A stretch of DNA of 64,000 nt from Bradyrhizobium embrapense (GTDB lineage Bacteria > Pseudomonadota > Alphaproteobacteria > Rhizobiales > Xanthobacteraceae), in NCBI RefSeq assembly GCF_001189235.2, contig NZ_LFIP02000005.1:62001-126000 (forward strand), given 5' to 3'. The number at the start of each line of letters is the position of its first letter. Position 1 is the stretch's first letter. The position numbers and the translations under genes are program-made. This document shows, piece after piece, positions 1-64,000 of this stretch. Below the pieces are notes generated by a model. That model saw only the letters and a program-made list of their open reading frames with translations. It made no database searches and had not been told where the DNA came from.

Positions 1-805
1 TGACGACCATCTCCGCGTTGGATGTCGCGAACCGTCCGCGAGACAGATAGACCGCGTCCTCGAGCCCGACCCGGACGTGACCGCCGGCGAGATAGGATTG
101 CGCGACCGTGGTGAAGGCGGCCTTGCCGATTCCGATCGCGGTGAACTCCGCATCCTGCGGCAGCAGGTCCCGCGCGTAGAGCACGGTTTCCGGAGCCGGC
201 TGGAAGCCGTAGCGCACGCCCATCACGAAGGAGCACAGCACCGGCCCCTTCAGCGTGCCGTCGGCGAGCAGATCACGCATCAGCGCAATATCACCCGAAT
301 CGAACAGCTCGATCTCCGGCTTGACGCCGGCGTCAGCGATCACCTTCGCCATGCGTCGCACGTTGGGCGGCGTGTTGATCACCACCTCGCGACCCGAATT
401 CATGGTGTTGAGGTCGAGGGTGCAGATGTCGGGCCGCAACACGGCAATGTGCTCGACCCGCTTCTCCGGCATCATCAAGGTCGTGCCTTCGGCCGCGACC
501 TTCGGGTCGTCCTTCGACGGCACGAAGCGACCGCCGGGCCCCGTCGTGATGTTGAGGATCAGTTCGGGATTGCGGACGCGGATGCGCTGCACGACATCCG
601 CGTAGTGGTCGAGCAGCATCGATGGGCGACCGGTCAGGGGATCGCGCACATGGATGTGGACGATGGCGGCGCCGGCGTCCGCAGCGCCGAGGCAGGCCTC
701 GGCGATCTGCTGGGGCGTGATCGGCAGGTGCGGCGTCTGCTCGGGCGTCGTCAGATTGCCCGTCACCGCGCAGGTGATGATGACCTTGTCGGGTGGAGAT
801 CGCAT
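1..805 (-). CDS. Beta-keto acid cleavage enzyme (BKACE, DUF849), 3' end outside window
   Basis: The minus-strand frame is open from an ATG at 805 to the left edge, so about 268 N-terminal residues are visible and the C-terminus is missing. BKACE enzymes condense a beta-keto acid with acetyl-CoA to give acetoacetate and a new acyl-CoA. Seen here: the N-terminal core KVIITCAVTG, the HIH zinc-ligand motif at residues 50-52 followed by VRDP, and the late GLED segment carrying the family's zinc-binding Glu. It lies 10 bp after the SDR gene in the same direction, as third gene of the LacI-controlled operon. With a ring-cleaving dioxygenase upstream, a ketoadipate-like substrate is my inference. Confidence 0.85.
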   Translation of the reverse strand, partial: MRSPPDKVIITCAVTGNLTTPEQTPHLPITPQQIAEACLGAADAGAAIVHIHVRDPLTGRPSMLLDHYADVVQRIRVRNPELILNITTGPGGRFVPSKDDPKVAAEGTTLMMPEKRVEHIAVLRPDICTLDLNTMNSGREVVINTPPNVRRMAKVIADAGVKPEIELFDSGDIALMRDLLADGTLKGPVLCSFVMGVRYGFQPAPETVLYARDLLPQDAEFTAIGIGKAAFTTVAQSYLAGGHVRVGLEDAVYLSRGRFATSNAEMVV

Positions 806-815
806 GGTGTGTCCC

Positions 816-1583
816 TCAGAGTGAGCGGCCGCCGTCGACCACGAAGGTCGTTCCGGTGGCGAAGCCGAGTTGCGTGGCACAGGCGAGGATCGCCGAGGCG
901 ATGTCATCCGACGTCGCGATCCGCTTCAGCGGCGTCGTCGCAGCGGTCTTCGCGTTGAAGTCGGCGCCGCGTCCGGCAACGAAGCTGGTGTCGACCACGC
1001 CGGGGGCGACCGCGAGTACTCTCACCTCCGGTGCAAGCACGCGGGCCAGCGATTTGGTCATGACGTCGATGCCGGCCTTGGCGGCGCAGTAGGCGATCGA
1101 CGAGCCGATGCCATTGCTGCCTGCAATCGACGAGATCGAGACGATCAGGCCGTTGCCCGATGCTTTCAGGAGCGGGGCGAACGTGCGGATGGTCGCGAAC
1201 TGTCCGCGCCAATTGACCGCAAACATCCGGTCGATGAGATCGTCGTCCAGTGCCTCGAGATCGGCGTGAGGCACCGGCTTGGTAAATCCCGCAGCGTTGA
1301 CCAGGACGTCGAGGCGGCCGAAGCGTCGCTCGATCTCGCCGCGCAGCGCCGTCAACGTATCGGTCCGCGACACGTCGGCGACCAGCGCCGCGTGGCCTTC
1401 TCCGGGCAGGGATTGGATCACCTTCGCGGCTGCCGCGGCCTCCTCCGGAACATCGCGATGACTGATCGCGATGCGGGCGCCAAGCTCGGCAAATTTTCGG
1501 GCGGAGACGGCGCCGATGCTGCCGGCGCCGCCAACGACGAGGACGACCTTGCCGTCCATGGACTGATTCATGGTCTTGCTCAC
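816..1583 (-). CDS. SDR family NAD(P)-dependent oxidoreductase
   Basis: A classical short-chain dehydrogenase/reductase of 255 aa, the usual size. The Rossmann glycine motif GGAGSIG is at residues 18-24, NAAG at 96-99, the catalytic Ser in SISS at about 151, and the YxxxK pair is Tyr165/Lys169. The C-terminal VDGG is typical. The GTG start at 1583 overlaps the TGA of the dioxygenase gene, which points to translational coupling; ATG codons at 1571 and 1559 are alternatives. In this operon it would oxidise or reduce an alcohol/ketone intermediate on the aromatic-degradation route. The substrate cannot be read from sequence. Confidence 0.9.
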   Translation of the reverse strand: MSKTMNQSMDGKVVLVVGGAGSIGAVSARKFAELGARIAISHRDVPEEAAAAAKVIQSLPGEGHAALVADVSRTDTLTALRGEIERRFGRLDVLVNAAGFTKPVPHADLEALDDDLIDRMFAVNWRGQFATIRTFAPLLKASGNGLIVSISSIAGSNGIGSSIAYCAAKAGIDVMTKSLARVLAPEVRVLAVAPGVVDTSFVAGRGADFNAKTAATTPLKRIATSDDIASAILACATQLGFATGTTFVVDGGRSL

Positions 1584-2482
1584 TTGATCGGTGGTTTGGG
1601 GAGAATCGCTTCGCCGGCTTCCATGACGAACCGGTAGTTCAGCGTGTACCAGGGCGCACGAACGCCGGCAGCGGGCGGCTCGCCGTCGTCATGCCGGCGA
1701 TAATCGCCAATCAGTGCGCGCGTCACGCCGAACACGACGTCGCTTTCGAGGTGCTCGTCGTCGTCAACGAAGATCTGCGTGACGAGCGTCTTGTGGCCGG
1801 GCTTGAAGCCGAGGAAATGGATGTGTGCAGGCCGGTAAGGATGCCGGTTCTGGGCTCTCAGCATGTCGCCGACGGGGCCGTCGGTGGGCACGGGATAACC
1901 GGCAGGCTTGACCGATCGGAAGGAAAAGCGTCCCGCGGCATCGGTTGTGAACTTGCCGCGCAGGTTCATGTCCGCCTGCGTGTCGTCCTGGTTCTCGTAG
2001 AGACCGACGGGTGAGGATTGCCAGACGTCGATCTCGGCGTCGGCGACGGGTTTTCCGGCGACGTCCACCACCTCGCAGCTCACGAACAGTTCGGGTCCTG
2101 CTGTCGCGGAGCGAACGATCGAGCCTCCGTTCTCCGTCCTGGGCGAGTTGGCGCGCCAGAATGGACCCAGCAGCGCCGCAGCGGATTCGGTCGCGCCGGC
2201 GTTGCCGTTGTTCAGCAGGCAAACCAGCGTGGAGAAGCCGACCGCGTCCGCAAAGAGAATTCCTTCGTTGTGGCTGTCGTGGGTGGCCTGTCCGATCCGG
2301 TTGAGGAAATCGATGCCGAGATCGTACTCCGCCTCGGTGAGCTTCACCTCGCGTGCGAAGGCGTGCAGGTGCTTGACGAGTGCTTCCAGCACCGTCCGGA
2401 GCCGGGCGTTGTCGGTCCCGCTCATCGCCCGCAACACGCTCGGCGTGACGTCCTCAACTCTTTCGATGATGCCGCTGGACAT
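1580..2482 (-). CDS. Intradiol ring-cleavage dioxygenase (catechol/hydroxyquinol 1,2-dioxygenase type)
   Basis: A non-haem Fe(III) enzyme that opens catecholic rings between the two hydroxyls. Counting from the ATG at 2482, it has an N-terminal helical dioxygenase domain (about 15-110) and a beta-sandwich with all four iron ligands: Tyr162 in VGLYEN, Tyr196 in GYPVP, and His220/His222 in RPAHIHF. At 300 aa it matches hydroxyquinol/catechol 1,2-dioxygenases. A longer reading from 2515 is unlikely because its ATG lies between the two operator palindromes, whereas the ATG at 2482 has GGGGTGG just upstream. It is first gene of the operon with the SDR and BKACE. Catechol versus hydroxyquinol is unresolved; no maleylacetate reductase is nearby. 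Confidence 0.88.
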   Translation of the reverse strand: MSSGIIERVEDVTPSVLRAMSGTDNARLRTVLEALVKHLHAFAREVKLTEAEYDLGIDFLNRIGQATHDSHNEGILFADAVGFSTLVCLLNNGNAGATESAAALLGPFWRANSPRTENGGSIVRSATAGPELFVSCEVVDVAGKPVADAEIDVWQSSPVGLYENQDDTQADMNLRGKFTTDAAGRFSFRSVKPAGYPVPTDGPVGDMLRAQNRHPYRPAHIHFLGFKPGHKTLVTQIFVDDDEHLESDVVFGVTRALIGDYRRHDDGEPPAAGVRAPWYTLNYRFVMEAGEAILPKPPIK

Positions 2483-2495
2483 ATATCCACCCCAT

Positions 2496-2509
2496 TGCAA
2501 TCGATTGCA
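2496..2509. promoter_or_regulatory. LacI-type operator 1
   Basis: Perfect 14-bp palindrome TGCAATCGATTGCA with the central CG typical of LacI/GalR-family operators. It lies 14 bp before the dioxygenase start, where a bound repressor would block transcription or early elongation. Confidence 0.85.
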
Positions 2510-2517
2510 GTCCATAT

Positions 2518-2531
2518 TGCAATCGATTGCA
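2518..2531. promoter_or_regulatory. LacI-type operator 2
   Basis: Second identical palindrome TGCAATCGATTGCA. Its centre is 22 bp from the first, about two helical turns, so both sites face the same side of the DNA and suit cooperative binding by the product of the divergent LacI-type gene. It may also govern autoregulation of that gene. Confidence 0.85.
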
Positions 2532-2591
2532 TAATGTCAAGCGGTCACGTATCATGACGTCGTGACTCGCCTAAATGATGGGAATTGCTGC

Positions 2592-3614
2592 GTGAATCGG
2601 CCTACCACCACAATCAAGCAGATCGCTGACGCAACCGGTGTTCATCCGTCCACCGTGTCGCGCGCGCTCGATCCGAAGAAGCGGCACCTCGTCGCCGACG
2701 ACGTCGCCAAAAGGATCGTGGCTCAGGCCGCGGCGCTCGACTATCAGCCCAACCGTCTCGCGGCCAATCTGCGCCTGGGCCGGTCCGATCTGATCGGCGT
2801 GCTGCTGCCCGATATCGCCAACCCGGTCTTCGCGCCGATCCTCGGCGGCATCACGGAGGTTCTGTCTGCCGAAGGTTACGCGCCTATCGTCGCCGATGCC
2901 GGCAATGCGTCGTCGCAGCAGATCGCCTTCGTCGAGCGACTGCTCAGCCAGCGGGTCGACGGCCTGATCCTCGCAACCGTTTCGCAGGACGATGAGCTCG
3001 TCGGCTTCTGCATCCAGCGCGGTCTCCCGGTGATCCTGGTCAACAGATCCGAAGCGCGCGATCGAGTCTCCTCGGTTGTTTCGGACGACGACATGGGAAT
3101 GCGTCTTGCGGTCGACCATCTCATCGGCCTCGGACACCGGCACATCGCGCACGTCGCCGGTCCTTTATCGACATCGACCGGTGCGCTGCGGCGCGACGGC
3201 TTCGAACGTGCGATGTCCCATCATGGATTGCGCGGGGTCGTGCGCGAGGCGATCGGCTATACCCGTGAAGCTGGCGAGCAGGCAGCAATTCATCTGCTTG
3301 CCGCGACACGCGATGTCACGGCAATCGTAGCCGCGAATGACCTTCTGGCCCTCGGCGTTCTCGACGCGCTCAAGCAGCGAGGTCTGCGGTGTCCGGAGGA
3401 CATCTCACTCGTTGGTCACAACGACATGCCGCTGATGGACGTTGTCTCGCCGCCGCTCACGACAGTGCGGATCGCACATCGGGAGATGGGGCGGATCGCT
3501 GCCAGGATGCTTGCAGAGCAGCTCAAGGGTGGATCTCCCGAGATCCGGCACGTCATACTTCGTCCGGAGCTCGTTGTTCGAGGATCGACCGGGAATTCCA
3601 TGTTCTGGCGGTAG
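2592..3614 (+). CDS. LacI family transcriptional regulator
   Basis: Has the N-terminal LacI helix-turn-helix (TIKQIADATGVHPSTVSRAL) and hinge helix (YQPNRLAANLR), then a periplasmic-binding-protein-like sensor domain (GVLLPDIANPVF to the end). It is divergent from the dioxygenase operon with two perfect LacI-type operators in the gap, so it very likely represses that operon and is relieved by an aromatic acid or pathway intermediate. Start choice: GTG at 2592 is preceded by GATGGGAA and keeps the HTH near the N-terminus (340 aa); an in-frame GTG at 2562 has no clear ribosome site and would add 10 residues. Confidence 0.92.
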   Translation: MNRPTTTIKQIADATGVHPSTVSRALDPKKRHLVADDVAKRIVAQAAALDYQPNRLAANLRLGRSDLIGVLLPDIANPVFAPILGGITEVLSAEGYAPIVADAGNASSQQIAFVERLLSQRVDGLILATVSQDDELVGFCIQRGLPVILVNRSEARDRVSSVVSDDDMGMRLAVDHLIGLGHRHIAHVAGPLSTSTGALRRDGFERAMSHHGLRGVVREAIGYTREAGEQAAIHLLAATRDVTAIVAANDLLALGVLDALKQRGLRCPEDISLVGHNDMPLMDVVSPPLTTVRIAHREMGRIAARMLAEQLKGGSPEIRHVILRPELVVRGSTGNSMFWR

Positions 3615-4280
3615 CTCGATCCGTGGGTTTTGATTCGGGAAGGTTGAATATCCTTTATCTTTCAATGGGGATTGACTGCCACTCTCTCCGCCATTTGCAC
3701 GATTTCGTATTCTCTACGGTACTGGTGCGAACTCGCTGGCGGATGGGCTTTGATTGTCCTCGACCTGGCAGCGCCGGACGTCGTGGCTGCTGTGAGGCCG
3801 GCTCTACGGAAAGAGACCGCGCGCAGTCTTGGCAGCGCACCGCTGGACTCCGGTCAAGAACCTGACGTTCGCTGCGGACCTCGGTTGCGTGATGCTCGAC
3901 CAAAAGTACGCGAGCGGAAGCACGGTGACCCTGCCGGCGCAATCCGACGTCGCAAAGCCGGCCGGCCTCTACGAGCTCAGGGATCAGAATAGCCTGGTCT
4001 TGATGCTGGGTGCCCGGCGCAATTGGGAAGGCCCTTGATACTTGGTGATGGCAACACCGGCGACAGCTCCTCGCCAACGGCTTGTTGGTGCACCAGGAAT
4101 CTTGATCGCCGGGTCATAAATGTTGGGCGCTTTAAGGTGCCCAACACCGGCGATTGCTTTGCCATTCCACGCGATTTTGGGCGCTTGCTGGGCCGCCGAT
4201 CCACGCTTCCTGAAGTCCGATTAACGCTTGCTTAGGCGCAGCTAATCTACCTTGCAAGCAGGGATTGCAGGGGGCAACGG
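3615..4280. other. Non-coding gap with porin remnant
   Basis: No intact gene is seen. It holds the porin-tail remnant at 3826-4038 and an 8-bp inverted repeat (TGTTGGGC 4121-4128 / GCCCAACA 4139-4146) with a 10-nt loop and no T-run. Just before the next gene, TTAA-N7-TTAG at 4221-4235 resembles a degenerate CtrA box with one mismatch in the second half. Confidence 0.5.
3826..4038 (+). pseudogene. Outer-membrane porin, C-terminal remnant
   Basis: The frame reads WTPVKNLTFAADLG, MLDQKYASGSTVTLPAQ, KPAGLYELRDQ and ends LGARRNWEGP. This strongly resembles the last two or three beta strands of Bradyrhizobium-type trimeric porins, which end in a short strand close to RAQRNF/W. No N-terminal 450 residues, signal peptide or credible start codon precede it; upstream frames do not continue the porin. 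I read it as the 3' scar of a deleted or decayed porin gene. The assignment rests on remembered family motifs. Confidence 0.6.
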
Positions 4281-6545
4281 ATGTCACTTTTTGAGAACGC
4301 GCCGGAACCGACGCTTCCAGAGGTATCGTGTTCTGCCGATGATACGCGCCTGCTGCCGGTCCTCAGCGTGGCGACGCTGTTTGTATCCGCGCTGCTGCTG
4401 TTCCTGATCCAGCCGATGTTCGCCAAGATGGTGCTGCCGAAGCTCGGTGGCGCGTCTTCGGTCTGGTCGGTGGCGATGGTGTTCTTCCAGGCCGTCCTGC
4501 TTGTCGGGTATGCCTATGCACATCTGCTCGGCCGGTTGTTCGGGCCGCAGCGCGCGGGGCTCGTCCATCTGCTCCTGCTTGCCGTCACGGCCATGACCTT
4601 GCCGATCGCGATCGCGCCGGATTGGGGTGCGCCGCCCGCCGATGGAACCGCACTCTGGCTGTTCGGGCTGTTCGCGGCGTCAATCGGCCTGCCGTTCTTC
4701 GCATTGTCGGCCAGCGCACCGCTGCTGCAGAGCTGGTTCGCCCGCAGCGGCCATCGCGAGGCCGGCAATCCCTATGTGCTCTATGCCGCGTCGAATCTCG
4801 GCTCGTTCACGGCCCTGTTTGCCTATCCCGTCGTTGTCGAGCCACTCCTTGCGCTGAATATGCAGGCGAGCATCTGGTCGTTCGGCTTTGCGGGCCTCGC
4901 GCTGCTCGTCATGGCGGTTGCCTTCGTGCTCGGACGTGGCAATGGCGCCGCAACGGCGACGGCGGCGCCAGAGACATCGGTCATCAGCGTGGCTGACAGG
5001 CTGCAGTGGATCGCGCTCGCGGCGATTCCATCGGGGCTCGTCGTTGCGGTGACCGCGCATCTGACGACCGACGTCGCGGCAGCGCCCTTTCTGTGGGTCA
5101 TTCCGCTGGCGCTCTATTTGTTCACCTTCGTCGTCGTGTTCCGTGACCGGCCGTGGATCAGCCACGCGACCGTGGTGCGTCTCGTTCCGTTCGCCGCGGC
5201 CCCCCTTGCGATCAGCCTGGTCGGCGCCAAGGTGTTCTGGCTCACGACCATCGTGCTCCATCTCGTCGTGTTCACGCTGTTGACGTTGCTCTGCCATGGC
5301 GAGCTCTATGCCCGGCGTCCGCACCCGCAACGGCTGACGGAATTCTTCCTGTGCACCTCGTTCGGCGGGGTGCTGGGCGGCGCCTTCGCGGGACTGCTGG
5401 CGCCGCAGATCTTTTCCGGCAACTACGAATATCCGATCCTGATCGCGCTCGCATTGCTGGCGCTGCCCGGCATGTTCGCAGGCGGCGCGCGCCAGACGCT
5501 GATCAAGGCGTCGCCATGGCTGGCGGCGGCGATGGCGCTTGCCATGGTCTGGTACGTGACCCAGTTGCAGCTCCCGGCCTCCTTCGAACTGCCGTTCAGG
5601 ACCCTATTGGTCCTGCTGGCGGCCTGCATGATCTTTTTGCGCCAGCGGCCGGTACCATTCGCCGGACTGGCGATCACCGGCCTGATGCTGACGACGTTCT
5701 GGCGACCGGGCATGGCCCCGATCGAGACCGCACGCAGCTTCTTCGGGGTCCATACGGTGGTCGACCTCGCGGACGGCCGCGCACGGCTGCTGTACCACGG
5801 CAACACGGTGCATGGCGCAGAGCGGTTGCGGAACGACGACGGTACGCCAGTCGAGGGAGCGCCGCAGCCTCAGAGCTACTACTATCCGGGCAGCCCGCTG
5901 GCCGAAGGGGTTGCGGCGGCACGCGGCGCCCAGACTGGCTTCGGACGGGTTGCGGTCGTCGGTCTCGGCACCGGCACACTCGCCTGCCTGCGTCGCGGCG
6001 CGGAGAACTGGACGTTCTTCGAGATCGATCCCGAGGTGATCCGGATCGCGAGCAATCCGACCTTCTTCACGTTCCTGTCGCGCTGCGCGCCGGAGGCCAG
6101 GCTGGCGCTCGGCGATGCTCGTCTCACACTGCAGGCCTCACCCGATCGCTACAATCTGATCGTCCTGGACGCCTTCTCGTCCGATAGCATTCCTGTTCAC
6201 CTGCTGACGCGTGAGGCGATAGCCGGCTATGTGTCGAAGCTGACGCCGCACGGGGTCATTCTCGTGCACATCTCCAACCGCCATCTCGATCTGGCGCCGA
6301 TCATGGCGAATGTCGCGCGCTCCCAGGGATTGATCGCGCTCTTCAAGGAAGGGCATCCCGCCGGAGACGTCATGACCACGCTGAGGAGCGCGTCCCGGGT
6401 GGTGATGCTTGCGCGCACGCCCGAGGATGCAGGCGAGGCGGTACGGCATTGGTCCGCCATGCCGCCGGACCCGGCCAGCGCGCTCTGGACGGACGACTAC
6501 TCGAATCTCCTTGGTCCCATGCTGCGGGCGAAGTTCGGCTCCTGA
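4281..6545 (+). CDS. Fused multi-spanning membrane / spermidine-synthase-like protein
   Basis: 754 aa. The N-terminal two thirds are a string of hydrophobic segments (for example ATLFVSALLLFLIQPMFAK, and SFTALFAYPVVVE at 170-185), about a dozen helices. The C-terminal about 200 residues form a Rossmann methyltransferase-like domain of the spermidine synthase superfamily: VAVVGLGTGTLA, the acidic FFEIDPEV, the GDAR loop and VLDAFSSDSIPVHLLT. This fusion is a known bacterial family of uncertain substrate; true polyamine synthesis is not established. The ATG follows AGGGGGCAACGG, a good ribosome site. It stands alone. Confidence 0.85.
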   Translation: MSLFENAPEPTLPEVSCSADDTRLLPVLSVATLFVSALLLFLIQPMFAKMVLPKLGGASSVWSVAMVFFQAVLLVGYAYAHLLGRLFGPQRAGLVHLLLLAVTAMTLPIAIAPDWGAPPADGTALWLFGLFAASIGLPFFALSASAPLLQSWFARSGHREAGNPYVLYAASNLGSFTALFAYPVVVEPLLALNMQASIWSFGFAGLALLVMAVAFVLGRGNGAATATAAPETSVISVADRLQWIALAAIPSGLVVAVTAHLTTDVAAAPFLWVIPLALYLFTFVVVFRDRPWISHATVVRLVPFAAAPLAISLVGAKVFWLTTIVLHLVVFTLLTLLCHGELYARRPHPQRLTEFFLCTSFGGVLGGAFAGLLAPQIFSGNYEYPILIALALLALPGMFAGGARQTLIKASPWLAAAMALAMVWYVTQLQLPASFELPFRTLLVLLAACMIFLRQRPVPFAGLAITGLMLTTFWRPGMAPIETARSFFGVHTVVDLADGRARLLYHGNTVHGAERLRNDDGTPVEGAPQPQSYYYPGSPLAEGVAAARGAQTGFGRVAVVGLGTGTLACLRRGAENWTFFEIDPEVIRIASNPTFFTFLSRCAPEARLALGDARLTLQASPDRYNLIVLDAFSSDSIPVHLLTREAIAGYVSKLTPHGVILVHISNRHLDLAPIMANVARSQGLIALFKEGHPAGDVMTTLRSASRVVMLARTPEDAGEAVRHWSAMPPDPASALWTDDYSNLLGPMLRAKFGS

Positions 6546-6900
6546 GCGCGCGCTGAAGTTGCGCCGCTGTTCTTCGCGTTCCTGTTCGGTGTCAGTTGAT
6601 GTGGACACAGGTGGGAATGCAGCACGCGGTCGCGGTCGCGGTCGCGGTCACGGGGCGGTGCGCCAGCCTCAATACCGCGCATTGCCGACCAGCAGCCCGT
6701 GGCCGCGGCGTGCGGCAGCCGGGTCAATGCGAGCTATCAATTCCAGTTTCCGCAGCTCCTCAATCCGGCGCCGTTCAAGCTGACGGCCGCGGCCTGCTTC
6801 CAGGCGTAGAAGCTCGCCTCTCGAGGCATCGCAAAGATATCGGCGCCCCGTGCCCGGGGCGCCGATCAGTAGGCCCTTCGGTGCGTTGTCCCGCTGCGCT
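6546..6900. other. Intergenic region with short tandem repeat and possible coding tail
   Basis: Holds a run of four GCGGTC hexamers at about 6630-6653, a tail-like open frame ending at 6809 (reads VNASYQFQFPQLLNP, then KLTAAACFQA and a stop) that has no start codon, and the terminator hairpin described separately. The open frame may be a decayed 3' end of an unidentified gene. Confidence 0.4.
6841..6864 (-). terminator. Hairpin terminator after phosphatase-like gene
   Basis: Perfect 10-bp GC stem (CGGCGCCCCG / CGGGGCGCCG) with a 4-nt loop, 37 bp beyond the stop of the minus-strand gene at 6901. On the minus strand it is followed by ATATCTTT, only a moderate U tract. Confidence 0.55.
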
Positions 6901-8559
6901 TTATTTCAGCTTCAGGGGCTCGACGTCTTCGTCACGAACCGCCTGCAGGCTGCGCGGATTGAGGTCGAGCGCATGGAGGATGGTCGGCGCGATCTGGGTG
7001 GTGAAGGTCGTCTCCTCGACGACCCGCGCATGCTTGATGCGCGGCGAAGAGACCAGCAGCAGCACGTTGCGATCGTCGTTGGAGAAGCCGCCATGCTCGG
7101 CGAGCTTGCTGCCGCCGGTGCAGATCACGCCATGATCGGTGATGGCGATGAAGTCAGGCACCCGGCTGTTGTGGAACGGATCTTCGTAGAGCCTGGTCAG
7201 TTCGTCGCGGTCGAGCAGCTTCTGGATATGCAGGTCGGCGGCGTGGGCGAGAATGTAGGCCTTGGCGTCTGCATAATAGGGATGACCGGTCGCCGGATTG
7301 GTCGCCTGCTGCAGCTCCGGCGACAACCAGACCAGCGCTTCGTCGTCGCAAATCTCGAAGCCGTTGGTGCCGAAGCCGGGCGCCTTGCTGTACAGCGCGT
7401 CGGAGATCGCCACGCGGTCCTTGACGTCGATCGGCGACTGGCCGTGCTTGGCGCTGACGATGATCAGCGTCGAATCGTAGAGGTTCTGCGCCTTGAGCTC
7501 GTTGACGAACTTGCCGAGCGCATCGTCGACGAACTGGAACTGCAGCGTGAGCGCGTTGCCGGGTGTCGCCTTGCCGTCGGCATAACCGCCGACCAGCGAC
7601 TTGTCGGTGTCGGCATGGCCGGCCTTGGCAAGCTTCTGGCCGACGCTGACCGCCTGGAAGTTCATGCCGAAAATCGCGGGCACTGCCTGACGCTGGGTTC
7701 GCGAGCCGTCATAACCGTCGATCCAGTTCAGCACCGCCTTCACTTTCAGCGAGTCGTAGGAGCGGACGCCGGTATAGCTCGTGGTATAGTCGTCGCCGGG
7801 CTGGGCGCCGGCGTCGATGGTGTCCTGCGAATTGATTTCCGGCGTGAACAGCTCGTCGAGGCCCTTGCCCGACGGGCCGGCGAGATCCTCATAGGCCGGA
7901 TGCTTGTCGGACCAAGCCGTGCGCATCCCGGCTTCCTTGATGACTTCGAAGACCGTGTTGGTGCGCACGTATTCGTGGGGATAGACCGGCACGCACTGGC
8001 CGTTCACCAGCTTGCGCTGCATGTGATCCGGATCGAGCTGGGTGTAGACTTGGCCAAGCGTGCCGCCGGCGGTGTAATCGGCGACCAGCCCGCTGGAGTA
8101 GTTGTAGGTCTTGTCGAGCGCTTCGAAATTGGTGAGCTCGGTCCCCGCCGGGCCCACGCAACCGGGGTCGCTAAGACCCTGGCTGGTATAGAACGCCTTG
8201 GCCGGATATTCGGTGCGGTCATAGCTGTCGTCGTAGAACAGGCCGCCCCCCTTCGGCGTGGCGCCCGTGACTTGCGCGAGCATGCCGGGAAAGCTGTCGG
8301 ATGGCGCGGTGGTGTAGGCGTTCGGATAGACGACGCCCTTTCCGGTGAGCTGGGCGAAGTTGCCGCCGGGGCGGCTTTCCACCCAACGCTTCAAATCGAC
8401 GGCGTGCATGCCGTCGACGCTGATCAGCAGCACATGCTTGTAGCCACGGTGCTGCGAGTGATCATTGTCGTCATCCGCATGCGCAACTGCGACGTTGCAA
8501 GCCAGCACGGCCGACGCGATCGCGGCGGTCGATAAGAAATAGTCACGAAAACCACTCAT
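6901..8559 (-). CDS. Secreted alkaline phosphatase-superfamily hydrolase (type I phosphodiesterase type)
   Basis: 552 aa with an N-terminal signal peptide (hydrophobic stretch ending NVAVAHA). Superfamily features: metal-binding LLISVDGMHAVD, the nucleophile region TTAPSDSFPGMLAQVTG, IIVSAKHGQSP, and the late metal ligands in ITDHGV and KLAEHGGF. Such enzymes hydrolyse phosphodi- or monoesters, or act as phosphopentomutase-like relatives; the substrate is open. The start is fixed by GGAGGGGCGAACTC directly before the ATG at 8559; the longer open frame to 8769 has no ribosome site and would hide the signal peptide. Monocistronic, with a hairpin behind it. Confidence 0.82.
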   Translation of the reverse strand: MSGFRDYFLSTAAIASAVLACNVAVAHADDDNDHSQHRGYKHVLLISVDGMHAVDLKRWVESRPGGNFAQLTGKGVVYPNAYTTAPSDSFPGMLAQVTGATPKGGGLFYDDSYDRTEYPAKAFYTSQGLSDPGCVGPAGTELTNFEALDKTYNYSSGLVADYTAGGTLGQVYTQLDPDHMQRKLVNGQCVPVYPHEYVRTNTVFEVIKEAGMRTAWSDKHPAYEDLAGPSGKGLDELFTPEINSQDTIDAGAQPGDDYTTSYTGVRSYDSLKVKAVLNWIDGYDGSRTQRQAVPAIFGMNFQAVSVGQKLAKAGHADTDKSLVGGYADGKATPGNALTLQFQFVDDALGKFVNELKAQNLYDSTLIIVSAKHGQSPIDVKDRVAISDALYSKAPGFGTNGFEICDDEALVWLSPELQQATNPATGHPYYADAKAYILAHAADLHIQKLLDRDELTRLYEDPFHNSRVPDFIAITDHGVICTGGSKLAEHGGFSNDDRNVLLLVSSPRIKHARVVEETTFTTQIAPTILHALDLNPRSLQAVRDEDVEPLKLK

Positions 8560-8849
8560 GAGTTCGCCCCTCCAATTCTGGCCAGCTTGGATTCGCCTGC
8601 TCTGGCAGCGACAACTTGTCGCGGTCAATTGACGACGGGATGACGCTTTCTTGCGAGTTCGATGACCCGTGGTCGGGGCTGACCGCCATCCGAGGATCGT
8701 TGGAATTACCCAGTTCGAGCTACGCGCCGGCGGGGCGCCACCGCGCAACGGCAAGCTCCTGCCGTTCAAGCACGGACATCGCGTCTCTGACGTCTTGCGC
8801 TGGACCGCGCGACACTGCCGGCTCTATGAGAGCATGAGGGGGAACGCAC

Positions 8850-9836
8850 ATGCCCAGCCTTTCTCGCAGGCCATTCCTGCAACTCGCGCTCGGCGCGGCG
8901 ACGCTGCCGCTGGCATCGCCCGGCGCGTTCGCCGAAACCATCGCGCGCCCGGTCACCATGATCGTGCCGTTCGCCGCTGGCGGACCAACCGACGTGCTCG
9001 CGCGGATCCTCGCCGAATACATGCGCGATACGCTCGGCCATCCCGTGATCATCGAGAATGTCACGGGCGCCTCCGGCACGGTCGCGGGCCTGCGCGCCTC
9101 GCGCGCAGCGCCTGATGGCACCACGATCACGATCGGGCATTGGGGCACGCATTGCCTCAATGGCGCGATCTATCAGCTGCAATATGACGTGCGCGAATTC
9201 GCACCGATCGCGCTGATCGCGAGCGGGCCGCAGCTGATCATCGGTCGGCCCGATCTGCCGGCGAAGAATCTGAAAGAGCTGATTGCCTGGCTCAAGACCA
9301 ATGCCGACAAGGCCACCGCCGGCACCGCCGGTCCGGGTTCGGGGGCGCATGTCGCAGGCGTGTTCTTCCAGCAGCTGACGAACACGAACTTCTCCTTCGT
9401 GCCCTATCGCGGCGCCGGTCCTGCGCTGAACGATCTGATGGCCGGGCATATCGACATCATGTTCGACCAGGCCTCCAACTCGCTGCCGCAGGTGAAGAGC
9501 GGAACCGTGAAGGCGTATGCTGTGACCGCATCGTCGCGGCTCGCCTCGGCCGCGGAGATTGCGACGGTCGACGAAGCCGGACTGCCGGGTCTCTATATTG
9601 CGTACTGGCACGGCATCTGGGCGCCGAAGGGCACGCCGGCCGATATCGTGTCTGTTCTGTCGAAGGCGGTGATGGCAGCGCTCGCCGAGCCCGTCGTCCG
9701 GCAACGCTTCGCCGAGCTCGGCCAGGAGATCCCGTCCCCGGACAGACAGACCCCCGTTGCGTTGCGCGAGCATCAGGCCGCCGAAGTCGACAAATGGTGG
9801 CCGATCGTCAAGTCGGCCAACATCAAGGCGGAATAG
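8850..9836 (+). CDS. Bug/TctC-family tripartite tricarboxylate transporter binding protein
   Basis: 328 aa periplasmic binding protein. It starts MPSLSRRPFLQLALG, a Tat-like twin-Arg signal peptide ending ASPGAFA. The mature start ITARP-like segment (IARPVTMIVPFAAGGPTDVLAR) and PYRGAGPALNDLMAGHID are hallmarks of the family. The ATG follows GAGGGGGAACGCAC. It is an orphan: no TctA/TctB membrane genes lie nearby, which is common for this greatly expanded family. The ligand, probably a carboxylate, is unknown. Confidence 0.9.
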   Translation: MPSLSRRPFLQLALGAATLPLASPGAFAETIARPVTMIVPFAAGGPTDVLARILAEYMRDTLGHPVIIENVTGASGTVAGLRASRAAPDGTTITIGHWGTHCLNGAIYQLQYDVREFAPIALIASGPQLIIGRPDLPAKNLKELIAWLKTNADKATAGTAGPGSGAHVAGVFFQQLTNTNFSFVPYRGAGPALNDLMAGHIDIMFDQASNSLPQVKSGTVKAYAVTASSRLASAAEIATVDEAGLPGLYIAYWHGIWAPKGTPADIVSVLSKAVMAALAEPVVRQRFAELGQEIPSPDRQTPVALREHQAAEVDKWWPIVKSANIKAE

Positions 9837-10142
9837 GTTCGGCTGCAACGTTGCATCAAGCCTGGATGCATCGCGATCGATGGTCATCCCATGCCCGACA
9901 GCGTCGTGAAGCAGATCGAGAAGACCTGGCTGCCGACGTGACGAGCTGAGCCGCTCCATTTCGGATAGCTCGGTTGCGCGAAGCCGGCGTCGATTGACGC
10001 AGGCATTTCTTAGAGCGAGTGCTCCTCACGTTCGCGTCATTCGGACTATCTATATGAAATTGATGGGCTTTCAGGTCGTTGCCCGCTCTTGAAAAGCAGC
10101 CATGCCGAATTATATGTTCGTTTGAACATATTCTAGTGAACG
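9837..10142. other. Intergenic region upstream of TetR-type gene
   Basis: Holds the inverted repeat at 10112-10131 described separately and a shorter GAGC-N4-GCTC repeat at 10013-10024. A short open frame ending in TGA near 9941 (reads DGHPMPDSVVKQIEKTWLPT) looks protein-like and may be a decayed gene end. No intact gene is seen. Confidence 0.4.
10112..10131. promoter_or_regulatory. Candidate TetR operator
   Basis: Perfect inverted repeat ATATGTTC-GTTT-GAACATAT, 8-bp arms with a 4-bp spacer, 11 bp before the first start codon of the TetR-type gene. Position and symmetry fit autorepression by that protein (inference). Confidence 0.65.
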
Positions 10143-10907
10143 ATGGTTGGAACGAAGACAATGGCCGCGCTGCCCGCCTCCCGGCCCAAGGGACGCCGCA
10201 GCAAAGACATGCCCGACGGCCGCCAGGCGCTGCTGATCGCGGCGACCGAGGCCTTCGCGGCCCAGGGCTTCGACGGTGCCGACCTGCGCAGCGTCGCCGC
10301 GGCGGCGGGCGTCGCGCCGAATCTCGTGCGCGTTCATTTCGGCAACAAGGCTGCGCTGTGGGAGGCCTGCGTCGACCGCATCGTCGCGCTTGCGATGCCC
10401 GTAATGGCCGAGGTGCACGCGATCGCCGTCGACGCCAACAGACCGCTGGGCGATCGCCTGCGTGATCTCATCGTCCGCGTCGCCACGTTTTACGCCGCGC
10501 ATCCGCAGGTCCGGAATTTCGTGGTGCGCCATGGCGCGGAGGCGCCCGAGCGCTCGACGCTGGTGACGGAAAAGCTGTTGCGCCCGGCCTATGAGAGCGC
10601 GCGCGAGCTGTTTCAGGCCGGCATCGCGGCCGGCATCATCCGCAGTAGCCATCCGGCGCTGTTCTTCGCGCTGCTCAACGCGGCGCTCAACCAGCCGCCG
10701 TCATTTCCGATGCTGCTCGGCCGGTTCGCGCCCGAGATCGATCCCGCGTCCGCGTGGACCAAGCTGCTCGACACCACGATCGCAACGCTTCTGCACCTGC
10801 CGCCGTCGCAAGCCGGCGCCGAACCCGCTGCCGGCAACGGCCGCGCCGCTGTCGTGACAACCGTCACGACCGACACTTCAACCTGCCATCCAGAGAGTGA
10901 TCCATGA
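10143..10907 (+). CDS. TetR/AcrR family transcriptional regulator
   Basis: 254 aa. The N-terminal TetR helix-turn-helix spans about residues 27-75 (ALLIAATEAFAAQGFDG, then LRSVAAAAGVAPNLVRVHFG and KAALWEAC), followed by an all-helical ligand/dimer domain with HPQVRNFVVRHGAE. The C-terminal 40 residues are an unstructured Thr/Ala-rich tail. A perfect palindrome sits 11 bp before the ATG, suggesting autoregulation. The ATG at 10143 has no ribosome site; an in-frame ATG at 10161, with GGAACGAAG before it, is an alternative. Its stop overlaps the start of the next small gene (ATGA), so the two are co-translated. The effector is unknown. Confidence 0.9.
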   Translation: MVGTKTMAALPASRPKGRRSKDMPDGRQALLIAATEAFAAQGFDGADLRSVAAAAGVAPNLVRVHFGNKAALWEACVDRIVALAMPVMAEVHAIAVDANRPLGDRLRDLIVRVATFYAAHPQVRNFVVRHGAEAPERSTLVTEKLLRPAYESARELFQAGIAAGIIRSSHPALFFALLNAALNQPPSFPMLLGRFAPEIDPASAWTKLLDTTIATLLHLPPSQAGAEPAAGNGRAAVVTTVTTDTSTCHPESDP

Positions 10908-11155
10908 AACTTCGTCTTGCCCTCGTGCTTCTCGCTGCAACCGTCGTGCCCGCCATGGCCCAGTCCGGACCGAACGAATCGATGCAGCGTCAGGCCTGCA
11001 TGGGTGATGCGGTCCGCCTGTGCGGCGCCTACATTCCGGATCGCGGCCGCATCAGGGATTGCATGGCGGCGCAAGTCGAGCAGCTCAGTCCGTCCTGCCG
11101 CGCGGTGTTCGATGCATCGGTGCAGGCCGAGCGTGCACCGTCGGCTCGGCGTTAA
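10904..11155 (+). CDS. Small Cys-rich secreted protein
   Basis: 83 aa: a signal peptide (KLRLALVLLAATVVPAMA, cleavage before QSG), then a mature chain of about 62 residues with four cysteines (CMGD, LCGAY, RDCMA, PSCRAV), probably two disulphides. Short periplasmic proteins of this Cys pattern recur in Bradyrhizobium, but I know no function. It starts inside the TetR gene's stop codon (ATGA overlap), so the TetR protein probably controls it. Confidence 0.7.
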   Translation: MKLRLALVLLAATVVPAMAQSGPNESMQRQACMGDAVRLCGAYIPDRGRIRDCMAAQVEQLSPSCRAVFDASVQAERAPSARR

Positions 11156-11219
11156 TTCGCGCCCGGTCTCGAAAAGCCTGCGTCGTCGATACGACGGCGC
11201 AGTGCGAGCCGGCCGTCCG

Positions 11220-11408
11220 TTACGGCATGGCCGGCACCCGGCAGTTCCTGCACTGAAAGTCGCTGCCGCGCTCGTCGGTGAGAATTTCGAAATTCTCCGA
11301 AACGCGCAAGATCCGATTGCGAAACGGGGCTATCTCGGCAAGCTCGGCGCAGCCCGTGCGCCGGCACTTCGGACACCGCAAAATCTCGGTCCAGCTGGAT
11401 TTGGACAT
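11220..11408 (-). CDS. Zinc-ribbon mini-protein
   Basis: 62 aa with two CxxC knuckles: CPKC at residues 12-15 and CRNC near the C-terminus (about 54-57), an arrangement that should bind one zinc. A hydrophobic strand region (RILRVSENFEIL) lies between. No signal peptide. It is convergent with the Cys-rich gene and divergent from minC. A TTGA-N6-TCAA palindrome about 60 bp upstream suggests control by an FNR/FixK-type factor. I do not recognise a function; small zinc ribbons of this kind are often nucleic-acid- or protein-binding. Confidence 0.6.
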   Translation of the reverse strand: MSKSSWTEILRCPKCRRTGCAELAEIAPFRNRILRVSENFEILTDERGSDFQCRNCRVPAMP

Positions 11409-11460
11409 GACGTGACCCCGCGAATGCGCCGGAAGGATAAGCGATCAGGTTTGCTGAAAT

Positions 11461-11474
11461 TTGATCCAGCTCAA
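11461..11474. promoter_or_regulatory. Candidate FNR/FixK-type box
   Basis: TTGATCCAGCTCAA fits the FixK pattern TTG(A/C)-N6-(T/G)CAA, with one mismatch to the full FNR box TTGAT-N4-ATCAA. Its centre is about 59 bp upstream of the zinc-ribbon start on the minus strand. A 14-bp match could occur by chance. Confidence 0.4.
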
Positions 11475-11567
11475 AAACCGGGTCTCGTCGCCCCGGCCTT
11501 CCCCCATCTCCACCAGACCGTTGCCAAACGGCCACCCGTCCCAAATCAGTGAAAACCCCGACGTCCG

Positions 11568-11584
11568 TTAACCTTTGATTAACC
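11568..11584 (+). promoter_or_regulatory. CtrA-type box upstream of minC
   Basis: TTAA-CCTTTGA-TTAACC is an exact match to the alphaproteobacterial CtrA consensus TTAA-N7-TTAAC, ending 48 bp before minC. A further half site TTAACC is at 11599-11604. This suggests the Min operon is tied to the cell-cycle regulator CtrA. Confidence 0.7.
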
Positions 11585-11632
11585 ATGCGGTCCGATTGTT
11601 AACCATTCGACAAGACAACCGAGTCAGAGGCG

Positions 11633-12349
11633 ATGGACGCAACTCCACAGGTGGCACGTCAGCAGGTCCGCATGCGCGGCCGTTCCTATGTTGCGTTCGT
11701 CTTCACGCCCGTCGTGCCGGTCGTGTCCTGGCTCGCCGAGATCGACGCGACATTGGCGAAGTCGCCGGGCTTCTTCACCGGCAAGCCTATCGTGCTCGAC
11801 CTCTCGGCGGTCGACCTCAGCCAGGCCGCGATCGCGCATCTGGTCGGCAGCCTCGCTGAACGCAACATCCGCATCCTCGGCATCGAGGGCGTCGAGGAGG
11901 AGAAGCTCGGCGCTAATTTGCCGCCGCTCCTGACCGGCGGCCGCGCCTGCGCGATCACCCATGTCGAGCCGAAGACGCCGCCGGCGCAGGAAAAAACCAA
12001 GGACAAGGACAAGACCAAGCTGCCGTCGCTGCTGCTGGAGAGCCCGGTCCGCTCCGGCCAGTCGATCGTGTTTGCCGAGGGCGACGTCACCGTGCTCGGC
12101 TCGGTCGGCTCCGGTGCCGAGATCGTCGCCGGTGGCTCGATCCATATCTACGGCACGCTGCGCGGCCGCGCGATGGCCGGCATCAACGGCAATTCGTCGG
12201 CGCGGATCTTCTGCCAGAGGATCGAGGCCGAACTGCTCGCCATCGACGGCTACTACCAGACCGCAGATGAAATCGCCGACAGCTTGCGCAACCGGCCCGC
12301 CCAGGCGTGGCTCGAGGGCGAGATGCTGCGCATCACAGCTTTGAACTGA
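11633..12349 (+). CDS. minC: Septum site-determining protein MinC
   Basis: 238 aa FtsZ-polymerisation inhibitor that, with MinD, blocks division at the poles. It has an N-terminal domain (about 10-105), an Ala/Lys/Pro-rich linker (EPKTPPAQEKTKDKDK), and the C-terminal right-handed beta helix that binds MinD, with signatures RSGQSIVFAEGDVTVLG, GSVGSGAEIVAGGSIHIYG and LRGRAMAG. First gene of minC-minD-minE, 21 bp before minD, behind a CtrA-type box. Length and order are standard for Rhizobiales. Confidence 0.95.
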   Translation: MDATPQVARQQVRMRGRSYVAFVFTPVVPVVSWLAEIDATLAKSPGFFTGKPIVLDLSAVDLSQAAIAHLVGSLAERNIRILGIEGVEEEKLGANLPPLLTGGRACAITHVEPKTPPAQEKTKDKDKTKLPSLLLESPVRSGQSIVFAEGDVTVLGSVGSGAEIVAGGSIHIYGTLRGRAMAGINGNSSARIFCQRIEAELLAIDGYYQTADEIADSLRNRPAQAWLEGEMLRITALN

Positions 12350-12370
12350 TCGACCACAAGGAGAGAGAGA

Positions 12371-13186
12371 ATGGCCAAGGTATTGGTCGTGACGTCTGGG
12401 AAGGGCGGGGTCGGCAAGACGACCTCAACCGCTGCGCTCGGCGCAGCGCTCGCGCAAATGGGCCAGAACGTCGTCGTCATCGATTTCGACGTCGGCCTGC
12501 GTAACCTCGATTTGGTGATGGGCGCGGAACGGCGGGTCGTGTTCGACCTCATCAATGTCGTGCAGGGCGTCGCCAAGCTGCCGCAGGCCCTGATCCGCGA
12601 CAAGCGGCTGGAAAATCTCTGGCTGCTGCCGGCGTCGCAGACCCGCGACAAGGACGCACTAACTGAAGAAGGCGTCAAGCGCGTGATCGCCGACCTCAAG
12701 ACCAAGTTCGACTGGATCCTGTGCGACAGCCCGGCCGGCATCGAACGCGGCGCGACGCTCGCGATGCGCTATGCCGACGAGGCCATCATCGTCACCAATC
12801 CGGAAGTGTCGTCGGTGCGTGATTCCGACCGCATCATCGGCATGCTGGACTCCAAGACGGTCCGCGCCGAGCGCGGCGAGCGGGTCGAGAAGCATCTTTT
12901 GGTCACCCGCTACGATGCCGGCCGCGCCGCGCGCGGCGAGATGCTCTCGATCGACGATATCCTGGAAATCCTTGCCACACCGCTGCTCGGCATCGTCCCG
13001 GAAAGCCAGGACGTGCTGCGCGCCTCCAATGTCGGCTGCCCGGTCACGCTGAACGCTGCGAGCAGCGCGCCGGCGCGGGCCTATACCGACGCGGTGCGGC
13101 GCCTGATGGGCGAGGCGGTGGAGATGACCGTGCCGGTCGAACGCAAGGGGCTGATGGACCGGCTGCTGCGACGGAGGGCGGCATGA
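12371..13186 (+). CDS. minD: Septum site-determining ATPase MinD
   Basis: 271 aa deviant-Walker ATPase of the ParA/MinD family. The P-loop SGKGGVGKTTS is at residues 9-19 with the signature Lys11; VIDFDVGLRNLD and CDSPAGIERGA are the other active-site segments. The C-terminus GLMDRLLRRRAA is the amphipathic membrane-targeting helix. It recruits MinC to the membrane and is driven off by MinE. The ATG follows AAGGAGAGAGA, a strong ribosome site. Its stop overlaps the minE start by 4 bp. Confidence 0.97.
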   Translation: MAKVLVVTSGKGGVGKTTSTAALGAALAQMGQNVVVIDFDVGLRNLDLVMGAERRVVFDLINVVQGVAKLPQALIRDKRLENLWLLPASQTRDKDALTEEGVKRVIADLKTKFDWILCDSPAGIERGATLAMRYADEAIIVTNPEVSSVRDSDRIIGMLDSKTVRAERGERVEKHLLVTRYDAGRAARGEMLSIDDILEILATPLLGIVPESQDVLRASNVGCPVTLNAASSAPARAYTDAVRRLMGEAVEMTVPVERKGLMDRLLRRRAA

Positions 13187-13464
13187 TGAACGTAATGCGG
13201 CTGTTTGGCGGCCGCTCTGCATCGGCGCCCGTCGCGCGGGAGCGGCTGCAGATCCTGCTGTCGCACGAGCGCGGCCGGACCGGCACGCCGGACCTTCTGG
13301 AGATGCTCCGCTCGGAAATCCTGGGCGTGGTCTCCAAGCATATCGACGTCGACCCCGACAAGGTCGTGGTCAAGATGGATCGCGGCAAGTTCGTCTCGAT
13401 GCTGGAAGTCGACATCGAGGTTCCCAATGGCGTGCAACGATCGAAGATGGTGGCGGCCACATGA
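13183..13464 (+). CDS. minE: Cell division topological specificity factor MinE
   Basis: 93 aa. The N-terminal amphipathic segment MNVMRLFGGRS and the MinD-stimulating region (PVARERLQILLSHERG) precede the C-terminal dimer domain (LRSEILGVVSKHIDVD to VPNG). It activates MinD's ATPase and gives topological control of division. It overlaps minD by 4 bp and the next small gene by 4 bp, so the cluster is translated as a coupled unit. Confidence 0.96.
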   Translation: MMNVMRLFGGRSASAPVARERLQILLSHERGRTGTPDLLEMLRSEILGVVSKHIDVDPDKVVVKMDRGKFVSMLEVDIEVPNGVQRSKMVAAT

Positions 13465-13757
13465 CGGCAGACAGCGACAGTCACATCGCCTGGCAGCGCG
13501 CGCAGCTCAAGAAGCTGCGTGCGGCGTTGAAGGCGATCGAGGTCGATCAGCTCGGCAAGGCCAATTGCGGCCGCGCGACGCAGATGACGATCGATGAACT
13601 GCAGCGCAAGATCGGCGAGTCCGGCCGCTGCATCGCCGAGTACGAGCGCCGCACCCGTCGCCCGCTGGCAACCGACCTCGGCAGCCTCGCCAGCGTCAGC
13701 TGGACCCACTGGAACGCCAACATGCCGATGGCCAAGTCGCCGCGCCATCGCGCGTAG
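13461..13757 (+). CDS. Small conserved-looking protein coupled to minE
   Basis: 98 aa, starting in a 4-bp overlap with the minE stop. The first 60 residues look helical and charged (WQRAQLKKLRAALKAIEVDQLGK, then TIDELQRKIGESGRCIAEYE), compatible with a coiled coil; the tail is basic. No membrane segment or known domain is seen. The tight coupling makes an accessory role with Min possible, but this is inference. Confidence 0.6.
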   Translation: MTADSDSHIAWQRAQLKKLRAALKAIEVDQLGKANCGRATQMTIDELQRKIGESGRCIAEYERRTRRPLATDLGSLASVSWTHWNANMPMAKSPRHRA

Positions 13758-13810
13758 CGGGCGTGCGCATCGCCAAAGTCACGTCGGTCGTAACGGCATC
13801 GGAAGTTTTA

Positions 13811-13933
13811 CCTCACCCATGGGGAGAGATCGGCGCGAAGCGCCGAGTGAGGGGCTACGGCCTCTCATGCGCGCTGCGGCCCCTCACCCGATTTGCTGCG
13901 CAAATCGACCTCTCCCCGCTGGGGAGAGGTGAG
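13811..13933. repeat. Intergenic palindromic repeat (CCTCACCC/CTCTCCCC family)
   Basis: A composite of inverted elements: CCTCACCC-ATGGGGAGAG, GGCGCGAAGCGCC, then CCTCTCCCC-GCTGGGGAGAGG. Elements of this look are frequent between genes in Bradyrhizobium. It lies at the convergent end of the min operon and the sirtuin gene and may act as a bidirectional terminator. Confidence 0.6.
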
Positions 13934-13949
13934 CCGAAGCCGCTGTGAC

Positions 13950-14753
13950 CTACAGCAAAAACGCCAGCGCCGTCTCGCAACTATCCTCGACCTTGAGCGT
14001 GAGCAGCTCGTCGGCGCGGGTGCGCCCGAGATTGACCGCGGCGATCGGCAGGCCAAGCTGCTCCGCCATCCGGACGAAGCGAAACCCCGAATAGACCATC
14101 AGCGAGGAGCCGACGATCAGAAGAGCGTCGGCCTGCTCGAGATGCGCCTGCGCCGACGCGACGGTGTCGCGCGGAACGTTTTCGCCGAAGAACACCACGT
14201 CGGGCTTCAGCACGCCGCCGCAGGCCTCGCAGGCCGGCACCACGAAGGACGAAAAATCGTGCTCGAGATCGGCGTCGCCGTCGGGTGCGTCAGCGGCGTC
14301 GAGCAAGAGCCAAGCGGGATTCAGCCGCGCCAGCTCACCCTGAAATTGCTCGCGCGGCATCGTCGCGCCGCAGCCGAGGCAACGGACGACATCGAGCCGG
14401 CCGTGCAGGTCGATCACGCGCTGGCTGCCCGCCGCCTGGTGCAGGCGGTCGACATTCTGGGTCAGCAGCAACTCACAGCGGCCCTGCTGTTCGAGCTTGG
14501 CCAGTGCGCGATGCGCACCGTTCGGCGTTGCCCGGCCGAACCGCCGCCAGCCGACCATGCTGCGCGCCCAGTAGCGCTGCCGCGTCGCCGCCTCACCCAG
14601 GAATGCCTGGATCGTGACTGGCCGTGTCCGCTTCCAGTTGCCGTCGCTGTCGCGATAGTCGGGAATGCCGGAATTGGTGCTGCAGCCGGCCCCGGTCAGG
14701 ACAAACAGGCGCTGGTGGCCGGCGACGAAATCCTCGAGGGCGGGGTGCTGCAT
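13950..14753 (-). CDS. SIR2 family NAD-dependent protein deacylase (class II sirtuin type)
   Basis: 267 aa. NAD-binding motif TGAGCSTNSGIPDYR at 20-34, catalytic pocket TQNVDRLH at 98-105, catalytic His117 in DLHG, and four zinc cysteines at 125/128 (CLGC) and 175/178 (CEAC). VGSSLMVYSGF and AVNLGRT complete the Rossmann fold. The STNSGIPDYRD sequence fits SIRT4-like class II sirtuins, which may act as deacylases or ADP-ribosyltransferases. A single gene between two repeat-rich gaps. Confidence 0.92.
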   Translation of the reverse strand: MQHPALEDFVAGHQRLFVLTGAGCSTNSGIPDYRDSDGNWKRTRPVTIQAFLGEAATRQRYWARSMVGWRRFGRATPNGAHRALAKLEQQGRCELLLTQNVDRLHQAAGSQRVIDLHGRLDVVRCLGCGATMPREQFQGELARLNPAWLLLDAADAPDGDADLEHDFSSFVVPACEACGGVLKPDVVFFGENVPRDTVASAQAHLEQADALLIVGSSLMVYSGFRFVRMAEQLGLPIAAVNLGRTRADELLTLKVEDSCETALAFLL

Positions 14754-14820
14754 GGCAGCACATCTAGTGTAGCGCGCAGCCTTGCGCCAGACCTGCTACG
14801 CCGCCGGCAGGATGCCGGCC

Positions 14821-15990
14821 TCAACGAGTCGGCAGGACGAAGACCTGGCCGGGATAGATCAAATTGGGATTGCGGATCTGCTGCGAGTTGGCCCGATAGA
14901 TCACGGCGTAGCGCTGGCCGGCGCCCAATGCGCGCTGGCTGATTCGCCACAGACTGTCGCCGCGGACCACGGTGGCCGTGGTGATCTTCGGCACGATCAC
15001 CGCGGAGGGTGAGCTCGCTTCAGATGCGGCGGATGTCGTCGCCGCGAGCTGCGGCGCGGCTACGCCCGCGCGGGCGGACGACGCTCCCGGCGCCGGGATC
15101 GATGCGGTCGTCGTCGTGTCCGGAACGTTGAACGGCACCTCGGCACGCGCGCGGACCTTGCCGGAGCCGGCGTCGACGTCGTCAAGCCTAATCCGATAAT
15201 CGCCGGTCGTTACGCCCTTGTTGATCGTGACCGAGAGGTGCCCCGCCGCGTCGGCAGTCGCGGATGTGATCAAGGCGTCGTTGAGATAGAGCCTGACGGT
15301 CGCACCGGGAGTTGCCTGAGCGCTCACATGGAGTTTGCCGCCCGGTTCGGTCTCGACGGCCTCGACGGCCGGCTTCCCGGCCGCCGGCGTCGTGACTGCG
15401 GGTTGCGACAGCACGCGGATCGGCTTGTCCGGCGCCATCAGCGCCACCATCGGCCGCTCCCTTGCCGCAGCCTCGAGCGCCACTGCCACGCTCTGTCTGG
15501 AGGTCACCTGCTTGCCGTCATGCGTGATGCGCAGGGTCAGGTCGTAGTTTCCCGGCGGAAGCGGGCGCGGCACCATCACGAACTGGCCGGACTTGTCCGC
15601 CACGGCGTGATCGTGCACCTCGCCATTGCGCAGCAATTCCACCGTCGCGCCGGGTAGCGCCCGGCCGGCGACAACCGTCTGACCGGTCGGCTCGATGCTC
15701 ACGACGTCGAATTCCGGCACCGCGTTGCCGTCCGGTATTGGCGACGGTCCTGCCAACGCGTTGGCAAGGGCCGCGGTCTCGGTCTGTGCCTTTGTCAGCG
15801 CAGTCTTGTCCTGGCTTGCCGCGTCTTGGTCTCGCGCGGTAGCCACTGGCGCCGTCGCCATCAGGCGCGTGTTCGTGCCCAGGATCTGCTGGGTTTGGTG
15901 GATGCCGAAGATAAGGGCCGCAGTGCCGCCGGCCGCAAGTGCCAGTAACGGTATGGCCAGTCGCATCGCCGTGACGTTCATGACTGTCAT
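14821..15990 (-). CDS. LysM domain protein with Ig-like repeats
   Basis: 389 aa. An N-terminal membrane anchor (RLAIPLLALAAGGTAALIFG) and an Ala/Thr-rich linker precede repeated Ig-like modules (VVAGRALPGATVELLRNGE; LHVSAQATPGATVRLYLND), with a C-terminal LysM at about 340-388 (VVRGDSLWRISQRALG, then NLIYPGQVFVLP). LysM binds peptidoglycan, so the protein probably sits in the periplasm tethered to the inner membrane. This architecture is common in Bradyrhizobium; the precise role in the cell wall is unknown. Confidence 0.85.
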   Translation of the reverse strand: MTVMNVTAMRLAIPLLALAAGGTAALIFGIHQTQQILGTNTRLMATAPVATARDQDAASQDKTALTKAQTETAALANALAGPSPIPDGNAVPEFDVVSIEPTGQTVVAGRALPGATVELLRNGEVHDHAVADKSGQFVMVPRPLPPGNYDLTLRITHDGKQVTSRQSVAVALEAAARERPMVALMAPDKPIRVLSQPAVTTPAAGKPAVEAVETEPGGKLHVSAQATPGATVRLYLNDALITSATADAAGHLSVTINKGVTTGDYRIRLDDVDAGSGKVRARAEVPFNVPDTTTTASIPAPGASSARAGVAAPQLAATTSAASEASSPSAVIVPKITTATVVRGDSLWRISQRALGAGQRYAVIYRANSQQIRNPNLIYPGQVFVLPTR

Positions 15991-16153
15991 CCCCGGATGA
16001 ATCTACCCGCGCATCCGCGCACGACTCTGCAGCCTGTGGGAGGCGGAGAGATTGCGCCGGTTTGCGGTGTCCAGCAAGTCGGATGAAAGGATTACTTCTC
16101 CCGGCCAGCCCGCGGTTCACCGCGAGCGGCCCGTGCGATGGTTCACGCCGGCC

Positions 16154-16618
16154 TCAGAACTCCAGCGCCGCATTGTCCACCACCTCCTTCATCACGAAGA
16201 AGGTGCGGGTCTGTCGCACGCCGGGCAACGCGATCAGCTGGTCGCCGTGGATGCGGTTGAAATCCTCCATGTCGCCGGCCCGGATCTTGAGGAAGTAATC
16301 GAAGTCGCCGGCGACGAGGTGGCAGTCGAGCACGCATTTGAGTTTCGCCGCCGCCTGCTCGAAGCTCGCAAAGCTCTCCGGCGTAGAGCGGTCGAGCACG
16401 ACGCCGACCATCACGAGCGTGCCCTTGCCGACCTTGCGCGGCGCCACCATGGCGCGGACGCCGCTGAGAAAGCCCTCGTCGAACAGCGCCTGGGTCCGGC
16501 GATGGCAGGTGGCGGGGCTGACGCCGACCTGGTCGGCCAACTCGGCGTTGCTGAGCCGGCCATTCTTTTGCAGCAATCTCAACATCTTGAGGTCGATGCG
16601 GTCAAGCCGAGCGGACAT
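16154..16618 (-). CDS. acdR: Lrp/AsnC family regulator, AcdR type
   Basis: 154 aa from the ATG at 16618 (MSARLDRIDLKML); an in-frame GTG at 16633 is less likely because it lies in the palindrome described next. N-terminal winged HTH (LRLLQKNGRLSNAELADQVGVSPATCHRRTQALF) and C-terminal RAM/AsnC effector domain (GTLVMVGVVLDR, then HLVAGDFDYFLKI). It is divergent from the ACC deaminase gene, the arrangement known for acdR/acdS in rhizobia and Pseudomonas, where the Lrp-like protein activates acdS in response to ACC. The symbol rests on that synteny. Confidence 0.85.
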   Translation of the reverse strand: MSARLDRIDLKMLRLLQKNGRLSNAELADQVGVSPATCHRRTQALFDEGFLSGVRAMVAPRKVGKGTLVMVGVVLDRSTPESFASFEQAAAKLKCVLDCHLVAGDFDYFLKIRAGDMEDFNRIHGDQLIALPGVRQTRTFFVMKEVVDNAALEF

Positions 16619-16625
16619 GGAAGAA

Positions 16626-16655
16626 TCTCTCACGATTGGTCAATCTGGTGAGAGA
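16626..16655. promoter_or_regulatory. Nested palindrome in acdR-acdS intergenic region
   Basis: Outer arms TCTCTCAC (16626-16633) and GTGAGAGA (16648-16655) enclose inner arms GATTG and CAATC (16634-16638, 16641-16645), an almost perfect 30-bp dyad offset by 2 bp. It starts 8 bp upstream of the acdR ATG. It is a good candidate for the Lrp-type regulator's own site, giving acdR autocontrol and acdS activation. Confidence 0.6.
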
Positions 16656-16779
16656 AAAGATATCATCTGGGTCATATCAGGCAATCTTCGATAAGCACGG
16701 CGCCCGAGTTAGAGAGCACCTTTCGCGCTGGGAGTGATAGGTCTGACCGCGTTCCAGAGACACCAAAGAGGATGCCAGC

Positions 16780-17793
16780 ATGCTGGAGAAGTTCGCGCGC
16801 TACCCGCTCACATTCGGGCCGACCGCCATCGAGAAGCTCGATCGGTTGTCGAAGCATCTCGGCGGCAAGGTGGAGCTCTATGCCAAGCGCGAGGATTGCA
16901 ATTCGGGGCTCGCCTTCGGCGGCAACAAGCTGCGCAAGCTCGAATACATCATCCCGGACGCGATCGCCTCCAACGCCGACACGCTGGTCTCGATCGGCGG
17001 CGTGCAGTCGAACCACACCCGCATGGTTGCGGCCGTCGCGGCCAAGATCGGCATGAAGTGCCGCCTGGTGCAGGAAAGCTGGGTGCCGCATGAGGACGCA
17101 GTCTATGACCGCGTCGGCAACATCTTGCTCTCGCGCGTGATGGGCGCGGATGTTCGCCTAGTCGACGAAGGCTTCGACATCGGCATCCGCAAGAGCTGGG
17201 AGCAGGCGATCGAGGAGGTGAAGGCGGCGGGCGGCAAGCCCTACGCGATCCCGGCGGGCGCCTCCGTGCACAAATATGGCGGGCTCGGCTATGTCGGCTT
17301 TGCCGAAGAGGTGCGCGCGCAGGAGCGCCAGCTCGGCGTCAAGTTCGACTACATCATCGTCTGCACGGTGACCGGCTCGACCCATGCCGGCATGCTGGTC
17401 GGCTTCGCGGCCGACGGGCGCGCGCGCAACGTGATCGGCATCGATGGTTCTTTCACGCCCGCGCAAACCAAAGCGCAGGTGCTGTCGATCGCGCAGAACA
17501 CGGCGAAGCTGGTCGAACTCGGCCGCGACATCGTCGAGGATGACGTCGTGCTGATCGAGGACTACGCCTATCCCGCCTACGGCGTGCCGTCGGAGGAGAC
17601 CAAGGCGGCGATCCGCCTCAGCGCGCGGCTCGAGGGCATGATCACCGACCCCGTCTACGAGGGCAAGTCGATGCAGGGCATGATCGATCTGGTGCAGAAG
17701 GGCTTCTTCCCGGCCGGCTCGAAGGTGCTCTACGCCCATCTCGGCGGCGCTCCGGCGCTCAACGGCTACGCCTACGCGTTCAGGAACGGCTGA
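16780..17793 (+). CDS. acdS: 1-aminocyclopropane-1-carboxylate (ACC) deaminase
   Basis: 337 aa PLP enzyme that converts the ethylene precursor ACC to 2-oxobutanoate and ammonia, lowering plant ethylene. Family signatures: [21 protein letters not shown] with PLP Lys50, [11 protein letters not shown] with the proton-abstracting Ser77, and the residues that separate true ACC deaminase from D-cysteine desulfhydrase: Tyr-Glu in DPVYEGKS (about 293-294) and Leu in HLGGAPAL (about 321). The ATG follows AAAGAGGATGCCAGC. Divergent from acdR. It is typical of plant-associated rhizobia. Confidence 0.96.
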
Positions 17794-17821
17794 GGGAGGG
17801 CACGGGTCACGCTGCTCCAAA

Positions 17822-17953
17822 CCTCCCCTTGAAAAGGGGAGGTCGCTTTGCTCGCCAGAGCAAAGCGGGTGGGGATCTGCAGCCTCTGCGCGCGGCGTCG
17901 CTTGCGGCTGACCCCATCCCGACCTTCCCCCTTTCAGGGGAAGGAGAAGACGG
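17822..17953. repeat. Dispersed intergenic repeat, copy 1
   Basis: Begins with a 9-bp stem (CCTCCCCTT-GAA-AAGGGGAGG), continues with GTCGCTTTGCTCGCCAGAGC and GGGTGGGG, and closes with CTTTCAGGGGAAGGAGAAG. The same framework recurs at 29648-29780 with a different middle. The first stem lies 28 bp after the acdS stop and may end its transcript. Confidence 0.75.
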
Positions 17954-18068
17954 ACCGGCAGCCCGGATTACGCTTCGCTGCATCCGGGCTACGCCCGGCC
18001 CACGTCAGGTCCGCGTCAGCTTGGCTCGATATTTTCCCGTCTTGCCGGGCGAGTCAGGAGACCTTCGC

Positions 18069-18320
18069 GTGAGGATGATGAATGCGGGCGGCCGGGCCAT
18101 CGCCGCGCTCGGCGTCGGCATCGTCGGGGTGGGGCATTGGTTTTGGGCTTGCCAAAGCCATGGCCATACGGCGCGCGCTCGCCTGCTGGCGATGAACAGC
18201 GAGGTCGAGCTCTGTGCCGGCATCTTCCTGATCGGCATCGGCGTGCATGCCCTCGCCTCGTGGTGCTGGCGCAGCGATCCAAATCCGCCGGCGCAATCCT
18301 CGGCTCGGGAGCCGCAATAG
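18069..18320 (+). CDS. Small hypothetical membrane protein
   Basis: About 83 aa from GTG at 18069 (ATG at 18075 and 18078 are alternatives). It shows two hydrophobic stretches, AIAALGVGIVGVGHWFWAC and ELCAGIFLIGIGVHALASWCW, consistent with two membrane helices, and a short polar C-terminus. The open frame extends upstream into the repeat region, which I take to be non-coding. I recognise no family; a real gene is plausible from the hydrophobic pattern only. Confidence 0.4.
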   Translation: MRMMNAGGRAIAALGVGIVGVGHWFWACQSHGHTARARLLAMNSEVELCAGIFLIGIGVHALASWCWRSDPNPPAQSSAREPQ

Positions 18321-18524
18321 CCGCAGCTTGCACGGCGGTCGGAATATGTCCGGGTTGACATCTTTGGAACGAAATAGGAACATACCCGCTGTAACCAGAG
18401 GATGTGGCGATTGCCTCATTCGCAGCGGTATTGCGTGGCCGCTGGACCAAAGGCCAAGCCGCGCACCACTTGCGGATGAATTTCTCCGCCTCCTATAAAG
18501 GGTTGTGGCTGGGGAGTGCGTGTC

Positions 18525-19793
18525 ATGAGAGTTGTGATCTGGGCGGCGGCCATTGCGGCCGCGTGGCTGTTTGCGTCTGCAACTCCATCGAGCGCCCGTG
18601 GTCCCTACGGCTCGATCACGGTCGGCAATTGGAAGGGCGGCGCCTTTACCGACGACAAGAGCGGAGCGTTCACGCATTGCTCGGCAGGGAGCACCTACCA
18701 GAGCGGTATCTTCTTCATGGTGGCGATCGGCAACAATGGCAGCTGGCGGCTGGGCTTGGCTCATGACAGCTGGCGTTTGACGCCTGGCGAAGCCTTTCCG
18801 CTTGCGCTGACCTTCGACGGCCAGCCCGCGTTCAATGTCTACGGCATGCCGCTCGGCGAGAAGCTCGTGAATGTCGAGATGCCGGTGAATTCGGCGCTGA
18901 TCAATCAGTTCCGCAAGGCGCGCCAGATGACGGCGTTCGCGCAGGGACAATTGTTTCAGTTCAACCTCAATCAGACTGCGCAATTGCTGCCGGCGCTGCT
19001 CAACTGCGTCGTCTCGGTGAAGAAGAACGGCGTCGCCAACGCCGGCGAGTTCGCGGTCGCGACAAAGCCTGCGGCTGCGCCGCCGCAGCAGGCTGCAGCA
19101 CCCAACGCGCCGCCGGCGAAGCAGGCGCGATCAGGAACCGGCACCGGCTTCGTCGTCAGCGATAGCGGCCATGTCGTCACCAACCATCATGTCATCGAAG
19201 GCTGCAGCGAGATCACGGGAAATCTGAGCGGCGCGGCAGCCGTCAAATTGCGCCTGGTGTCCGACGACGAGACCAACGATCTCGCGCTGCTGCAGGCGCC
19301 GTCCCCGTTCAAGGATGTCGCGAGCATCCGGCTGAACTCGATTCGGGTCGGCGACGGAGTCGTGGCGATCGGCTATCCCTATCATGGCCTGCTGACATCC
19401 GATTTCACCGTGACCACGGGCATCGTCTCGTCGCTGAGCGGCATCCTCAACGACACGCGTCATCTGCAGATCAGCGCGGCGGTACAGCCCGGCAACAGCG
19501 GCGGACCGCTGTTCGATCTCGGTGGCGCCGTAGTCGGCGTGGTGGCTGCGAAGCTGGACGCCGTCAGGATGGCGCGGGCCACAGGATCGATCCCGGAAAA
19601 CATCAACTTCGCCATCAAGACCGGCGCGCTGCGCGACTTCCTCGACAACAGCGCGGTGATGTACCGGACCGCCGAATGGCGCGATGGAACCAAGAAGGAG
19701 ACATCCGATATCGCCAAGGATGCGCGCGGCTACACCTTGTTGATCACCTGCACGGTGAACGAGCAGAGCGCGAACGCGAAGAAGGGCAATTGA
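18525..19793 (+). CDS. Secreted trypsin-like (Deg/S1C-type) serine protease
   Basis: 422 aa. Signal peptide RVVIWAAAIAAAWLFASATPSSA, then an N-terminal domain of about 160 residues I do not recognise, an Ala/Pro linker, and a chymotrypsin-fold protease domain with the complete triad: His222 in TNHHVIEGC, Asp252 in ETNDLALL, Ser325 in QPGNSGGPL. No PDZ domain follows, unlike DegP. Start chosen at the ATG 18525, which has GGGGAG 8 bp upstream; an in-frame GTG at 18516 is too close to that site. Probably periplasmic protein quality control or processing. Confidence 0.85.
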   Translation: MRVVIWAAAIAAAWLFASATPSSARGPYGSITVGNWKGGAFTDDKSGAFTHCSAGSTYQSGIFFMVAIGNNGSWRLGLAHDSWRLTPGEAFPLALTFDGQPAFNVYGMPLGEKLVNVEMPVNSALINQFRKARQMTAFAQGQLFQFNLNQTAQLLPALLNCVVSVKKNGVANAGEFAVATKPAAAPPQQAAAPNAPPAKQARSGTGTGFVVSDSGHVVTNHHVIEGCSEITGNLSGAAAVKLRLVSDDETNDLALLQAPSPFKDVASIRLNSIRVGDGVVAIGYPYHGLLTSDFTVTTGIVSSLSGILNDTRHLQISAAVQPGNSGGPLFDLGGAVVGVVAAKLDAVRMARATGSIPENINFAIKTGALRDFLDNSAVMYRTAEWRDGTKKETSDIAKDARGYTLLITCTVNEQSANAKKGN

Positions 19794-19948
19794 GGCTTCG
19801 GCTGCCGTTTCCCTATCTTACGGCGGGCGACGGCATGCGGCCGCAAGAGGTATCACTACACCTGCAATTCGCCGTCCAAGCGCCCGCCGGCTACTGTGCA
19901 TGGGGTTGTTTTCGATATTTTGGCAACGCGCCTGCCACGTACGGGGGC

Positions 19949-20890
19949 TCAACCGAGCCGCCGCAGCGTATGCACCGTGATCTCGGCCGGGCAGTTGAGC
20001 CGCACCGGCGCCAGGCTGGTGCCGGCGCCGGCCGAGGTGTAGCCGGCAAGTTCACCGAACCGCCAGGCGCCCCGGCCCATCCGGCGCGGCAGCCGCGCCT
20101 CCAGCTTGATCGCGATGCCGCCGGGCAGGCAGAGCTGGCCGCCATGGGTATGGCCGCTCAGCATCAGGTCGAAGCCGGCCGCCGCCGCTGCGCGATAGGA
20201 TTCCGGCGTATGCGCAAGCAGGATCGAGAACGCATCGCGCGGGATCGCCGCGGCGGCCTTTGCAATGTCGTCGGTGCGATAGAAATGCGCATCGTCGATC
20301 CCGGCGAGATGAATGGTCGCGCCATCGCGTGTGATCGGCTCCTGCTCGTTGAACAGCATCCTGATGCCCATCGCCTCCAGCGCAGGCGTCATGCGGATGC
20401 TGTCGTGATTGCCGAGGATGCCATAGAGCGGCAGCTTGATCCGCGCGCACAGATCCCGCATCAGCGCGAGACTCGCCTCGAACGGGCCGAACGTCTTGCC
20501 GCGATAATCGCCGGTCAGGACGCAGATGTCGCAGGCGACATAGCGCACGATATCAGCCAGATGCCGCATCGCGCCCTGGCTGATATCGGCGTGGAGGTCG
20601 CTGATGTGCAGGATGGTGAAGCCCTCGAACGCCGCCGGCAGCCGCGTCGACGTCACCAGATTGCGCCGCACCTCGACCCGGTCGGCGTTGCGCCGCGCAC
20701 GGCCGTGTAGGCCCACCAGCTTGAGCGCGGTCTCGACGACCCATGGCGCCAGCTTCCAGTTCTCGACATTGAATACGAGCGTGCCCTGGCCGAACAGCTG
20801 CTTCTCATGCGCAGCCTCGATTCCAAGCCGGCGCACGACGTGATCCGCGCCGATCCGCTCGACCAATCCCTGCAATGCCGTGTCGGCCAT
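19949..20890 (-). CDS. Metallophosphoesterase (calcineurin-like)
   Basis: 313 aa. Two-metal phosphoesterase motifs in order: HISDLHAD, LTGDYRG, GNHDSI, and the C-terminal LAHTPE plus SGHTHGGQ. This pattern fits the YkuE/YaeI-like group, which acts on phosphate esters at the membrane. The first 90 residues show no strong signal peptide. The ATG at 20890 follows CGGGGGACG; an extension to 20947 has no ribosome site. It is in the same direction as the monooxygenase gene 83 bp upstream, so they may share a transcript. Confidence 0.88.
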   Translation of the reverse strand: MADTALQGLVERIGADHVVRRLGIEAAHEKQLFGQGTLVFNVENWKLAPWVVETALKLVGLHGRARRNADRVEVRRNLVTSTRLPAAFEGFTILHISDLHADISQGAMRHLADIVRYVACDICVLTGDYRGKTFGPFEASLALMRDLCARIKLPLYGILGNHDSIRMTPALEAMGIRMLFNEQEPITRDGATIHLAGIDDAHFYRTDDIAKAAAAIPRDAFSILLAHTPESYRAAAAAGFDLMLSGHTHGGQLCLPGGIAIKLEARLPRRMGRGAWRFGELAGYTSAGAGTSLAPVRLNCPAEITVHTLRRLG

Positions 20891-20973
20891 CGTCCCCCGT
20901 GCGGCCGCGATGCGACACGCGGGCCGGCGCGACACTATCACGCGCAATCCCGGCGCGGATACCGCCGGCCGAC

Positions 20974-22722
20974 TCAGACCACAGGAACCCGTTTGGCGGC
21001 GACCGCTGCCGGCGAGATCACCTCGATGTCGAGCGGCACCTGCCAGCGCTCGGTGAAGCGGACCTGCGGCGGCGCATTGCCGCTGCGGCCGCCCTGCAGC
21101 ACGAAACCGTCATAGCCCGAGTTCATCACCTCATTGCATTTCTGCACATAGATCGGGAAGCCGCCGATATAGGGCATGAACACGCGGGGGCGGCCCGGGA
21201 TGTTGGCGCCGACATACCAGGAGCTGCAGGTCGAGCGCAGCGAGACCGTGGAGACGTCGTTGACATGGGCGACCCAGGCGTCCTCGTCGTCGCGGACCGC
21301 CTCGATCGTGGCGGCGCCGATATCGCGCATGTGGCTGATGCAATCCGCCAGCCAGTCGACATGCTGCTCGATCGCCTGGATCATGCTCGCGAGCACCGAC
21401 GGGCTGCCGGGCCCGGTGATCATGAACAGGTTCGGAAATCCCTCCGAGGCCAGCCCGAGATAGGCGCGCGGGCCGGCGCGCCATTTTTCGGCGAGCGTCC
21501 GCCCGCCGCGGCCGGTGATCGCGATCTTGTCGAACGAGCCCGTCATGGCGGCAAAGCCGGTGGCGGACACGATCGCATCGAATCTGTATTCGATGCCGTC
21601 GACCACGATGCCTTCGGTGGTGAAGCGTTCGATCGGCGTCTTCGACACGTCGACCAGTTTCACATGGGGCAGATTGTAGGTCTCGAAATAGTTGGTATCG
21701 ACGCAGAGCCGCTTGCAGCCGAACACGTTTTGCGGGCACAGCAGCTCGGCGGTGGCGGGATCCTTGACGATGCCGCGGATCTTCTCGCGCGCGAAATCGG
21801 CGATGGTGTCGTTGGCCGCCTTCTCGAACAAGAGGTCGCCGAACGCGCCGAGGAAGGGCAGGCCGCCGCGCTGCCAGGCTTCCTCATAAAGCCGCTCGCG
21901 TTCATGCTCGCTTGCCTGCAAGGCGGGCTGGGCGTTGAACTGAAAATAGAAGCCGGTCGGCCGCGCCCGCGCTTTCGCGCGCAGCTCCGGATAATGCGCC
22001 TTGGCTTCCTTCAGATACTCCGCCGACAGCCGCTCGTTCCATGCCGGCACCGACCAGGTCGCGGTGCGCTGGAATACGGTGAGCTCGGACGCCTGTTGCG
22101 CGATGATCGGGATCGACTGGATCGCGGACGATCCGGTGCCGATGACGCCGACGCGCAGCCCGGTGAAGTCGACACCCTCATGCGGCCATTCGCCGGTGTG
22201 ATAGATCGGCCCGCGGAAATCCGCCATGCCGGGAAAGGCGGGACGGTTCGGCGCCGACAGGCAGCCGACTGCCATGATGCAGAATTTGGCGGTGACCTTG
22301 TCGCCGCGATCGGTTTCGATCGACCAGCTGCCCGCCTTCTCGTCGAAGGTCGCCGCGGTGACGCGGGTGTCGAACACGATCTGGCCGCGCAGGTCGAAGC
22401 GGTCGGCAACATGGTTGGCGTAGGCGAGAATTTCGGGCTGCGGAGAATATTTCTCCGACCAGCTCCACTCCTGATCGAGTTCCTCGGAGAACGAGAACGA
22501 GTATTGCAGGCTCTCGACGTCGCAGCGCGCGCCGGGATAGCGATTCCAGTACCAGGTGCCGCCGACGCCGCCGCCGGCCTCATAGACCCGCGCGGTGAAG
22601 CCGAGCCCGCGCAGCCGATGCAGCATGTACAGACCGGCGAACCCTGCGCCGATCACGACAACGTCGAACGTTCCAGTTTCGGCAGGGCGCGCAGCCTTGC
22701 GCGCGGTGCTCTCCTGAGCCAT
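20974..22722 (-). CDS. Flavin-containing (Baeyer-Villiger-type) monooxygenase
   Basis: 582 aa from the ATG at 22722, preceded by AGGGAAGAG. FAD-binding GAGFAG at 25-30, the Baeyer-Villiger fingerprint FRGPIYHTGEWP (F-x-G-x3-H-x3-W-P), and the NADPH motif GTGSSAIQ are all present. Such enzymes insert oxygen next to a carbonyl to make esters or lactones from ketones, including cyclic ketones and steroids. The substrate cannot be predicted. The longer frame to 22932 lacks a ribosome site. Confidence 0.92.
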   Translation of the reverse strand: MAQESTARKAARPAETGTFDVVVIGAGFAGLYMLHRLRGLGFTARVYEAGGGVGGTWYWNRYPGARCDVESLQYSFSFSEELDQEWSWSEKYSPQPEILAYANHVADRFDLRGQIVFDTRVTAATFDEKAGSWSIETDRGDKVTAKFCIMAVGCLSAPNRPAFPGMADFRGPIYHTGEWPHEGVDFTGLRVGVIGTGSSAIQSIPIIAQQASELTVFQRTATWSVPAWNERLSAEYLKEAKAHYPELRAKARARPTGFYFQFNAQPALQASEHERERLYEEAWQRGGLPFLGAFGDLLFEKAANDTIADFAREKIRGIVKDPATAELLCPQNVFGCKRLCVDTNYFETYNLPHVKLVDVSKTPIERFTTEGIVVDGIEYRFDAIVSATGFAAMTGSFDKIAITGRGGRTLAEKWRAGPRAYLGLASEGFPNLFMITGPGSPSVLASMIQAIEQHVDWLADCISHMRDIGAATIEAVRDDEDAWVAHVNDVSTVSLRSTCSSWYVGANIPGRPRVFMPYIGGFPIYVQKCNEVMNSGYDGFVLQGGRSGNAPPQVRFTERWQVPLDIEVISPAAVAAKRVPVV

Positions 22723-22912
22723 GGCCCGTCTCTTCCCTGTATCGTTATGTCTTGTCCGCGCCTCGTTGGACGCCGCGACCGAAAGCTTAGGGCGAGGGCG
22801 ACGCGGCCCGCAAGCACATGAGTTGCCGCGCCGGGTATGGCTCCTATGCTGCGGGGCCGAGGGCTGCGGTATCGGGCGCTGCTTCGGGCGAGACTCGTTG
22901 CGATGAAATCCG

Positions 22913-22941
22913 CAATCGGCGGGCAGCGCCAATGCCGATTG
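22913..22941 (-). terminator. Hairpin directly after recQ
   Basis: Arms CAATCGGC / GCCGATTG (8 bp) with a 13-nt loop, starting one base beyond the recQ stop codon on the minus strand and followed by CGGATTTC. No real U tract, so only a possible terminator. Confidence 0.35.
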
Positions 22942-22942
22942 T

Positions 22943-24811
<1,869 letters not shown>

Positions 24812-24845
24812 GATCCCTGAGCGGGCGATTCGGATTCCCCGGATC

Positions 24846-24860
24846 GAACGATTCCGGAAC
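24846..24860 (-). promoter_or_regulatory. Alphaproteobacterial SOS (LexA) box
   Basis: GAAC-GATTCCG-GAAC, read on the coding strand of recQ as GTTC-N7-GTTC, the exact direct-repeat consensus of alphaproteobacterial LexA. It is 35 bp upstream of the recQ ATG, a typical repressor position. Confidence 0.65.
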
Positions 24861-25055
24861 GAAACGTGTTAATACACGGTCCTGCGATAAACTCAATTAA
24901 GGCAATGGCTGCCGGTCACCGCGCGTGCCCGTACCGACGGCTGAACCCAGCCGCGCGCCGATCAAGGATGCCGATCGATGCGTACAGCGCCTTCGGCCGA
25001 AGGGGATGCTGCTTCGCGTGCAGACAACACATCGAAACGGGAAACTCGGACGCCG

Positions 25056-26282
25056 TCAGGCCGTCGGAGCGGGTGGCGCCGGGGGCGGCGTCATTGGCTC
25101 GACCTTGTAGGTCTTCGGCAGGTTGATCGGCTTGTAGGCCGGATCCTTCTCCATGCGCTCAAGCACCGAGGCATGGATGGTGGCCCCTTCCGGAATCGGC
25201 CGCGGCTCGCCGCGCGGCAGATAGAAGCCGAGGAACGACTTCCGTTCCAGCCACTCCTTCCATTTGTCGCGCTTCGGAATCCATTCCAGGATCTCCCAGG
25301 CCGCGGTCAATGAATTGTGCAGGGGATCCGTCGCGCTCGGAGGCACGTAAACGTGCGTGCGTGGCGGCAACGGCATTCCCCAGGCGAGATGAGCGATCAT
25401 CGCCCGGTCCATATGCAGCCCCGCCGCAGCGGCCTGTTCGAGCATCCAGATCAGCGGGAATTTTGACGGCCCGCTCTCGGTCTCCGTGTAGCCGCCGCCG
25501 ACGTCGGAGTGCACGCCGGCGAACCAGACCTGGCGAATGTCCTGCGGCCCATCCGTTGCTCGATCGAAGGGATTCGATCTATGGGACTGCGGCTCCTTCC
25601 AGCAGTTGAGGCGGAACATGCGCCGGCGCTCGTCGATCGAGATTGCCTGGCGGAATCGCTTGACGCTCGAATTGGTACGGGTGAACAGCAGCGTCTGCAT
25701 GTCGAAGTCGAGCAAGAACCTGTCTTGCCGCGGCACAATGATCGACGCGACCGTGTCCCAGACCCCGACGAACTCGATATCGATGTTTCGACCGCCGGCG
25801 ATCTGGCTGAAATGCCAGGCCTCCTTGAGCGCCGCCGCGTTAAAGACGTCTTCGGACTTCTGGGCATCGGCGCTGGCCTTCTTGTAGGTCGAGAACGCGT
25901 AGTCGGCGAGGTCGAGTTGGTCGACCGGCAGCAGGCCCATCACATGGACGAAGGCTGCCAGCACGCGCACGGTGTAGGCGCCGCGGCTGAAGCCGAACAT
26001 CCAGACCCGGTCGCCGGGTTCCCACGTCCGGCACAAGAACTGATAGGCGCCGAGCGTGTCCTCATCGAGACCGGCGCCGAAGGCCAGTCCTAACAGGCCG
26101 CGCACCTGCTGCTTGAAGCGGCCCCAGCTGCTCTGCAGGCCGACCGTGCCGAGACCCGGATGATAGTAGATCCGCTGCTGGTCGTCCTTGTCGGCGACGC
26201 GAAACAGCTTCAACACGTTGGAAATATTGGCGCCGATCTCGTTGCCGGTGCCGTCGCAACAAATCACAATATCCTTCGGCAT
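25056..26282 (-). CDS. DUF2235 alpha/beta hydrolase (Tle1-like phospholipase fold)
   Basis: 408 aa. Starts with the family core DIVICCDGTGNE and has the nucleophile elbow MFGFSRGAY with Ser99, the acid region EFVGVWDTVAS, and the His-containing VHSDVGGGY, a complete Ser-Asp-His triad. DUF2235 includes the type VI secretion phospholipase effector Tle1 as well as many housekeeping-like proteins. No VgrG, PAAR or immunity gene is next to it and no signal peptide or transmembrane segment is seen, so an effector role is unsupported here. Pro-rich C-terminus. The ATG follows GCGGGGGCAACGG. Confidence 0.85.
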   Translation of the reverse strand: MPKDIVICCDGTGNEIGANISNVLKLFRVADKDDQQRIYYHPGLGTVGLQSSWGRFKQQVRGLLGLAFGAGLDEDTLGAYQFLCRTWEPGDRVWMFGFSRGAYTVRVLAAFVHVMGLLPVDQLDLADYAFSTYKKASADAQKSEDVFNAAALKEAWHFSQIAGGRNIDIEFVGVWDTVASIIVPRQDRFLLDFDMQTLLFTRTNSSVKRFRQAISIDERRRMFRLNCWKEPQSHRSNPFDRATDGPQDIRQVWFAGVHSDVGGGYTETESGPSKFPLIWMLEQAAAAGLHMDRAMIAHLAWGMPLPPRTHVYVPPSATDPLHNSLTAAWEILEWIPKRDKWKEWLERKSFLGFYLPRGEPRPIPEGATIHASVLERMEKDPAYKPINLPKTYKVEPMTPPPAPPAPTA

Positions 26283-26616
26283 CCGTTGCCCCCGCGGCCG
26301 CCGTGAAAACGTGTGATCTCAATGTACGGCAGAGCACGGGGAAGATTCAATCTTCAATTGAAGACGGCTCTGTGTACGCGGCATGAACGCCGGCTGTCGT
26401 TCCGGAGTCTGCGGCCGGCATCCGGCGCGCCTGCACGCTCCGACCGGCGATCCGCAGAATTCAATTGCAACACTTCGGAAAAGGTGGGAATCTCATTCGA
26501 CAGTCATTGCGATATTGCGTCGATATTTTTTGCCCTTCAGGGGTTTCCCCGGTGCGCGCGATCATCTTGCCTGCTGCTTACCGTAGCTTCCACACCATGG
26601 ACAGGAATGGATCGGC
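26283..26616. other. Intergenic region with overlapping palindromes
   Basis: Divergent gap between the DUF2235 gene and a small membrane protein. At 26341-26355 GAAGATT-C-AATCTTC and at 26351-26364 TCTTCAATTGAAGA are perfect palindromes sharing 5 bp, about 60 bp upstream of the DUF2235 start. Nothing else recognisable. Confidence 0.45.
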
Positions 26617-27144
26617 ATGAGCCACCAAGCTCTCGTGACGGTCATTCTCGCGGGATTGGTGGTGGGTGCGTTCGGACTGTTCTGGTGGGTCGGCAGCTAC
26701 TCCGATCGCGTTTTCGTGGGCAGATTCCGGACTCGCTTTCCAGAGAAGACGCTGAGCTACACCGGCGATCAGCTCGGCGAGCTGGTGCAATCCGATCTGC
26801 GGATGAAGTATGTCTTCCCGATTCTGTTCCCGCTCGATCTCATCGTCATGCTGGCGTTGGCAGGCGCGATGGGCGCGGCCTCATCACATTGGCTCAACCA
26901 GATCCGTCCGACTGCTGCGTGGCTCGGCCTTGTCGTGCCGGCGGTGTATCTGCTGAGCGACCTGATCGAGGATTGCTTGCTGAGCTGGCTGTTGCTGCAC
27001 GGCGATCCGCATGCGGCGGCGCGTTCAGTCTCGATCCTGAAGGCGATCACGACGATCAAGCTCGTCAGCATCTTTGCCTCGATTGCGCTGACGCTGGTTG
27101 CGTTCGTCGGATGGCTATTTCACAGCGACTCGCTTCGCGTCTAA
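26617..27144 (+). CDS. Hypothetical integral membrane protein
   Basis: 175 aa with four predicted helices: TVILAGLVVGAFGLFWWVG, FPILFPLDLIVMLALAGAMG, TAAWLGLVVPAVYLLSDLIE and VSIFASIALTLVAFVGWLF. A charged loop (RTRFPEKTLSYTGDQLGEL) follows helix 1. I recognise no family. An AGGA element lies 10 bp before the ATG. It converges with the VWA gene, only 12 bp apart. Confidence 0.75.
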   Translation: MSHQALVTVILAGLVVGAFGLFWWVGSYSDRVFVGRFRTRFPEKTLSYTGDQLGELVQSDLRMKYVFPILFPLDLIVMLALAGAMGAASSHWLNQIRPTAAWLGLVVPAVYLLSDLIEDCLLSWLLLHGDPHAAARSVSILKAITTIKLVSIFASIALTLVAFVGWLFHSDSLRV

Positions 27145-27156
27145 AGCGCTGGCGAT

Positions 27157-28533
27157 CTACTGATACGTCGCCACGATGTCGGAGACGGCGCGCTCGAGCT
27201 GCTGCGCGGTCGCGCATTGGCGCACCACGGTGCAGAAGGTCGCGTAGCGCGGCATCTCGGAATCGCCAAAGCCCCAGACCATGCGGCCTTCGGGGTTGAG
27301 CCACACCAGTCGCTTGGAGCGCTCGCCGATGCGGCGCAGGATGTCGGCGCGCGGGTCGAGATTGTTGCTGCGGGCGTCGCCGAGCACGATCACCGTGGTC
27401 TGCGGCGTGATCGCGCTCATCCAATTGTCTTCGAAATCGGCGAAGGAATTGCCGTAGTCCGATGAGCCGAAGCCGACCTTGGACATGATCTCCTTCATCG
27501 CTTCTTCCGGCGAATTGGACTCCAGGATGTCGCTGACCTCGATCAAATGGCCCGAGAAGGCGAAGGAGCGGACGTCATCGACCACCTCATGCAGGCTGTG
27601 GATCAACAGCAGGAAGAAGTCCGAGACGCGCGCCACCGAGCCGGAGACGTCGCACAGTGCCACGATCTTCGGCCGGTCGCGATGCTTGCGCTTCCACGCG
27701 GTGAGGAACGGTACGCCGCCCCAGGCCGCGTTGCGCCTTAGCGTGCGGCGGACGTCGAGATGGCCGCGGCGCTGACGCTTGCGCGGCTTGGAATAGCGTT
27801 CGCGCAGCCGGCGCGCGATCTGGCGGATCAGCGCGCGCATCTGCTCGACCTGGCGCGGTTCGATCCGCGCCAGCGGGGCGTTGCGCAGGATCTCGTTGCG
27901 CAGGTTTTCGGCCTCCTCGCGCCCATAGAGCATCAGGGCTTGCGAGACCGCGTCGCGAACGGTGCCGCGCAGGCCGTTGAGCGCCTCCTGCAGCCGCTCG
28001 GCGAGCGCCGGATTGCGCGCGGTCTGTTCGTCGATGTCGTCGCGCAGACGCTGGATGCCCATCGCATCGAGGATGCGGGTCTGGAAGATGCCGCGCTGGG
28101 TGAAGTAGCGGATGTCGGGCAGCGAGGCGGCGCCGGAGGCATTGGCGATCGCGGTCGATATTGCGGATCGATCCTGCGACAGCAGCATCTGGGCCAGCGG
28201 TCCGAGATTCTCCTTGGCGGCGCCGCCCGCCGCATCGCCATGCTCGTCGGCCGACGGGTTGGCGCCGGATTCGCTGGTGTCGTCGGTCTTGTTCTGCTCG
28301 GCGTTCTCCTGCTGCGGCTCGGGCTGGCTGAAGAACAGGTCGAAGCATTCGCCGAGTGCACGCTTCTCGTCCTGTGTCTTGGCCAGCGTCAGCAGGAAGG
28401 TGTCGCGCAGGATGTCGCGGTCGGCAAAGCCGACCTGGGCGACCGCCCGCATCGCATCGATGCTTTCGGCAGGCGAGACCCGGACCCCGGCTCCCCGCGC
28501 CGCACGAAAGAAGCGATGCAGGTTCTCGCGCAT
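27157..28533 (-). CDS. VWA domain protein, CoxE-like
   Basis: 458 aa. N-terminal helical region (RFFRAARGAGVRVSPAESID is typical of CoxE-like proteins), an acidic Glu/Gln/Asn-rich insert at about 95-125, and a C-terminal von Willebrand A domain with a MIDAS motif ALCDVSGSVARVS and later VLGDARSN. Partners of MoxR ATPases; together they act as a chaperone/metal-insertion machine, for example for CO dehydrogenase. It starts 6 bp after the MoxR gene. No oxidoreductase client gene is nearby. Confidence 0.9.
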   Translation of the reverse strand: MRENLHRFFRAARGAGVRVSPAESIDAMRAVAQVGFADRDILRDTFLLTLAKTQDEKRALGECFDLFFSQPEPQQENAEQNKTDDTSESGANPSADEHGDAAGGAAKENLGPLAQMLLSQDRSAISTAIANASGAASLPDIRYFTQRGIFQTRILDAMGIQRLRDDIDEQTARNPALAERLQEALNGLRGTVRDAVSQALMLYGREEAENLRNEILRNAPLARIEPRQVEQMRALIRQIARRLRERYSKPRKRQRRGHLDVRRTLRRNAAWGGVPFLTAWKRKHRDRPKIVALCDVSGSVARVSDFFLLLIHSLHEVVDDVRSFAFSGHLIEVSDILESNSPEEAMKEIMSKVGFGSSDYGNSFADFEDNWMSAITPQTTVIVLGDARSNNLDPRADILRRIGERSKRLVWLNPEGRMVWGFGDSEMPRYATFCTVVRQCATAQQLERAVSDIVATYQ

Positions 28534-28539
28534 AATGGT

Positions 28540-29487
28540 TTAGCTGAACACGCCCTGGCGCGACGCTTTGGCGATGAAGGACGAAATCTGCGGCGTCGCG
28601 GCCTCGATATCGGCCTCATATTTCAGGAGCACGTTGAGCGTGTCCTTGACGATCTCGGTGTCGAGCTCGCTCGCTTGCAGCAGCACCAGCACGCGCGCCC
28701 AGTCGATCGCCTCGCTGACCGAGGGTAGCTTCTTCAGGTCGAGCGAGCGGATCTCGTGGATGAAGCCGACCATCTGCTTGCGCAGCGTCTGCGAGATGCC
28801 GGGCACCCGGCTCTCGACGATGCGCTCTTCCAGCTTCTGCTCGGGGAAGCCGATATGCAGATGCAGGCAGCGCCGCTTCAACGCGTCGCCGAGATCGCGC
28901 TCGCTGTTCGAGGTCAGGATCACGGTCGGCGGCGCCACTGCGGAGACGGTGCCGAGTTCGGGGATCGTGACCTGGAAGTCCGAGAGGATCTCCAGCAGCA
29001 GCGATTCGAATTCGGCATCCGATTTGTCGATCTCGTCGATCAAGAGCACGCAGCCGGCCTCTTGCTCCAGTGCCTGCAGCAGCGGCCGCGGCTCGACGAA
29101 TTCCTTGGAGAAGAACACGTCGCCGAAGGTGTGGAGCTGGTCGAGCGCCGCCGCCAGCGACTGCGCGCCGCCGAGCACCTCGCCGAGCTTGTCCTTCAGG
29201 ATCTGGGTGTAGAGCAGCTGCTTGGCGTATTTCCACTCGTACAGCGCCTTGGCCTCGTCGAGGCCCTCATAGCATTGCAGGCGGATCATCTTCATGCCGC
29301 GCCAGGCGGCGATCGCCTTCGCAAGCTCGGTCTTGCCGACACCGGCAGGACCCTCGACCAGGATCGGCTTCTCGATCTGCTGCGACAGATAGACCGCGGT
29401 CGCAATCTGCCGGCTCGCAATATAGCCTTGCGCGGCGAGGCCGCTTTCCACGGCCTCGATCGAGGCGGTGGGCCTGGTGTCAGCCAC
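28540..29487 (-). CDS. MoxR family AAA+ ATPase
   Basis: 315 aa from the GTG at 29487, which has GGAG 9 bp upstream; an in-frame TTG at 29496 sits too close to it. Walker A VEGPAGVGKTELAK, Walker B LLIDEIDKSD, sensor 1 ILTSNSERDLGDALKRR, and the lid domain rich in helices. It works with the downstream VWA protein as a metal-centre or complex-assembly chaperone. The pair is a common module of Rhizobiales genomes, often linked to cox genes; here it stands alone. Confidence 0.93.
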   Translation of the reverse strand: MADTRPTASIEAVESGLAAQGYIASRQIATAVYLSQQIEKPILVEGPAGVGKTELAKAIAAWRGMKMIRLQCYEGLDEAKALYEWKYAKQLLYTQILKDKLGEVLGGAQSLAAALDQLHTFGDVFFSKEFVEPRPLLQALEQEAGCVLLIDEIDKSDAEFESLLLEILSDFQVTIPELGTVSAVAPPTVILTSNSERDLGDALKRRCLHLHIGFPEQKLEERIVESRVPGISQTLRKQMVGFIHEIRSLDLKKLPSVSEAIDWARVLVLLQASELDTEIVKDTLNVLLKYEADIEAATPQISSFIAKASRQGVFS

Positions 29488-29798
29488 GAGGATCAACTCC
29501 GAATTGCCTTAAACCCGGACCTGTTCTGCGCCCGTTGCGGGCAAAGCACAAGGCTCGTTTGGCCCGCAAAGGCATGGAGTTGGCACATGGTTCTGGGGTA
29601 TTCCGCCGAGCGCAATACGGGCTACGGTTCTGCACGCGTCGTTCGAACCTCCCCTTGAAAAGGGGAGGTCGCTTTGCTCGCCAGAGCAAAGCGGGTGGGG
29701 GTCTGCTCTCTCAATAAACGCCGGCGTCTACGGCTGACCCCCATCCCGACCTTCTCCCTTTCAGGGGGAAGGAGAAGAATCTCGCAGCCCGGCTGCCG
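29488..29798. other. Intergenic region with dispersed repeat
   Basis: Apart from the repeat at 29648-29780, nothing coding is seen. It separates the MoxR gene, which starts here leftward, from the small secreted protein, which ends here. Confidence 0.4.
29648..29780. repeat. Dispersed intergenic repeat, copy 2
   Basis: Same framework as 17822-17953: CCTCCCCTT-GAA-AAGGGGAGG stem, the GTCGCTTTGCTCGCCAGAGC block, and a closing TTTCAGGGGGAAGGAGAAG. The first 55 bp are nearly identical to copy 1, then the copies diverge before matching again at the end. Confidence 0.75.
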
Positions 29799-30110
29799 TC
29801 AGCCCGCGCAGCTCTTCACGAAATCCTTGCGCTGCGGGCCGACGATCTTCTGGTCAATCGCCTGCTTCAGGCAGTCGAGATGCGCCTGCGCCATGCAGAG
29901 CTGCATCTGGTCGTGCCGGTCCTGACCCTTCAGCGCCTTCGCCGCGCTCTGGCAGGCCGCGCGCTTGGCACCAGGGACGGGCGCTGCCGCCGACGTGTTC
30001 TCTTGCGCGGGAGCTGCTGCCGGCGCGGGGGTTGAGGCTGATTGCGCGAACGCTGCGATCGAGACCAGCAGCGAACCGGCCGAGACCAGGGCGACGAAGA
30101 GACGTTTCAT
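29799..30110 (-). CDS. Small secreted Cys-containing protein
   Basis: 103 aa. The ATG at 30110 is preceded by GCGGAGGCATATCC, a strong ribosome site, and starts a clean signal peptide (KRLFVALVSAGSLLVSIAAFA). The mature chain has an Ala/Pro-rich spacer and a helical domain with four Cys (RAACQSA, LCMAQ, LDCLKQ, KSCAG). It is likely periplasmic. No function is known to me. The longer frame to 30224 would bury the signal peptide. Confidence 0.75.
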   Translation of the reverse strand: MKRLFVALVSAGSLLVSIAAFAQSASTPAPAAAPAQENTSAAAPVPGAKRAACQSAAKALKGQDRHDQMQLCMAQAHLDCLKQAIDQKIVGPQRKDFVKSCAG

Positions 30111-30284
30111 GGATATGCCTCCGCGGGGTATGATCCGGAGAGGTGGAACGTCGGCTCTCCGGAACGTCATGCTCAGACCAGGAAAGGGATCACGATGCGA
30201 TTTCATGGTCGCGCCGTGGCCCAAGGGAGGCCGAGAACTAGAGACCGTCGCCTGAATGCGGAGTGAATATGCCGGGAGGCCGCT

Positions 30285-30917
30285 TCACCTCAGCGTGAGA
30301 CCGGATGCCGCCTCGAGCTCGGAGATCGCCTGCGCGGCGCTTGCGACCTTGATCGTGGTCATGCCCATCTCACGCGCCGGCTTCAGGTTGACGCCGAGAT
30401 CGTCGAGATAGACGCAGTTCTTCGGGTTCACCTGCAGTGTCTCCACCATCATCTGGTAGATGCGCGGATCGGGCTTGCGCAGGCCGATCTTGGCGGACTC
30501 GATGACATGGTCGAACAGCGCCATGACTTCCGCGACATAGAGCGTGCGCCCGCTATGGCTGCCGATTGCGTTCGACGGCAGATTGTTGGTGATGCAACCG
30601 GTCTTGAACTTCGCCTTGATGCGCTTCAGCGCCTCGACCATTTCGGGCCGCAAGTCGCCGGAGAGCAGCGGCAGCACGTCCTTGCCGCGCACCTCGGCGC
30701 CGAGCGCCTTCGATTCCGTTGCGAACTGCGCGTCGAACGCGTCGATCCCGATCTCGGCGCGCTCGAACTTGGCCCAGGCGTTCTCGAGATGGTTGGCTGC
30801 GTTGGTGCGGCGGATGATGTCGATGGGCAGGCCGCGCTCGGTCTCGTAGCGTGCGAAGGCCTCGAACGGCGAGGTGGTCAAGACGCCGCCGAAATCCCAG
30901 ATCACTGCCTCGATCAT
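30285..30917 (-). CDS. HAD superfamily hydrolase
   Basis: 210 aa from ATG 30917 (GCAGGACTG before it). HAD motif I is VIWDFGGVL (nucleophile Asp); motif II lies in TGCITNNLP; motif III/IV is KIGLRKPDPRIYQMM with YLDDLGVNLKPA. This resembles the haloacid dehalogenase-like/epoxide-hydrolase N-terminal group, usually phosphatases of small metabolites. It follows the methyltransferase gene on the same strand after about 150 bp, so a shared transcript is possible but unproven. Confidence 0.88.
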   Translation of the reverse strand: MIEAVIWDFGGVLTTSPFEAFARYETERGLPIDIIRRTNAANHLENAWAKFERAEIGIDAFDAQFATESKALGAEVRGKDVLPLLSGDLRPEMVEALKRIKAKFKTGCITNNLPSNAIGSHSGRTLYVAEVMALFDHVIESAKIGLRKPDPRIYQMMVETLQVNPKNCVYLDDLGVNLKPAREMGMTTIKVASAAQAISELEAASGLTLR

Positions 30918-31070
30918 CAGTCCTGCCCGTTGCAAAGCGGCGGCTTCGCCCCGGGTCGTCCGGCCGTTTTGGCCGAAGACAGGGCAACGCGCGCTCAGCC
31001 TTCTTTATTGGAATTGCCGCCGATCAGGCAAGCCGCCAGTTCGCAGCAAACTCCGCCATACGGAACGGGC

Positions 31071-31757
31071 TCACCAGATCATCGGAACCAGGCGATAACG
31101 CACGCGCCCGAGATACTCGGCATAGCCGTCGAGTTCGGCGGTGAGCATCCGCTCCTCCATCATGGACCGCAGGCCGAGCAGCGCAGCCATGACCGGCACG
31201 ATGGCAAGGCCATACCACGACCCGAGCAGCAGCGGCGTGCCGACATAGGTCAACAGGCCGCTGGCATAGATCGGGTGGCGCACATAGGCGTATGGCCCCG
31301 TGGTCACCGCAGCATGGCCGCGCTCGCGCTGCATCTTGACGACGAGCGCAGCATAGCTGTTCTCCCGATAGGTCCGGTAGGCGACGTAGAACGACGCCAC
31401 GATCAGCACCGCGCCGGCGCATTGCAGCCAGGAAGGGACGAGCGACGTCTGATAGCGGATCGCGTCGAGCGCCATCAGCGGCAGCCATATCAGCCACAAG
31501 AGCGGCATGATCGATGTGATGACGCGATCCCATCCGACCTGGCCGCGCAATGTGCGCCGCTCCGCCAGCAGACCCGGATCGTGCCTCGCGAGCCATGCCT
31601 CGGTGATCAGCCCGCCGATCGTGATCTCGAGCAGGAACATCCAGGCGCCGGCCCATCGCATGGTGCCGGCCGCGAGAAACAGCAGTGTCCCGAGGCCCAC
31701 AAACGTGCCGGCGGCGCGGCGCAGATTGATGCGAGGGGGATTGCCATTCTGGTTCAT
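31071..31757 (-). CDS. ICMT/PEMT-type membrane methyltransferase
   Basis: 228 aa, about six hydrophobic segments. The C-terminal half carries the isoprenylcysteine carboxyl-methyltransferase signature: GPYAYVRHPIYASGLL, GSWYGLAIVPV, EERMLTAELDGYAEYLGRVRYRLVP. Such enzymes transfer methyl from SAM to carboxyl or other groups of lipophilic substrates. ATG 31757 is preceded by GGAGAGAGAC. It lies downstream of the small peptide genes and PatA/G-like protease on the same strand, so it could modify their product (inference). Gap to the preceding small gene: 96 bp. Confidence 0.85.
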   Translation of the reverse strand: MNQNGNPPRINLRRAAGTFVGLGTLLFLAAGTMRWAGAWMFLLEITIGGLITEAWLARHDPGLLAERRTLRGQVGWDRVITSIMPLLWLIWLPLMALDAIRYQTSLVPSWLQCAGAVLIVASFYVAYRTYRENSYAALVVKMQRERGHAAVTTGPYAYVRHPIYASGLLTYVGTPLLLGSWYGLAIVPVMAALLGLRSMMEERMLTAELDGYAEYLGRVRYRLVPMIW

Positions 31758-31853
31758 GTCTCTCTCTCCGGCGGGCGGCAACGGCGGCGCCGCTGGATCA
31801 GGCGGCCGTTGCGTGGGGTGCGGATCGAAGCGCGGCTCAGTACGTAGGTCCGG

Positions 31854-32195
31854 TCACGGTCTGCGGGTCCAGTTTCGCGCCTGCCCGGAATAGACCTTGC
31901 TCGGCAGCGCGCGTGCCGTGGGATCGAGCAGGATCTTCATCGCGGTGTTGAGCCGCGCCTCCGAATGCGGCGAGCCGTCATGGCGCATCTGCTGCGGAGC
32001 ACCGGGGCCCTGCGGCGGCGCCATGTAGGCCGACGTTGTCGGTGGGGCGGGCGTGGTGGCGATCTTCGGACGGGCGACAACAGCTGCCTCCAGCGGGCGC
32101 CGCGCGTCGGTGATGCTTGACGCTGCGGATGGTGTTTCCGCCGACGGCGGAGAAGCCGCGCTGTCGGATCCGGATTTGCGGGGCGGTCTTGCCAT
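31854..32195 (-). CDS. Small Ala/Pro/Ser-rich protein in protease-peptide cluster
   Basis: 113 aa, low complexity: basic N-terminus (MARPPRKSGSD), a Ser/Ala/Pro/Thr-rich middle, and a C-terminal part with some order (RLNTAMKILLDPTARALPSK). No signal peptide or membrane helix. The ATG has GGAG 7 bp upstream. It follows peptide B by 36 bp, in line with a shared operon. Function unknown; possibly a third precursor or a partner. Confidence 0.55.
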   Translation of the reverse strand: MARPPRKSGSDSAASPPSAETPSAASSITDARRPLEAAVVARPKIATTPAPPTTSAYMAPPQGPGAPQQMRHDGSPHSEARLNTAMKILLDPTARALPSKVYSGQARNWTRRP

Positions 32196-32231
32196 GGCAT
32201 CGGCTCCATATGTTCGGTGATGACGACGATC

Positions 32232-32405
32232 TCAGGATCTCTCTTCGTCGGATGTGGTGCGTTTGGCGATGATCGGGTTGCGATCGCTGATCGCGGCGAG
32301 CAGCGAGGCGTGGCTCACGACGGACCCTACGACGATCTTGCCGGAGGGCTCGATCCGGCGATCGTTCTGCTGCTGTGGGCTCCTGGCGGTGGATTTCTGC
32401 ATCAT
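32232..32405 (-). CDS. Small peptide B, candidate precursor
   Basis: 57 aa from the first of two ATG codons at 32405, with GAGGAGG 6 bp before, one of the strongest ribosome sites in the window. Polar N-terminal half (QKSTARSPQQQNDRRIEP), then a hydrophobic segment (GKIVVGSVVSHASLLAAIS), and a charged tail ending DEERS. No Cys. It is second of the small genes behind the PatA/G-like protease and separated from peptide A by a perfect hairpin. Role as a precursor or immunity peptide is inference. Confidence 0.6.
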   Translation of the reverse strand: MMQKSTARSPQQQNDRRIEPSGKIVVGSVVSHASLLAAISDRNPIIAKRTTSDEERS

Positions 32406-32426
32406 GTCGGCCTCCTCGAGGGTGGA

Positions 32427-32453
32427 GTGGGGCCCGACCGCGTCGGGCCCCAC
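32427..32453 (-). other. Intercistronic 12-bp hairpin between peptides A and B
   Basis: Perfect inverted repeat GTGGGGCCCGAC / GTCGGGCCCCAC with a 3-nt loop, wholly inside the 57-bp gap between peptide A's stop and peptide B's start. No U tract follows, so it is more likely an attenuating or RNA-stabilising element than a full terminator. Confidence 0.7.
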
Positions 32454-32462
32454 GTTTGGCGA

Positions 32463-32657
32463 TCAGATGCCGAGTACGCCGCCGAGGGCGGGCAGAGCCA
32501 CCTTCGCGATGCCACCGAGGATATCGCCCCAGTCCTGCGGGTTGACCGACCCGTTGGTCGCCACTTCAGCAATCCGCTTCGGACCGCGCTCGATGCCCTC
32601 ACACTGGATCGGGCTACGCACGCTGCCGAAGGTCTCAAAGTCGTTCCTTGCGTACAT
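32463..32657 (-). CDS. Small peptide A, candidate precursor with hydrophobic C-terminus
   Basis: 64 aa from ATG 32657, preceded by AAGAAGGAGCTGAAC, a strong ribosome site. The N-terminal 40 residues are polar and leader-like (RNDFETFGSVRSPIQCEG). The last 22 residues form a Gly-rich hydrophobic stretch beginning at Trp43 (WGDILGGIAKVALPALGG, ending LGI), reminiscent of bacteriocin core peptides. One Cys (19). It is the first substantial gene after the PatA/G-like protease, 174 bp downstream. A leader-core organisation is inferred, not shown. Confidence 0.65.
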   Translation of the reverse strand: MYARNDFETFGSVRSPIQCEGIERGPKRIAEVATNGSVNPQDWGDILGGIAKVALPALGGVLGI

Positions 32658-32750
32658 GTTCAGCTCCTTCTTTCGGTTTGAATTGACGGCAACCACGGGA
32701 GGTGGGCACCGACCGGGGCCGCCGTCGCTGGACGTCGCCCAGGGGATCGC

Positions 32751-32795
32751 TCATCGCGTCGGTCCCCTGGACCACGTGACGCCAATTCGCGCCAC
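32751..32795 (-). CDS. Possible 14-aa leader ORF
   Basis: GTG start with GGAGGAG exactly 8 bp upstream, stop TGA overlapping an ATG (ATGA) of a 39-aa frame that runs to 32635 and overlaps the start of peptide A. The strong ribosome site in the gap between protease and peptide A is the main support; it may be a translated leader that couples expression. Confidence 0.25.
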   Translation of the reverse strand: MARIGVTWSRGPTR

Positions 32796-32831
32796 GTTCT
32801 GATCTCCTCCGGACGCAGAGGAGCAATCGCG

Positions 32832-35291
32832 TCAATAGACCTGCCACTGCCGCAATGGTCCGACCGCCACCGGCACCACGTCGCTGACGTCGATCGTGTA
32901 CTGATAGACTTCGCGCGCCTGGGTCAGGACCTGCGTCGGGTTGAAGAAGCGGTAGGTCACGTCGTGGCAGATCGATTCCGGACGGCAGATCAGACTCTGG
33001 TCGACTTCGACGCTGTCGAGCCGCAAGCCCTTCTTGGCGACGTCGGTGAAGATCTTCCGCGTGTTGTAGGCATTCATCGCCGAGTAGTTCAGCGCGCGAT
33101 CCTGCGGTGAAAGACCGACATTGCGGAATTCGTTGTAGATGCGCTCGAGGAAGCCCTCGGCGCCGTCCGGCCAGGTGTTGGTGTCGGGCCCGAACAGCGT
33201 GTAGAGATCCCACTGGTAGAAGCCGCGCCAGTCGGTCACCAGCGTCGGAACGACCGTGCCGTTGAGCAGCCTGGTCGTGTTGGTGCTGTCGACCCAGCCG
33301 GCCATCGAGACCCGCGCCACGCCGCCGCGCGGCGGGAATGCCGGGGGTGTGATCGGTCGTGCGTCAGCGTCGGCGGCGGCCGCCGCCGCCTGTGCCACGG
33401 TGCGGGTCGTCGCGGGATCGTCGTGCGAAACCTCCTGATGCCAGAGCGCCAGGATGAGCGCGGCGAAGAACCCGAGACCGAACACGTCGAGCGGCTTGAT
33501 CGCGTAGATCGGGATCGAATCGATCGTCATCGTCCAGGTGATGGCGTCGGCGTCGGGGAAGTTGTTGCCGGCGCCGGCCGGCGTCGCGGCCTCGCCTTCG
33601 GCCTGGTTCAACAAATAGCGCGCCATGATCGCCGGATTGTACGGCGCCGAGGTATCGCCGGAGCGGTCGCGCTCCGGTCCGAACGCGGGATCGCCGCGGC
33701 CGATCAGGCTGTCGCGCCAGTTGGCGATCGCCTGCACGAAATAATCGAGGCGGGCCTCCTTGCCGAAATCGTAGAACAGCCGGCCGATCGGGAAGGCGAG
33801 TTGACCGGTGGACTCGGCCGTAGCGCCCTGCGGACGCATCCCGCCGCCGCAACTGCAGTTCTTCTCGCTGGCTCGAACCGCGGGGGCTTCGTACATCGGC
33901 AGCGCCTGGGGCATTGCGACGGGAAGCGCGCTGCTCGGCGTCAGCATGGGAAGTTGCTGCGGCTGCAGCCAGGTTTGCGGCATCATGCCGGCCTGAGGCA
34001 TCGCCATCTGCGGCATCATCATCGGTGGCATGACCATCTGCGGTGCCGGTGCCGGCATCCAGACCATGTCGCCGCCCGCATGAGGTACGTGATACGGATA
34101 AGGCGTGGGCGCTGCGATCGGCGCGGCGGCGACGCCGTGATCAACAGGAGCGGCCATGGCCGCAGGTGCTGCCGGCGAGGCGGGCTGCGCCTCGCTTGGC
34201 ATCATCCCGGCGCTGCTTCGCAGGACCGAGCCGTCCGGCCCGAATATGCGCGGAGCCGATGGTGCAGACATTGCTGATAGATCTCCCATGGAACCCTCTC
34301 TGGTTGCAGTTGGCTGAGCGGCGGATGACGGTTGGACGAAAGGGCGCGCGGACACTCCCCAGAAGCGGGGAGGCGCGGCCGTGGTACCCGACGGCATAAC
34401 GGCGTCCGCCTGCTCGCCAAGCAGGGCGGCGACAGCCGCGGGAATATCGAGCCGTCCGGCGAGGCAGCGCGAGGCGCCGCCGTCGTTGGGGCACGGCGCC
34501 GCGCTTTCAAGCAGCGCGGCACGGACGGCTTGCGGGTCGGCCTTGCGTCCGTTCTGGCGCAGGCATGAGAGCAGCAGCGCGACGACGCCGGACACGATCG
34601 GCGCAGCGTAGCTCGTTCCGGACCGCAGGCTGACGTTGCGGACCGGCGAGGCGCCGGCGATGTTCTCGCCCGGCGCCAGGACGCCGTTCTCCAGATAGGC
34701 GTCGCCGAAATTGCTGAACGGCAGCGGATTGCCGGCGAGGTCGCAGGCGCCGACCGCAAGCACGGAGGCGAGGCTGCCCGGCACCTGCACGCAGCGGCAG
34801 CCATCATTGCCGGCGGCGGCGACGATCAGCTTGCCGGCGCGTTCGCAGGCGCGCACCGCGTCGACCAGAATGCGATCGGCCTGTCCTGTCGCGGATTGCT
34901 GGCCGCTGCTGATGTTGATGATGTCGGCGCCCACGGCCAGCGCCTGGTTGATCGCGAGCGCCAATGTGCTTTGCGAGGACGGCTCGATCTGTCCGGCGGC
35001 ATTCTCGCGATAGATCGAGAACACGGTTGCGCTGCAGTTCGGCGCGATGCCGAGCACCGGGCTGCCGGGCGTACCCATCAACACGCTCGTGACATGCGTG
35101 CCGTGCTCTGACTGGATCATTGATGAAGAGGGCGCGACGAACTCGCCGCCCCTGGCGACGCGGGCCTGCCTGAGCGAGGGATGATTGAGATCGACCGGGC
35201 CGTCGATGATTGCGATCTTCACCGCGGGGTCGCCACCCGACGTGCTCTGCCACAAGGCATTCAGACCAGCGATGTCGGCAACTGGATTCAT
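32832..35291 (-). CDS. PatA/PatG-like subtilisin-family peptide maturation protease
   Basis: 819 aa from ATG 35291 (AGGA 8 bp before); this start gives the N-terminus usual in PatA/PatG proteases, whereas the TTG at 35357 has no good site. S8 domain 1-290 with triad Asp30 (AIIDGPVD), His63 (SEHGTHV), Ser227 (GTSYAAP) and oxyanion Asn162. A Pro/Met/Ala-rich linker at about 300-475 contains MPPMMMPQMAMPQ, then a CSCGGG element at 479-484. The C-terminal 320 residues match the PatA/PatG tail (GRLFYDFGKEARLDYF, then TIDSIPIYAIKPLDVFG). No signal peptide, so cytoplasmic. Relatives remove leader peptides from cyanobactin precursors. Confidence 0.85.
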   Translation of the reverse strand: MNPVADIAGLNALWQSTSGGDPAVKIAIIDGPVDLNHPSLRQARVARGGEFVAPSSSMIQSEHGTHVTSVLMGTPGSPVLGIAPNCSATVFSIYRENAAGQIEPSSQSTLALAINQALAVGADIINISSGQQSATGQADRILVDAVRACERAGKLIVAAAGNDGCRCVQVPGSLASVLAVGACDLAGNPLPFSNFGDAYLENGVLAPGENIAGASPVRNVSLRSGTSYAAPIVSGVVALLLSCLRQNGRKADPQAVRAALLESAAPCPNDGGASRCLAGRLDIPAAVAALLGEQADAVMPSGTTAAPPRFWGVSARPFVQPSSAAQPTATREGSMGDLSAMSAPSAPRIFGPDGSVLRSSAGMMPSEAQPASPAAPAAMAAPVDHGVAAAPIAAPTPYPYHVPHAGGDMVWMPAPAPQMVMPPMMMPQMAMPQAGMMPQTWLQPQQLPMLTPSSALPVAMPQALPMYEAPAVRASEKNCSCGGGMRPQGATAESTGQLAFPIGRLFYDFGKEARLDYFVQAIANWRDSLIGRGDPAFGPERDRSGDTSAPYNPAIMARYLLNQAEGEAATPAGAGNNFPDADAITWTMTIDSIPIYAIKPLDVFGLGFFAALILALWHQEVSHDDPATTRTVAQAAAAAADADARPITPPAFPPRGGVARVSMAGWVDSTNTTRLLNGTVVPTLVTDWRGFYQWDLYTLFGPDTNTWPDGAEGFLERIYNEFRNVGLSPQDRALNYSAMNAYNTRKIFTDVAKKGLRLDSVEVDQSLICRPESICHDVTYRFFNPTQVLTQAREVYQYTIDVSDVVPVAVGPLRQWQVY

Positions 35292-35641
35292 GAAATCGAT
35301 CCTGGCCGGTCTGCTGCGAGTTCGCGCAGCCGATCCGCCTTCCACGGCAATCTGCAACCCGCGCAGCGAACGAAAAGAGCGGCATGTCGCTGCGTTGGTG
35401 CCGTTGTCGCAGGTGTGCCGGGAAAGGCCTATTCACCGCGGTGGATCAGAAAGGATCGAGGCGATGATGCGGATCGACCGATCCATGAGATCGATGTTGC
35501 GCCTCGAAAGATCGATCAAAGGGTTTAGTCGGGATCGTCTACGGCGTGATGCGTCCCCATGCGTGCAAGGCCGCGTCGCATCTCTGCAGCGATGCGTACA
35601 CGCGCTGCGGTCAGCCGAATACGGAATTCAGGTTGCTGGTG
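35292..35641. other. Gap between regulator and protease genes
   Basis: 350 bp with no convincing gene. ATCGATC-like motifs recur (35453-35520, including AAAGATCGATCAAA), which could be regulator sites, but no clear promoter is visible. Both flanking genes point left. Confidence 0.35.
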
Positions 35642-36316
35642 TCAGTCGAGCTCGCGGCGGCGATCGAGAACCGGCGCAGATGATGCGATCCACGGCGCTT
35701 CGCGCACCCGCCGCATCGCTTGCGCCCGGCGCGGCAGGCCGAGTTTCTGCAGCACGTGATGGACGTGATGCTTGACGGTGGCAAGACTGAGATTGAGATC
35801 GCGCGCGATCTCCTTGTTCGACATGCCTTGCCCGATGAGCTTGAGAACCTCGCCTTCGCGGCGCGTCAAGCCCTGGTCCGTGTCGATAGCATCCGTCTGA
35901 CGTTCCATGCAAAATAGCGCGCGCAGCAGTCCGCCGGAGATCTCGGCGCTGCAGGCGAGCCGCCCGGATGCCACGTCCGACAGCGCGCGGCACAGCTCGT
36001 CGAAACTGGCATTCCGGGAAATGTAGCCGCTGAACCCGGCCCGGCCGCAGCGGACCACGTCGCGCCGGTCCTCGTTGAGGCCGAGCGCCACCAGCGCGAT
36101 CTCCGCATGCTCACTCGCAATCACGCGCACTTCGTCGAGATCGATGCCCTGCGTGACGTCGATCAGAATGACGCTCACACTGCCGGTCTCGAGGGTCGCG
36201 CGCAGGCCGGAGAGATCGGAAACCGCCGCCTCGACGGCAAACTCGGCGTGGTTCTGGAAACTCGAGGTGAGCCCCTCGCTGAACAGCCTGATCGGCGTGA
36301 CGACCGCGATCCTCAT
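35642..36316 (-). CDS. LuxR/NarL-type regulator with degenerate receiver domain
   Basis: 224 aa from ATG 36316, with GAGGA close before it. The receiver-like domain (1-120) keeps the central Asp53 (ILIDVTQ) but lacks the paired acidic residues near the start (VVTPIRLF instead of a DD/DE pair) and the conserved Lys (GYISRN). The C-terminal LuxR HTH spans 148-205 (LTRREGEVLKLIGQGMSNKE, LSLATVKHHVHHVLQKL). Phosphorylation is therefore doubtful and another signal is likely. Upstream of and co-oriented with the PatA/G-like protease, it is the best candidate for its regulator. Confidence 0.85.
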   Translation of the reverse strand: MRIAVVTPIRLFSEGLTSSFQNHAEFAVEAAVSDLSGLRATLETGSVSVILIDVTQGIDLDEVRVIASEHAEIALVALGLNEDRRDVVRCGRAGFSGYISRNASFDELCRALSDVASGRLACSAEISGGLLRALFCMERQTDAIDTDQGLTRREGEVLKLIGQGMSNKEIARDLNLSLATVKHHVHHVLQKLGLPRRAQAMRRVREAPWIASSAPVLDRRRELD

Positions 36317-36751
36317 ATTATCCTCGAACTCAACAAAATGGCGGATGGAAAGCCGTCTGGTGGTCGACGGTACCGGCATCCAGAAAGTCATGAAGGTAAG
36401 TATGCGGTATGCTGCCAGAGGTTGTATCGATATCGGGTCGAAATTACGGCGTTGATGCGCGCCGGATCAAGAGATGCAGTTCACATTGCCGCGTCGTCGG
36501 GAATTGCGCAGCCCGATCTGATGTGTTGCATATCGCGACAAGACGAAGACGCGGGGAGCGGGCGTGCGATGGCGATGCAGGAAATCTGAAGGCGACTTCA
36601 ACGCCGTAGTCGTCGACCGCTAGATATTTAGACAATTGACGCGTGCGGGCCCGGATGCTCTGTACAACATTGTGTGTTCTCCAAGATGCGGCGTGAGCGA
36701 GGCAATGCGCGCCTCGCACGTGCTTAGATTCAGGCAGATCGGCAAGGTTCC
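36317..36751. other. Divergent promoter region, regulator / trypsin-like protease
   Basis: 435 bp, somewhat lower in GC than its surroundings. No gene recognised. It must contain promoters for the LuxR-type gene (left) and the secreted protease (right). A TTGACG at about 36635 could be a -35 element, without a good partner. Confidence 0.35.
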
Positions 36752-37513
36752 ATGACGAGATTTATTCGAGCGGCAGCCCTTCTGACCCTGTTGATGGCAA
36801 CGCCGGCGGTAGCGATCGTCGGTGGTGGCGCACCATCGACGGATGGCGTCGCGCGCGCCGTCGTCACCATCGTCGGCTCGCGTGGCAATTTCTGCACCGG
36901 CGCGCTGATCGCGCCGAAGGTGGTGCTGACTGCGGCACATTGCGTGCAGCCCGGTGCCGACTACAAGATCGTCGAGTATGGGCCGGACCGGCAGCCGAAG
37001 CTGCAGGACGTCAAGACGGTTGCGATCCATCCCGGGTTTCGGATGCAGGCGATGACCAATCATGTGGCGACCGCCGATGTCGCGCTGCTGCAGCTTGCGG
37101 CGCCAGTCGCTGGCAAGGCGCCGGCCGTGCTGGGCATGCCCAACATTCCGATCCAGACCGGCGGCCGCTTTACCGTCGCGGGTGTCGGTGTCACCGTCAG
37201 CGGCGACGGCAAGAGCGGCGGCAGCATTCGTGTCGCGGGCCTGATCGCGAGCGGTAAGCCCGGCACGCTGCAGATCCGTCTCGTCGATCCGGTCGGGCAG
37301 GGTGTGCGCGACGGCCTTGGCGCCTGCACCGGCGATTCCGGAGCGCCCGTGTTCGAGGACAAGCAAGGCGGACCCGTCATCGTCGGCGTGGTGAGCTGGT
37401 CCACCGGCCCGAACGGCACCGCCGGCTGCGGCGGCATCACCGGCGTGACGCCGCTTACGCTCTATCGCGACTGGGTGATGCAGACCGCGCTGCAGTGGGG
37501 CGCGAGCTTTTAG
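36752..37513 (+). CDS. Secreted trypsin-like serine protease (S1)
   Basis: 253 aa. Signal peptide RFIRAAALLTLLMATPAVA is followed directly by the mature N-terminus IVGGG, the classic trypsin start, so maturation may need only signal cleavage. Complete triad: His63 (TAAHC), Asp109 (ATADVALL), Ser196 (CTGDSGAPV). Several Cys suit disulphides in the periplasm or outside. It is divergent from the LuxR-type regulator of the PatA/G-like cluster, so co-regulation is possible. Residue choice in the specificity pocket is not assignable with confidence. Confidence 0.9.
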   Translation: MTRFIRAAALLTLLMATPAVAIVGGGAPSTDGVARAVVTIVGSRGNFCTGALIAPKVVLTAAHCVQPGADYKIVEYGPDRQPKLQDVKTVAIHPGFRMQAMTNHVATADVALLQLAAPVAGKAPAVLGMPNIPIQTGGRFTVAGVGVTVSGDGKSGGSIRVAGLIASGKPGTLQIRLVDPVGQGVRDGLGACTGDSGAPVFEDKQGGPVIVGVVSWSTGPNGTAGCGGITGVTPLTLYRDWVMQTALQWGASF

Positions 37514-37550
37514 CCCAAAATTGTATGCTTCGGACGGCTCGCACTCGCAG

Positions 37551-37598
37551 TTCCGTCATCCTGAGGCTCGCTCCGCTCGCACCTCAGGATAACGGAAC
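37551..37598. repeat. Palindromic repeat at convergent gene ends
   Basis: TTCCGTCATCCTGAGG ... CCTCAGGATAACGGAA around a CGCTCCGCTCG centre. Related to the CATCCTGAGG elements at 44823-44947 and 63921-63959. It lies between two converging genes and may terminate both. Confidence 0.6.
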
Positions 37599-37620
37599 GT
37601 AGAGCGCGCGCGTCTGAAAC

Positions 37621-39843
37621 CTAATGCCCCGCCGCCTTGTTGGCGGCGGCGTTGTTCAGCACGATCAGGCCGTCGACGGCGACGCCGAGCTTGCTGTTGA
37701 TCAGGAACGGATTGACGTCGATCGAGGCGATGCGGCCATTGGCGTCGGCCATCAGGTTGGAGAGCCCGACCAGCGCCTTCACCGCCGACGCCTCGTGCAG
37801 CGCAGGCTTGCCGCGATAGCCCTTCAACTTGACTCCGGCCTTGGTCTTGGCGATCAGCTCCTTCGCCTCGGCGGCATCGAGCGGCGCGCCGGCAAGGGCG
37901 ACGTCCTTCATCAGCTCGATGTCGACGCCGCCGGTGCCGAACAGCACCACGGGGCCCATCTCGGCATCGAGCGAGGCGCCGACCACGAGCTCGAGGTCGG
38001 CCTTGACCTGCTGCGCGATCAGGATGCCCTCGAGCTTCGGCTTGCCCTTCAGCTTCTTCACCCGCGCGGTGATGTCGTTGAACGCCTTCTTCACCTCTGC
38101 GGCGTTGGCAAGGTTCAGGACCACACCGCCGATATCCGACTTGTGCAGGATATCGGGGCTGACAACCTTCGCGACCACCGGGAAGCCGATCGTCTTGGCG
38201 ATCTTCACGGCCTCGGCCGCGGTCTGCGCGACGTCTTCCTTCGAGATCGGGATGCCGTAGGCCTTGAGCAGTTGCTTCGAGGCGACCTCGTCGAGCGCGG
38301 CGGCGCCGTTGGCGGCCTTCAGCGTCTTCTCCAGCACCGCGCGCGCGGAGGCCTTCGAGCTCGACACGATGTCGGGCACTTCCTTGCGCAGACCGGAATA
38401 TTCGATCAACGACTTGATCGCGCCGACCGCGCGGTCGAGGCCCTGCAAGACCGTGATATTGGGCAGCGACTTGCGTAGTCCCTTGGTAAAGTCAGTGAAG
38501 CCGATCGACATCGCGCTGATATAGATCACCGGCTTGTTGGCCTGGCCCGCCATGTCGTTGACGATCCGCAGATTGCGCTCGCGCAGCTCGTGCGGCGCCT
38601 TCGGCAGCTCGGCGTCGATGATGATGATGTCGGTGTCGGGATCGTCGATCATGATCTTGATCGACTTCATGTAGACGGAAGGATCGACCACCGCGGCGAA
38701 GCCGGCGTCGAGCGGGTTGCCGACGATGCTGCCGGGCCCGAGCATCTTCGCCAATTGCTCCGATGCATTGGGGCTCAGCGGCGCGAAATTCAGGCCGGCG
38801 GAATAGAACGCGTCGATCAAGAGGCCGCGCTTGCCGCCCGACAGCGACACCGCCGCGAGGCGGTTGCCCTTCGGCGGGTCGGCATGGACGAAACATTCGG
38901 TGGTTTCGATCAATTCATCCAGCCCGCGCACGCGGATCACGCCTTCGCGGGTCGAGATCGCATCGAATGTCTCGATCGAGCCGGCGAGCGCGCCGGTATG
39001 TGCCATCGCGGCGGCCCGGCCACCCTCGGAGGCGCCGAGCTTGAGCGCGATCACCGGCTTGCCCGCGGCGCGCGCCGCCTTGCAGGCATCGCGGAATACT
39101 TTGGTGTTCCTGACGCCTTCGAGATAGACCACGATGACCCGGATGCTCGGATCGGCGGCGAAATAGCTCATCAGGTCCGGGGTCTCGAGCCCGGATTCAT
39201 TGCCTGTGGTGACCATGTAGCCGACGCCGACGCCGCGATCCTCCAGAGCCTGGCGGATCGCCATCACGATCGCGCCGGATTGGCCGGCGATCGCAACCGC
39301 GCCCGGCTCCATCGTGACGATGCGATCGTCGATATTGGTGAACAGGTTCTCGCCGGCGCTGAGATTGCCGAGGCAATTTGGGCCGGTGACCGCGAGCCCG
39401 GTCTCCTTGATCGCCTGCTTCAGCTCGACCGCGAGCCGCTGGCTTTCTTCGTCCTGCAGCTCGCTGAAGCCCGATGTGACGATGGTCGCCGAGCGGGCGC
39501 CGGCAGCGGCCGCGTCGCGGATCACCTGCACGGCAAAGCGGGCCGGCACCAGCACCAGCACGTGGTCGGGCTTTTCGGGAAGGCTGGCGAAATCCTTGTA
39601 GCAGGTGACGCCCCAGATCGTTTCGCGCTTGGCGTTGATCGGAAACAGGCCGCCGGCATATTGGTATTTGATGAGATTGTTCCAGATCCGTTCGGCGTAG
39701 TTGCCGGGCTTGTCGGTGGCGCCGACCAGCACAATGTTGCGCGGGTGCAGCATCGCATGGACGCTTTTGACAATGTCGCTGGCGTCAGCGGGCGGTGCCC
39801 ATTTGCGGGACGAGTGTGACGTGCTGCCTGCGAAAGCTTCCAT
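37621..39843 (-). CDS. Acyl-CoA synthetase (NDP-forming), acetate-CoA ligase family
   Basis: 740 aa from ATG 39843. Domains: CoA-binding (LHPRNIVLVGATDKPGNYAERIWNN), succinyl-CoA-ligase-like region (GPNCLGNLSAGENLF; the active-site His is near AMAHTGALAGS), and a C-terminal ATP-grasp domain (KTIGFPVVAKVVSPDILHKSDIGGVVLNL, GAPLDAAEAKELI). This fused alpha-beta order is typical of bacterial ADP-forming enzymes and protein-acetylation relatives. It makes or uses acyl-CoA with ADP+Pi. The substrate is unknown; no GNAT domain is fused. The in-frame extension to 39897 seems non-coding. Confidence 0.92.
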   Translation of the reverse strand: MEAFAGSTSHSSRKWAPPADASDIVKSVHAMLHPRNIVLVGATDKPGNYAERIWNNLIKYQYAGGLFPINAKRETIWGVTCYKDFASLPEKPDHVLVLVPARFAVQVIRDAAAAGARSATIVTSGFSELQDEESQRLAVELKQAIKETGLAVTGPNCLGNLSAGENLFTNIDDRIVTMEPGAVAIAGQSGAIVMAIRQALEDRGVGVGYMVTTGNESGLETPDLMSYFAADPSIRVIVVYLEGVRNTKVFRDACKAARAAGKPVIALKLGASEGGRAAAMAHTGALAGSIETFDAISTREGVIRVRGLDELIETTECFVHADPPKGNRLAAVSLSGGKRGLLIDAFYSAGLNFAPLSPNASEQLAKMLGPGSIVGNPLDAGFAAVVDPSVYMKSIKIMIDDPDTDIIIIDAELPKAPHELRERNLRIVNDMAGQANKPVIYISAMSIGFTDFTKGLRKSLPNITVLQGLDRAVGAIKSLIEYSGLRKEVPDIVSSSKASARAVLEKTLKAANGAAALDEVASKQLLKAYGIPISKEDVAQTAAEAVKIAKTIGFPVVAKVVSPDILHKSDIGGVVLNLANAAEVKKAFNDITARVKKLKGKPKLEGILIAQQVKADLELVVGASLDAEMGPVVLFGTGGVDIELMKDVALAGAPLDAAEAKELIAKTKAGVKLKGYRGKPALHEASAVKALVGLSNLMADANGRIASIDVNPFLINSKLGVAVDGLIVLNNAAANKAAGH

Positions 39844-40010
39844 GGAGCCTGCCCTTATCCTTGTTCTGTTCGTTTCCTCTGGCCCACGGCGGGTCACCGC
39901 AGAACGTGATTTTCATTGTTTTTATGGCCGATGGAAGGGGGTAGCAACTCACGCTGCTGCAAGTCAGGGCAACGCTTGCAATATCCCGGCAGGCGCAAAA
40001 TCGGTGCGCG

Positions 40011-40580
40011 TCAGGAACCGGATTCGATCATGGTCGCGTGCAGCAGATAGCGTTCGGGGCCCGAGGTCAGCGCGTCGAATGGCCAGCAGGTCGAGAGCAC
40101 CAGCTCATACCGGTCGGTGAGCGGATCGATGCCGGATTGGTCGAAGCGGACGACCGCGCTGCGATCGGCGCGGTAGCGAAACATCCTGCCGTCGCTTCGC
40201 GTGACGTCGATCTCGTCGCCGATTGTGACATCTTTCAGAAACCGGAAATGGGTGTCGCGATGCGCGGAATAGACCGCGACGCCCGGCTGGCCGGCATCGA
40301 CGCTCTGCTCGACATGGCCGGGACCGAACGCCAGCGCCTGGCCGCTGCTCCCGGCCAGCACGATCGCGGAAGCATGCAGGCGCTTCACCTCGATCCTGGC
40401 CACCGGCCAGGTGTCGGCCCAGCGCCACGGTTTTACCGGATGGTCGGTTGCGATGCTCTGTGTAAAGGCGCGCTCCAGCAGCACCTGCGCAAGCAGCGCC
40501 TTGGCATGGATGTAGGCGCCCTGGCCGAACAGGATCAGGCCGATGAGGGCGAAGGCGAGGGGCGGGATGAAGCGGGGCAT
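40011..40580 (-). CDS. Class GN sortase
   Basis: 189 aa Gram-negative sortase. A membrane anchor (PPLAFALIGLILFGQGAYIHAKA) is followed by the catalytic domain with His107 in SAHRDTHF, Cys165 in VLSTCWPF and Arg177 in PERYLL. ATG 40580 has GGGAG 7 bp before; the frame reaches back to 40763 only through a repeat. It pairs with the LPKTA-bearing VWA protein encoded just upstream, a known two-gene unit of Proteobacteria in which the sortase has that one substrate. Confidence 0.93.
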   Translation of the reverse strand: MPRFIPPLAFALIGLILFGQGAYIHAKALLAQVLLERAFTQSIATDHPVKPWRWADTWPVARIEVKRLHASAIVLAGSSGQALAFGPGHVEQSVDAGQPGVAVYSAHRDTHFRFLKDVTIGDEIDVTRSDGRMFRYRADRSAVVRFDQSGIDPLTDRYELVLSTCWPFDALTSGPERYLLHATMIESGS

Positions 40581-40591
40581 GCTCTTACTCC

Positions 40592-40679
40592 CGTCATTGC
40601 GAGCGTAAAGCGAAGCAATCCATCGAGCGGCATGTGCGGACCCATGGATAGCTTCGTCGCTTCGCTCCTCGCAATGACG
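40592..40679. repeat. CATTGCGAG palindromic repeat
   Basis: CGTCATTGCGAGCG-AAAGCGAAGCAATCCAT at one side and CTTCGTCGCTTCGCTCCTCGCAATGACG at the other form a long imperfect inverted repeat, a common alphaproteobacterial REP-like element. It occupies the gap between the sortase substrate and sortase genes. Confidence 0.7.
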
Positions 40680-40695
40680 CTTGGTGAGAAAAGTG

Positions 40696-40739
40696 GCGCG
40701 CGCGGCCCCCGGGGGGACGGGTGAGAAGGCCGCGCGCGC
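40696..40739 (-). other. Strong intercistronic hairpin before the sortase gene
   Basis: GCGCGCGCGGCC / GGCCGCGCGCGC, a perfect 12-bp stem with a 20-nt loop, 43 bp after the stop of the sortase substrate gene. No U tract on the minus strand. It could attenuate read-through so that enzyme is made in smaller amount than substrate (inference). Confidence 0.6.
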
Positions 40740-40782
40740 TCTGAAAGAGAAGGTCGGGGGCACCTCCTCCTTTCATCCGACG

Positions 40783-43056
40783 TCAGTGGGACGACGTCTG
40801 ACGCCGGTTGAACACCAGAAGCAGAAGGCTGACCGTGAGCAGGATCACGCCTGCGATCATCTTCAGCTCGGCATCGGTCGCGGTCTTCGGCAGCTGGATG
40901 ATGCCGGGACCTGGAGCTGCGACCGGTGATCGCTTCAGCGCGGCGAGCTGCAGCTTGCCGTCGCCGGCGTCGGCGCGACGCTCGCCCGGGGCGGCCGGCA
41001 GGCGCGGACGCTCACCGAACACCTTTGCGAAATCCCAGCCAGCAGGCAGGTTGAGCGGCAGTTCGGAGAGCTTCAGTGGCTCGCCTTCGGGACGGCTCGG
41101 CGTCTTGTCGACTGCAACGAGGCTGGTCAGCCGCGTCACAAGCTGATGCTCCAGCGCCAGCGCAAGGATGGTCTTGTCGGCGTCCTCCGGGCTCGCCTGC
41201 CGCGTGGTGCGCGCAACCTCGGCGTCCGCGATCTTGCGGCGTGCCCACAGCTTGGAGAGACCCTTGCCTTCGGCGGCATTCGCGAGCGGCAGCGTCACGC
41301 TCCACGGACGATCGCCGATGCGGCCCTTGATCTCGACCGAGCCGGTGAGCTTGTCGAGCTTCGCAGCCAGCACCAGCGGCTCGTCGCGATAGATGTCGGG
41401 GAGCGCCGACGGCGTCAGGTCGGCCGTCGCCTCGGAAAATTTTGCGGCGAGGTTGGTCACCGCGGGATTCTCCAGCTTGGCGAACAGGTCACGCATCCGC
41501 TCGTCGACCTGCTCGACGGAGCCGATATGGGTGAAGGTGCCGCGGCCGAGCTCGGCGGCGCGCGTCATCAGATAGGTGTTCGGCGCCGAGCCGATCCCGA
41601 CCATGAAGATGCGCGAGCGGCCGCGTAGCGCGCTGATGGTCTCGAACAATTGCTGCTCGTTGCCGATCGCGCCGTCGGTCAGGAACACCACCTGGCGGAC
41701 ATGGTCGGCGTCGTCATGGCTTGTGTCGGAGAGAGCCGCGCGCATCGCCGGCACCATCTCGGTGCCGCCGCGGGCCTGTATCGCACTGACGAACGACGTC
41801 GCGTTCCGGAGATTGTCGCTGGTCGCCGCGACCGGCGTTGGAAACAGCGTGTCCATGGTGTCGTCGAAGCGGATCACGTTGAAGCGGTCGGTCGGCTGCA
41901 GGCGGCCGAGCGCGTAAATGAGGCTCGCCTTGGCCTGGATGATCGAGGTGCCGCCCATCGAGCCGGAATTGTCGATCACGAAGATCACCTCGCGGGGGAG
42001 CTGCTTCTGTTGCGCCTGTTCGACCGACGGCGGGGTGACGAAGGCCAGCAGATAGTTGGAATTGCCGACATGCTCGCGGAACAGCCCGACCGACGGCGCC
42101 TTCTCGGCGGCCGGCTTCCAGGTCAGCTCGAAATCGCGATCGGCCGGTATCGGGCCTTCGGCGAGCTTGACGATGCGCGTCGTGCTGTCGGGGCTCTCGA
42201 TCCTGACCTGGTGGAAATGGCTCTTCACCTCGCCGAGCGGGAAGCCGGCGTTGAGGTGCACCGTGATGTTGGTCGGATTGACCGGGCCATTCGTCGCGGG
42301 ATCAAGCACCTCGGAGGCGATGCGATCGCGGTCCGGCACCGGATCGGTCGTGGTGGCGCCCCAGCCGCTGCCGTCTGCACGGAGGTCGACGCTCTGCACG
42401 ACAGGACGCGGATTGTAGCGGGGGCCGACCACCATCGGCACCCGCAGCGAGAATTCGTTGCCGTTCTGCTGCACCGGCTCCTGATACTCGATCTGCACCA
42501 GGACGGTTTCGCCGGGGCCGATATTAGCCACGGAGTTGGTGAAGATGTTCGGCCGCTCCTGTTCGGTGAGCGCGGCCTTCTGGCCGTTCTGCTTGGCCTG
42601 CTCGTAGATCGCGCGGGCCTGCTGCCGCTCCTTGATGTCGCCGACCACGATGCGATCGCCGACCACCATCTTCAGCGTGTCGACCGCGCCGCCGGCCGGC
42701 AGCGGATAGACATAGGTCGCTTCCACCCAGTCCTTGGTCGGGTTGCGGAAGATCTGGGTGACGCGGGCGCGGACGGTCGGCCCCGACACCGCGAGGTCGA
42801 CATCGACGCCGAGCCTCAGTGCATCCCTGTAGCCGTCGTCGGTCTTGAACAGCAGCGAGCCGGAGCGCGCATCGCTTGGCCGCAGCACCCCTTGTTGCGG
42901 CAGCTCCGCCGACCACACCGGATCAAAGCTCACGAACAGCGCCGCAAAGCCGATCGCCAGCGCGGCCACACCTTCCACCAGGAAGAACAGCGCAATGCGC
43001 ATCCGGCGCGACATCCGGATCTGCGGGCTGCTTTCACATGCATCGTAAATCGTCAT
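40783..43056 (-). CDS. Sortase-target VIT/VWA surface protein (marine proteobacterial sortase target family)
   Basis: 757 aa. N-terminal membrane segment (IALFFLVEGVAALAIGFAALF, an anchor or signal), a VIT domain (about 70-190, VTQIFRNPTKDWVEATYVYPLP), a VWA domain (about 350-520) with MIDAS VIDNSGSMGG and VFLTDGAIG, and a C-terminal sorting signal: LPKTATD at 722, a hydrophobic helix, and the basic tail FNRRQ. The downstream class GN sortase should cut at LPKTA and attach it. ATG 43056 has GGGAG 10 bp before. Function of these proteins is unknown, possibly adhesion. Confidence 0.93.
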   Translation of the reverse strand: MTIYDACESSPQIRMSRRMRIALFFLVEGVAALAIGFAALFVSFDPVWSAELPQQGVLRPSDARSGSLLFKTDDGYRDALRLGVDVDLAVSGPTVRARVTQIFRNPTKDWVEATYVYPLPAGGAVDTLKMVVGDRIVVGDIKERQQARAIYEQAKQNGQKAALTEQERPNIFTNSVANIGPGETVLVQIEYQEPVQQNGNEFSLRVPMVVGPRYNPRPVVQSVDLRADGSGWGATTTDPVPDRDRIASEVLDPATNGPVNPTNITVHLNAGFPLGEVKSHFHQVRIESPDSTTRIVKLAEGPIPADRDFELTWKPAAEKAPSVGLFREHVGNSNYLLAFVTPPSVEQAQQKQLPREVIFVIDNSGSMGGTSIIQAKASLIYALGRLQPTDRFNVIRFDDTMDTLFPTPVAATSDNLRNATSFVSAIQARGGTEMVPAMRAALSDTSHDDADHVRQVVFLTDGAIGNEQQLFETISALRGRSRIFMVGIGSAPNTYLMTRAAELGRGTFTHIGSVEQVDERMRDLFAKLENPAVTNLAAKFSEATADLTPSALPDIYRDEPLVLAAKLDKLTGSVEIKGRIGDRPWSVTLPLANAAEGKGLSKLWARRKIADAEVARTTRQASPEDADKTILALALEHQLVTRLTSLVAVDKTPSRPEGEPLKLSELPLNLPAGWDFAKVFGERPRLPAAPGERRADAGDGKLQLAALKRSPVAAPGPGIIQLPKTATDAELKMIAGVILLTVSLLLLVFNRRQTSSH

Positions 43057-43192
43057 CTTCGTCACTCCCGAGCGAGACTTTCGCTGCTTCGCAATCATGG
43101 AGAGCGGCGGTTTCGGCGCGAGCAGAACGATTGGCAATGATTGGCCGCCGTCCGGCGCGGCCCGCCGCCGGCCGAGGCGGGTTTGTGCGGTT

Positions 43193-43221
43193 TTGTGATG
43201 GATTGTCCGGTCTGCTAGAGT
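43193..43221 (+). promoter_or_regulatory. Possible sigma-70 promoter of XRE gene
   Basis: TTGTGA (43193) and TAGAGT (43216) with 17-bp spacing, each 4/6 to consensus, 35 bp before the XRE-family start. Weak evidence. Confidence 0.3.
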
Positions 43222-43255
43222 GTGCTGAATCGAGGGGAACCGGGCAGGAATCTGG

Positions 43256-44020
43256 ATGCCGACGCCTGACAAGCAGCTATCCGCGGAGCAGAGCCGGCAG
43301 GTCGCGGAGACCATCCGGGAGGAAATCGCGCGCCGCCGTATCTCGCGGCAGACGCTGGCCGAGCAGGCCAAGCTCAGCCTATCGACGTTGGAGAAGGTGC
43401 TTGGTGGCCGCCGCCCGTTCACGCTGGCGACCACCGTGCGGCTCGAGCAGGCGCTCGGCGTGTCCTTGCGCAAGCTGCCGGAGACGATCACGGTAACCGC
43501 GCCCGTCAATGGCGGCATCGCGCCCGACAGTCTCGGATCCTATTCGCGCCGTGCGGTGGCACGGATCGAAGGGACTTACATCACGGTGCGTCCGTCGTTC
43601 GGCGAGCCGGACGCGTTGTATGCCTATCGCACCGAGATCGCCTGGGACGATGCGGCGTCATCGCTCGGCTTCCGCGAGGGCGAGCGGCAGGATGCCGATT
43701 ACACCCAATATGGCGAGGTGGCGGTGCCCAATGAATCCGGCTTCGTCTATCTCGTCACCAACCGGCATGGCCAGCATCGCGTGATCACGGTCTCGCGGCC
43801 GCGCAATTCCGGCGAGATGTACGGCATCATCACCACGCTGCTCGCCGGCCGCGGCTCGCTGCTGACGCCGGTCGCTGCGCCGATCGCGTTCCTGCCGGTG
43901 AAGAACGTGCCGAAGCCGAGTCTCGGCCGGGTATCGGCCGATGACGCGAACTTCGCGCTCTATCGCGAGCACGTGCGGCGCACGATCGACGAGCCGTTCG
44001 CGATTTTCTTGCCGGGATAA
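43256..44020 (+). CDS. XRE-family helix-turn-helix regulator with C-terminal sensory region
   Basis: 254 aa. The HTH lies at about 20-65 (ISRQTLAEQAKLSLSTLEKV, then PFTLATTVRLEQALGVSL). The remaining 180 residues, starting near GSYSRRAVARIEGTYITVRP, are a beta-rich region probably sensing a ligand; I know no name for it. AGGA lies 7 bp before the ATG. It is divergent from the sortase-substrate gene across a 200-bp gap, so regulation of that surface-protein operon is a reasonable guess. Confidence 0.85.
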   Translation: MPTPDKQLSAEQSRQVAETIREEIARRRISRQTLAEQAKLSLSTLEKVLGGRRPFTLATTVRLEQALGVSLRKLPETITVTAPVNGGIAPDSLGSYSRRAVARIEGTYITVRPSFGEPDALYAYRTEIAWDDAASSLGFREGERQDADYTQYGEVAVPNESGFVYLVTNRHGQHRVITVSRPRNSGEMYGIITTLLAGRGSLLTPVAAPIAFLPVKNVPKPSLGRVSADDANFALYREHVRRTIDEPFAIFLPG

Positions 44021-44030
44021 TGAGGCAAGG

Positions 44031-44741
44031 TTACGTCGCTCTCGGACGCGCAGGCGCGACCATGCCGGCGATCAGCACGGCGAGAATGCCGGTCAGGAAA
44101 ATGCCGTCAAACGTGCCGGCGCCGCCGATCGATGCGATCGGCGCACCGAGGCTGCCGATCTTGTCGAGGTTCAACAGGTCCGCGCCGAGCAGCGTTCCCA
44201 TCGAGCCGCCGATATAAGCCAGCGGCGCTGCATATTCGCGCGACAGCAGCAGGGCGAGGATCGCCGTGGCCGCCACCGGAACGAATACCGGGACAGCGAT
44301 CCCCATGCCTGGCACCGGCGTCGCGCTTGCATGGACGATGGCCGCGATCACGGCGGTCGCGATAGCGGCCCTGAGCCAGAGCTGATAACGCAGCATCAGA
44401 TAGGCGGACATCGCGGCCGGAATCACCGCGCCGCCAACGTTCACGGCAAGGATCGTGCTCGGCGATGCAAGGTAGGGCACCACATAGCGCATGCCGAAGA
44501 AATCGACGATCTGCCCCGCTCGCACCGGCGGGCCGGACAGCACCGTGATCGGAATATTGAAGTAGCTGCCGATCAGCGACCCGAACAGCAGCAGCAATGC
44601 GACGCCGGGACCGACGCCGAGCCGCATATAGGCGTAGCGCAGGATGCGAAGCTGGATCAGGACCACCAGCGCGATGGCCGCGAACACCAGGATCGAGAAG
44701 AATCCCGGCGTCAGCGGCAGATAATGAACTTGGGAATGCAT
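44031..44741 (-). CDS. DUF1614 integral membrane protein
   Basis: 236 aa with about seven hydrophobic helices (ILVFAAIALVVLIQLRI, VGPGVALLLLFGSLIGSYF, AVNVGGAVIPAAMSAYL, AAIATAVIAAIVHAS, and so on). The conserved small-residue pieces YFNIPI, VGGAVIP, and GGSMGTLLGADLLNL / IGGAGTFDGIFLTGILAVL match DUF1614. Function unknown; a membrane transporter-like role is possible. It converges with the XRE gene 10 bp away. Confidence 0.85.
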   Translation of the reverse strand: MHSQVHYLPLTPGFFSILVFAAIALVVLIQLRILRYAYMRLGVGPGVALLLLFGSLIGSYFNIPITVLSGPPVRAGQIVDFFGMRYVVPYLASPSTILAVNVGGAVIPAAMSAYLMLRYQLWLRAAIATAVIAAIVHASATPVPGMGIAVPVFVPVAATAILALLLSREYAAPLAYIGGSMGTLLGADLLNLDKIGSLGAPIASIGGAGTFDGIFLTGILAVLIAGMVAPARPRAT

Positions 44742-44822
44742 CGGCTAGACGATCCGGCTTCGGATTGGCTCCTATGTTACGTAGGGTTCTCTTGGTGGGA
44801 TCACAAGGAAGGTGCCGATTCC

Positions 44823-44947
44823 GTCATCCTTGTAAGTCTCGAATCGCTGAGGTACGAGCTCTTGCGAGCCTCGAAGGATGCACGGCCACGGCCGGGGCCG
44901 TCGACCCTTCGAGACGCGCGCAAGGGCGCGCTCCTCAGGGTGACGGT
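44823..44947. repeat. CATCC-type palindromic repeat
   Basis: Begins GTCATCCTTGTAAG and ends CTCCTCAGGGTGACGG, enclosing further inverted elements (ACGGCCACGGCCGGGGCCGT; GCGCGCAAGGGCGCGC; CTCGAA / TTCGAG). The outer framework resembles the 63921-63959 element. Confidence 0.55.
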
Positions 44948-45004
44948 GTAAGAGTGGTCGACGGCGGAATTAACTCGGCAGGCGCCAATCTGCGAAGGGC
45001 CGTA

Positions 45005-45033
45005 AAAACGAAGCCGCCCGGATGGGCGGCTTC
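45005..45033 (-). terminator. Rho-independent terminator of binding-protein gene
   Basis: Perfect 10-bp stem GAAGCCGCCC / GGGCGGCTTC with a 4-nt loop, 32 bp beyond the stop of the minus-strand gene at 45065, followed on that strand by GTTTTTACGG. The best intrinsic terminator in the window. Confidence 0.85.
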
Positions 45034-45064
45034 GCGACGCTGACGTTCCGTAACGCGATCAGCC

Positions 45065-46285
45065 CTAGCCGCCGGTCTCGGCGCTGATGATGTCGCCGAA
45101 CAGCTCCCATTGCCCGCTCTTGAACTGCATCATCTTCAGCTGCTCGACCGGCGCGAAGTCGGTCGCGCTGGTGTTGATCCGGATGCCGGGGATCAGCGTG
45201 TCGGGCGTGAAATCCTTCAGGCTGGCGGCCTGCTTCATCACGTTCTCACGGGTCAGATTGTCGCCGCACTGCTTCAGCACCTGCACCATGGTCTGCGCCG
45301 CGGCGTAGCCATAGACCAGATTGGCGTCGGACAGATTGGCGCCGGGCATGTACTTCTCGGCGAAGGCCATGAACTTCTTCATGCCCTCGTCGTTCTTCCA
45401 CTGCGGATCGGAGGCGTCCTTGAGGTAGCCGGCTGACAGCACGCCTTCGGAGGCTTCGAGACCGGCGGGTTTCATGACCGCGCCGATCGAGATCGAGACG
45501 TCGGTCATCACGTGCATCGGCTTCCAGCCGAGCTCGGCGATCTTCTTGATCGCCTGCGCCGCGAATTTCGGCGTCGAGATGTTGACGAACACGTCGGCGC
45601 CGGTGTCCTTCAGCTTGACGATGTGGGAATCGATCGACGGCTCTGTCGTCTCGTAGCTTTCCTCGGCGACGATCTTGACGCTCGACTTGTCGAGCACCTC
45701 CTTCAGGCCGACCAGGTAGTCCTTGCCGAAATCGTCATTGGCATAGAAGATCGCAACCTTCGCGTCTGGCTTGGCCTTGAGGATGTATTTGCCGAAGATC
45801 CGCGCCTCGACGCGATAGCTCGGTTGGAAGCCCATCGTCCACGGGAAATCCTTCGGATCGTTCCACTTGCTGGCGCCGGTGGCGAGGAAGAGCTGCGGCA
45901 CCTTCTTGGCGTTGTGATACTTCTGCACCGCAGTCTGGGTCGGCGTGCCCAGCGCGTTGAACACCAGGAACACCTCGTCGCTCTCGATCAGCTTGCGGAT
46001 CTGCTCCACGGTCTTCGGCGGCGAATAGCCGTCGTCATAGGAGATCCAGTTGATCTTGCGGCCGTTGATGCCGCCCTGTTCGTTGATCATCTTGAAATAG
46101 GCTTCTTCGGTCTTGCCGATGATGCCGTAGGCGGAGGCGGGACCGCTATAGGCCTCGACATTGCCGATCTTGATCTCGGTGTCGGAGGCGCCGGTGTCAT
46201 ATTTCTTCTGTGCAAAGGCGGCCTGGCTGGAAAGCAGGCAGAGCGCCGCGGCGGCGGCCAGCAGCGACAGTTTTGTGATTTTCAT
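45065..46285 (-). CDS. Branched-chain amino acid-type ABC transporter substrate-binding protein
   Basis: 406 aa. Signal peptide KLSLLAAAAALCLLSSQAAFA, then a type I periplasmic-binding fold: GASDTEIKIGNVEAYSGPASAYG, INEQGGINGRKINWISYDDGY, and the FYANDDFGKDYLVGLKE hinge region. The ATG has GAGGAAATTGCC before it. LivK-like proteins of this group bind amino acids, amides or aromatic acids. No permease or ATPase genes are adjacent. Its neighbour is an acyl-CoA ligase in the same direction, so the ligand may be the acid that enters the catabolic cluster (inference). A strong terminator follows. Confidence 0.92.
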   Translation of the reverse strand: MKITKLSLLAAAAALCLLSSQAAFAQKKYDTGASDTEIKIGNVEAYSGPASAYGIIGKTEEAYFKMINEQGGINGRKINWISYDDGYSPPKTVEQIRKLIESDEVFLVFNALGTPTQTAVQKYHNAKKVPQLFLATGASKWNDPKDFPWTMGFQPSYRVEARIFGKYILKAKPDAKVAIFYANDDFGKDYLVGLKEVLDKSSVKIVAEESYETTEPSIDSHIVKLKDTGADVFVNISTPKFAAQAIKKIAELGWKPMHVMTDVSISIGAVMKPAGLEASEGVLSAGYLKDASDPQWKNDEGMKKFMAFAEKYMPGANLSDANLVYGYAAAQTMVQVLKQCGDNLTRENVMKQAASLKDFTPDTLIPGIRINTSATDFAPVEQLKMMQFKSGQWELFGDIISAETGG

Positions 46286-46411
46286 AAAGGCAATTTCCTC
46301 GATTGATTCTGGTTGGGGACTGACGCAACGAACCCGCAGCCGGTCCCGGCAGACGGTTGCGGGGCAATTCCTGTCACAGCGGAGTCCGGGCCGCGCGAGG
46401 CGCGTCTAGGA

Positions 46412-47953
46412 TCACGCCGCGGTATCGGTCGGCTTCGGCTGGCTGAATTGCAGCCGGAGCGTCGGCTTATGAATTTTGCCTGTCGCATTCCGCGGCAGGG
46501 CATCGATGAATTCGATCAGGCGCGGACATTTGAACCGCGCCAGATTGGCCTGGCAATGCGCGTGGATCTCGGCCGGGGTCAGCGTATGGCCCGGCTTCAC
46601 GGCGATCACGGCCATCCCGACCTCGCCCCATTGCTCGTTCGGGATGCCAATCACGGCGGCTTCGGCCACGGCTGCCAATTGATGCAGCACGCTCTCGACT
46701 TCGGCCGGATAGACGTTCTCGCCGCCAGAGATGTACATGTCCTTCCAGCGGTCGACGATGTAGTAGAAGCCGTCCTCGTCGATCCGCGTGGCATCGCCGG
46801 TGTGCAGCCAGCCGTCAGTGAAGGAAGAGGCGTTGGCGTCCGGCCGGTTCCAATAGCCCGGCGTAATGTTCGGGCCCCTGACCCAGAGTTCGCCGAGCTC
46901 GCCCACTGCGGCATCGCTGCCGTCGGGTCGCACGATCCTCACTTCAGTATGCAGCACAGGCTTGCCGGATGAGCCGGCCTTGCGCGCGGCATCCTCGCGG
47001 TCGAGCACCATCACCGCCGGCGAGGTCTCGGTCATGCCGTAGCCCTGCTGCAGTGCGACGCCGCGCGCCTCCCAGGTCTTGAGCAGCGGCACCGGCATCG
47101 GCGCACCACCGACCCCGCCGATCAGCAGGCGGCTGAAATCGGCGGTCGCGAACGCCGGATGCTGCGCCATGAACTGGTAGATCGCGGGCACGCCGAAGAA
47201 TACGTTGATGCCGTGCGCGGGATCGCCGATCAGCTTCAAGGCCTCGCCGGGGTCGAAATTGCGCATGATCAGCACGGTGCCGCCGGCATGCAGCACCGGG
47301 TTGGTGTAGCAATTCAGCCCGCCGGTGTGGAATAGCGGCAGCACCGTGAGCAGCACGGAGGCCGGCGAGATGTAAGCGGGGCCGCCGAGATTGACGCAAT
47401 TCCAGAACGTCATCCCGTGCGTGATGATCGCGCCCTTGGGCTGGCCCGTGGTGCCCGAGGTGTACATGATGGTCGAGATGTCATCGAGCGTGACCTCTTC
47501 GAACCGTTCGAGCGGTTTGGCCGCGGCGATGCCGGCCTCATAGGCGCCGCCGGGGCCGAGCCGCACGGTCGAAGCGACGCCGCAGAGCTTGGCGACCGCA
47601 AGCGCGGTCTCGGCGAGCTCGTCGTCGTGGATCATCACTTTGGGCGATGCGTCGCCGGTGATGTAGCGCAGCTCGGGAACGGTGAGGCGGGTGTTGAGCG
47701 GCAGGAAGACCGCGCCGATCCGGAAGCAGGCGAACTGCACTTCCAGCGTATCCGTGGTGTTCAGGGCCAGCACCGCGACCCGGTCGCCGCTCGCGACCCT
47801 CAAGGCGTCGCGCAGATGGCCCGCGAGCCGCGACACGCGGGCGTCGAGCTCCGCATAGGTGAAGCGGCGACGGCTTGCGAGATCGACAAGCGCCGTCTTG
47901 TCCGGCGTACGCCGGCGATGATGCGCGATCCAGTCGTAATAACGAACCGGCAA
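46412..47953 (-). CDS. AMP-forming acyl-CoA synthetase (class I adenylate-forming)
   Basis: 513 aa. Adenylation motifs: P-loop TIMYTSGTTGQPKG, QQGYGMTETSPA, the hinge GWLHTGDATRIDEDG-FYYIVDRWKDMYISGGENVYP, and catalytic Lys in PRNATGKIHK. It activates a carboxylic acid to its CoA thioester with ATP. The start is TTG at 47953 with GGAGGAGGGAAAA immediately before, so the non-ATG start is credible. It is divergent from the acyl-CoA dehydrogenase genes 200 bp away; together these form a beta-oxidation-like set. Chain type is not deducible. Confidence 0.93.
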   Translation of the reverse strand: MPVRYYDWIAHHRRRTPDKTALVDLASRRRFTYAELDARVSRLAGHLRDALRVASGDRVAVLALNTTDTLEVQFACFRIGAVFLPLNTRLTVPELRYITGDASPKVMIHDDELAETALAVAKLCGVASTVRLGPGGAYEAGIAAAKPLERFEEVTLDDISTIMYTSGTTGQPKGAIITHGMTFWNCVNLGGPAYISPASVLLTVLPLFHTGGLNCYTNPVLHAGGTVLIMRNFDPGEALKLIGDPAHGINVFFGVPAIYQFMAQHPAFATADFSRLLIGGVGGAPMPVPLLKTWEARGVALQQGYGMTETSPAVMVLDREDAARKAGSSGKPVLHTEVRIVRPDGSDAAVGELGELWVRGPNITPGYWNRPDANASSFTDGWLHTGDATRIDEDGFYYIVDRWKDMYISGGENVYPAEVESVLHQLAAVAEAAVIGIPNEQWGEVGMAVIAVKPGHTLTPAEIHAHCQANLARFKCPRLIEFIDALPRNATGKIHKPTLRLQFSQPKPTDTAA

Positions 47954-48153
47954 TTTTCCCTCCTCCGGAACGGCAGTCTTGCGCCGCCTGTCCCTCGATT
48001 GATGCCATGAATTGGCAGTGGAGGGGGCGTATCGGGATACTGTCTTGCGTTTAGTGGCTGGCGGGAAACCCGATCCGGCCGGCAGCCACTCGACGCAAGT
48101 GAACCGGGAAAAATCCGGACATCGTCAGCCGCAAGAATCAACGGAGCACGCGG

Positions 48154-49290
48154 ATGGCAAACCCGTTCTACACCGGCGAGCATGAAGCCTTTCGCGAGGT
48201 GATGCGGCGCTTTGTGGCGAAGGAAATCGAGCCTTATTCCCATCAATGGGACGAGGAGGGCGAGTTTCCGCGCGAGCTCTATGCCAAGGCGTCCGAGATC
48301 GGGCTGCTTGGCCTCGGTTTCCCGGAGGAATATGGCGGGGTCGCCGCCGACCAGTTCATGAAGATCGTGGCCTCGCAGGAGCTGGCACGCGCCGGCGCCG
48401 GCGGCGTCTCCGCGAGCCTGATGAGCCACACCATCGGCTCGCCGCCGATCGCTCGTGCCGCCCGCCCCGAGGTCAAGGCGCGGGTGTTGCCGGAGGTGCT
48501 TGCGGGCAAGAAGATCTCCGCGCTCGCGATCACCGAGCCGAGCGGCGGCTCCGATGTCGCCAATTTGCGGACCAAGGCGCGGCGCGACGGCGATCATTAT
48601 ATCGTCAGCGGCGAGAAGACCTTCATCACGTCGGGCATGCGCGCCGACTATCTGACGGTCGCGGTGCGCACCGGCGGCGAGGGCCCCGGCGGCGTCAGCC
48701 TGCTGCTGATCGAAGGCAATGCGCCGGGCCTGACGCGCACCAAATTGAAGAAGATGGGCTGGTGGGCGTCGGACACCGCGACGCTTCATTTCGACGAGTG
48801 CCGCGTGCCGGTCGAGAACCTGATCGGCGAGGAGGGCGAGGGCTTCAAGCAGATCATGTACAACTTCAACAGCGAACGGATGGGCATGGCGGCAAGCTGC
48901 ACCGCCTATGCGCGCGTTTGCCTCGACGAGGCGGTTGCCTATGCCAAGGAGCGCAAGACCTTCGGCAAGCCGATCGCCCAGCACCAGGTGATCAGGCACA
49001 AGATCGTCGACATGGCGCAGAAGGTCGCGGCCTCGCAGGCGATGCTGGAAATGCTGGCGTGGCGGCTCGGCCAGGGCGAAAGCCCGGTCGCCGAAATCTG
49101 CATGATGAAGAACCAGGCGACGCAAACCATGGCGCATTGCGCCTCCGAGGCGGTGCAGATCTTCGGCGGCGCCGGCTTCATGCGCGGCGTCAAGGTCGAG
49201 CGCATCTACCGCGAGGTCAAGGTCAACGCCATCGGCGGCGGTACCGAGGAGATCATGAAGGATCTCGCGTCGCGGCAGATGGGGCTTTGA
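48154..49290 (+). CDS. Acyl-CoA dehydrogenase 1
   Basis: 378 aa FAD enzyme introducing the alpha-beta double bond. FAD/substrate signature ALAITEPSGGSDVANL at 124-138. The usual catalytic Glu of the medium-chain type is replaced by Gly in AIGGGTEEI near the C-terminus, while Glu241 in NSERMGMA is in the place used by isovaleryl- and long-chain-type enzymes, so it is probably active. First gene of a plus-strand group: two dehydrogenases and a GST. Strong ribosome site not obvious; the ATG follows ACGGAGCACGCGG. Confidence 0.93.
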   Translation: MANPFYTGEHEAFREVMRRFVAKEIEPYSHQWDEEGEFPRELYAKASEIGLLGLGFPEEYGGVAADQFMKIVASQELARAGAGGVSASLMSHTIGSPPIARAARPEVKARVLPEVLAGKKISALAITEPSGGSDVANLRTKARRDGDHYIVSGEKTFITSGMRADYLTVAVRTGGEGPGGVSLLLIEGNAPGLTRTKLKKMGWWASDTATLHFDECRVPVENLIGEEGEGFKQIMYNFNSERMGMAASCTAYARVCLDEAVAYAKERKTFGKPIAQHQVIRHKIVDMAQKVAASQAMLEMLAWRLGQGESPVAEICMMKNQATQTMAHCASEAVQIFGGAGFMRGVKVERIYREVKVNAIGGGTEEIMKDLASRQMGL

Positions 49291-49310
49291 ATGCTTCTCA
49301 CTCACAGCCG

Positions 49311-49408
49311 TCATTCCGGGGCTCGCGAAGCGAGAGCCCGGAATCCATCGGGCAGCAGATTCGATGTGAATGGATTCCGGGCTCGCGCTCCGCGCGCCCC
49401 GGAATGAC
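49311..49408. repeat. TCATTCCGGG palindromic repeat
   Basis: TCATTCCGGGGCTCGCG-AAGCGAGAGCCCGGAATCCAT mirrored by ATGGATTCCGGGCTCGCGCTCCGCGCGCCCCGGAATGACA. It separates the two dehydrogenase genes. Relatives lie at 51256-51336, 54302-54420 and 58043-58083. Confidence 0.7.
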
Positions 49409-49423
49409 AAGGATTGATTAAAT

Positions 49424-50592
<1,169 letters not shown>

Positions 50593-50593
<1 letters not shown>

Positions 50594-51249
50594 TGATCAC
50601 GCTCTATCACTGCGATGCCGCGCGCTCGTTCCGTCCGCTGTGGATGCTGGAGGAGCTCGGGCTGTCCTATGAGCTGAAGATGCTCCCGTTCCCGCCGCGC
50701 GTATTCGCCAAGGAATATCTCGGCATCAATCCGCTCGGCACGATTCCGTTCATGGTCGATGGCGAGACCAGGATGACGGAGTCCTCCGGCATCTGCCATT
50801 ACCTCGGCACCAAATATGGACCGACGCCGCTGATCGTAGGTCCCGACGAGCCGGCCTATGGCGCGTTCCTGAACTGGATGTATTTCTCCGATGCGACGCT
50901 GACCTTTCCGCAGACGCTGGTGCTGCGCTACAGCCAGCTGGAGCCGGAGGAGCGGCGCAGTCCGCAGGTCTCGGGCGACTATGCAAAATGGTTCCTAGGC
51001 CGCTTGCGTGCGGTGGAGGCCGCCGCCGCGAAATCGGAATTCCTCTGCGCGGAACGCTTCACGGCCGCCGACATCACCAACGGCTATGCGCTTCGGCTTG
51101 CCAGCAATATCGGCCTCGCCAAGGATTTTGGGCCGAATGTCGCGGCCTATTGGGCGCGGCTGCAGCAGCGCGAAGGTTACCAGCGCGCGGTGGCGTCGGA
51201 GCAAAAAGCCGGGCTGGAACAGAACGTTGCGCCGCGGGCGCGGCCTTGA
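50593..51249 (+). CDS. Glutathione S-transferase family protein
   Basis: 218 aa. Thioredoxin-like N-terminal domain (ITLYHCDAARSFRPLWMLEELGLSYEL; NPLGTIPFMVDGETRMTESSGICHYLG) and an all-helical C-terminal domain (about 90-210). The ATG overlaps the stop of dehydrogenase 2 by one base, so it is co-translated. Some GSTs in degradative operons act as isomerases or lyases; here the role in the CoA pathway is unknown. A frame extension to 50542 lies inside the previous gene and is rejected. Confidence 0.9.
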
Positions 51250-51255
51250 TTAGTC

Positions 51256-51336
51256 CGTCGTTCCGGAGCAATGCGCAGCATTGAACCCGGAACCTCGTCA
51301 TTCCGGGTTCGATGCGTCGCATCGCCCGGAATGACG
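51256..51336. repeat. GTCGTTCCGG / TCATTCCGG repeat
   Basis: Two inverted units: CGTTCCGG-AGCAATGCGCAGCATT-GAACCCGGAAC, and TCATTCCGGGTTCGATGCGTCGCATCGCCCGGAATGA. It follows the GST gene and may end the transcript. Confidence 0.6.
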
Positions 51337-51422
51337 ACAATTCGCGTCGATGACAGCTTACGAATTTGCGCTATGGTAGCTCCGCCGCAGCGGCCCAAAG
51401 AGCCGCGCGAGGAGGAACCGCC

Positions 51423-52253
51423 ATGGACGCGATCGTGGACGCGAAGTGCCAGAACTCCGGTCAGCCATCCGGCCACCGGATGCTGATCACGCCGGAACGG
51501 GTTTTCTATGCCGGGCTGCTCGGCCGCCCGCGCGAGCGCTGTCCCGGCGCATTCCACGTCTATGTCGCGATCCGCGACGGCCTGCATCTGTCGACCAGCG
51601 AAGGCCGCGAGTCGCATGGCGAGCTAGCCGTGACGATGCCGAACCTGCGCCACACCATCACCAGCGAATATCGATCCGCGATCTGCGTTGCGATCGAGCC
51701 GGAAAGCGTGCCCGACGGCACGCTCGAAGCCGTCGCCCGCCGCCTGCAAGGGCCCGATTCTCATCTGTTCGCGAGCCGGATTCGCAACGCCTATGGGACG
51801 CTTGCCGAGATGCAGCATCGCGACGCGATCGCCAATGCCGAGTTCGACACCATGTGCTTCGGCGACGCGCTGCCCCAGCGCGTGCTCGATCCGCGCGTCG
51901 TTCGCGCGATCGGCCGCATCGGGGAATTCTCCGGCGAACCGGTGACCGCGGCAGGCTGCGCCGCCGAGGCCGGGCTGTCGCCCTCGCGCTTCCTGCATCT
52001 GTTCAAGGAGGAGACCGGAATCTCGTTCCGCTCCTTCCGCGCCTGGAAGCGCGCGCGGCATCTGCTGCACTTCGCCAACCAGGACATCAACCTCGCGCAT
52101 CTCGCGCAGGATATCGGCTATCCCGACTCGACCCATTTCAGCCACTCGATCCGCCGCTTCTACGGCCTGAAGCCGCGCGCGATCTTCTCCGGCTCGCGGG
52201 ATCTTGCGATCTATCGCACCGGACAGTCGGCGAGTGAGAGGGCGGTGACGTAG
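51423..52253 (+). CDS. AraC family transcriptional regulator
   Basis: 276 aa from ATG 51423, just after GAGGAGGAACCGCC; the frame to 51366 has no site. The N-terminal about 160 residues form a sensor part (cupin-like strands, LLGRPRERCPGAFHVYVAIRDG). The C-terminal AraC double HTH is at about 180-265 (AAGCAAEAGLSPSRFLHLFKE; INLAHLAQDIGYPDSTHFSHSIRRFYGLKP). It lies between the dehydrogenase/GST genes and the BKACE/carboxylase genes, so it is a good candidate regulator of this catabolic block. Confidence 0.92.
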   Translation: MDAIVDAKCQNSGQPSGHRMLITPERVFYAGLLGRPRERCPGAFHVYVAIRDGLHLSTSEGRESHGELAVTMPNLRHTITSEYRSAICVAIEPESVPDGTLEAVARRLQGPDSHLFASRIRNAYGTLAEMQHRDAIANAEFDTMCFGDALPQRVLDPRVVRAIGRIGEFSGEPVTAAGCAAEAGLSPSRFLHLFKEETGISFRSFRAWKRARHLLHFANQDINLAHLAQDIGYPDSTHFSHSIRRFYGLKPRAIFSGSRDLAIYRTGQSASERAVT

Positions 52254-52266
52254 CAGGAAGCGAGCG

Positions 52267-53211
52267 TCAGTGCGCCACCGCCTGGACGATCACTGAGGTC
52301 AAGGTGTCCCGATTGCCATCCGGCAGCATATGGGTCGGTCGAGGCTGCCAGCTCTGGATGATGAAGGCGTCCGGCGAAATCGCGGGATCGGCGACCAGCT
52401 CACGGTATCGTTGAACAGCATGGCTCGTCCACGCCAGGTCGTTGCGGTCGGCCGGATCGCCGTCGATCACGACACCATAGCTGAGGCCTGCCGCGTGCAG
52501 CCGTGTCTTCCAGACCATGAGCTGTGGCCGCCAGTTGCTTTGCCAGATCAAGTCGGCCTGCAGAAAGGTCAAGGGCTCGCCAGTCTTCGCCTTGAACAGC
52601 TTGGCAAATCTCAGAATTTCATCGAAACGTCCCGGCGTCTGATCCGTTACGGGCTTGATGTCGCCGAATTGGACGTGCGGGAACGCCGCTTTCAGAGTCC
52701 GGATGTTCGGCGCGATGTTATCGACCAGGTCCTCGGTCTTGTATTGGCAACCGCTGTGCGCGAAATGCCCCCAGGTCATCGGCTCATCGAACGCCACATA
52801 GGCGATCTCGCCGCCTTGCGCCGCGACGCGGTCCGCAGCCTTCTTGATGACGGCTGCGGTGGTATAGCCGGGAACGCCGTTTCCGCAGCGGGTCGTGGCG
52901 ACCAGAATCTCGGCCTCCATGGCGAGTGCGATGTGGCGGCGGCGAAGGTCGCGGATCACGGCGGCGAGGTCCGCATCGCTCGATCGGTGCAGGAACTGGG
53001 TGGAGAGCTTGAAGACCTGGATCGCCGCAGCCGCGCGGTGCCAATCCGCGTTTGGGGAAAATAACGTCATGAAGTCGCTCGCCACTCGCTCGCCGCGATC
53101 GGCCTGGACAACTGGGTCGACGCCTGAGAGCCAGATTTGCCCTGCCGCTGCAGCCGATGTCGAGAACATGACGGCGCCAAGGATGATGGCAGACAGGGAT
53201 TTGAGCTTCAT
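52267..53211 (-). CDS. Secreted protein of unknown function
   Basis: 314 aa from ATG 53211 (an adjacent ATG at 53214 is equal). Signal peptide KLKSLSAIILGAVMFSTSAAA, cleavage before AGQ. The mature part has a repeated alpha/beta rhythm (IQVFKLSTQFLH; IALAMEAEILVATTRCGNG; EIAYVAFDEPMTWGHF) suggesting a TIM-barrel like that of glycoside hydrolases, with an acidic FDEP pair. I do not recognise a family. It is opposite in direction to its neighbours and only 13 bp from the AraC gene's end. Confidence 0.8.
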   Translation of the reverse strand: MKLKSLSAIILGAVMFSTSAAAAGQIWLSGVDPVVQADRGERVASDFMTLFSPNADWHRAAAAIQVFKLSTQFLHRSSDADLAAVIRDLRRRHIALAMEAEILVATTRCGNGVPGYTTAAVIKKAADRVAAQGGEIAYVAFDEPMTWGHFAHSGCQYKTEDLVDNIAPNIRTLKAAFPHVQFGDIKPVTDQTPGRFDEILRFAKLFKAKTGEPLTFLQADLIWQSNWRPQLMVWKTRLHAAGLSYGVVIDGDPADRNDLAWTSHAVQRYRELVADPAISPDAFIIQSWQPRPTHMLPDGNRDTLTSVIVQAVAH

Positions 53212-53433
53212 CATTGCATCGCTTGCCTGCGCCAGATGATGTGGAGGATGTTTCGACCACACCGGCCGTGACGAGTCCATACCGGTCGGGCGTGGTCGGC
53301 CCGGATGACGATCAAATCGATCGTTGGCTGAGCGCGCGAGCGTTAGCCAGTCAACGCAAGATGGCGCGAAGGCAAAGTTCTCATCATGGGAAAATCAGCA
53401 GCGCAGGTGCGCTGCAAAGCGGACAACAGACCC

Positions 53434-54300
53434 ATGAGCGACAAGGCCGTCATCACCTGCGCGCTGAACGGCGTGCTTACCGACCCGAAACAGCACAACG
53501 TCCCGGTGACGCCGGAACAGATGGCGCGCGAGGCCAGGGCCGCGTTCAACGCCGGCGCCAGCATCATGCACATCCACCTGCGCCAGCAGGAGCCGAACAA
53601 AGGCCATCTGCCGTCATGGGACGTCGGCGTCAGCAAGGAGATCCAGCAGGCGATCCGCGAGGCCTGTCCCGGCGTGATCATCAATCACACCACCGGCACC
53701 TCGGGCCCGAACTACCAGGGCGCGCTCGACTGCGTCCGCGAGACAAAACCCGAGATCGCGGCCTGCAATGCCGGCTCGCTGAATTATCTGAAGGTCAAGG
53801 CCGACAACACCTGGGCCTGGCCGCCGATGATGTTCGATAACGCCGTCGAGAAAGTGCAGGATTATCTCGACGTGATGAAGGTCGCCGGCACCATTCCCGA
53901 ATTCGAGTGCTTCGATGTCGGCATCGTGCGCTGCGTCGGGATGTACCGGCAGACCGGCATGTACTCCGGCCCGCTCGAATACAATTTCGTCATGGGTGTC
54001 GCCTCGGGCATGCCGGCCGATCCGGAACTGCTGCCGATCCTGCTCAAGCTGAAGGCGCCGGAAGCGCATTGGCAGGTCACCGCGATCGGTCGCGCCGAGA
54101 TCTGGCCGCTGCACCAGCGCGCCGCCGACCTCGGCGGCCATCTGCGTAGCGGCCTGGAAGATACATTCTATCTCGGCGACGGCACCAAGGTGACGTCGAA
54201 CGGGCAGCTCGTCGAAGGCCTCGCGGCATGTGCGCGCCGGGCCGGCCGCGAGATCGCGAGCCCTGCGGAAGCGCGGCAGATCTTTGGTGTCAGGCACTGA
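53434..54300 (+). CDS. Beta-keto acid cleavage enzyme (BKACE, DUF849), second copy
   Basis: 288 aa from ATG 53434; an earlier in-frame ATG at 53386 would add 16 residues that do not look like the family. KAVITCALNGVL at the N-terminus, HIH zinc ligands His46/His48, NHTTGTSG, and the final ligand Glu in LRSGLEDTFYLGDG. It should cleave a beta-keto acid with acetyl-CoA to acetoacetate and an acyl-CoA. It is only distantly similar to the copy at the left edge. Upstream of the acyl-CoA carboxylase genes, behind a repeat. Confidence 0.9.
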   Translation: MSDKAVITCALNGVLTDPKQHNVPVTPEQMAREARAAFNAGASIMHIHLRQQEPNKGHLPSWDVGVSKEIQQAIREACPGVIINHTTGTSGPNYQGALDCVRETKPEIAACNAGSLNYLKVKADNTWAWPPMMFDNAVEKVQDYLDVMKVAGTIPEFECFDVGIVRCVGMYRQTGMYSGPLEYNFVMGVASGMPADPELLPILLKLKAPEAHWQVTAIGRAEIWPLHQRAADLGGHLRSGLEDTFYLGDGTKVTSNGQLVEGLAACARRAGREIASPAEARQIFGVRH

Positions 54301-54301
54301 T

Positions 54302-54420
54302 CGTCATTCCGGGGCGCGCGCAGCGCGAGCCCGGAATCCATAACCGCGATCGGAGTATGGATTCTCTGACGTGCAACTGCACATCGTAGCCCAGCTCTTC
54401 GGGCTGCCCCGGAATGACGA
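54302..54420. repeat. TCATTCCGGGG repeat
   Basis: TCATTCCGGGGCGCGCGCAGCGCGAGCCCGGAATCCAT at one end, GCCCCGGAATGACGA at the other, with an internal CCCAGCTCTTCGGGCTG hairpin. Same family as 49311-49408. Confidence 0.65.
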
Positions 54421-54432
54421 AGAAGGTTAGCC

Positions 54433-56061
54433 ATGGCCATCATCGAAAACACCATCGCCCTCGGCAGCGCCGCGTTCCAGGGCAATCGCGACGGCATGCT
54501 GGCGCTGATCGCCCGGATGCGCGCCCTCGAGGAGCGCGCGCGCGCCGCATCCGCTGCGGCCAAGGACCGCTTCCATAAACGCGGCCAGCTGTTGCCGCGC
54601 GAGCGCGTCGCGCTGGTGCTGGATCCCGGCTCGCCGTTCCTCGAACTCTCGACCCTCGCCGGCTACATGTTCGATGTGCCGGATGCGGACAAGAGCGTGC
54701 CCGGCGGCGGACTGGTTGCCGGCATCGGCTTCGTCTCCGGCATCCGCTGCATGGTCAGCGCCAACGATGCCGGCATCGACGCCGGCGCGCTGCAACCTTA
54801 CGGCCTCGACAAGACGCTGCGGGTGCAGGAGCTCGCGCTGGAGAACAAGCTGCCTTACGTACAACTGGTCGAGAGCGCCGGCGCCAATCTGCTGCGCTAC
54901 CGCGTCGAGGATTTTGTCCGCGGCGGCAATATCTTTCGCAATCTGGCGCGGCTGTCGGCGGCCGGGCTGCCGGTCGTGACCGTGACCCACGGCTCCTCGA
55001 CCGCGGGCGGCGCCTACCAGACCGGCCTTTCGGATTACATCGTGATGGTACGCGGCCGCACCCGCGCGTTCCTTGCCGGGCCGCCGCTGCTCAAGGCCGC
55101 CACCGGCGAGATCGCGACCGAGGAAGAGCTCGGCGGCGCCGAGATGCACACGCAGATCTCCGGGCTCGGCGATTATCTCGCCGAGGACGACCGCGACGCG
55201 CTCCGCATTGCGCGCGAGATCATGGGCAAGTTGCCGTGGGACCGTCCTCGGGATCGGCCGGCACCCGAACCCGCGGCGTTCAAGCCGCCGCGCTACGATG
55301 CGGAGGAGCTGCTCGGCATCATGCCGATGGATCACAAGCGGCCCGTCGACATGCGCCAGGCGATCGCGCGCTTCATCGACGATTCCGATTTCACCGAGTT
55401 CGGCGCCAATTACGGCCCGGCGACGGTCTGCGGCCACGCCCGCATCGAAGGCCAGGCGATCGGCATCATCACCAACAACGGCCCGCTCGACGTGCCCGGC
55501 GCCAACAAGGCGACGCATTTCATCCAGTCCTGCTGCCAGTCGCGCACCCCGATCCTCTATATGAACAACACCACCGGCTACATGGTGGGCAAGGCCTATG
55601 AAGAGGCCGGCATGATCAAGCACGGCTCCAAGATGATCCAGGCGGTGACCTCGGCGACGGTGCCGCAGATCACGCTGTACTGCGGCGCCTCGTTCGGCGC
55701 CGGCAATTACGGCATGTGCGGCCGCGGCTTCCATCCCCGGTTCTGCTTCTCATGGCCCAATGCCAAGACCGCGGTGATGGGCGGCGAGCAGGCCGCCGAG
55801 ACCATGGCGATCGTAACCGAGGCGGCAGCCGCGCGGCGCGGCAAGCCGATTGAGAAGGAGAAGCTGGAGGCGATGAAGGCGCAGATATCCGGCGTGTTCG
55901 ACAGCCAGATGGACGTGTTCTCGACCAGCGCCCGCGTGCTCGACGACGGCGTGATCGATCCGCGCGACACGCGGACGGTGCTGTCAGAGGTGCTGGCGAT
56001 CTGCCGCGAGGCCGAAGCGCGAAGCCCGCAGCGCATGCAGTTCTCGGTGGCGCGGCCATGA
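54433..56061 (+). CDS. Acyl-CoA carboxylase beta subunit (carboxyltransferase; MCC/GCC type)
   Basis: 542 aa. Two crotonase-fold halves: N-terminal acyl-CoA site (SANDAGIDAGALQPYGLDKTLRVQELA; GSSTAGGAYQTGLSDYIVMVRGR; LGGAEMHTQISGLGDYLAEDD) and C-terminal carboxybiotin site (IITNNGPLDVPGANKATHFIQ; SFGAGNYGMCGRGFHPRFCFSWPNAKTAVMGGEQAA). The AEMHTQISGLGDYLAEDD segment suits 3-methylcrotonyl- or geranyl-CoA carboxylases better than acetyl/propionyl ones. The stop overlaps the alpha-subunit start by 4 bp. Substrate unproven. Confidence 0.92.
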   Translation: MAIIENTIALGSAAFQGNRDGMLALIARMRALEERARAASAAAKDRFHKRGQLLPRERVALVLDPGSPFLELSTLAGYMFDVPDADKSVPGGGLVAGIGFVSGIRCMVSANDAGIDAGALQPYGLDKTLRVQELALENKLPYVQLVESAGANLLRYRVEDFVRGGNIFRNLARLSAAGLPVVTVTHGSSTAGGAYQTGLSDYIVMVRGRTRAFLAGPPLLKAATGEIATEEELGGAEMHTQISGLGDYLAEDDRDALRIAREIMGKLPWDRPRDRPAPEPAAFKPPRYDAEELLGIMPMDHKRPVDMRQAIARFIDDSDFTEFGANYGPATVCGHARIEGQAIGIITNNGPLDVPGANKATHFIQSCCQSRTPILYMNNTTGYMVGKAYEEAGMIKHGSKMIQAVTSATVPQITLYCGASFGAGNYGMCGRGFHPRFCFSWPNAKTAVMGGEQAAETMAIVTEAAAARRGKPIEKEKLEAMKAQISGVFDSQMDVFSTSARVLDDGVIDPRDTRTVLSEVLAICREAEARSPQRMQFSVARP

Positions 56062-58037
56062 GCGGAGCCATCGTGAAGCGAACGCCGTTCTTCAAGATCC
56101 TGATCGCCAACCGGGGCGAGATCGCGCTGCGCATCATGCGCTCGGCGCGGCGGCTCGGCTATGGCGTGGTCGCGGTCTACTCCGATGCCGACCGCGACGC
56201 ATTGCATGTGCGCGAAGCCGATCAGGCGGTGCGGATCGGCGAGGCGCTGCCGGCGCAATCCTATCTGAAGATCGACGCGATCATCGCAGCCGCCAAGGCG
56301 AGCGGCGCCGGGGCCGTGCATCCCGGCTATGGCTTCCTCGCCGAGAACGAGGACTTTGCCCAGGCCTGCCGCGATGCGGGGCTGGTGTTCATCGGCCCGT
56401 CGCCGGAGGCGATCCGTGCGATGGGCAACAAGGCCGGCGCCAAGGAGATCATGCAGAAGGCCGGCGTGCCCTGCGTGCCCGGCTATCAGGGCGCCGACCA
56501 GAGCGATACCGTTATGCTGGCCGAGGCGAAGAAGATCGGCTTCCCCGTCATGATCAAGGCGGTCGCCGGCGGCGGCGGCCGCGGCATGCGGTTGGTTGCG
56601 GATGCTGCGGCATTTCCGGACGCGCTGCGCAGTGCGCGCTCGGAGGCGCAAGGCGCGTTCGGCGATCCCACCGTCATCCTCGAGCGCGCGATTGTCGATC
56701 CCCGCCACATCGAGATCCAGGTGTTCGGCGACCGCCATGGCAACGCCATCCATCTCGGCGAGCGCGATTGCTCGGTGCAGCGGCGGCATCAGAAGCTGAT
56801 CGAGGAAGCGCCGTCGCCCGCGGTGACGCCGGAGCTGCGCGCGCGGATGGGGGCAGTCGCCGTGCAGGCGGTCAAGGCGATCGGCTATGAGGGCGCCGGC
56901 ACGCTGGAGTTCCTGCTCGATCGCGCCGGCAATTTCTACTTCATGGAGATGAACACGCGGCTGCAGGTCGAGCATCCCGTCACCGAGGCGATCACCGGGC
57001 TCGATCTGGTCGAATTGCAGTTGCGTGTCGCCCGGGGCGAGCCGCTCGGCCTGAGGCAGGAGGACGTCACCTTCTCCGGCCACGCCATCGAGGTACGGCT
57101 CTGCTCGGAGGATGCCGGGCATGATTTCATGCCGCAATCCGGCACGATGGCGCGCTGGCAGATGCCGGTTGGCATCCGTGTCGAGCACGCGTTGCAGTCC
57201 GGCTCGGAAATTCCGCCGTTCTACGATTCGATGATCGCCAAGGTCATCAGCCATGGCGCGACCCGCGACGAGGCGCGCGGCAGACTGATCTGCGCGCTGG
57301 AGCAGGTCACAGCTTTCGGCGTTACGACCAATCAGGGATTCCTGATCGACTGCCTGCGTCATCCGGTCTTTGCCAAGGGCGAGGCGACCACGGCCTTCAT
57401 CGGCAACAACTGCGACGTGCTTTTGACGCCCCAGCCCGATCGCGGCAGCGACCTCGCGCTTGCGGCGCTGCTGCTCTACGTCACCAATCCGCACGCGCCG
57501 CCATGGCAGCGCGGCCGCTCGCTATCGGCGACGTTGCCGCTCGGCTTGCGGATCGATCTCGGCCACGGCGTGCAGGAGATCGAGATTGTCCGCGAGCGCG
57601 ACGGCAGCTACGTCGCGACCCGCAACGGCGATCGCTTCAGCTTCGCAATCGATGAGCTCGGTCAGGACAGCATCCGCTTCCATCATGATGGCCTGATGGA
57701 GCAGGCCAGGTTCCTGCGCGATGATAATCGGCTGCACATCCTGCATCGCGGCGTCACGCTGTCGGCGCACGATCTCACGCTCGCGCCGCCGGAGGGCGCG
57801 GCGGCCGTCGGCGGCGACGGCAAGGTCCGCGCCGCCCTGAACGGCCGGGTCGTCGCAGTGCTGGTGAAGGCCGGCGACAAGGTCGCGGCCGGCCAGCCGG
57901 TGATGACGCTGGAGGCGATGAAGATGGAGCACGTACATACCGCGGGTGTCGCGGGCACGGTGTCGGCCATCGATGTTGCCGAAGGCGAGCAGGTGACGAC
58001 AGGGAAGATCGTGGTGGAAATCGAGGCCGCCGCATAA
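56058..58037 (+). CDS. Acyl-CoA carboxylase alpha subunit (biotin carboxylase + biotin carrier)
   Basis: 659 aa. Biotin carboxylase domain 10-460: ILIANRGEIALRIMRSARRLG, ATP-grasp loop VAGGGGRGMRLV, MEMNTRLQVEHPVTE. The middle region (about 480-580) is the BT linker that contacts the beta subunit, and the C-terminal biotinyl domain has the acceptor Lys in LEAMKMEHV. ATP + bicarbonate carboxylates biotin, which the beta subunit transfers to the acyl-CoA. The alpha/beta pair with BKACE and dehydrogenases indicates a branched or isoprenoid-acid route, but no hydratase or lyase gene is present. Confidence 0.95.
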   Translation: MSGAIVKRTPFFKILIANRGEIALRIMRSARRLGYGVVAVYSDADRDALHVREADQAVRIGEALPAQSYLKIDAIIAAAKASGAGAVHPGYGFLAENEDFAQACRDAGLVFIGPSPEAIRAMGNKAGAKEIMQKAGVPCVPGYQGADQSDTVMLAEAKKIGFPVMIKAVAGGGGRGMRLVADAAAFPDALRSARSEAQGAFGDPTVILERAIVDPRHIEIQVFGDRHGNAIHLGERDCSVQRRHQKLIEEAPSPAVTPELRARMGAVAVQAVKAIGYEGAGTLEFLLDRAGNFYFMEMNTRLQVEHPVTEAITGLDLVELQLRVARGEPLGLRQEDVTFSGHAIEVRLCSEDAGHDFMPQSGTMARWQMPVGIRVEHALQSGSEIPPFYDSMIAKVISHGATRDEARGRLICALEQVTAFGVTTNQGFLIDCLRHPVFAKGEATTAFIGNNCDVLLTPQPDRGSDLALAALLLYVTNPHAPPWQRGRSLSATLPLGLRIDLGHGVQEIEIVRERDGSYVATRNGDRFSFAIDELGQDSIRFHHDGLMEQARFLRDDNRLHILHRGVTLSAHDLTLAPPEGAAAVGGDGKVRAALNGRVVAVLVKAGDKVAAGQPVMTLEAMKMEHVHTAGVAGTVSAIDVAEGEQVTTGKIVVEIEAAA

Positions 58038-58042
58038 GTAGT

Positions 58043-58083
58043 GTCGTTCCGGCCCAGTGCGCAATTGCGCTAGGCCGGGACGA
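58043..58083. repeat. Short GTCGTTCCGGCC palindrome
   Basis: GTCGTTCCGGCCCAGTGCGCAATTGCGCTAGGCCGGGACGA, an inverted repeat between convergent genes. Probable bidirectional terminator-like element; it overlaps the last codons of the ABC ATPase gene. Confidence 0.55.
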
Positions 58084-59086
58084 AAGTGGAGTATGAGGCG
58101 GCTTGCCCCGTCCCGTCGTTCAGCCAGCACGCCACCTGATGCGCGGTGCCGGCCGCCTGCAGCGCGGGGCGTTCGGTCTTGCAGCGATCCATCGCGTAGC
58201 GGCAGCGGGTGTGGAAGGCGCAGCCAGGCGGCGGGTTGATCGGGCTCGGCACATCGCCGTCGATCAGCGGCGCGATCCGCCTGGCCTTAGGGTCGGCGAT
58301 CGGCACGGATGCGAGCAGCGCCTGCGTATAGGGATGGCGCGGATTGGCGAACAATTCGTGCTTGTCGGCGATCTCGACAATGCGGCCGAGATACATCACG
58401 GCGACGCGGTGGCTGATATGGGCGACGACCGCGAGATCGTGCGCAATGAACAAATAGGAGAAGTTCTGCTTGCGCTGCAGGTCGATCAACAGGTTGATCA
58501 CCTGCGCCTGGATCGAGACGTCGAGCGCGGAGACCGGTTCGTCGCAGACGATCAGCCGCGGCCCGAGCGACAGCGCGCGGGCAATGCAGATGCGCTGGCG
58601 CTGCCCGCCGGAAAATTGATGCGGGAAGTTCTTCATTTGGTCGGGCCGGAGGCCGACCTGCTGGAACAGCTCCGCGACGCGCTCCTGCTTCTTTGCGCCG
58701 GTCGCGATGCCGTGCACGCTCAGCGGTTCGCCGACGATATCGCCGGCCGTCATGCGCGGATTGAGCGAAGCGAACGGGTCCTGGAACACGATCTGCATCG
58801 AGCGGCGATACGGCCGCAGCGCCGTCTTGCTGAGCGGCGCGATATCCTCGCCGTCGAGCTTGATGGCGCCGCTGGTCGGCTCGACCAGCCGCAACACGGT
58901 ACGCGCCACCGTCGACTTGCCGCAGCCGGATTCGCCGACCAGCCCGAGCGTCTCGCCGGCGCCGAGCGAAAAACTGACGCCGTCGACTGCATGCACGGTG
59001 CCGACCTGCCGGCGCAGAACGCCGCCGCGCACCGCGTAATGCTTGACGAGATCGGTGACCTCGAGGAGCGGGCGGTGCTCGGTCAT
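58070..59086 (-). CDS. Oligopeptide/dipeptide ABC transporter ATP-binding protein (DppF/OppF type)
   Basis: 338 aa. Walker [14 protein letters not shown]-loop [12 protein letters not shown], signature [15 protein letters not shown], Walker [15 protein letters not shown], switch His in FIAHDLAVV. The C-terminal oligo_HPY extension ([32 protein letters not shown]) places it in the peptide/nickel family. It is last gene of the operon and overlaps the DppD-type gene by 4 bp. It hydrolyses ATP to drive import. Confidence 0.94.
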
Positions 59087-60096
59087 GACGCCTCCGCCAT
59101 CTCGCCGGCGCGCCAGCAGGCCGCCCAGTGATTGGGTTTGACCTCGTCAAGCGGCGGATATTCCTGACGACAGCGGTCGACCGCGAGCTTGCAGCGCGGT
59201 GCGAAAGCACAGCCGGGCGGCAGATTGGTCAGCGACGGCACCATGCCGGGAATCTCAGCCAACCGAGCATCGCTCTTCGCGCCGAGCGCGATCACCGCCG
59301 GCATCGAGGCCATCAGCCCGCGCGTATAAGGATGCAGCGGCGTCTCGAACAGGGACTCGACGGTCGCCTCCTCGACCTTCTTGCCGGCATACATCACGAT
59401 CACGCGCTGCGCGGTTTGGGCGACGACGCCGAGGTCATGGGTGATCAGGATCAGCCCGGTGCCGAGCCGCTGCTGCAGATCGACGATCAATGCGAGGATC
59501 TGTGCCTGGATGGTGACGTCGAGCGCGGTGGTCGGCTCGTCCGCGATCAACAGCGCCGGCCGGCACGCCAGCGCCATCGCGATCATCGCGCGCTGGCGCA
59601 TGCCGCCGGAGAGCTGATGCGGATATTCCTGCGCGCGGCGCTCGGGCTCCGGTATCCGCACCAGCCGCAGCATGTCGACGGCCTGCTTCCAGGCTTCCTT
59701 GCTGCTCACTTTCTGATGCAGCCGCACCGCCTCGACGATCTGGTCGCCGATCCGCATCACCGGATTGAGCGAGGTCATCGGCTCCTGGAAGATCATCGAG
59801 ATCCGGTTGCCCCTGACGGCGCGCATCGCGGCATCGTCGAGCTTCAGCAAATCGGTGCCCTCGAGCGTCACCGAGCCGCCGACGATGCGGCCGGGCGGAT
59901 CGGGCACCAGGCGCACGATCGAGAGTGCGCTGACGCTCTTGCCGCAGCCGGATTCGCCGACGATCGCCAGCGTCTCGCCGCGGCGGACCGAGAACGAGAC
60001 GTCGTCGACCGCACGGAACAGTCCGGAATTGGTGAAGAACACCGTCTGCAGGTTCCTCACGTCGAGAACCGTCTCTGCCGTCTTGGCCTCGCTCAT
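59083..60096 (-). CDS. ABC transporter ATP-binding protein (DppD/OppD type)
   Basis: 337 aa. Walker [14 protein letters not shown]-loop [12 protein letters not shown], signature [15 protein letters not shown], Walker [15 protein letters not shown], switch [11 protein letters not shown]. The C-terminal region [12 protein letters not shown] and [11 protein letters not shown] are typical of the peptide-transport ATPases. Overlaps: 1 bp with the permease gene upstream (stop and start share TCAT on the plus strand) and 4 bp with the DppF-type gene. Confidence 0.95.
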
Positions 60097-60989
60097 CAGC
60101 CGCGCTGCCTCGGATCAAGGATGTCCCGTAGCGCATCGCCGAACAGATTGGTGCCGAACACCGCAAGGCTGATCGCAATGCCGGGGAAGATCACCAGCCA
60201 CGGCGCGGTGCGGACATATTCCGCAGCGGATTCCGACAGCATGCGGCCCCAGGACGGATAAGGCTCGGGGATGCCGAGGCCAAGGAACGACAGCGACGCC
60301 TCGGTCAGGATGGTCGAGCCGAGCTGCGCAGTGGCCAGAACGATCAATGGCGCGATGGTGTTAGGCAGCACGTGGCGCAGCGCGATCCGCATCTCGCTCA
60401 TGCCGATCGATTTGGCGGCTTCCACGAACGGCTGCTCGCGCAGCGCCAGCGTGTTGGCGCGGATCACGCGGGCGACCGTCGGGATCAAGGGAATGGCGAT
60501 CGCGAGGATCACGTTCGGCAGCGACGGGCCGAGCGCCGCGGTCATCACCAGTGCAAGTACCAGCAGCGGCAGCGATTGCAGGATGTCGGTCACCCGCTGG
60601 AATACGAGGTCGACCCAGCCGGAGAGATAGCCGGAGGTGAGACCCACGATGACGCCGAGCGTGGCCCCCAAGGTCGTGGAGCCGATGCCGACCGCAAGCG
60701 AGATCCGCGCGCCATGGACGATGCGGCTCCAGACGTCGCGGCCGAAGGAATCCGTGCCGAACCAGTGCAGCGTGGAGGGCGCGGCCAGCCGGTGTGCGGA
60801 ATCGACGGTGAGCGGATCGTACCGGCTGATCAGATCGGCAAAGATCGCGGTCAGCACGAACAGCAGCATGATGATGAGGCCGATCGTGCCGAGCACATGG
60901 CGCTGCGCCAGGAAGGCCAGACGTCCCCAGCCGCCGGTGGCGTTAGCCCCGGCGCGTCGCAGTTCGCTGTCGAAGTTGATCGTTGCCAC
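60096..60989 (-). CDS. ABC transporter permease (DppC type)
   Basis: 297 aa. Six membrane helices and the BPD_transp_1 domain: [27 protein letters not shown] is the DppC-type entry, followed by [22 protein letters not shown] and the EAA-like loop [21 protein letters not shown] that contacts the ATPase. The N-terminal extension (residues 1-35) is cytoplasmic. It is separated from the DppB-type gene by a 61-bp gap filled by a GAGCATGATC repeat. Confidence 0.94.
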
Positions 60990-61004
60990 GCGGCCTCTTT
61001 AGTT

Positions 61005-61052
61005 GAGCATGATCTTATCGGAAAACCGGCTCCCACTTTTCCGGATCATGCT
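61005..61052. repeat. GAGCATGATC rhizobial repeat
   Basis: GAGCATGATC-TTATC-GGAAAA and TTTTCC-GGATCATGCT form the well-known inverted repeat of Rhizobiales intergenic regions. It sits inside the dpp-like operon between two permease genes and reaches the stop codon of the upstream one. Confidence 0.85.
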
Positions 61053-61998
61053 AGTCTCCGAACCGGATACGCGGATCGATCGCCGCATAGAGCATGTCGA
61101 CGACGAAATTGACGACCACGACCACGACCGCGATGAACATCACGAGGTTCTGCACGATCGGGTAATCGCGCCAGCGCAGCGCCTCGACCAGGAAGCGGGC
61201 GATGCCGGGGATGTTGAACACCGTCTCGGTGACGATCAGCCCGCCAATCAGAAATGCGGCCTCGATGCCGATCACGGTGATGACCGGCAATACGGCGTTC
61301 TTCAGCGCGTGGTGATAGTTCACCGAGGCCTCGGAGGCGCCCTTGGCACGCGCGGTGCGGATGTAGTCCTGGCGCAGGATCTCGAGCATCGAAGAACGGG
61401 TGATGCGCATGGTCAGCGCCGCGCTGCGGAAGCCGACCGCCATCGCCGGCACCGCATAGATCGTCAGCGCCTCGAGCCAGGTCTTCGGATTCGGATTGAA
61501 GATCGGCATGGTGCCGAATAGCGAGACCGAGGCCATCAGGATCAACAGGCCGAGCCAGAATGACGGCAGCGACAGGCCGCTGAGGCTGACGACGCGCAGC
61601 GCATAGTCGAGCTTCGAGCCCTGATGCACCGCACTGATCACGCCGAGCGGAATGCCGATCGAGGCGGAGAACAATAGCGCCAGCCCTGCCAGGCGCGCGG
61701 TGATCGGAATCCGCGGCAGGATCTCCTCCAGCGCCGGCTTCTCCGAGACATAGGAATAGCCGAGGTCGCCGCGCAGCAGCCCGCCGATCCAGTGCAGATA
61801 CTGGACCACGATCGGCTGGCTGAGGCCGAGTTCGCGCTCGAGATTGGCCTTGTCGGCGGGATCGACGAAGCCTGCGGCGTCGAACAGGATGTCGACGATG
61901 TTGCCGGGAACGACCCGCAGCAGCACGAAGATGATGACCGAGATCCCGAACAGGGTCACGAGCATCAGAAACAGCCGCCGGACGATATAGGCAAACAC
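61051..61998 (-). CDS. ABC transporter permease (DppB type)
   Basis: 315 aa. Starts with the family N-terminus YIVRRLFLMLVTLFGISVIIFVLLRVVPG and has about six helices; the coupling loop is ARAKGASEASVNYHHALKNAVLPVITVIG, and GLIVTETVFNIPGIARFLVEAL is the highly conserved C-terminal block. It forms the membrane channel with the DppC-type protein. Only 35 bp separate it from the binding-protein gene. Confidence 0.94.
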   Translation of the reverse strand: MFAYIVRRLFLMLVTLFGISVIIFVLLRVVPGNIVDILFDAAGFVDPADKANLERELGLSQPIVVQYLHWIGGLLRGDLGYSYVSEKPALEEILPRIPITARLAGLALLFSASIGIPLGVISAVHQGSKLDYALRVVSLSGLSLPSFWLGLLILMASVSLFGTMPIFNPNPKTWLEALTIYAVPAMAVGFRSAALTMRITRSSMLEILRQDYIRTARAKGASEASVNYHHALKNAVLPVITVIGIEAAFLIGGLIVTETVFNIPGIARFLVEALRWRDYPIVQNLVMFIAVVVVVVNFVVDMLYAAIDPRIRFGD

Positions 61999-62033
61999 CC
62001 TCGCGCTTCTCCCTATCTCGTCCGTATCTTGGA

Positions 62034-63629
62034 CTACTTGTCCAGCCAGACGTCCTCGTAACGATAGCCGTTATAGGAGCTGTTGGACATGACCGTGACA
62101 TTCTTCACGTAAGGTTTCCAGCATGTGCCGGTCCGGGCGTGGAAGATGATCGGCCGCGCGACGTCTTCCTGGAGCTTCTTGTCGATCTCCCAGACCAGCT
62201 TCTTGCGCTTGTCGAGGTCGGTCTCCTCGGACTGCTGGTCGAACAGCTTCTCGATGTCCTTGTTGCAATAGTTGGTGTAGTTGCGCTCGGAGCCGCAGGC
62301 ATAGTTCTCGTAGAACGACTGGTCGGGTTCGTCGACGGCGTTGCCGGTGAGGTTGAGGCCGAGCGAATAGTCCTTGCGTGCGATCTTCGGGAACCATTGC
62401 GCGGTGTCGACGACGTCGAGCTCGGCGTCGATATAGATGCTCTTGATCTGGTCGATCAGGATGATCGCGGGGTCGCGGTACACGGCGATGTTGCGGGTCG
62501 ACACCTTGATCTGCAGGTGCTTGTCCGGGCCATATCCCGCCTTCTGCATCAGCTTGCGGGCTTCCTCGCGGTTCTTCTCGATGTCGGGACCGTAACCGGG
62601 AATCTGCTCCAACATATCCTTGGGCATCGCCCACAGGCCGTCCGGTGCCGGCTCCATGGTGCCGCCGATGTCGCCCTGGCCCTCGAACATGATCTGGATG
62701 AACGCCTTGCGGTCGAGCGCCAGCGCCAGCGCGCGGCGGATGTCGAGATTGTCGAACGGCGGTGCGCTAGAATTGATGATGATGTTGGTAGAGACGTTGT
62801 TCGGTTCCACCACGCAGACCGCCTTGGGGTCCTGCGACTTGACGTCCTTGAGCAGCGGGATCGAGACCTCGGTCGGGAACGTCATGTCGAACTTGCCCGA
62901 TACGAAACCGAGGATCGCGGTCGAGCGGTTCGGGATGATGGTGAACTCGATGCCGTCGAGATAGGGCAGGCCCTTCTTGAAGTAGTCGGGGTTCTTGGTG
63001 AGCTTGATCGACTCGTTGGCCTTGAACTCGACGAACTTGAACGGGCCGGTGCCGATGGGCTTGGTGCGCATCTCCGCCGGCGACACGTGGCAGGGATAGA
63101 CCGGCGAATAGCCCGAGGCGAGCAGCGACAACAGCGCCGGCTGCGGCCGCTTCAGCTTGAACGATGCTTCATAATCGCCGTTCGTCGTAACCTCGTCGAC
63201 CTGGTCGTACCAGGACTTGCGCGGGTTCTGGCGGAACTTCTGCTGCGACTTGCCCATCAGCATGTCGAAGGTGCATTTGACGTCGGCTGCGGTGAATGGC
63301 TTGCCGTCGTGCCACTTCACGTCCTTGCGCAGCTTGAAGGTCAGCGTCCTGTTGTCGCCGCTCCAGGCCCAGCTTTCCGCAAGCTCGGGCCGGATCGTGC
63401 TGGCGCTGTTTTGCGCGATGTGCTGATCGAAGATGACGAGATTGCTGAAGATCGGCATGAACGGCACGTTCAGCGAATAGGTCGCGCCCTCGTGGATCGA
63501 GGCGCTGCCGGGGCTGTCGCGGTGATAGATTCTGAAGATGCCGCCGGATTTCGGCTCGGCTGCGCGTGAAACGTCGCTGATGGTCAGCACAGCCAATACC
63601 GCGACGGCCAGCGCTTGCACGCTCCGCAT
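62034..63629 (-). CDS. ABC transporter substrate-binding protein, SBP_bac_5 (peptide/nickel family)
   Basis: 531 aa from ATG 63629, which has GGAGGGG directly before; an in-frame ATG at 63656 is less suited. Signal peptide RSVQALAVAVLAVLTISDVSRAA, then ESWAWSGDNRTLTFKLRKDVKWHDGKPFTAADVKCTFD, the hallmark of family 5 binding proteins. First gene of a five-gene operon with two permeases and two ATPases. These systems import di/oligopeptides, opines, glutathione or other ligands; the ligand is not readable. Confidence 0.94.
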   Translation of the reverse strand: MRSVQALAVAVLAVLTISDVSRAAEPKSGGIFRIYHRDSPGSASIHEGATYSLNVPFMPIFSNLVIFDQHIAQNSASTIRPELAESWAWSGDNRTLTFKLRKDVKWHDGKPFTAADVKCTFDMLMGKSQQKFRQNPRKSWYDQVDEVTTNGDYEASFKLKRPQPALLSLLASGYSPVYPCHVSPAEMRTKPIGTGPFKFVEFKANESIKLTKNPDYFKKGLPYLDGIEFTIIPNRSTAILGFVSGKFDMTFPTEVSIPLLKDVKSQDPKAVCVVEPNNVSTNIIINSSAPPFDNLDIRRALALALDRKAFIQIMFEGQGDIGGTMEPAPDGLWAMPKDMLEQIPGYGPDIEKNREEARKLMQKAGYGPDKHLQIKVSTRNIAVYRDPAIILIDQIKSIYIDAELDVVDTAQWFPKIARKDYSLGLNLTGNAVDEPDQSFYENYACGSERNYTNYCNKDIEKLFDQQSEETDLDKRKKLVWEIDKKLQEDVARPIIFHARTGTCWKPYVKNVTVMSNSSYNGYRYEDVWLDK

Positions 63630-63979
63630 GGTCCCCTCCACAAATTTCGGTCTCAATGGCCGATTGGCATTGACGATACCACGGTGAGGCTATCGGGCAA
63701 CCGGCGACGGTCGTGCGGGGATTGGCAATTCGGATGACGCCGGCACATTAAAATTTCCACCTGCCGCGAATAATGGCTGTGATTATAGGGAACTCAGTCT
63801 GTCTCGCTATGCAATGAGGACTCTCCGTCCAAATTCGATTGATAACCCTTTTGCCTGCGATGTGAAGCGGTCCGCAATCAGCGACACTATGTCGCCGACA
63901 TCTCGCACGTTATCTGGTCTCGTCATCCTGAGGAGCGCTTCGGCTCCGCGGGATGACGGGGAAATATTCGCATTCACGG
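63630..63979. other. Upstream region of the dpp-like operon
   Basis: Must contain the operon promoter; 63745-63850 is AT-richer than its surroundings, but I see no clear -35/-10 pair. It ends with the palindrome at 63921-63959. Confidence 0.35.
63921..63959. repeat. CGTCATCC palindrome
   Basis: CGTCATCCTGAGGAGCG-CTTCGGCTCCGCGGGATGACG: CGTCATCC / GGATGACG outer arms and GGAGC / GCTCC inner arms. Related to 37551-37598 and 44823-44947. It lies 21 bp beyond the stop of the gene at the right edge and may terminate it. Confidence 0.6.
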
Positions 63980-64000
63980 TCACTCCGCCGCTTGCGTTGA
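63980..64000 (-). CDS. C-terminal six codons of a gene beyond the right edge
   Basis: The minus strand reads STQAAE and a TGA stop at 63980-63982. Ending in AAE is common for ABC proteins of this genus, and a terminator-like palindrome follows, but six residues are too few to identify a family. Confidence 0.25.
   Translation of the reverse strand, partial: STQAAE

What the first reader, a model, noticed from the sequence alone, without database searches (positions are those of the whole stretch)
31071..36316. Candidate RiPP-like system: PatA/PatG-type protease with small peptides and no YcaO
Seen: a co-oriented group of a LuxR-type regulator, an 819-aa subtilase whose C-terminal 320 residues carry PatA/PatG-type motifs, peptides of 64 and 57 aa each with a strong ribosome site, a 113-aa Ala/Pro/Ser-rich protein and an ICMT-type methyltransferase. 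Known: PatA/PatG-family proteases cut leader peptides in cyanobactin maturation, normally beside YcaO cyclodehydratase and PatE-type precursors. None of those partners occurs here. Inference: a distinct protease-driven peptide pathway, perhaps finished by methylation.
Basis: partly seen in the sequence, partly recalled or inferred. Interest (0 to 1): 0.82.

Follow-up and report, generated by a model that had tools for sequence, protein, structure and literature searches.

The report
Leader-cutting protease with amphipathic peptide precursor
A small mobile gene block in Bradyrhizobium seems to make a short membrane-seeking peptide by cutting a precursor with a protease related to one from the cyanobactin pathway, without that pathway's ring-forming enzymes, and similar protease-plus-peptide pairs occur in several other groups of bacteria.

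Summary
The genes are real. Six co-directional genes (luxR, protease, peptide A, peptide B, p113, ICMT-type) form a ~5.8-kb block. It keeps its order in 28 of 28 Bradyrhizobium loci examined and is missing between the same two border genes in 12 of 14 genomes without a protease orthologue. The protease is PatA-type (leader-cutting), not a PatG macrocyclase. No YcaO match exists in the window's genome.

Peptide A behaves like a precursor: near-invariant 41-aa leader, variable amphipathic 22-23-aa end. Homologues follow the protease in another genus (G1627) and another order (G891), with p113 and a peptide B (by eye only in G891), without detectable ICMT. Its leader carries a relaxed form of the cyanobactin PatE segment (PxQxxPVxR) and ends in SVNPQ, loosely like PatA's signal G(L/V)E(A/P)S. 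Such peptides follow PatG_C-domain proteases in Alphaproteobacteria, Streptomyces and cyanobacteria: 44-fold enriched beside the protease, and found again in 5 of 9 loci fetched afterwards.

Best reading: a PatA-only propeptide system without YcaO or macrocyclase, probably releasing a linear amphipathic peptide. Cleavage, product and function are untested; published NMR argues against the simplest docking model.

The parts
35642..36316 (-). LuxR/NarL-type regulator, receiver domain below Pfam cut-off; part of the block in Bradyrhizobium
32832..35291 (-). PatA-type S8 protease with C-terminal cyanobactin DUF (PatG_D + PatG_C), 819 aa
   Evidence: D30, H63 and S227 invariant in 23 aligned proteases, assigned as the catalytic triad from recalled subtilisin motifs
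32844..33794 (-). PatG_D + PatG_C region of the protease (about residues 500-816), related to the solved PatG DUF 4uvq
32463..32657 (-). peptide A, proposed precursor (64 aa)
32583..32615 (-). leader segment SPIQCEGIERG (residues 15-25), relaxed PxQxxPVxR
   Evidence: ranks 7th of 105,788 six-frame positions of the window with a matrix of 33 sites that left out the window's orthologues, G177 and G891
32535..32549 (-). SVNPQ (residues 37-41), proposed PatA-like cleavage signal; cut after Q41 is inferred
   Evidence: PatA signal from PMC10885120 (passage)
32466..32534 (-). proposed mature peptide DWGDILGGIAKVALPALGGVLGI (residues 42-64), amphipathic helix
32232..32405 (-). peptide B (57 aa), conserved companion, role unknown
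31854..32195 (-). p113, Ala/Pro/Ser-rich with conserved C-terminus (..DPxARxxxSxxYSGQxRxW), conserved companion, role unknown
31071..31757 (-). ICMT/PEMT-type membrane methyltransferase; part of the block in Bradyrhizobium, not found near the G891 or G1627 core
30921..36751 (.). extent of the block relative to empty sites: in genomes without it the HAD gene (30285-30920) lies beside the trypsin-like gene (36752-37513)

Best explanation
The block is a self-contained propeptide system. Peptide A is translated with a 41-residue leader. The PatA-type protease recognises the leader (PxQxx[P/G][V/I]xR segment) and cuts after SVNPQ, releasing a 22-23-residue hydrophobic, amphipathic helical peptide (DWGDILGGIAKVALPALGGVLGI in the window). 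No heterocyclising or macrocyclising enzyme is involved, so the product is probably linear. Peptide B and p113 are conserved accessory proteins (possibly delivery, protection or scaffold), the LuxR-type protein probably regulates the block, and the ICMT-type enzyme is an optional addition in Bradyrhizobium. Shown by sequence: gene content, presence or absence of the block as a unit, leader/core pattern, PatA-type protease, linkage of the leader segment to such proteases across lineages, no YcaO match in the genome. Inferred: the cleavage itself, the exact cut, the linear product, and a membrane-active (most likely antagonistic) role.
For: S8 domain closest to N-terminal cyanobactin proteases: 4h6w 248 bits, 4h6v 224, against 156 for PatG-type macrocyclase 4h6x, which is longer by about 36 residues between the Asp and His regions (read from the alignments, the first segment weak). 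One match to this protease in the genome, no YcaO match. Order kept in 28 of 28 loci. Peptide A: leader pN 0.018, core pN 0.170; dN/dS 0.17 and 0.42 (24 distinct sequences). Homologues behind the protease in G891 (two copies), G177 (two) and G1627. PatE-derived strict regex: 37 hits within 2.5 kb 3' of the protease against 9 elsewhere, 0.454 against 0.0104 per kb-strand, 16 of 29 loci; later loci: 9 near, 0 far, in 5 of 9 loci. G[LV]E[AP][SADN] in 11 of 59 peptides, 0.05 expected by shuffling, though 10 of the 11 come from four Streptomyces plasmids. Helical moment above shuffles at p<0.05 in 14 of 19 cores tried, window p=0.007. Model of peptide A: helix 40-61, leader unstructured (mean pLDDT only 54).
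Against: No cleavage, product or activity is shown. The window's segment is relaxed (G for P) and fails the strict regex (0 strict hits in the window); 6 other window positions score higher with the matrix. SVNPQ fits only the relaxed site pattern (23 of 59 peptides against 2.4 expected), and these shuffles do not correct for shared ancestry. Outside Bradyrhizobium-type peptides 7 of 12 cores are significantly amphipathic; both G891 cores are not (p 0.12 and 0.20). No gene of the block matches a transporter model above its cut-off, so export is unexplained. Published NMR found no binding of the isolated PatG DUF to the PatE precursor (PMC4259220). The only partner of the leader segment suggested in the papers seen is the oxidase ThcOx, without density (PMC5108345, passages). 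Peptide B and p113 are unexplained.
Confidence: 0.75

Rival explanations
1. The product is a head-to-tail cyclic peptide: the protease cuts and then transamidates, as PatG does, giving a cyclic amphipathic bacteriocin.
For: The protease belongs to the PatA/PatG family, and circular bacteriocins are hydrophobic helical peptides (recalled).
Against: The S8 domain aligns best with PatA-type proteases and lacks the extra stretch of the macrocyclases; nothing follows the core, so there is no RSIII (AYDG) signal to be released.
Confidence: 0.07
2. The released peptide is a signal (pheromone) that controls the neighbouring LuxR-type regulator rather than a membrane-active agent.
For: A LuxR/NarL-type protein is part of the block in 28 of 28 loci (one truncated); a response-regulator-type gene stands divergently beside the G177 protease, and a LuxR-type HTH match (45% over 53 residues) lies divergently about 0.8 kb upstream of the G1627 protease.
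Against: The regulator has a receiver domain below the Pfam cut-off and no sensor kinase is in the block; no LuxR match better than E 0.3 in the fetched 16 kb around the G891 core; the cores are long and hydrophobic, many amphipathic.
Confidence: 0.2
3. Peptide A is not a substrate but a partner or inhibitor of the protease, whose real substrate lies elsewhere.
For: The leader is far more conserved than the end, as a protease-binding segment would be; no cleavage is shown.
Against: The variable end sits behind a loosely PatA-like signal; in Streptomyces sp. NBC_00299 tandem copies repeat one leader up to GVEA with different ends, the pattern of processed precursors.
Confidence: 0.12
4. The small frames are chance neighbours of a general subtilase.
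For: Short frames are common in G+C-rich DNA (146 frames of 40 aa or more over 26000-42000).
Against: 28 of 28 linkage, purifying selection, presence or absence of the block as a unit, homologues in other lineages; 20 loci where only the S8 part matched hold 2 strict motif hits in about 598 kb-strand.
Confidence: 0.01

Closest known systems
PatA, N-terminal protease of cyanobactin (patellamide-type) clusters
   Same: S8 domain closest among solved structures and same C-terminal DUF; substrate-like peptides with a PxQxxPVxR segment and, in some relatives, G(L/V)E(A/P)S-like sites (PatA signal from PMC10885120)
   Different: No PatG macrocyclase and no YcaO match in the genome, no RSI or AYDG in the precursor, a longer amphipathic core, an Ala/Pro/Met-rich linker between S8 and DUF
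Cyanobactin-like loci with YcaO in other Bradyrhizobium (G116, G113, G057)
   Same: Same protease family; precursors with RPIQTAPVAR, IPQQSAPVRR and KPVQIAPVSR
   Different: Two proteases flank a YcaO protein, and the precursors keep LAELSEE or LSELSEE
Streptomyces plasmid S8 peptidases with small tandem genes (NBC_00299, NBC_01361, S. xanthophaeus, HUAS 31)
   Same: PatG_C-type protease followed by several peptides with a PxQxxP[V/I]xR-like segment and, in several, a hydrophobic end behind GVEA or similar
   Different: Neighbouring regulator is annotated BTAD-type; several precursors per locus; homologues of peptide B or p113 were not looked for there
Alphaproteobacterial relatives with Cys-rich peptides (G590, G1332, G1378, G1384, G350)
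   Same: PatG_C protease plus peptides with the leader segment; no YcaO match in G590 and G1332
   Different: Cores are Cys-rich, not amphipathic helices; separate protease clade

Membership tests
Cyanobactins | PatA-type subtilase with C-terminal DUF | tested here: met
   TIGR03895 461 bits over 421; 4h6w 248 bits and 4uvq 1.5e-25
Cyanobactins | PatG-type macrocyclase (second protease with capping insertion) | tested here: not met
   Single match in the whole genome; extra stretch absent from this one
Cyanobactins | PatE-type precursor recognised by family models (TIGR03678, DUF5837) | tested here: not met
   Peptide A has no NCBIfam or Pfam hit at E up to 10
Cyanobactins | PatE leader segment LPxQxxPVxR | tested here: inconclusive
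   Relaxed form SPIQCEGIERG; 7th of 105,788 positions in the window, but no strict match
Cyanobactins | RSII, PatA cleavage signal G(L/V)E(A/P)S before the core | tested here: inconclusive
   SVNPQ in peptide A, relaxed match only
Cyanobactins | RSIII (AYDG) behind the core | tested here: not met
   Frame ends with the core
Cyanobactins | PatD/YcaO heterocyclase (optional in the family) | tested here: not met
   No PF02624 match in G000; optional according to PMC4663559 (passage)
Cyanobactins | PatB and PatC small proteins | tested here: not met
   Peptide B and p113 hit no NCBIfam model at E up to 1
RiPPs in the wide sense | Short gene-encoded precursor with conserved leader and variable core beside a dedicated maturation enzyme | tested here: met
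RiPPs in the wide sense | Leader removed and product isolated | not testable with these tools
   needs biochemistry
Double-glycine (class II type) bacteriocins | GG leader and C39 peptidase-exporter in the gene group | tested here: not met
   No GG before the proposed core; none of the six genes matches a transporter model above its cut-off; the rest of the window was not screened for exporters

The most novel reading that the evidence does not exclude
A widespread, apparently undescribed class of peptide systems in Alphaproteobacteria, Streptomyces and cyanobacteria consists only of a PatA-type protease and short precursors that share the LPxQxxPVxR leader segment. That segment, for which the papers seen here suggest only an unconfirmed oxidase contact, would then be the address read by the protease itself through its DUF, with cyanobactins as one specialised branch that later added YcaO and macrocyclase.
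Probability: 0.35. Interest if true: 0.85.

Novelty: new variant of a known kind. Interest (0 to 1): 0.72.

Why it matters
The DUF at the end of PatA and PatG was found in all cyanobactin pathways characterised by 2014, has a novel fold and no known role (PMC4259220, text parts 1-3 of 4 read). Here the DUF-bearing protease and the N-terminal leader segment stay linked although heterocyclase and macrocyclase are gone. That points to the protease as a partner of the segment and gives a minimal two-component system in which leader recognition and cleavage can be tested. It also predicts new peptide products, amphipathic helices in rhizobia and Streptomyces and Cys-rich peptides in other Alphaproteobacteria, that searches keyed on ring-forming enzymes such as YcaO would not pick up.

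Tried and rejected
Structure of the protease: AlphaFold with the 18 permitted, closely related rows gave mean pLDDT 30; not used, and no fold search was run. Rfam, promoter and tandem-repeat scans were not run. The trypsin-like gene (36752-37513), the CoA-ligase-like gene and the HAD gene were considered as parts and rejected: HAD and trypsin-like stay side by side when the block is absent (12 of 14), with the CoA-ligase-like gene next to them in 4 of 14. ICMT as core enzyme: no homologue near the G891 or G1627 cores. PatG-type cyclisation: set aside. Peptide B and p113 as further precursors: p113 has a loose PPQ..G.P...R stretch and the G1627 peptide B a KPLQ stretch, but no test was made.

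Order of events: the leader segment was first noticed by eye in part of the 29 loci; the strict regex was then taken from the known PatE piece, so the 29-locus enrichment is not fully independent. The nine loci, fetched later, are. 'Far' hits include frames in tandem loci just outside 2.5 kb. The matrix includes 4 of 33 sites from G085, a Bradyrhizobium with a different protease. The 20 control loci were chosen because the match covered the S8 part and not the DUF; they are probably mostly orthologues and were not scanned with the DUF model.

Rows dropped: the second G353 locus (L087) had no tblastn match and was left out, so 29 of 30 loci entered. L057 (split protease) was left out of dN/dS, and identical or stop-containing rows were removed (24 to 27 rows left per gene). 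Loci without a relaxed hit near the protease were 8 of 29: L059, L060, L063, L075, L076, L081, L085, L086. Of these, one search shows peptides with the segment further away (L059, L060, L063) or in looser form (L081, L086); L075, L076 and L085 show none. In the later set L171-L173 (weak PatG_C matches, 52-56 bits) had none; the protease ends of L172 and L173 were only estimated. About four of the 59 frames (one each in L059, L077, L095, L097) lack a start and are probably chance.

Literature: none of the ten searches listed a paper that describes this system, judged by titles and abstract starts; the library holds only open-licence papers, and two cyanobactin papers asked for were not held.
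Full report
WHAT IS THERE. The protease passes NCBIfam's PatA/PatG model (461 bits, cut-off 421) and has Pfam Peptidase_S8, PatG_D and PatG_C above gathering scores. The best solved relatives of its catalytic part are N-terminal (PatA-type) cyanobactin proteases, 4h6w at 248 bits and 4h6v at 224. PatG-type macrocyclases score 156 or less and are longer between the Asp and His regions. The C-terminus matches the PatG DUF structure 4uvq at 1.5e-25. The protease has a single match in its genome, and that genome has no match to the YcaO family (18 of the 26 genomes searched have one).

A BLOCK THAT COMES AND GOES. In 265 Bradyrhizobium-genus genomes, 27 (window included) have a close orthologue, one of them split into two frames. 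A scan of named genomes gave 17 loci, largely the same strains. In 28 of 28 loci examined, luxR, protease, peptide A, peptide B, p113 and ICMT keep their order (luxR truncated in L057, p113 start shifted in L044). In 14 genomes chosen for lacking a close orthologue, the HAD gene that borders the block was found in 14. It lies beside the trypsin-like gene of the other border in 12 of 14 (eleven gaps of 91-160 bp, one of about 1.1 kb), and HAD, trypsin-like and CoA-ligase-like genes are contiguous in 4 of 14. So the six genes are the unit, and the border genes are not part of it.

PEPTIDE A LOOKS LIKE A PRECURSOR. Its first 41 residues are almost invariant while the last 22-23 vary in sequence and length but stay hydrophobic. 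pN is 0.018 for the leader and 0.170 for the end; dN/dS is 0.17 and 0.42 (24 distinct sequences). Peptide B (0.25), p113 (0.30), ICMT (0.20), LuxR (0.16) and protease (0.18) are under purifying selection too. The helical moment of the window's core exceeds shuffles (p=0.007). This holds for 14 of 19 cores tried: all 7 of the window's type in Bradyrhizobium and 7 of 12 others, not the two of G891. AlphaFold shows a helix at 40-61 and an unstructured leader, at low confidence.

RELATIVES. Three lineages outside the main group carry recognisable peptide A relatives behind their protease. G1627, another genus of the family (DUF 68% identical): RPLQCEGVPRGP..GSVNPQ then FDWGGLLGSVAKTALPIVAGALA, with peptide B and p113 homologues. 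G891, another order (DUF 49%): two copies, MRKPMQCEGVERGP..GSVNP and MRKPIQSPGVERGP, plus p113 (tblastn 4e-7) and a peptide B-like frame judged by eye. G177, a Bradyrhizobium (protease 39%): two copies with RPKQLPAVDR, one reading HVNAS then GFWDTLGSIAKVAVPIIASTV. No ICMT homologue was detected in these three fetched stretches; the G177 contig is only 5.3 kb and showed no peptide B or p113. So the conserved core is protease, peptide A and, in two of three lineages, peptide B and p113.

A SHARED LEADER SEGMENT. Small frames next to other PatG_C proteases begin with segments such as LPSQSPPVHR, SPIQSAPVQR or MPQQVPPVDR. This matches NILPQQGQPVIR, a peptide used with a cyanobactin oxidase in PMC5108345 (passages; its place in the PatE leader is recalled). 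With a regex taken from that peptide (P.Q..P[VI].R), 37 hits lie within 2.5 kb 3' of the protease on its strand against 9 elsewhere: 0.454 against 0.0104 per kb-strand, 16 of 29 loci. A relaxed regex gives 51 against 37 and 21 of 29 loci, the window among them. Twenty control loci whose match covered the S8 part only give 2 strict hits, and three short PatA-like proteases (frames of 303-353 aa) have none nearby. The segment had been noticed in part of the 29 loci before the regex was set. Nine loci fetched afterwards gave 9 strict hits near and 0 far, in 5 of 9 loci. The window's SPIQCEGIERG ranks 7th of 105,788 positions with a 33-site matrix that left out the window's orthologues, G177 and G891 (four sites are from G085, a Bradyrhizobium). 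NCBIfam gives only sub-threshold echoes: the Nostoc peptide hits TIGR03678 over positions 7-20 (E 0.059) and a G590 peptide hits the PatB model over 1-12 (E 0.042).

A PATA-LIKE SITE. PatA cuts after G(L/V)E(A/P)S (PMC10885120, passages). Among 59 distinct frames with the segment, from 25 of 29 loci, 11 contain G[LV]E[AP][SADN] behind it (0.05 expected by shuffling) and 23 the relaxed [LVI][EQN][AP][SADNQ] (2.4 expected). Ten of the 11 strict ones come from four Streptomyces plasmids, three of them with nearly the same leader, so they are not independent; the other is from G590. The window's VNPQ is of the relaxed kind. In Streptomyces sp. NBC_00299 tandem copies repeat one leader up to GVEA with different hydrophobic ends.

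YCAO. Of 26 genomes with such proteases, 8 have no YcaO match (window, G085, G303, G590, G353, G615, G1332, G891). Three (G116, G113, G057) have it inside the protease locus and keep LAELSEE or LSELSEE in the precursor. In the other 15 it lies on another contig or more than 0.5 Mb away. A protease tree places the window group with G891 (100/100), three Streptomyces rows with a Gloeothece cyanobactin-cluster protease (98/97), and seven alphaproteobacterial rows, mostly with Cys-rich peptides, in a third clade; several deep forks are open.

MECHANISM. The most likely course is leader recognition, one cut after SVNPQ and release of a linear amphipathic peptide. Which part of the protease reads the leader is open: the conserved partner is the DUF, but the isolated PatG DUF did not bind PatE by NMR (PMC4259220, text parts 1-3 of 4), and the segment was once suspected to bind the oxidase (PMC5108345), which is not among the block's genes. 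Binding may need the whole protease, or the S8 domain may read it. A membrane-active role rests on the core's character alone.

NOVELTY. No paper listed by the ten searches describes this (calls in Tried and rejected); the library is partial. I file it as a new variant: it works like the PatA step of cyanobactin maturation but fails the macrocyclase, RSIII and precursor-model tests for being a cyanobactin.

Noticed in passing
L059 (G116) 9539-17379; L060 (G113) 3459-12400; L063 (G057) 5335-12977: Cyanobactin-like loci with YcaO in Bradyrhizobium: two PatG_C proteases flank a YcaO protein and a short precursor with the leader segment and LAELSEE or LSELSEE; two of the three precursors hold AYSG near the end. 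The G116 precursor passes Pfam DUF5837 (45.8 bits, cut-off 25). A 2015 review (passage) knew cyanobactin clusters only from cyanobacteria.
   Followed up: partly
L062 (G085) 10642-11602: Four different peptides with the leader segment in a row behind one PatG_C protease, in a genome without a YcaO match.
   Followed up: no
L083, L084, L097, L098, L099, L166: Recurrent Cys-rich core families shared between genera, for example SDCCGAGRCCVGACLPFGGGCAGICVPNIGQC and SGCxIFKKxACGTA..CIDC-like, behind the same kind of leader.
   Followed up: no
L077 9580-9768, L078 about 9460-9648, L094 about 8450-8650, L095 5116-5304: Four Streptomyces loci each hold, close behind the protease, one peptide of another type ending in SGCxxLxGxARQxCY or similar; possibly a companion rather than a precursor.
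   Followed up: no
L057 (G091) 6066-9293: One Bradyrhizobium copy looks decayed: the protease is split over two frames and the luxR match covers only residues 85-224.
   Followed up: no
L080 10374-10568, L082 8686-8871: A third small gene with the leader segment and a conserved tail (NPCLxQLTTF), another possible companion protein.
   Followed up: no
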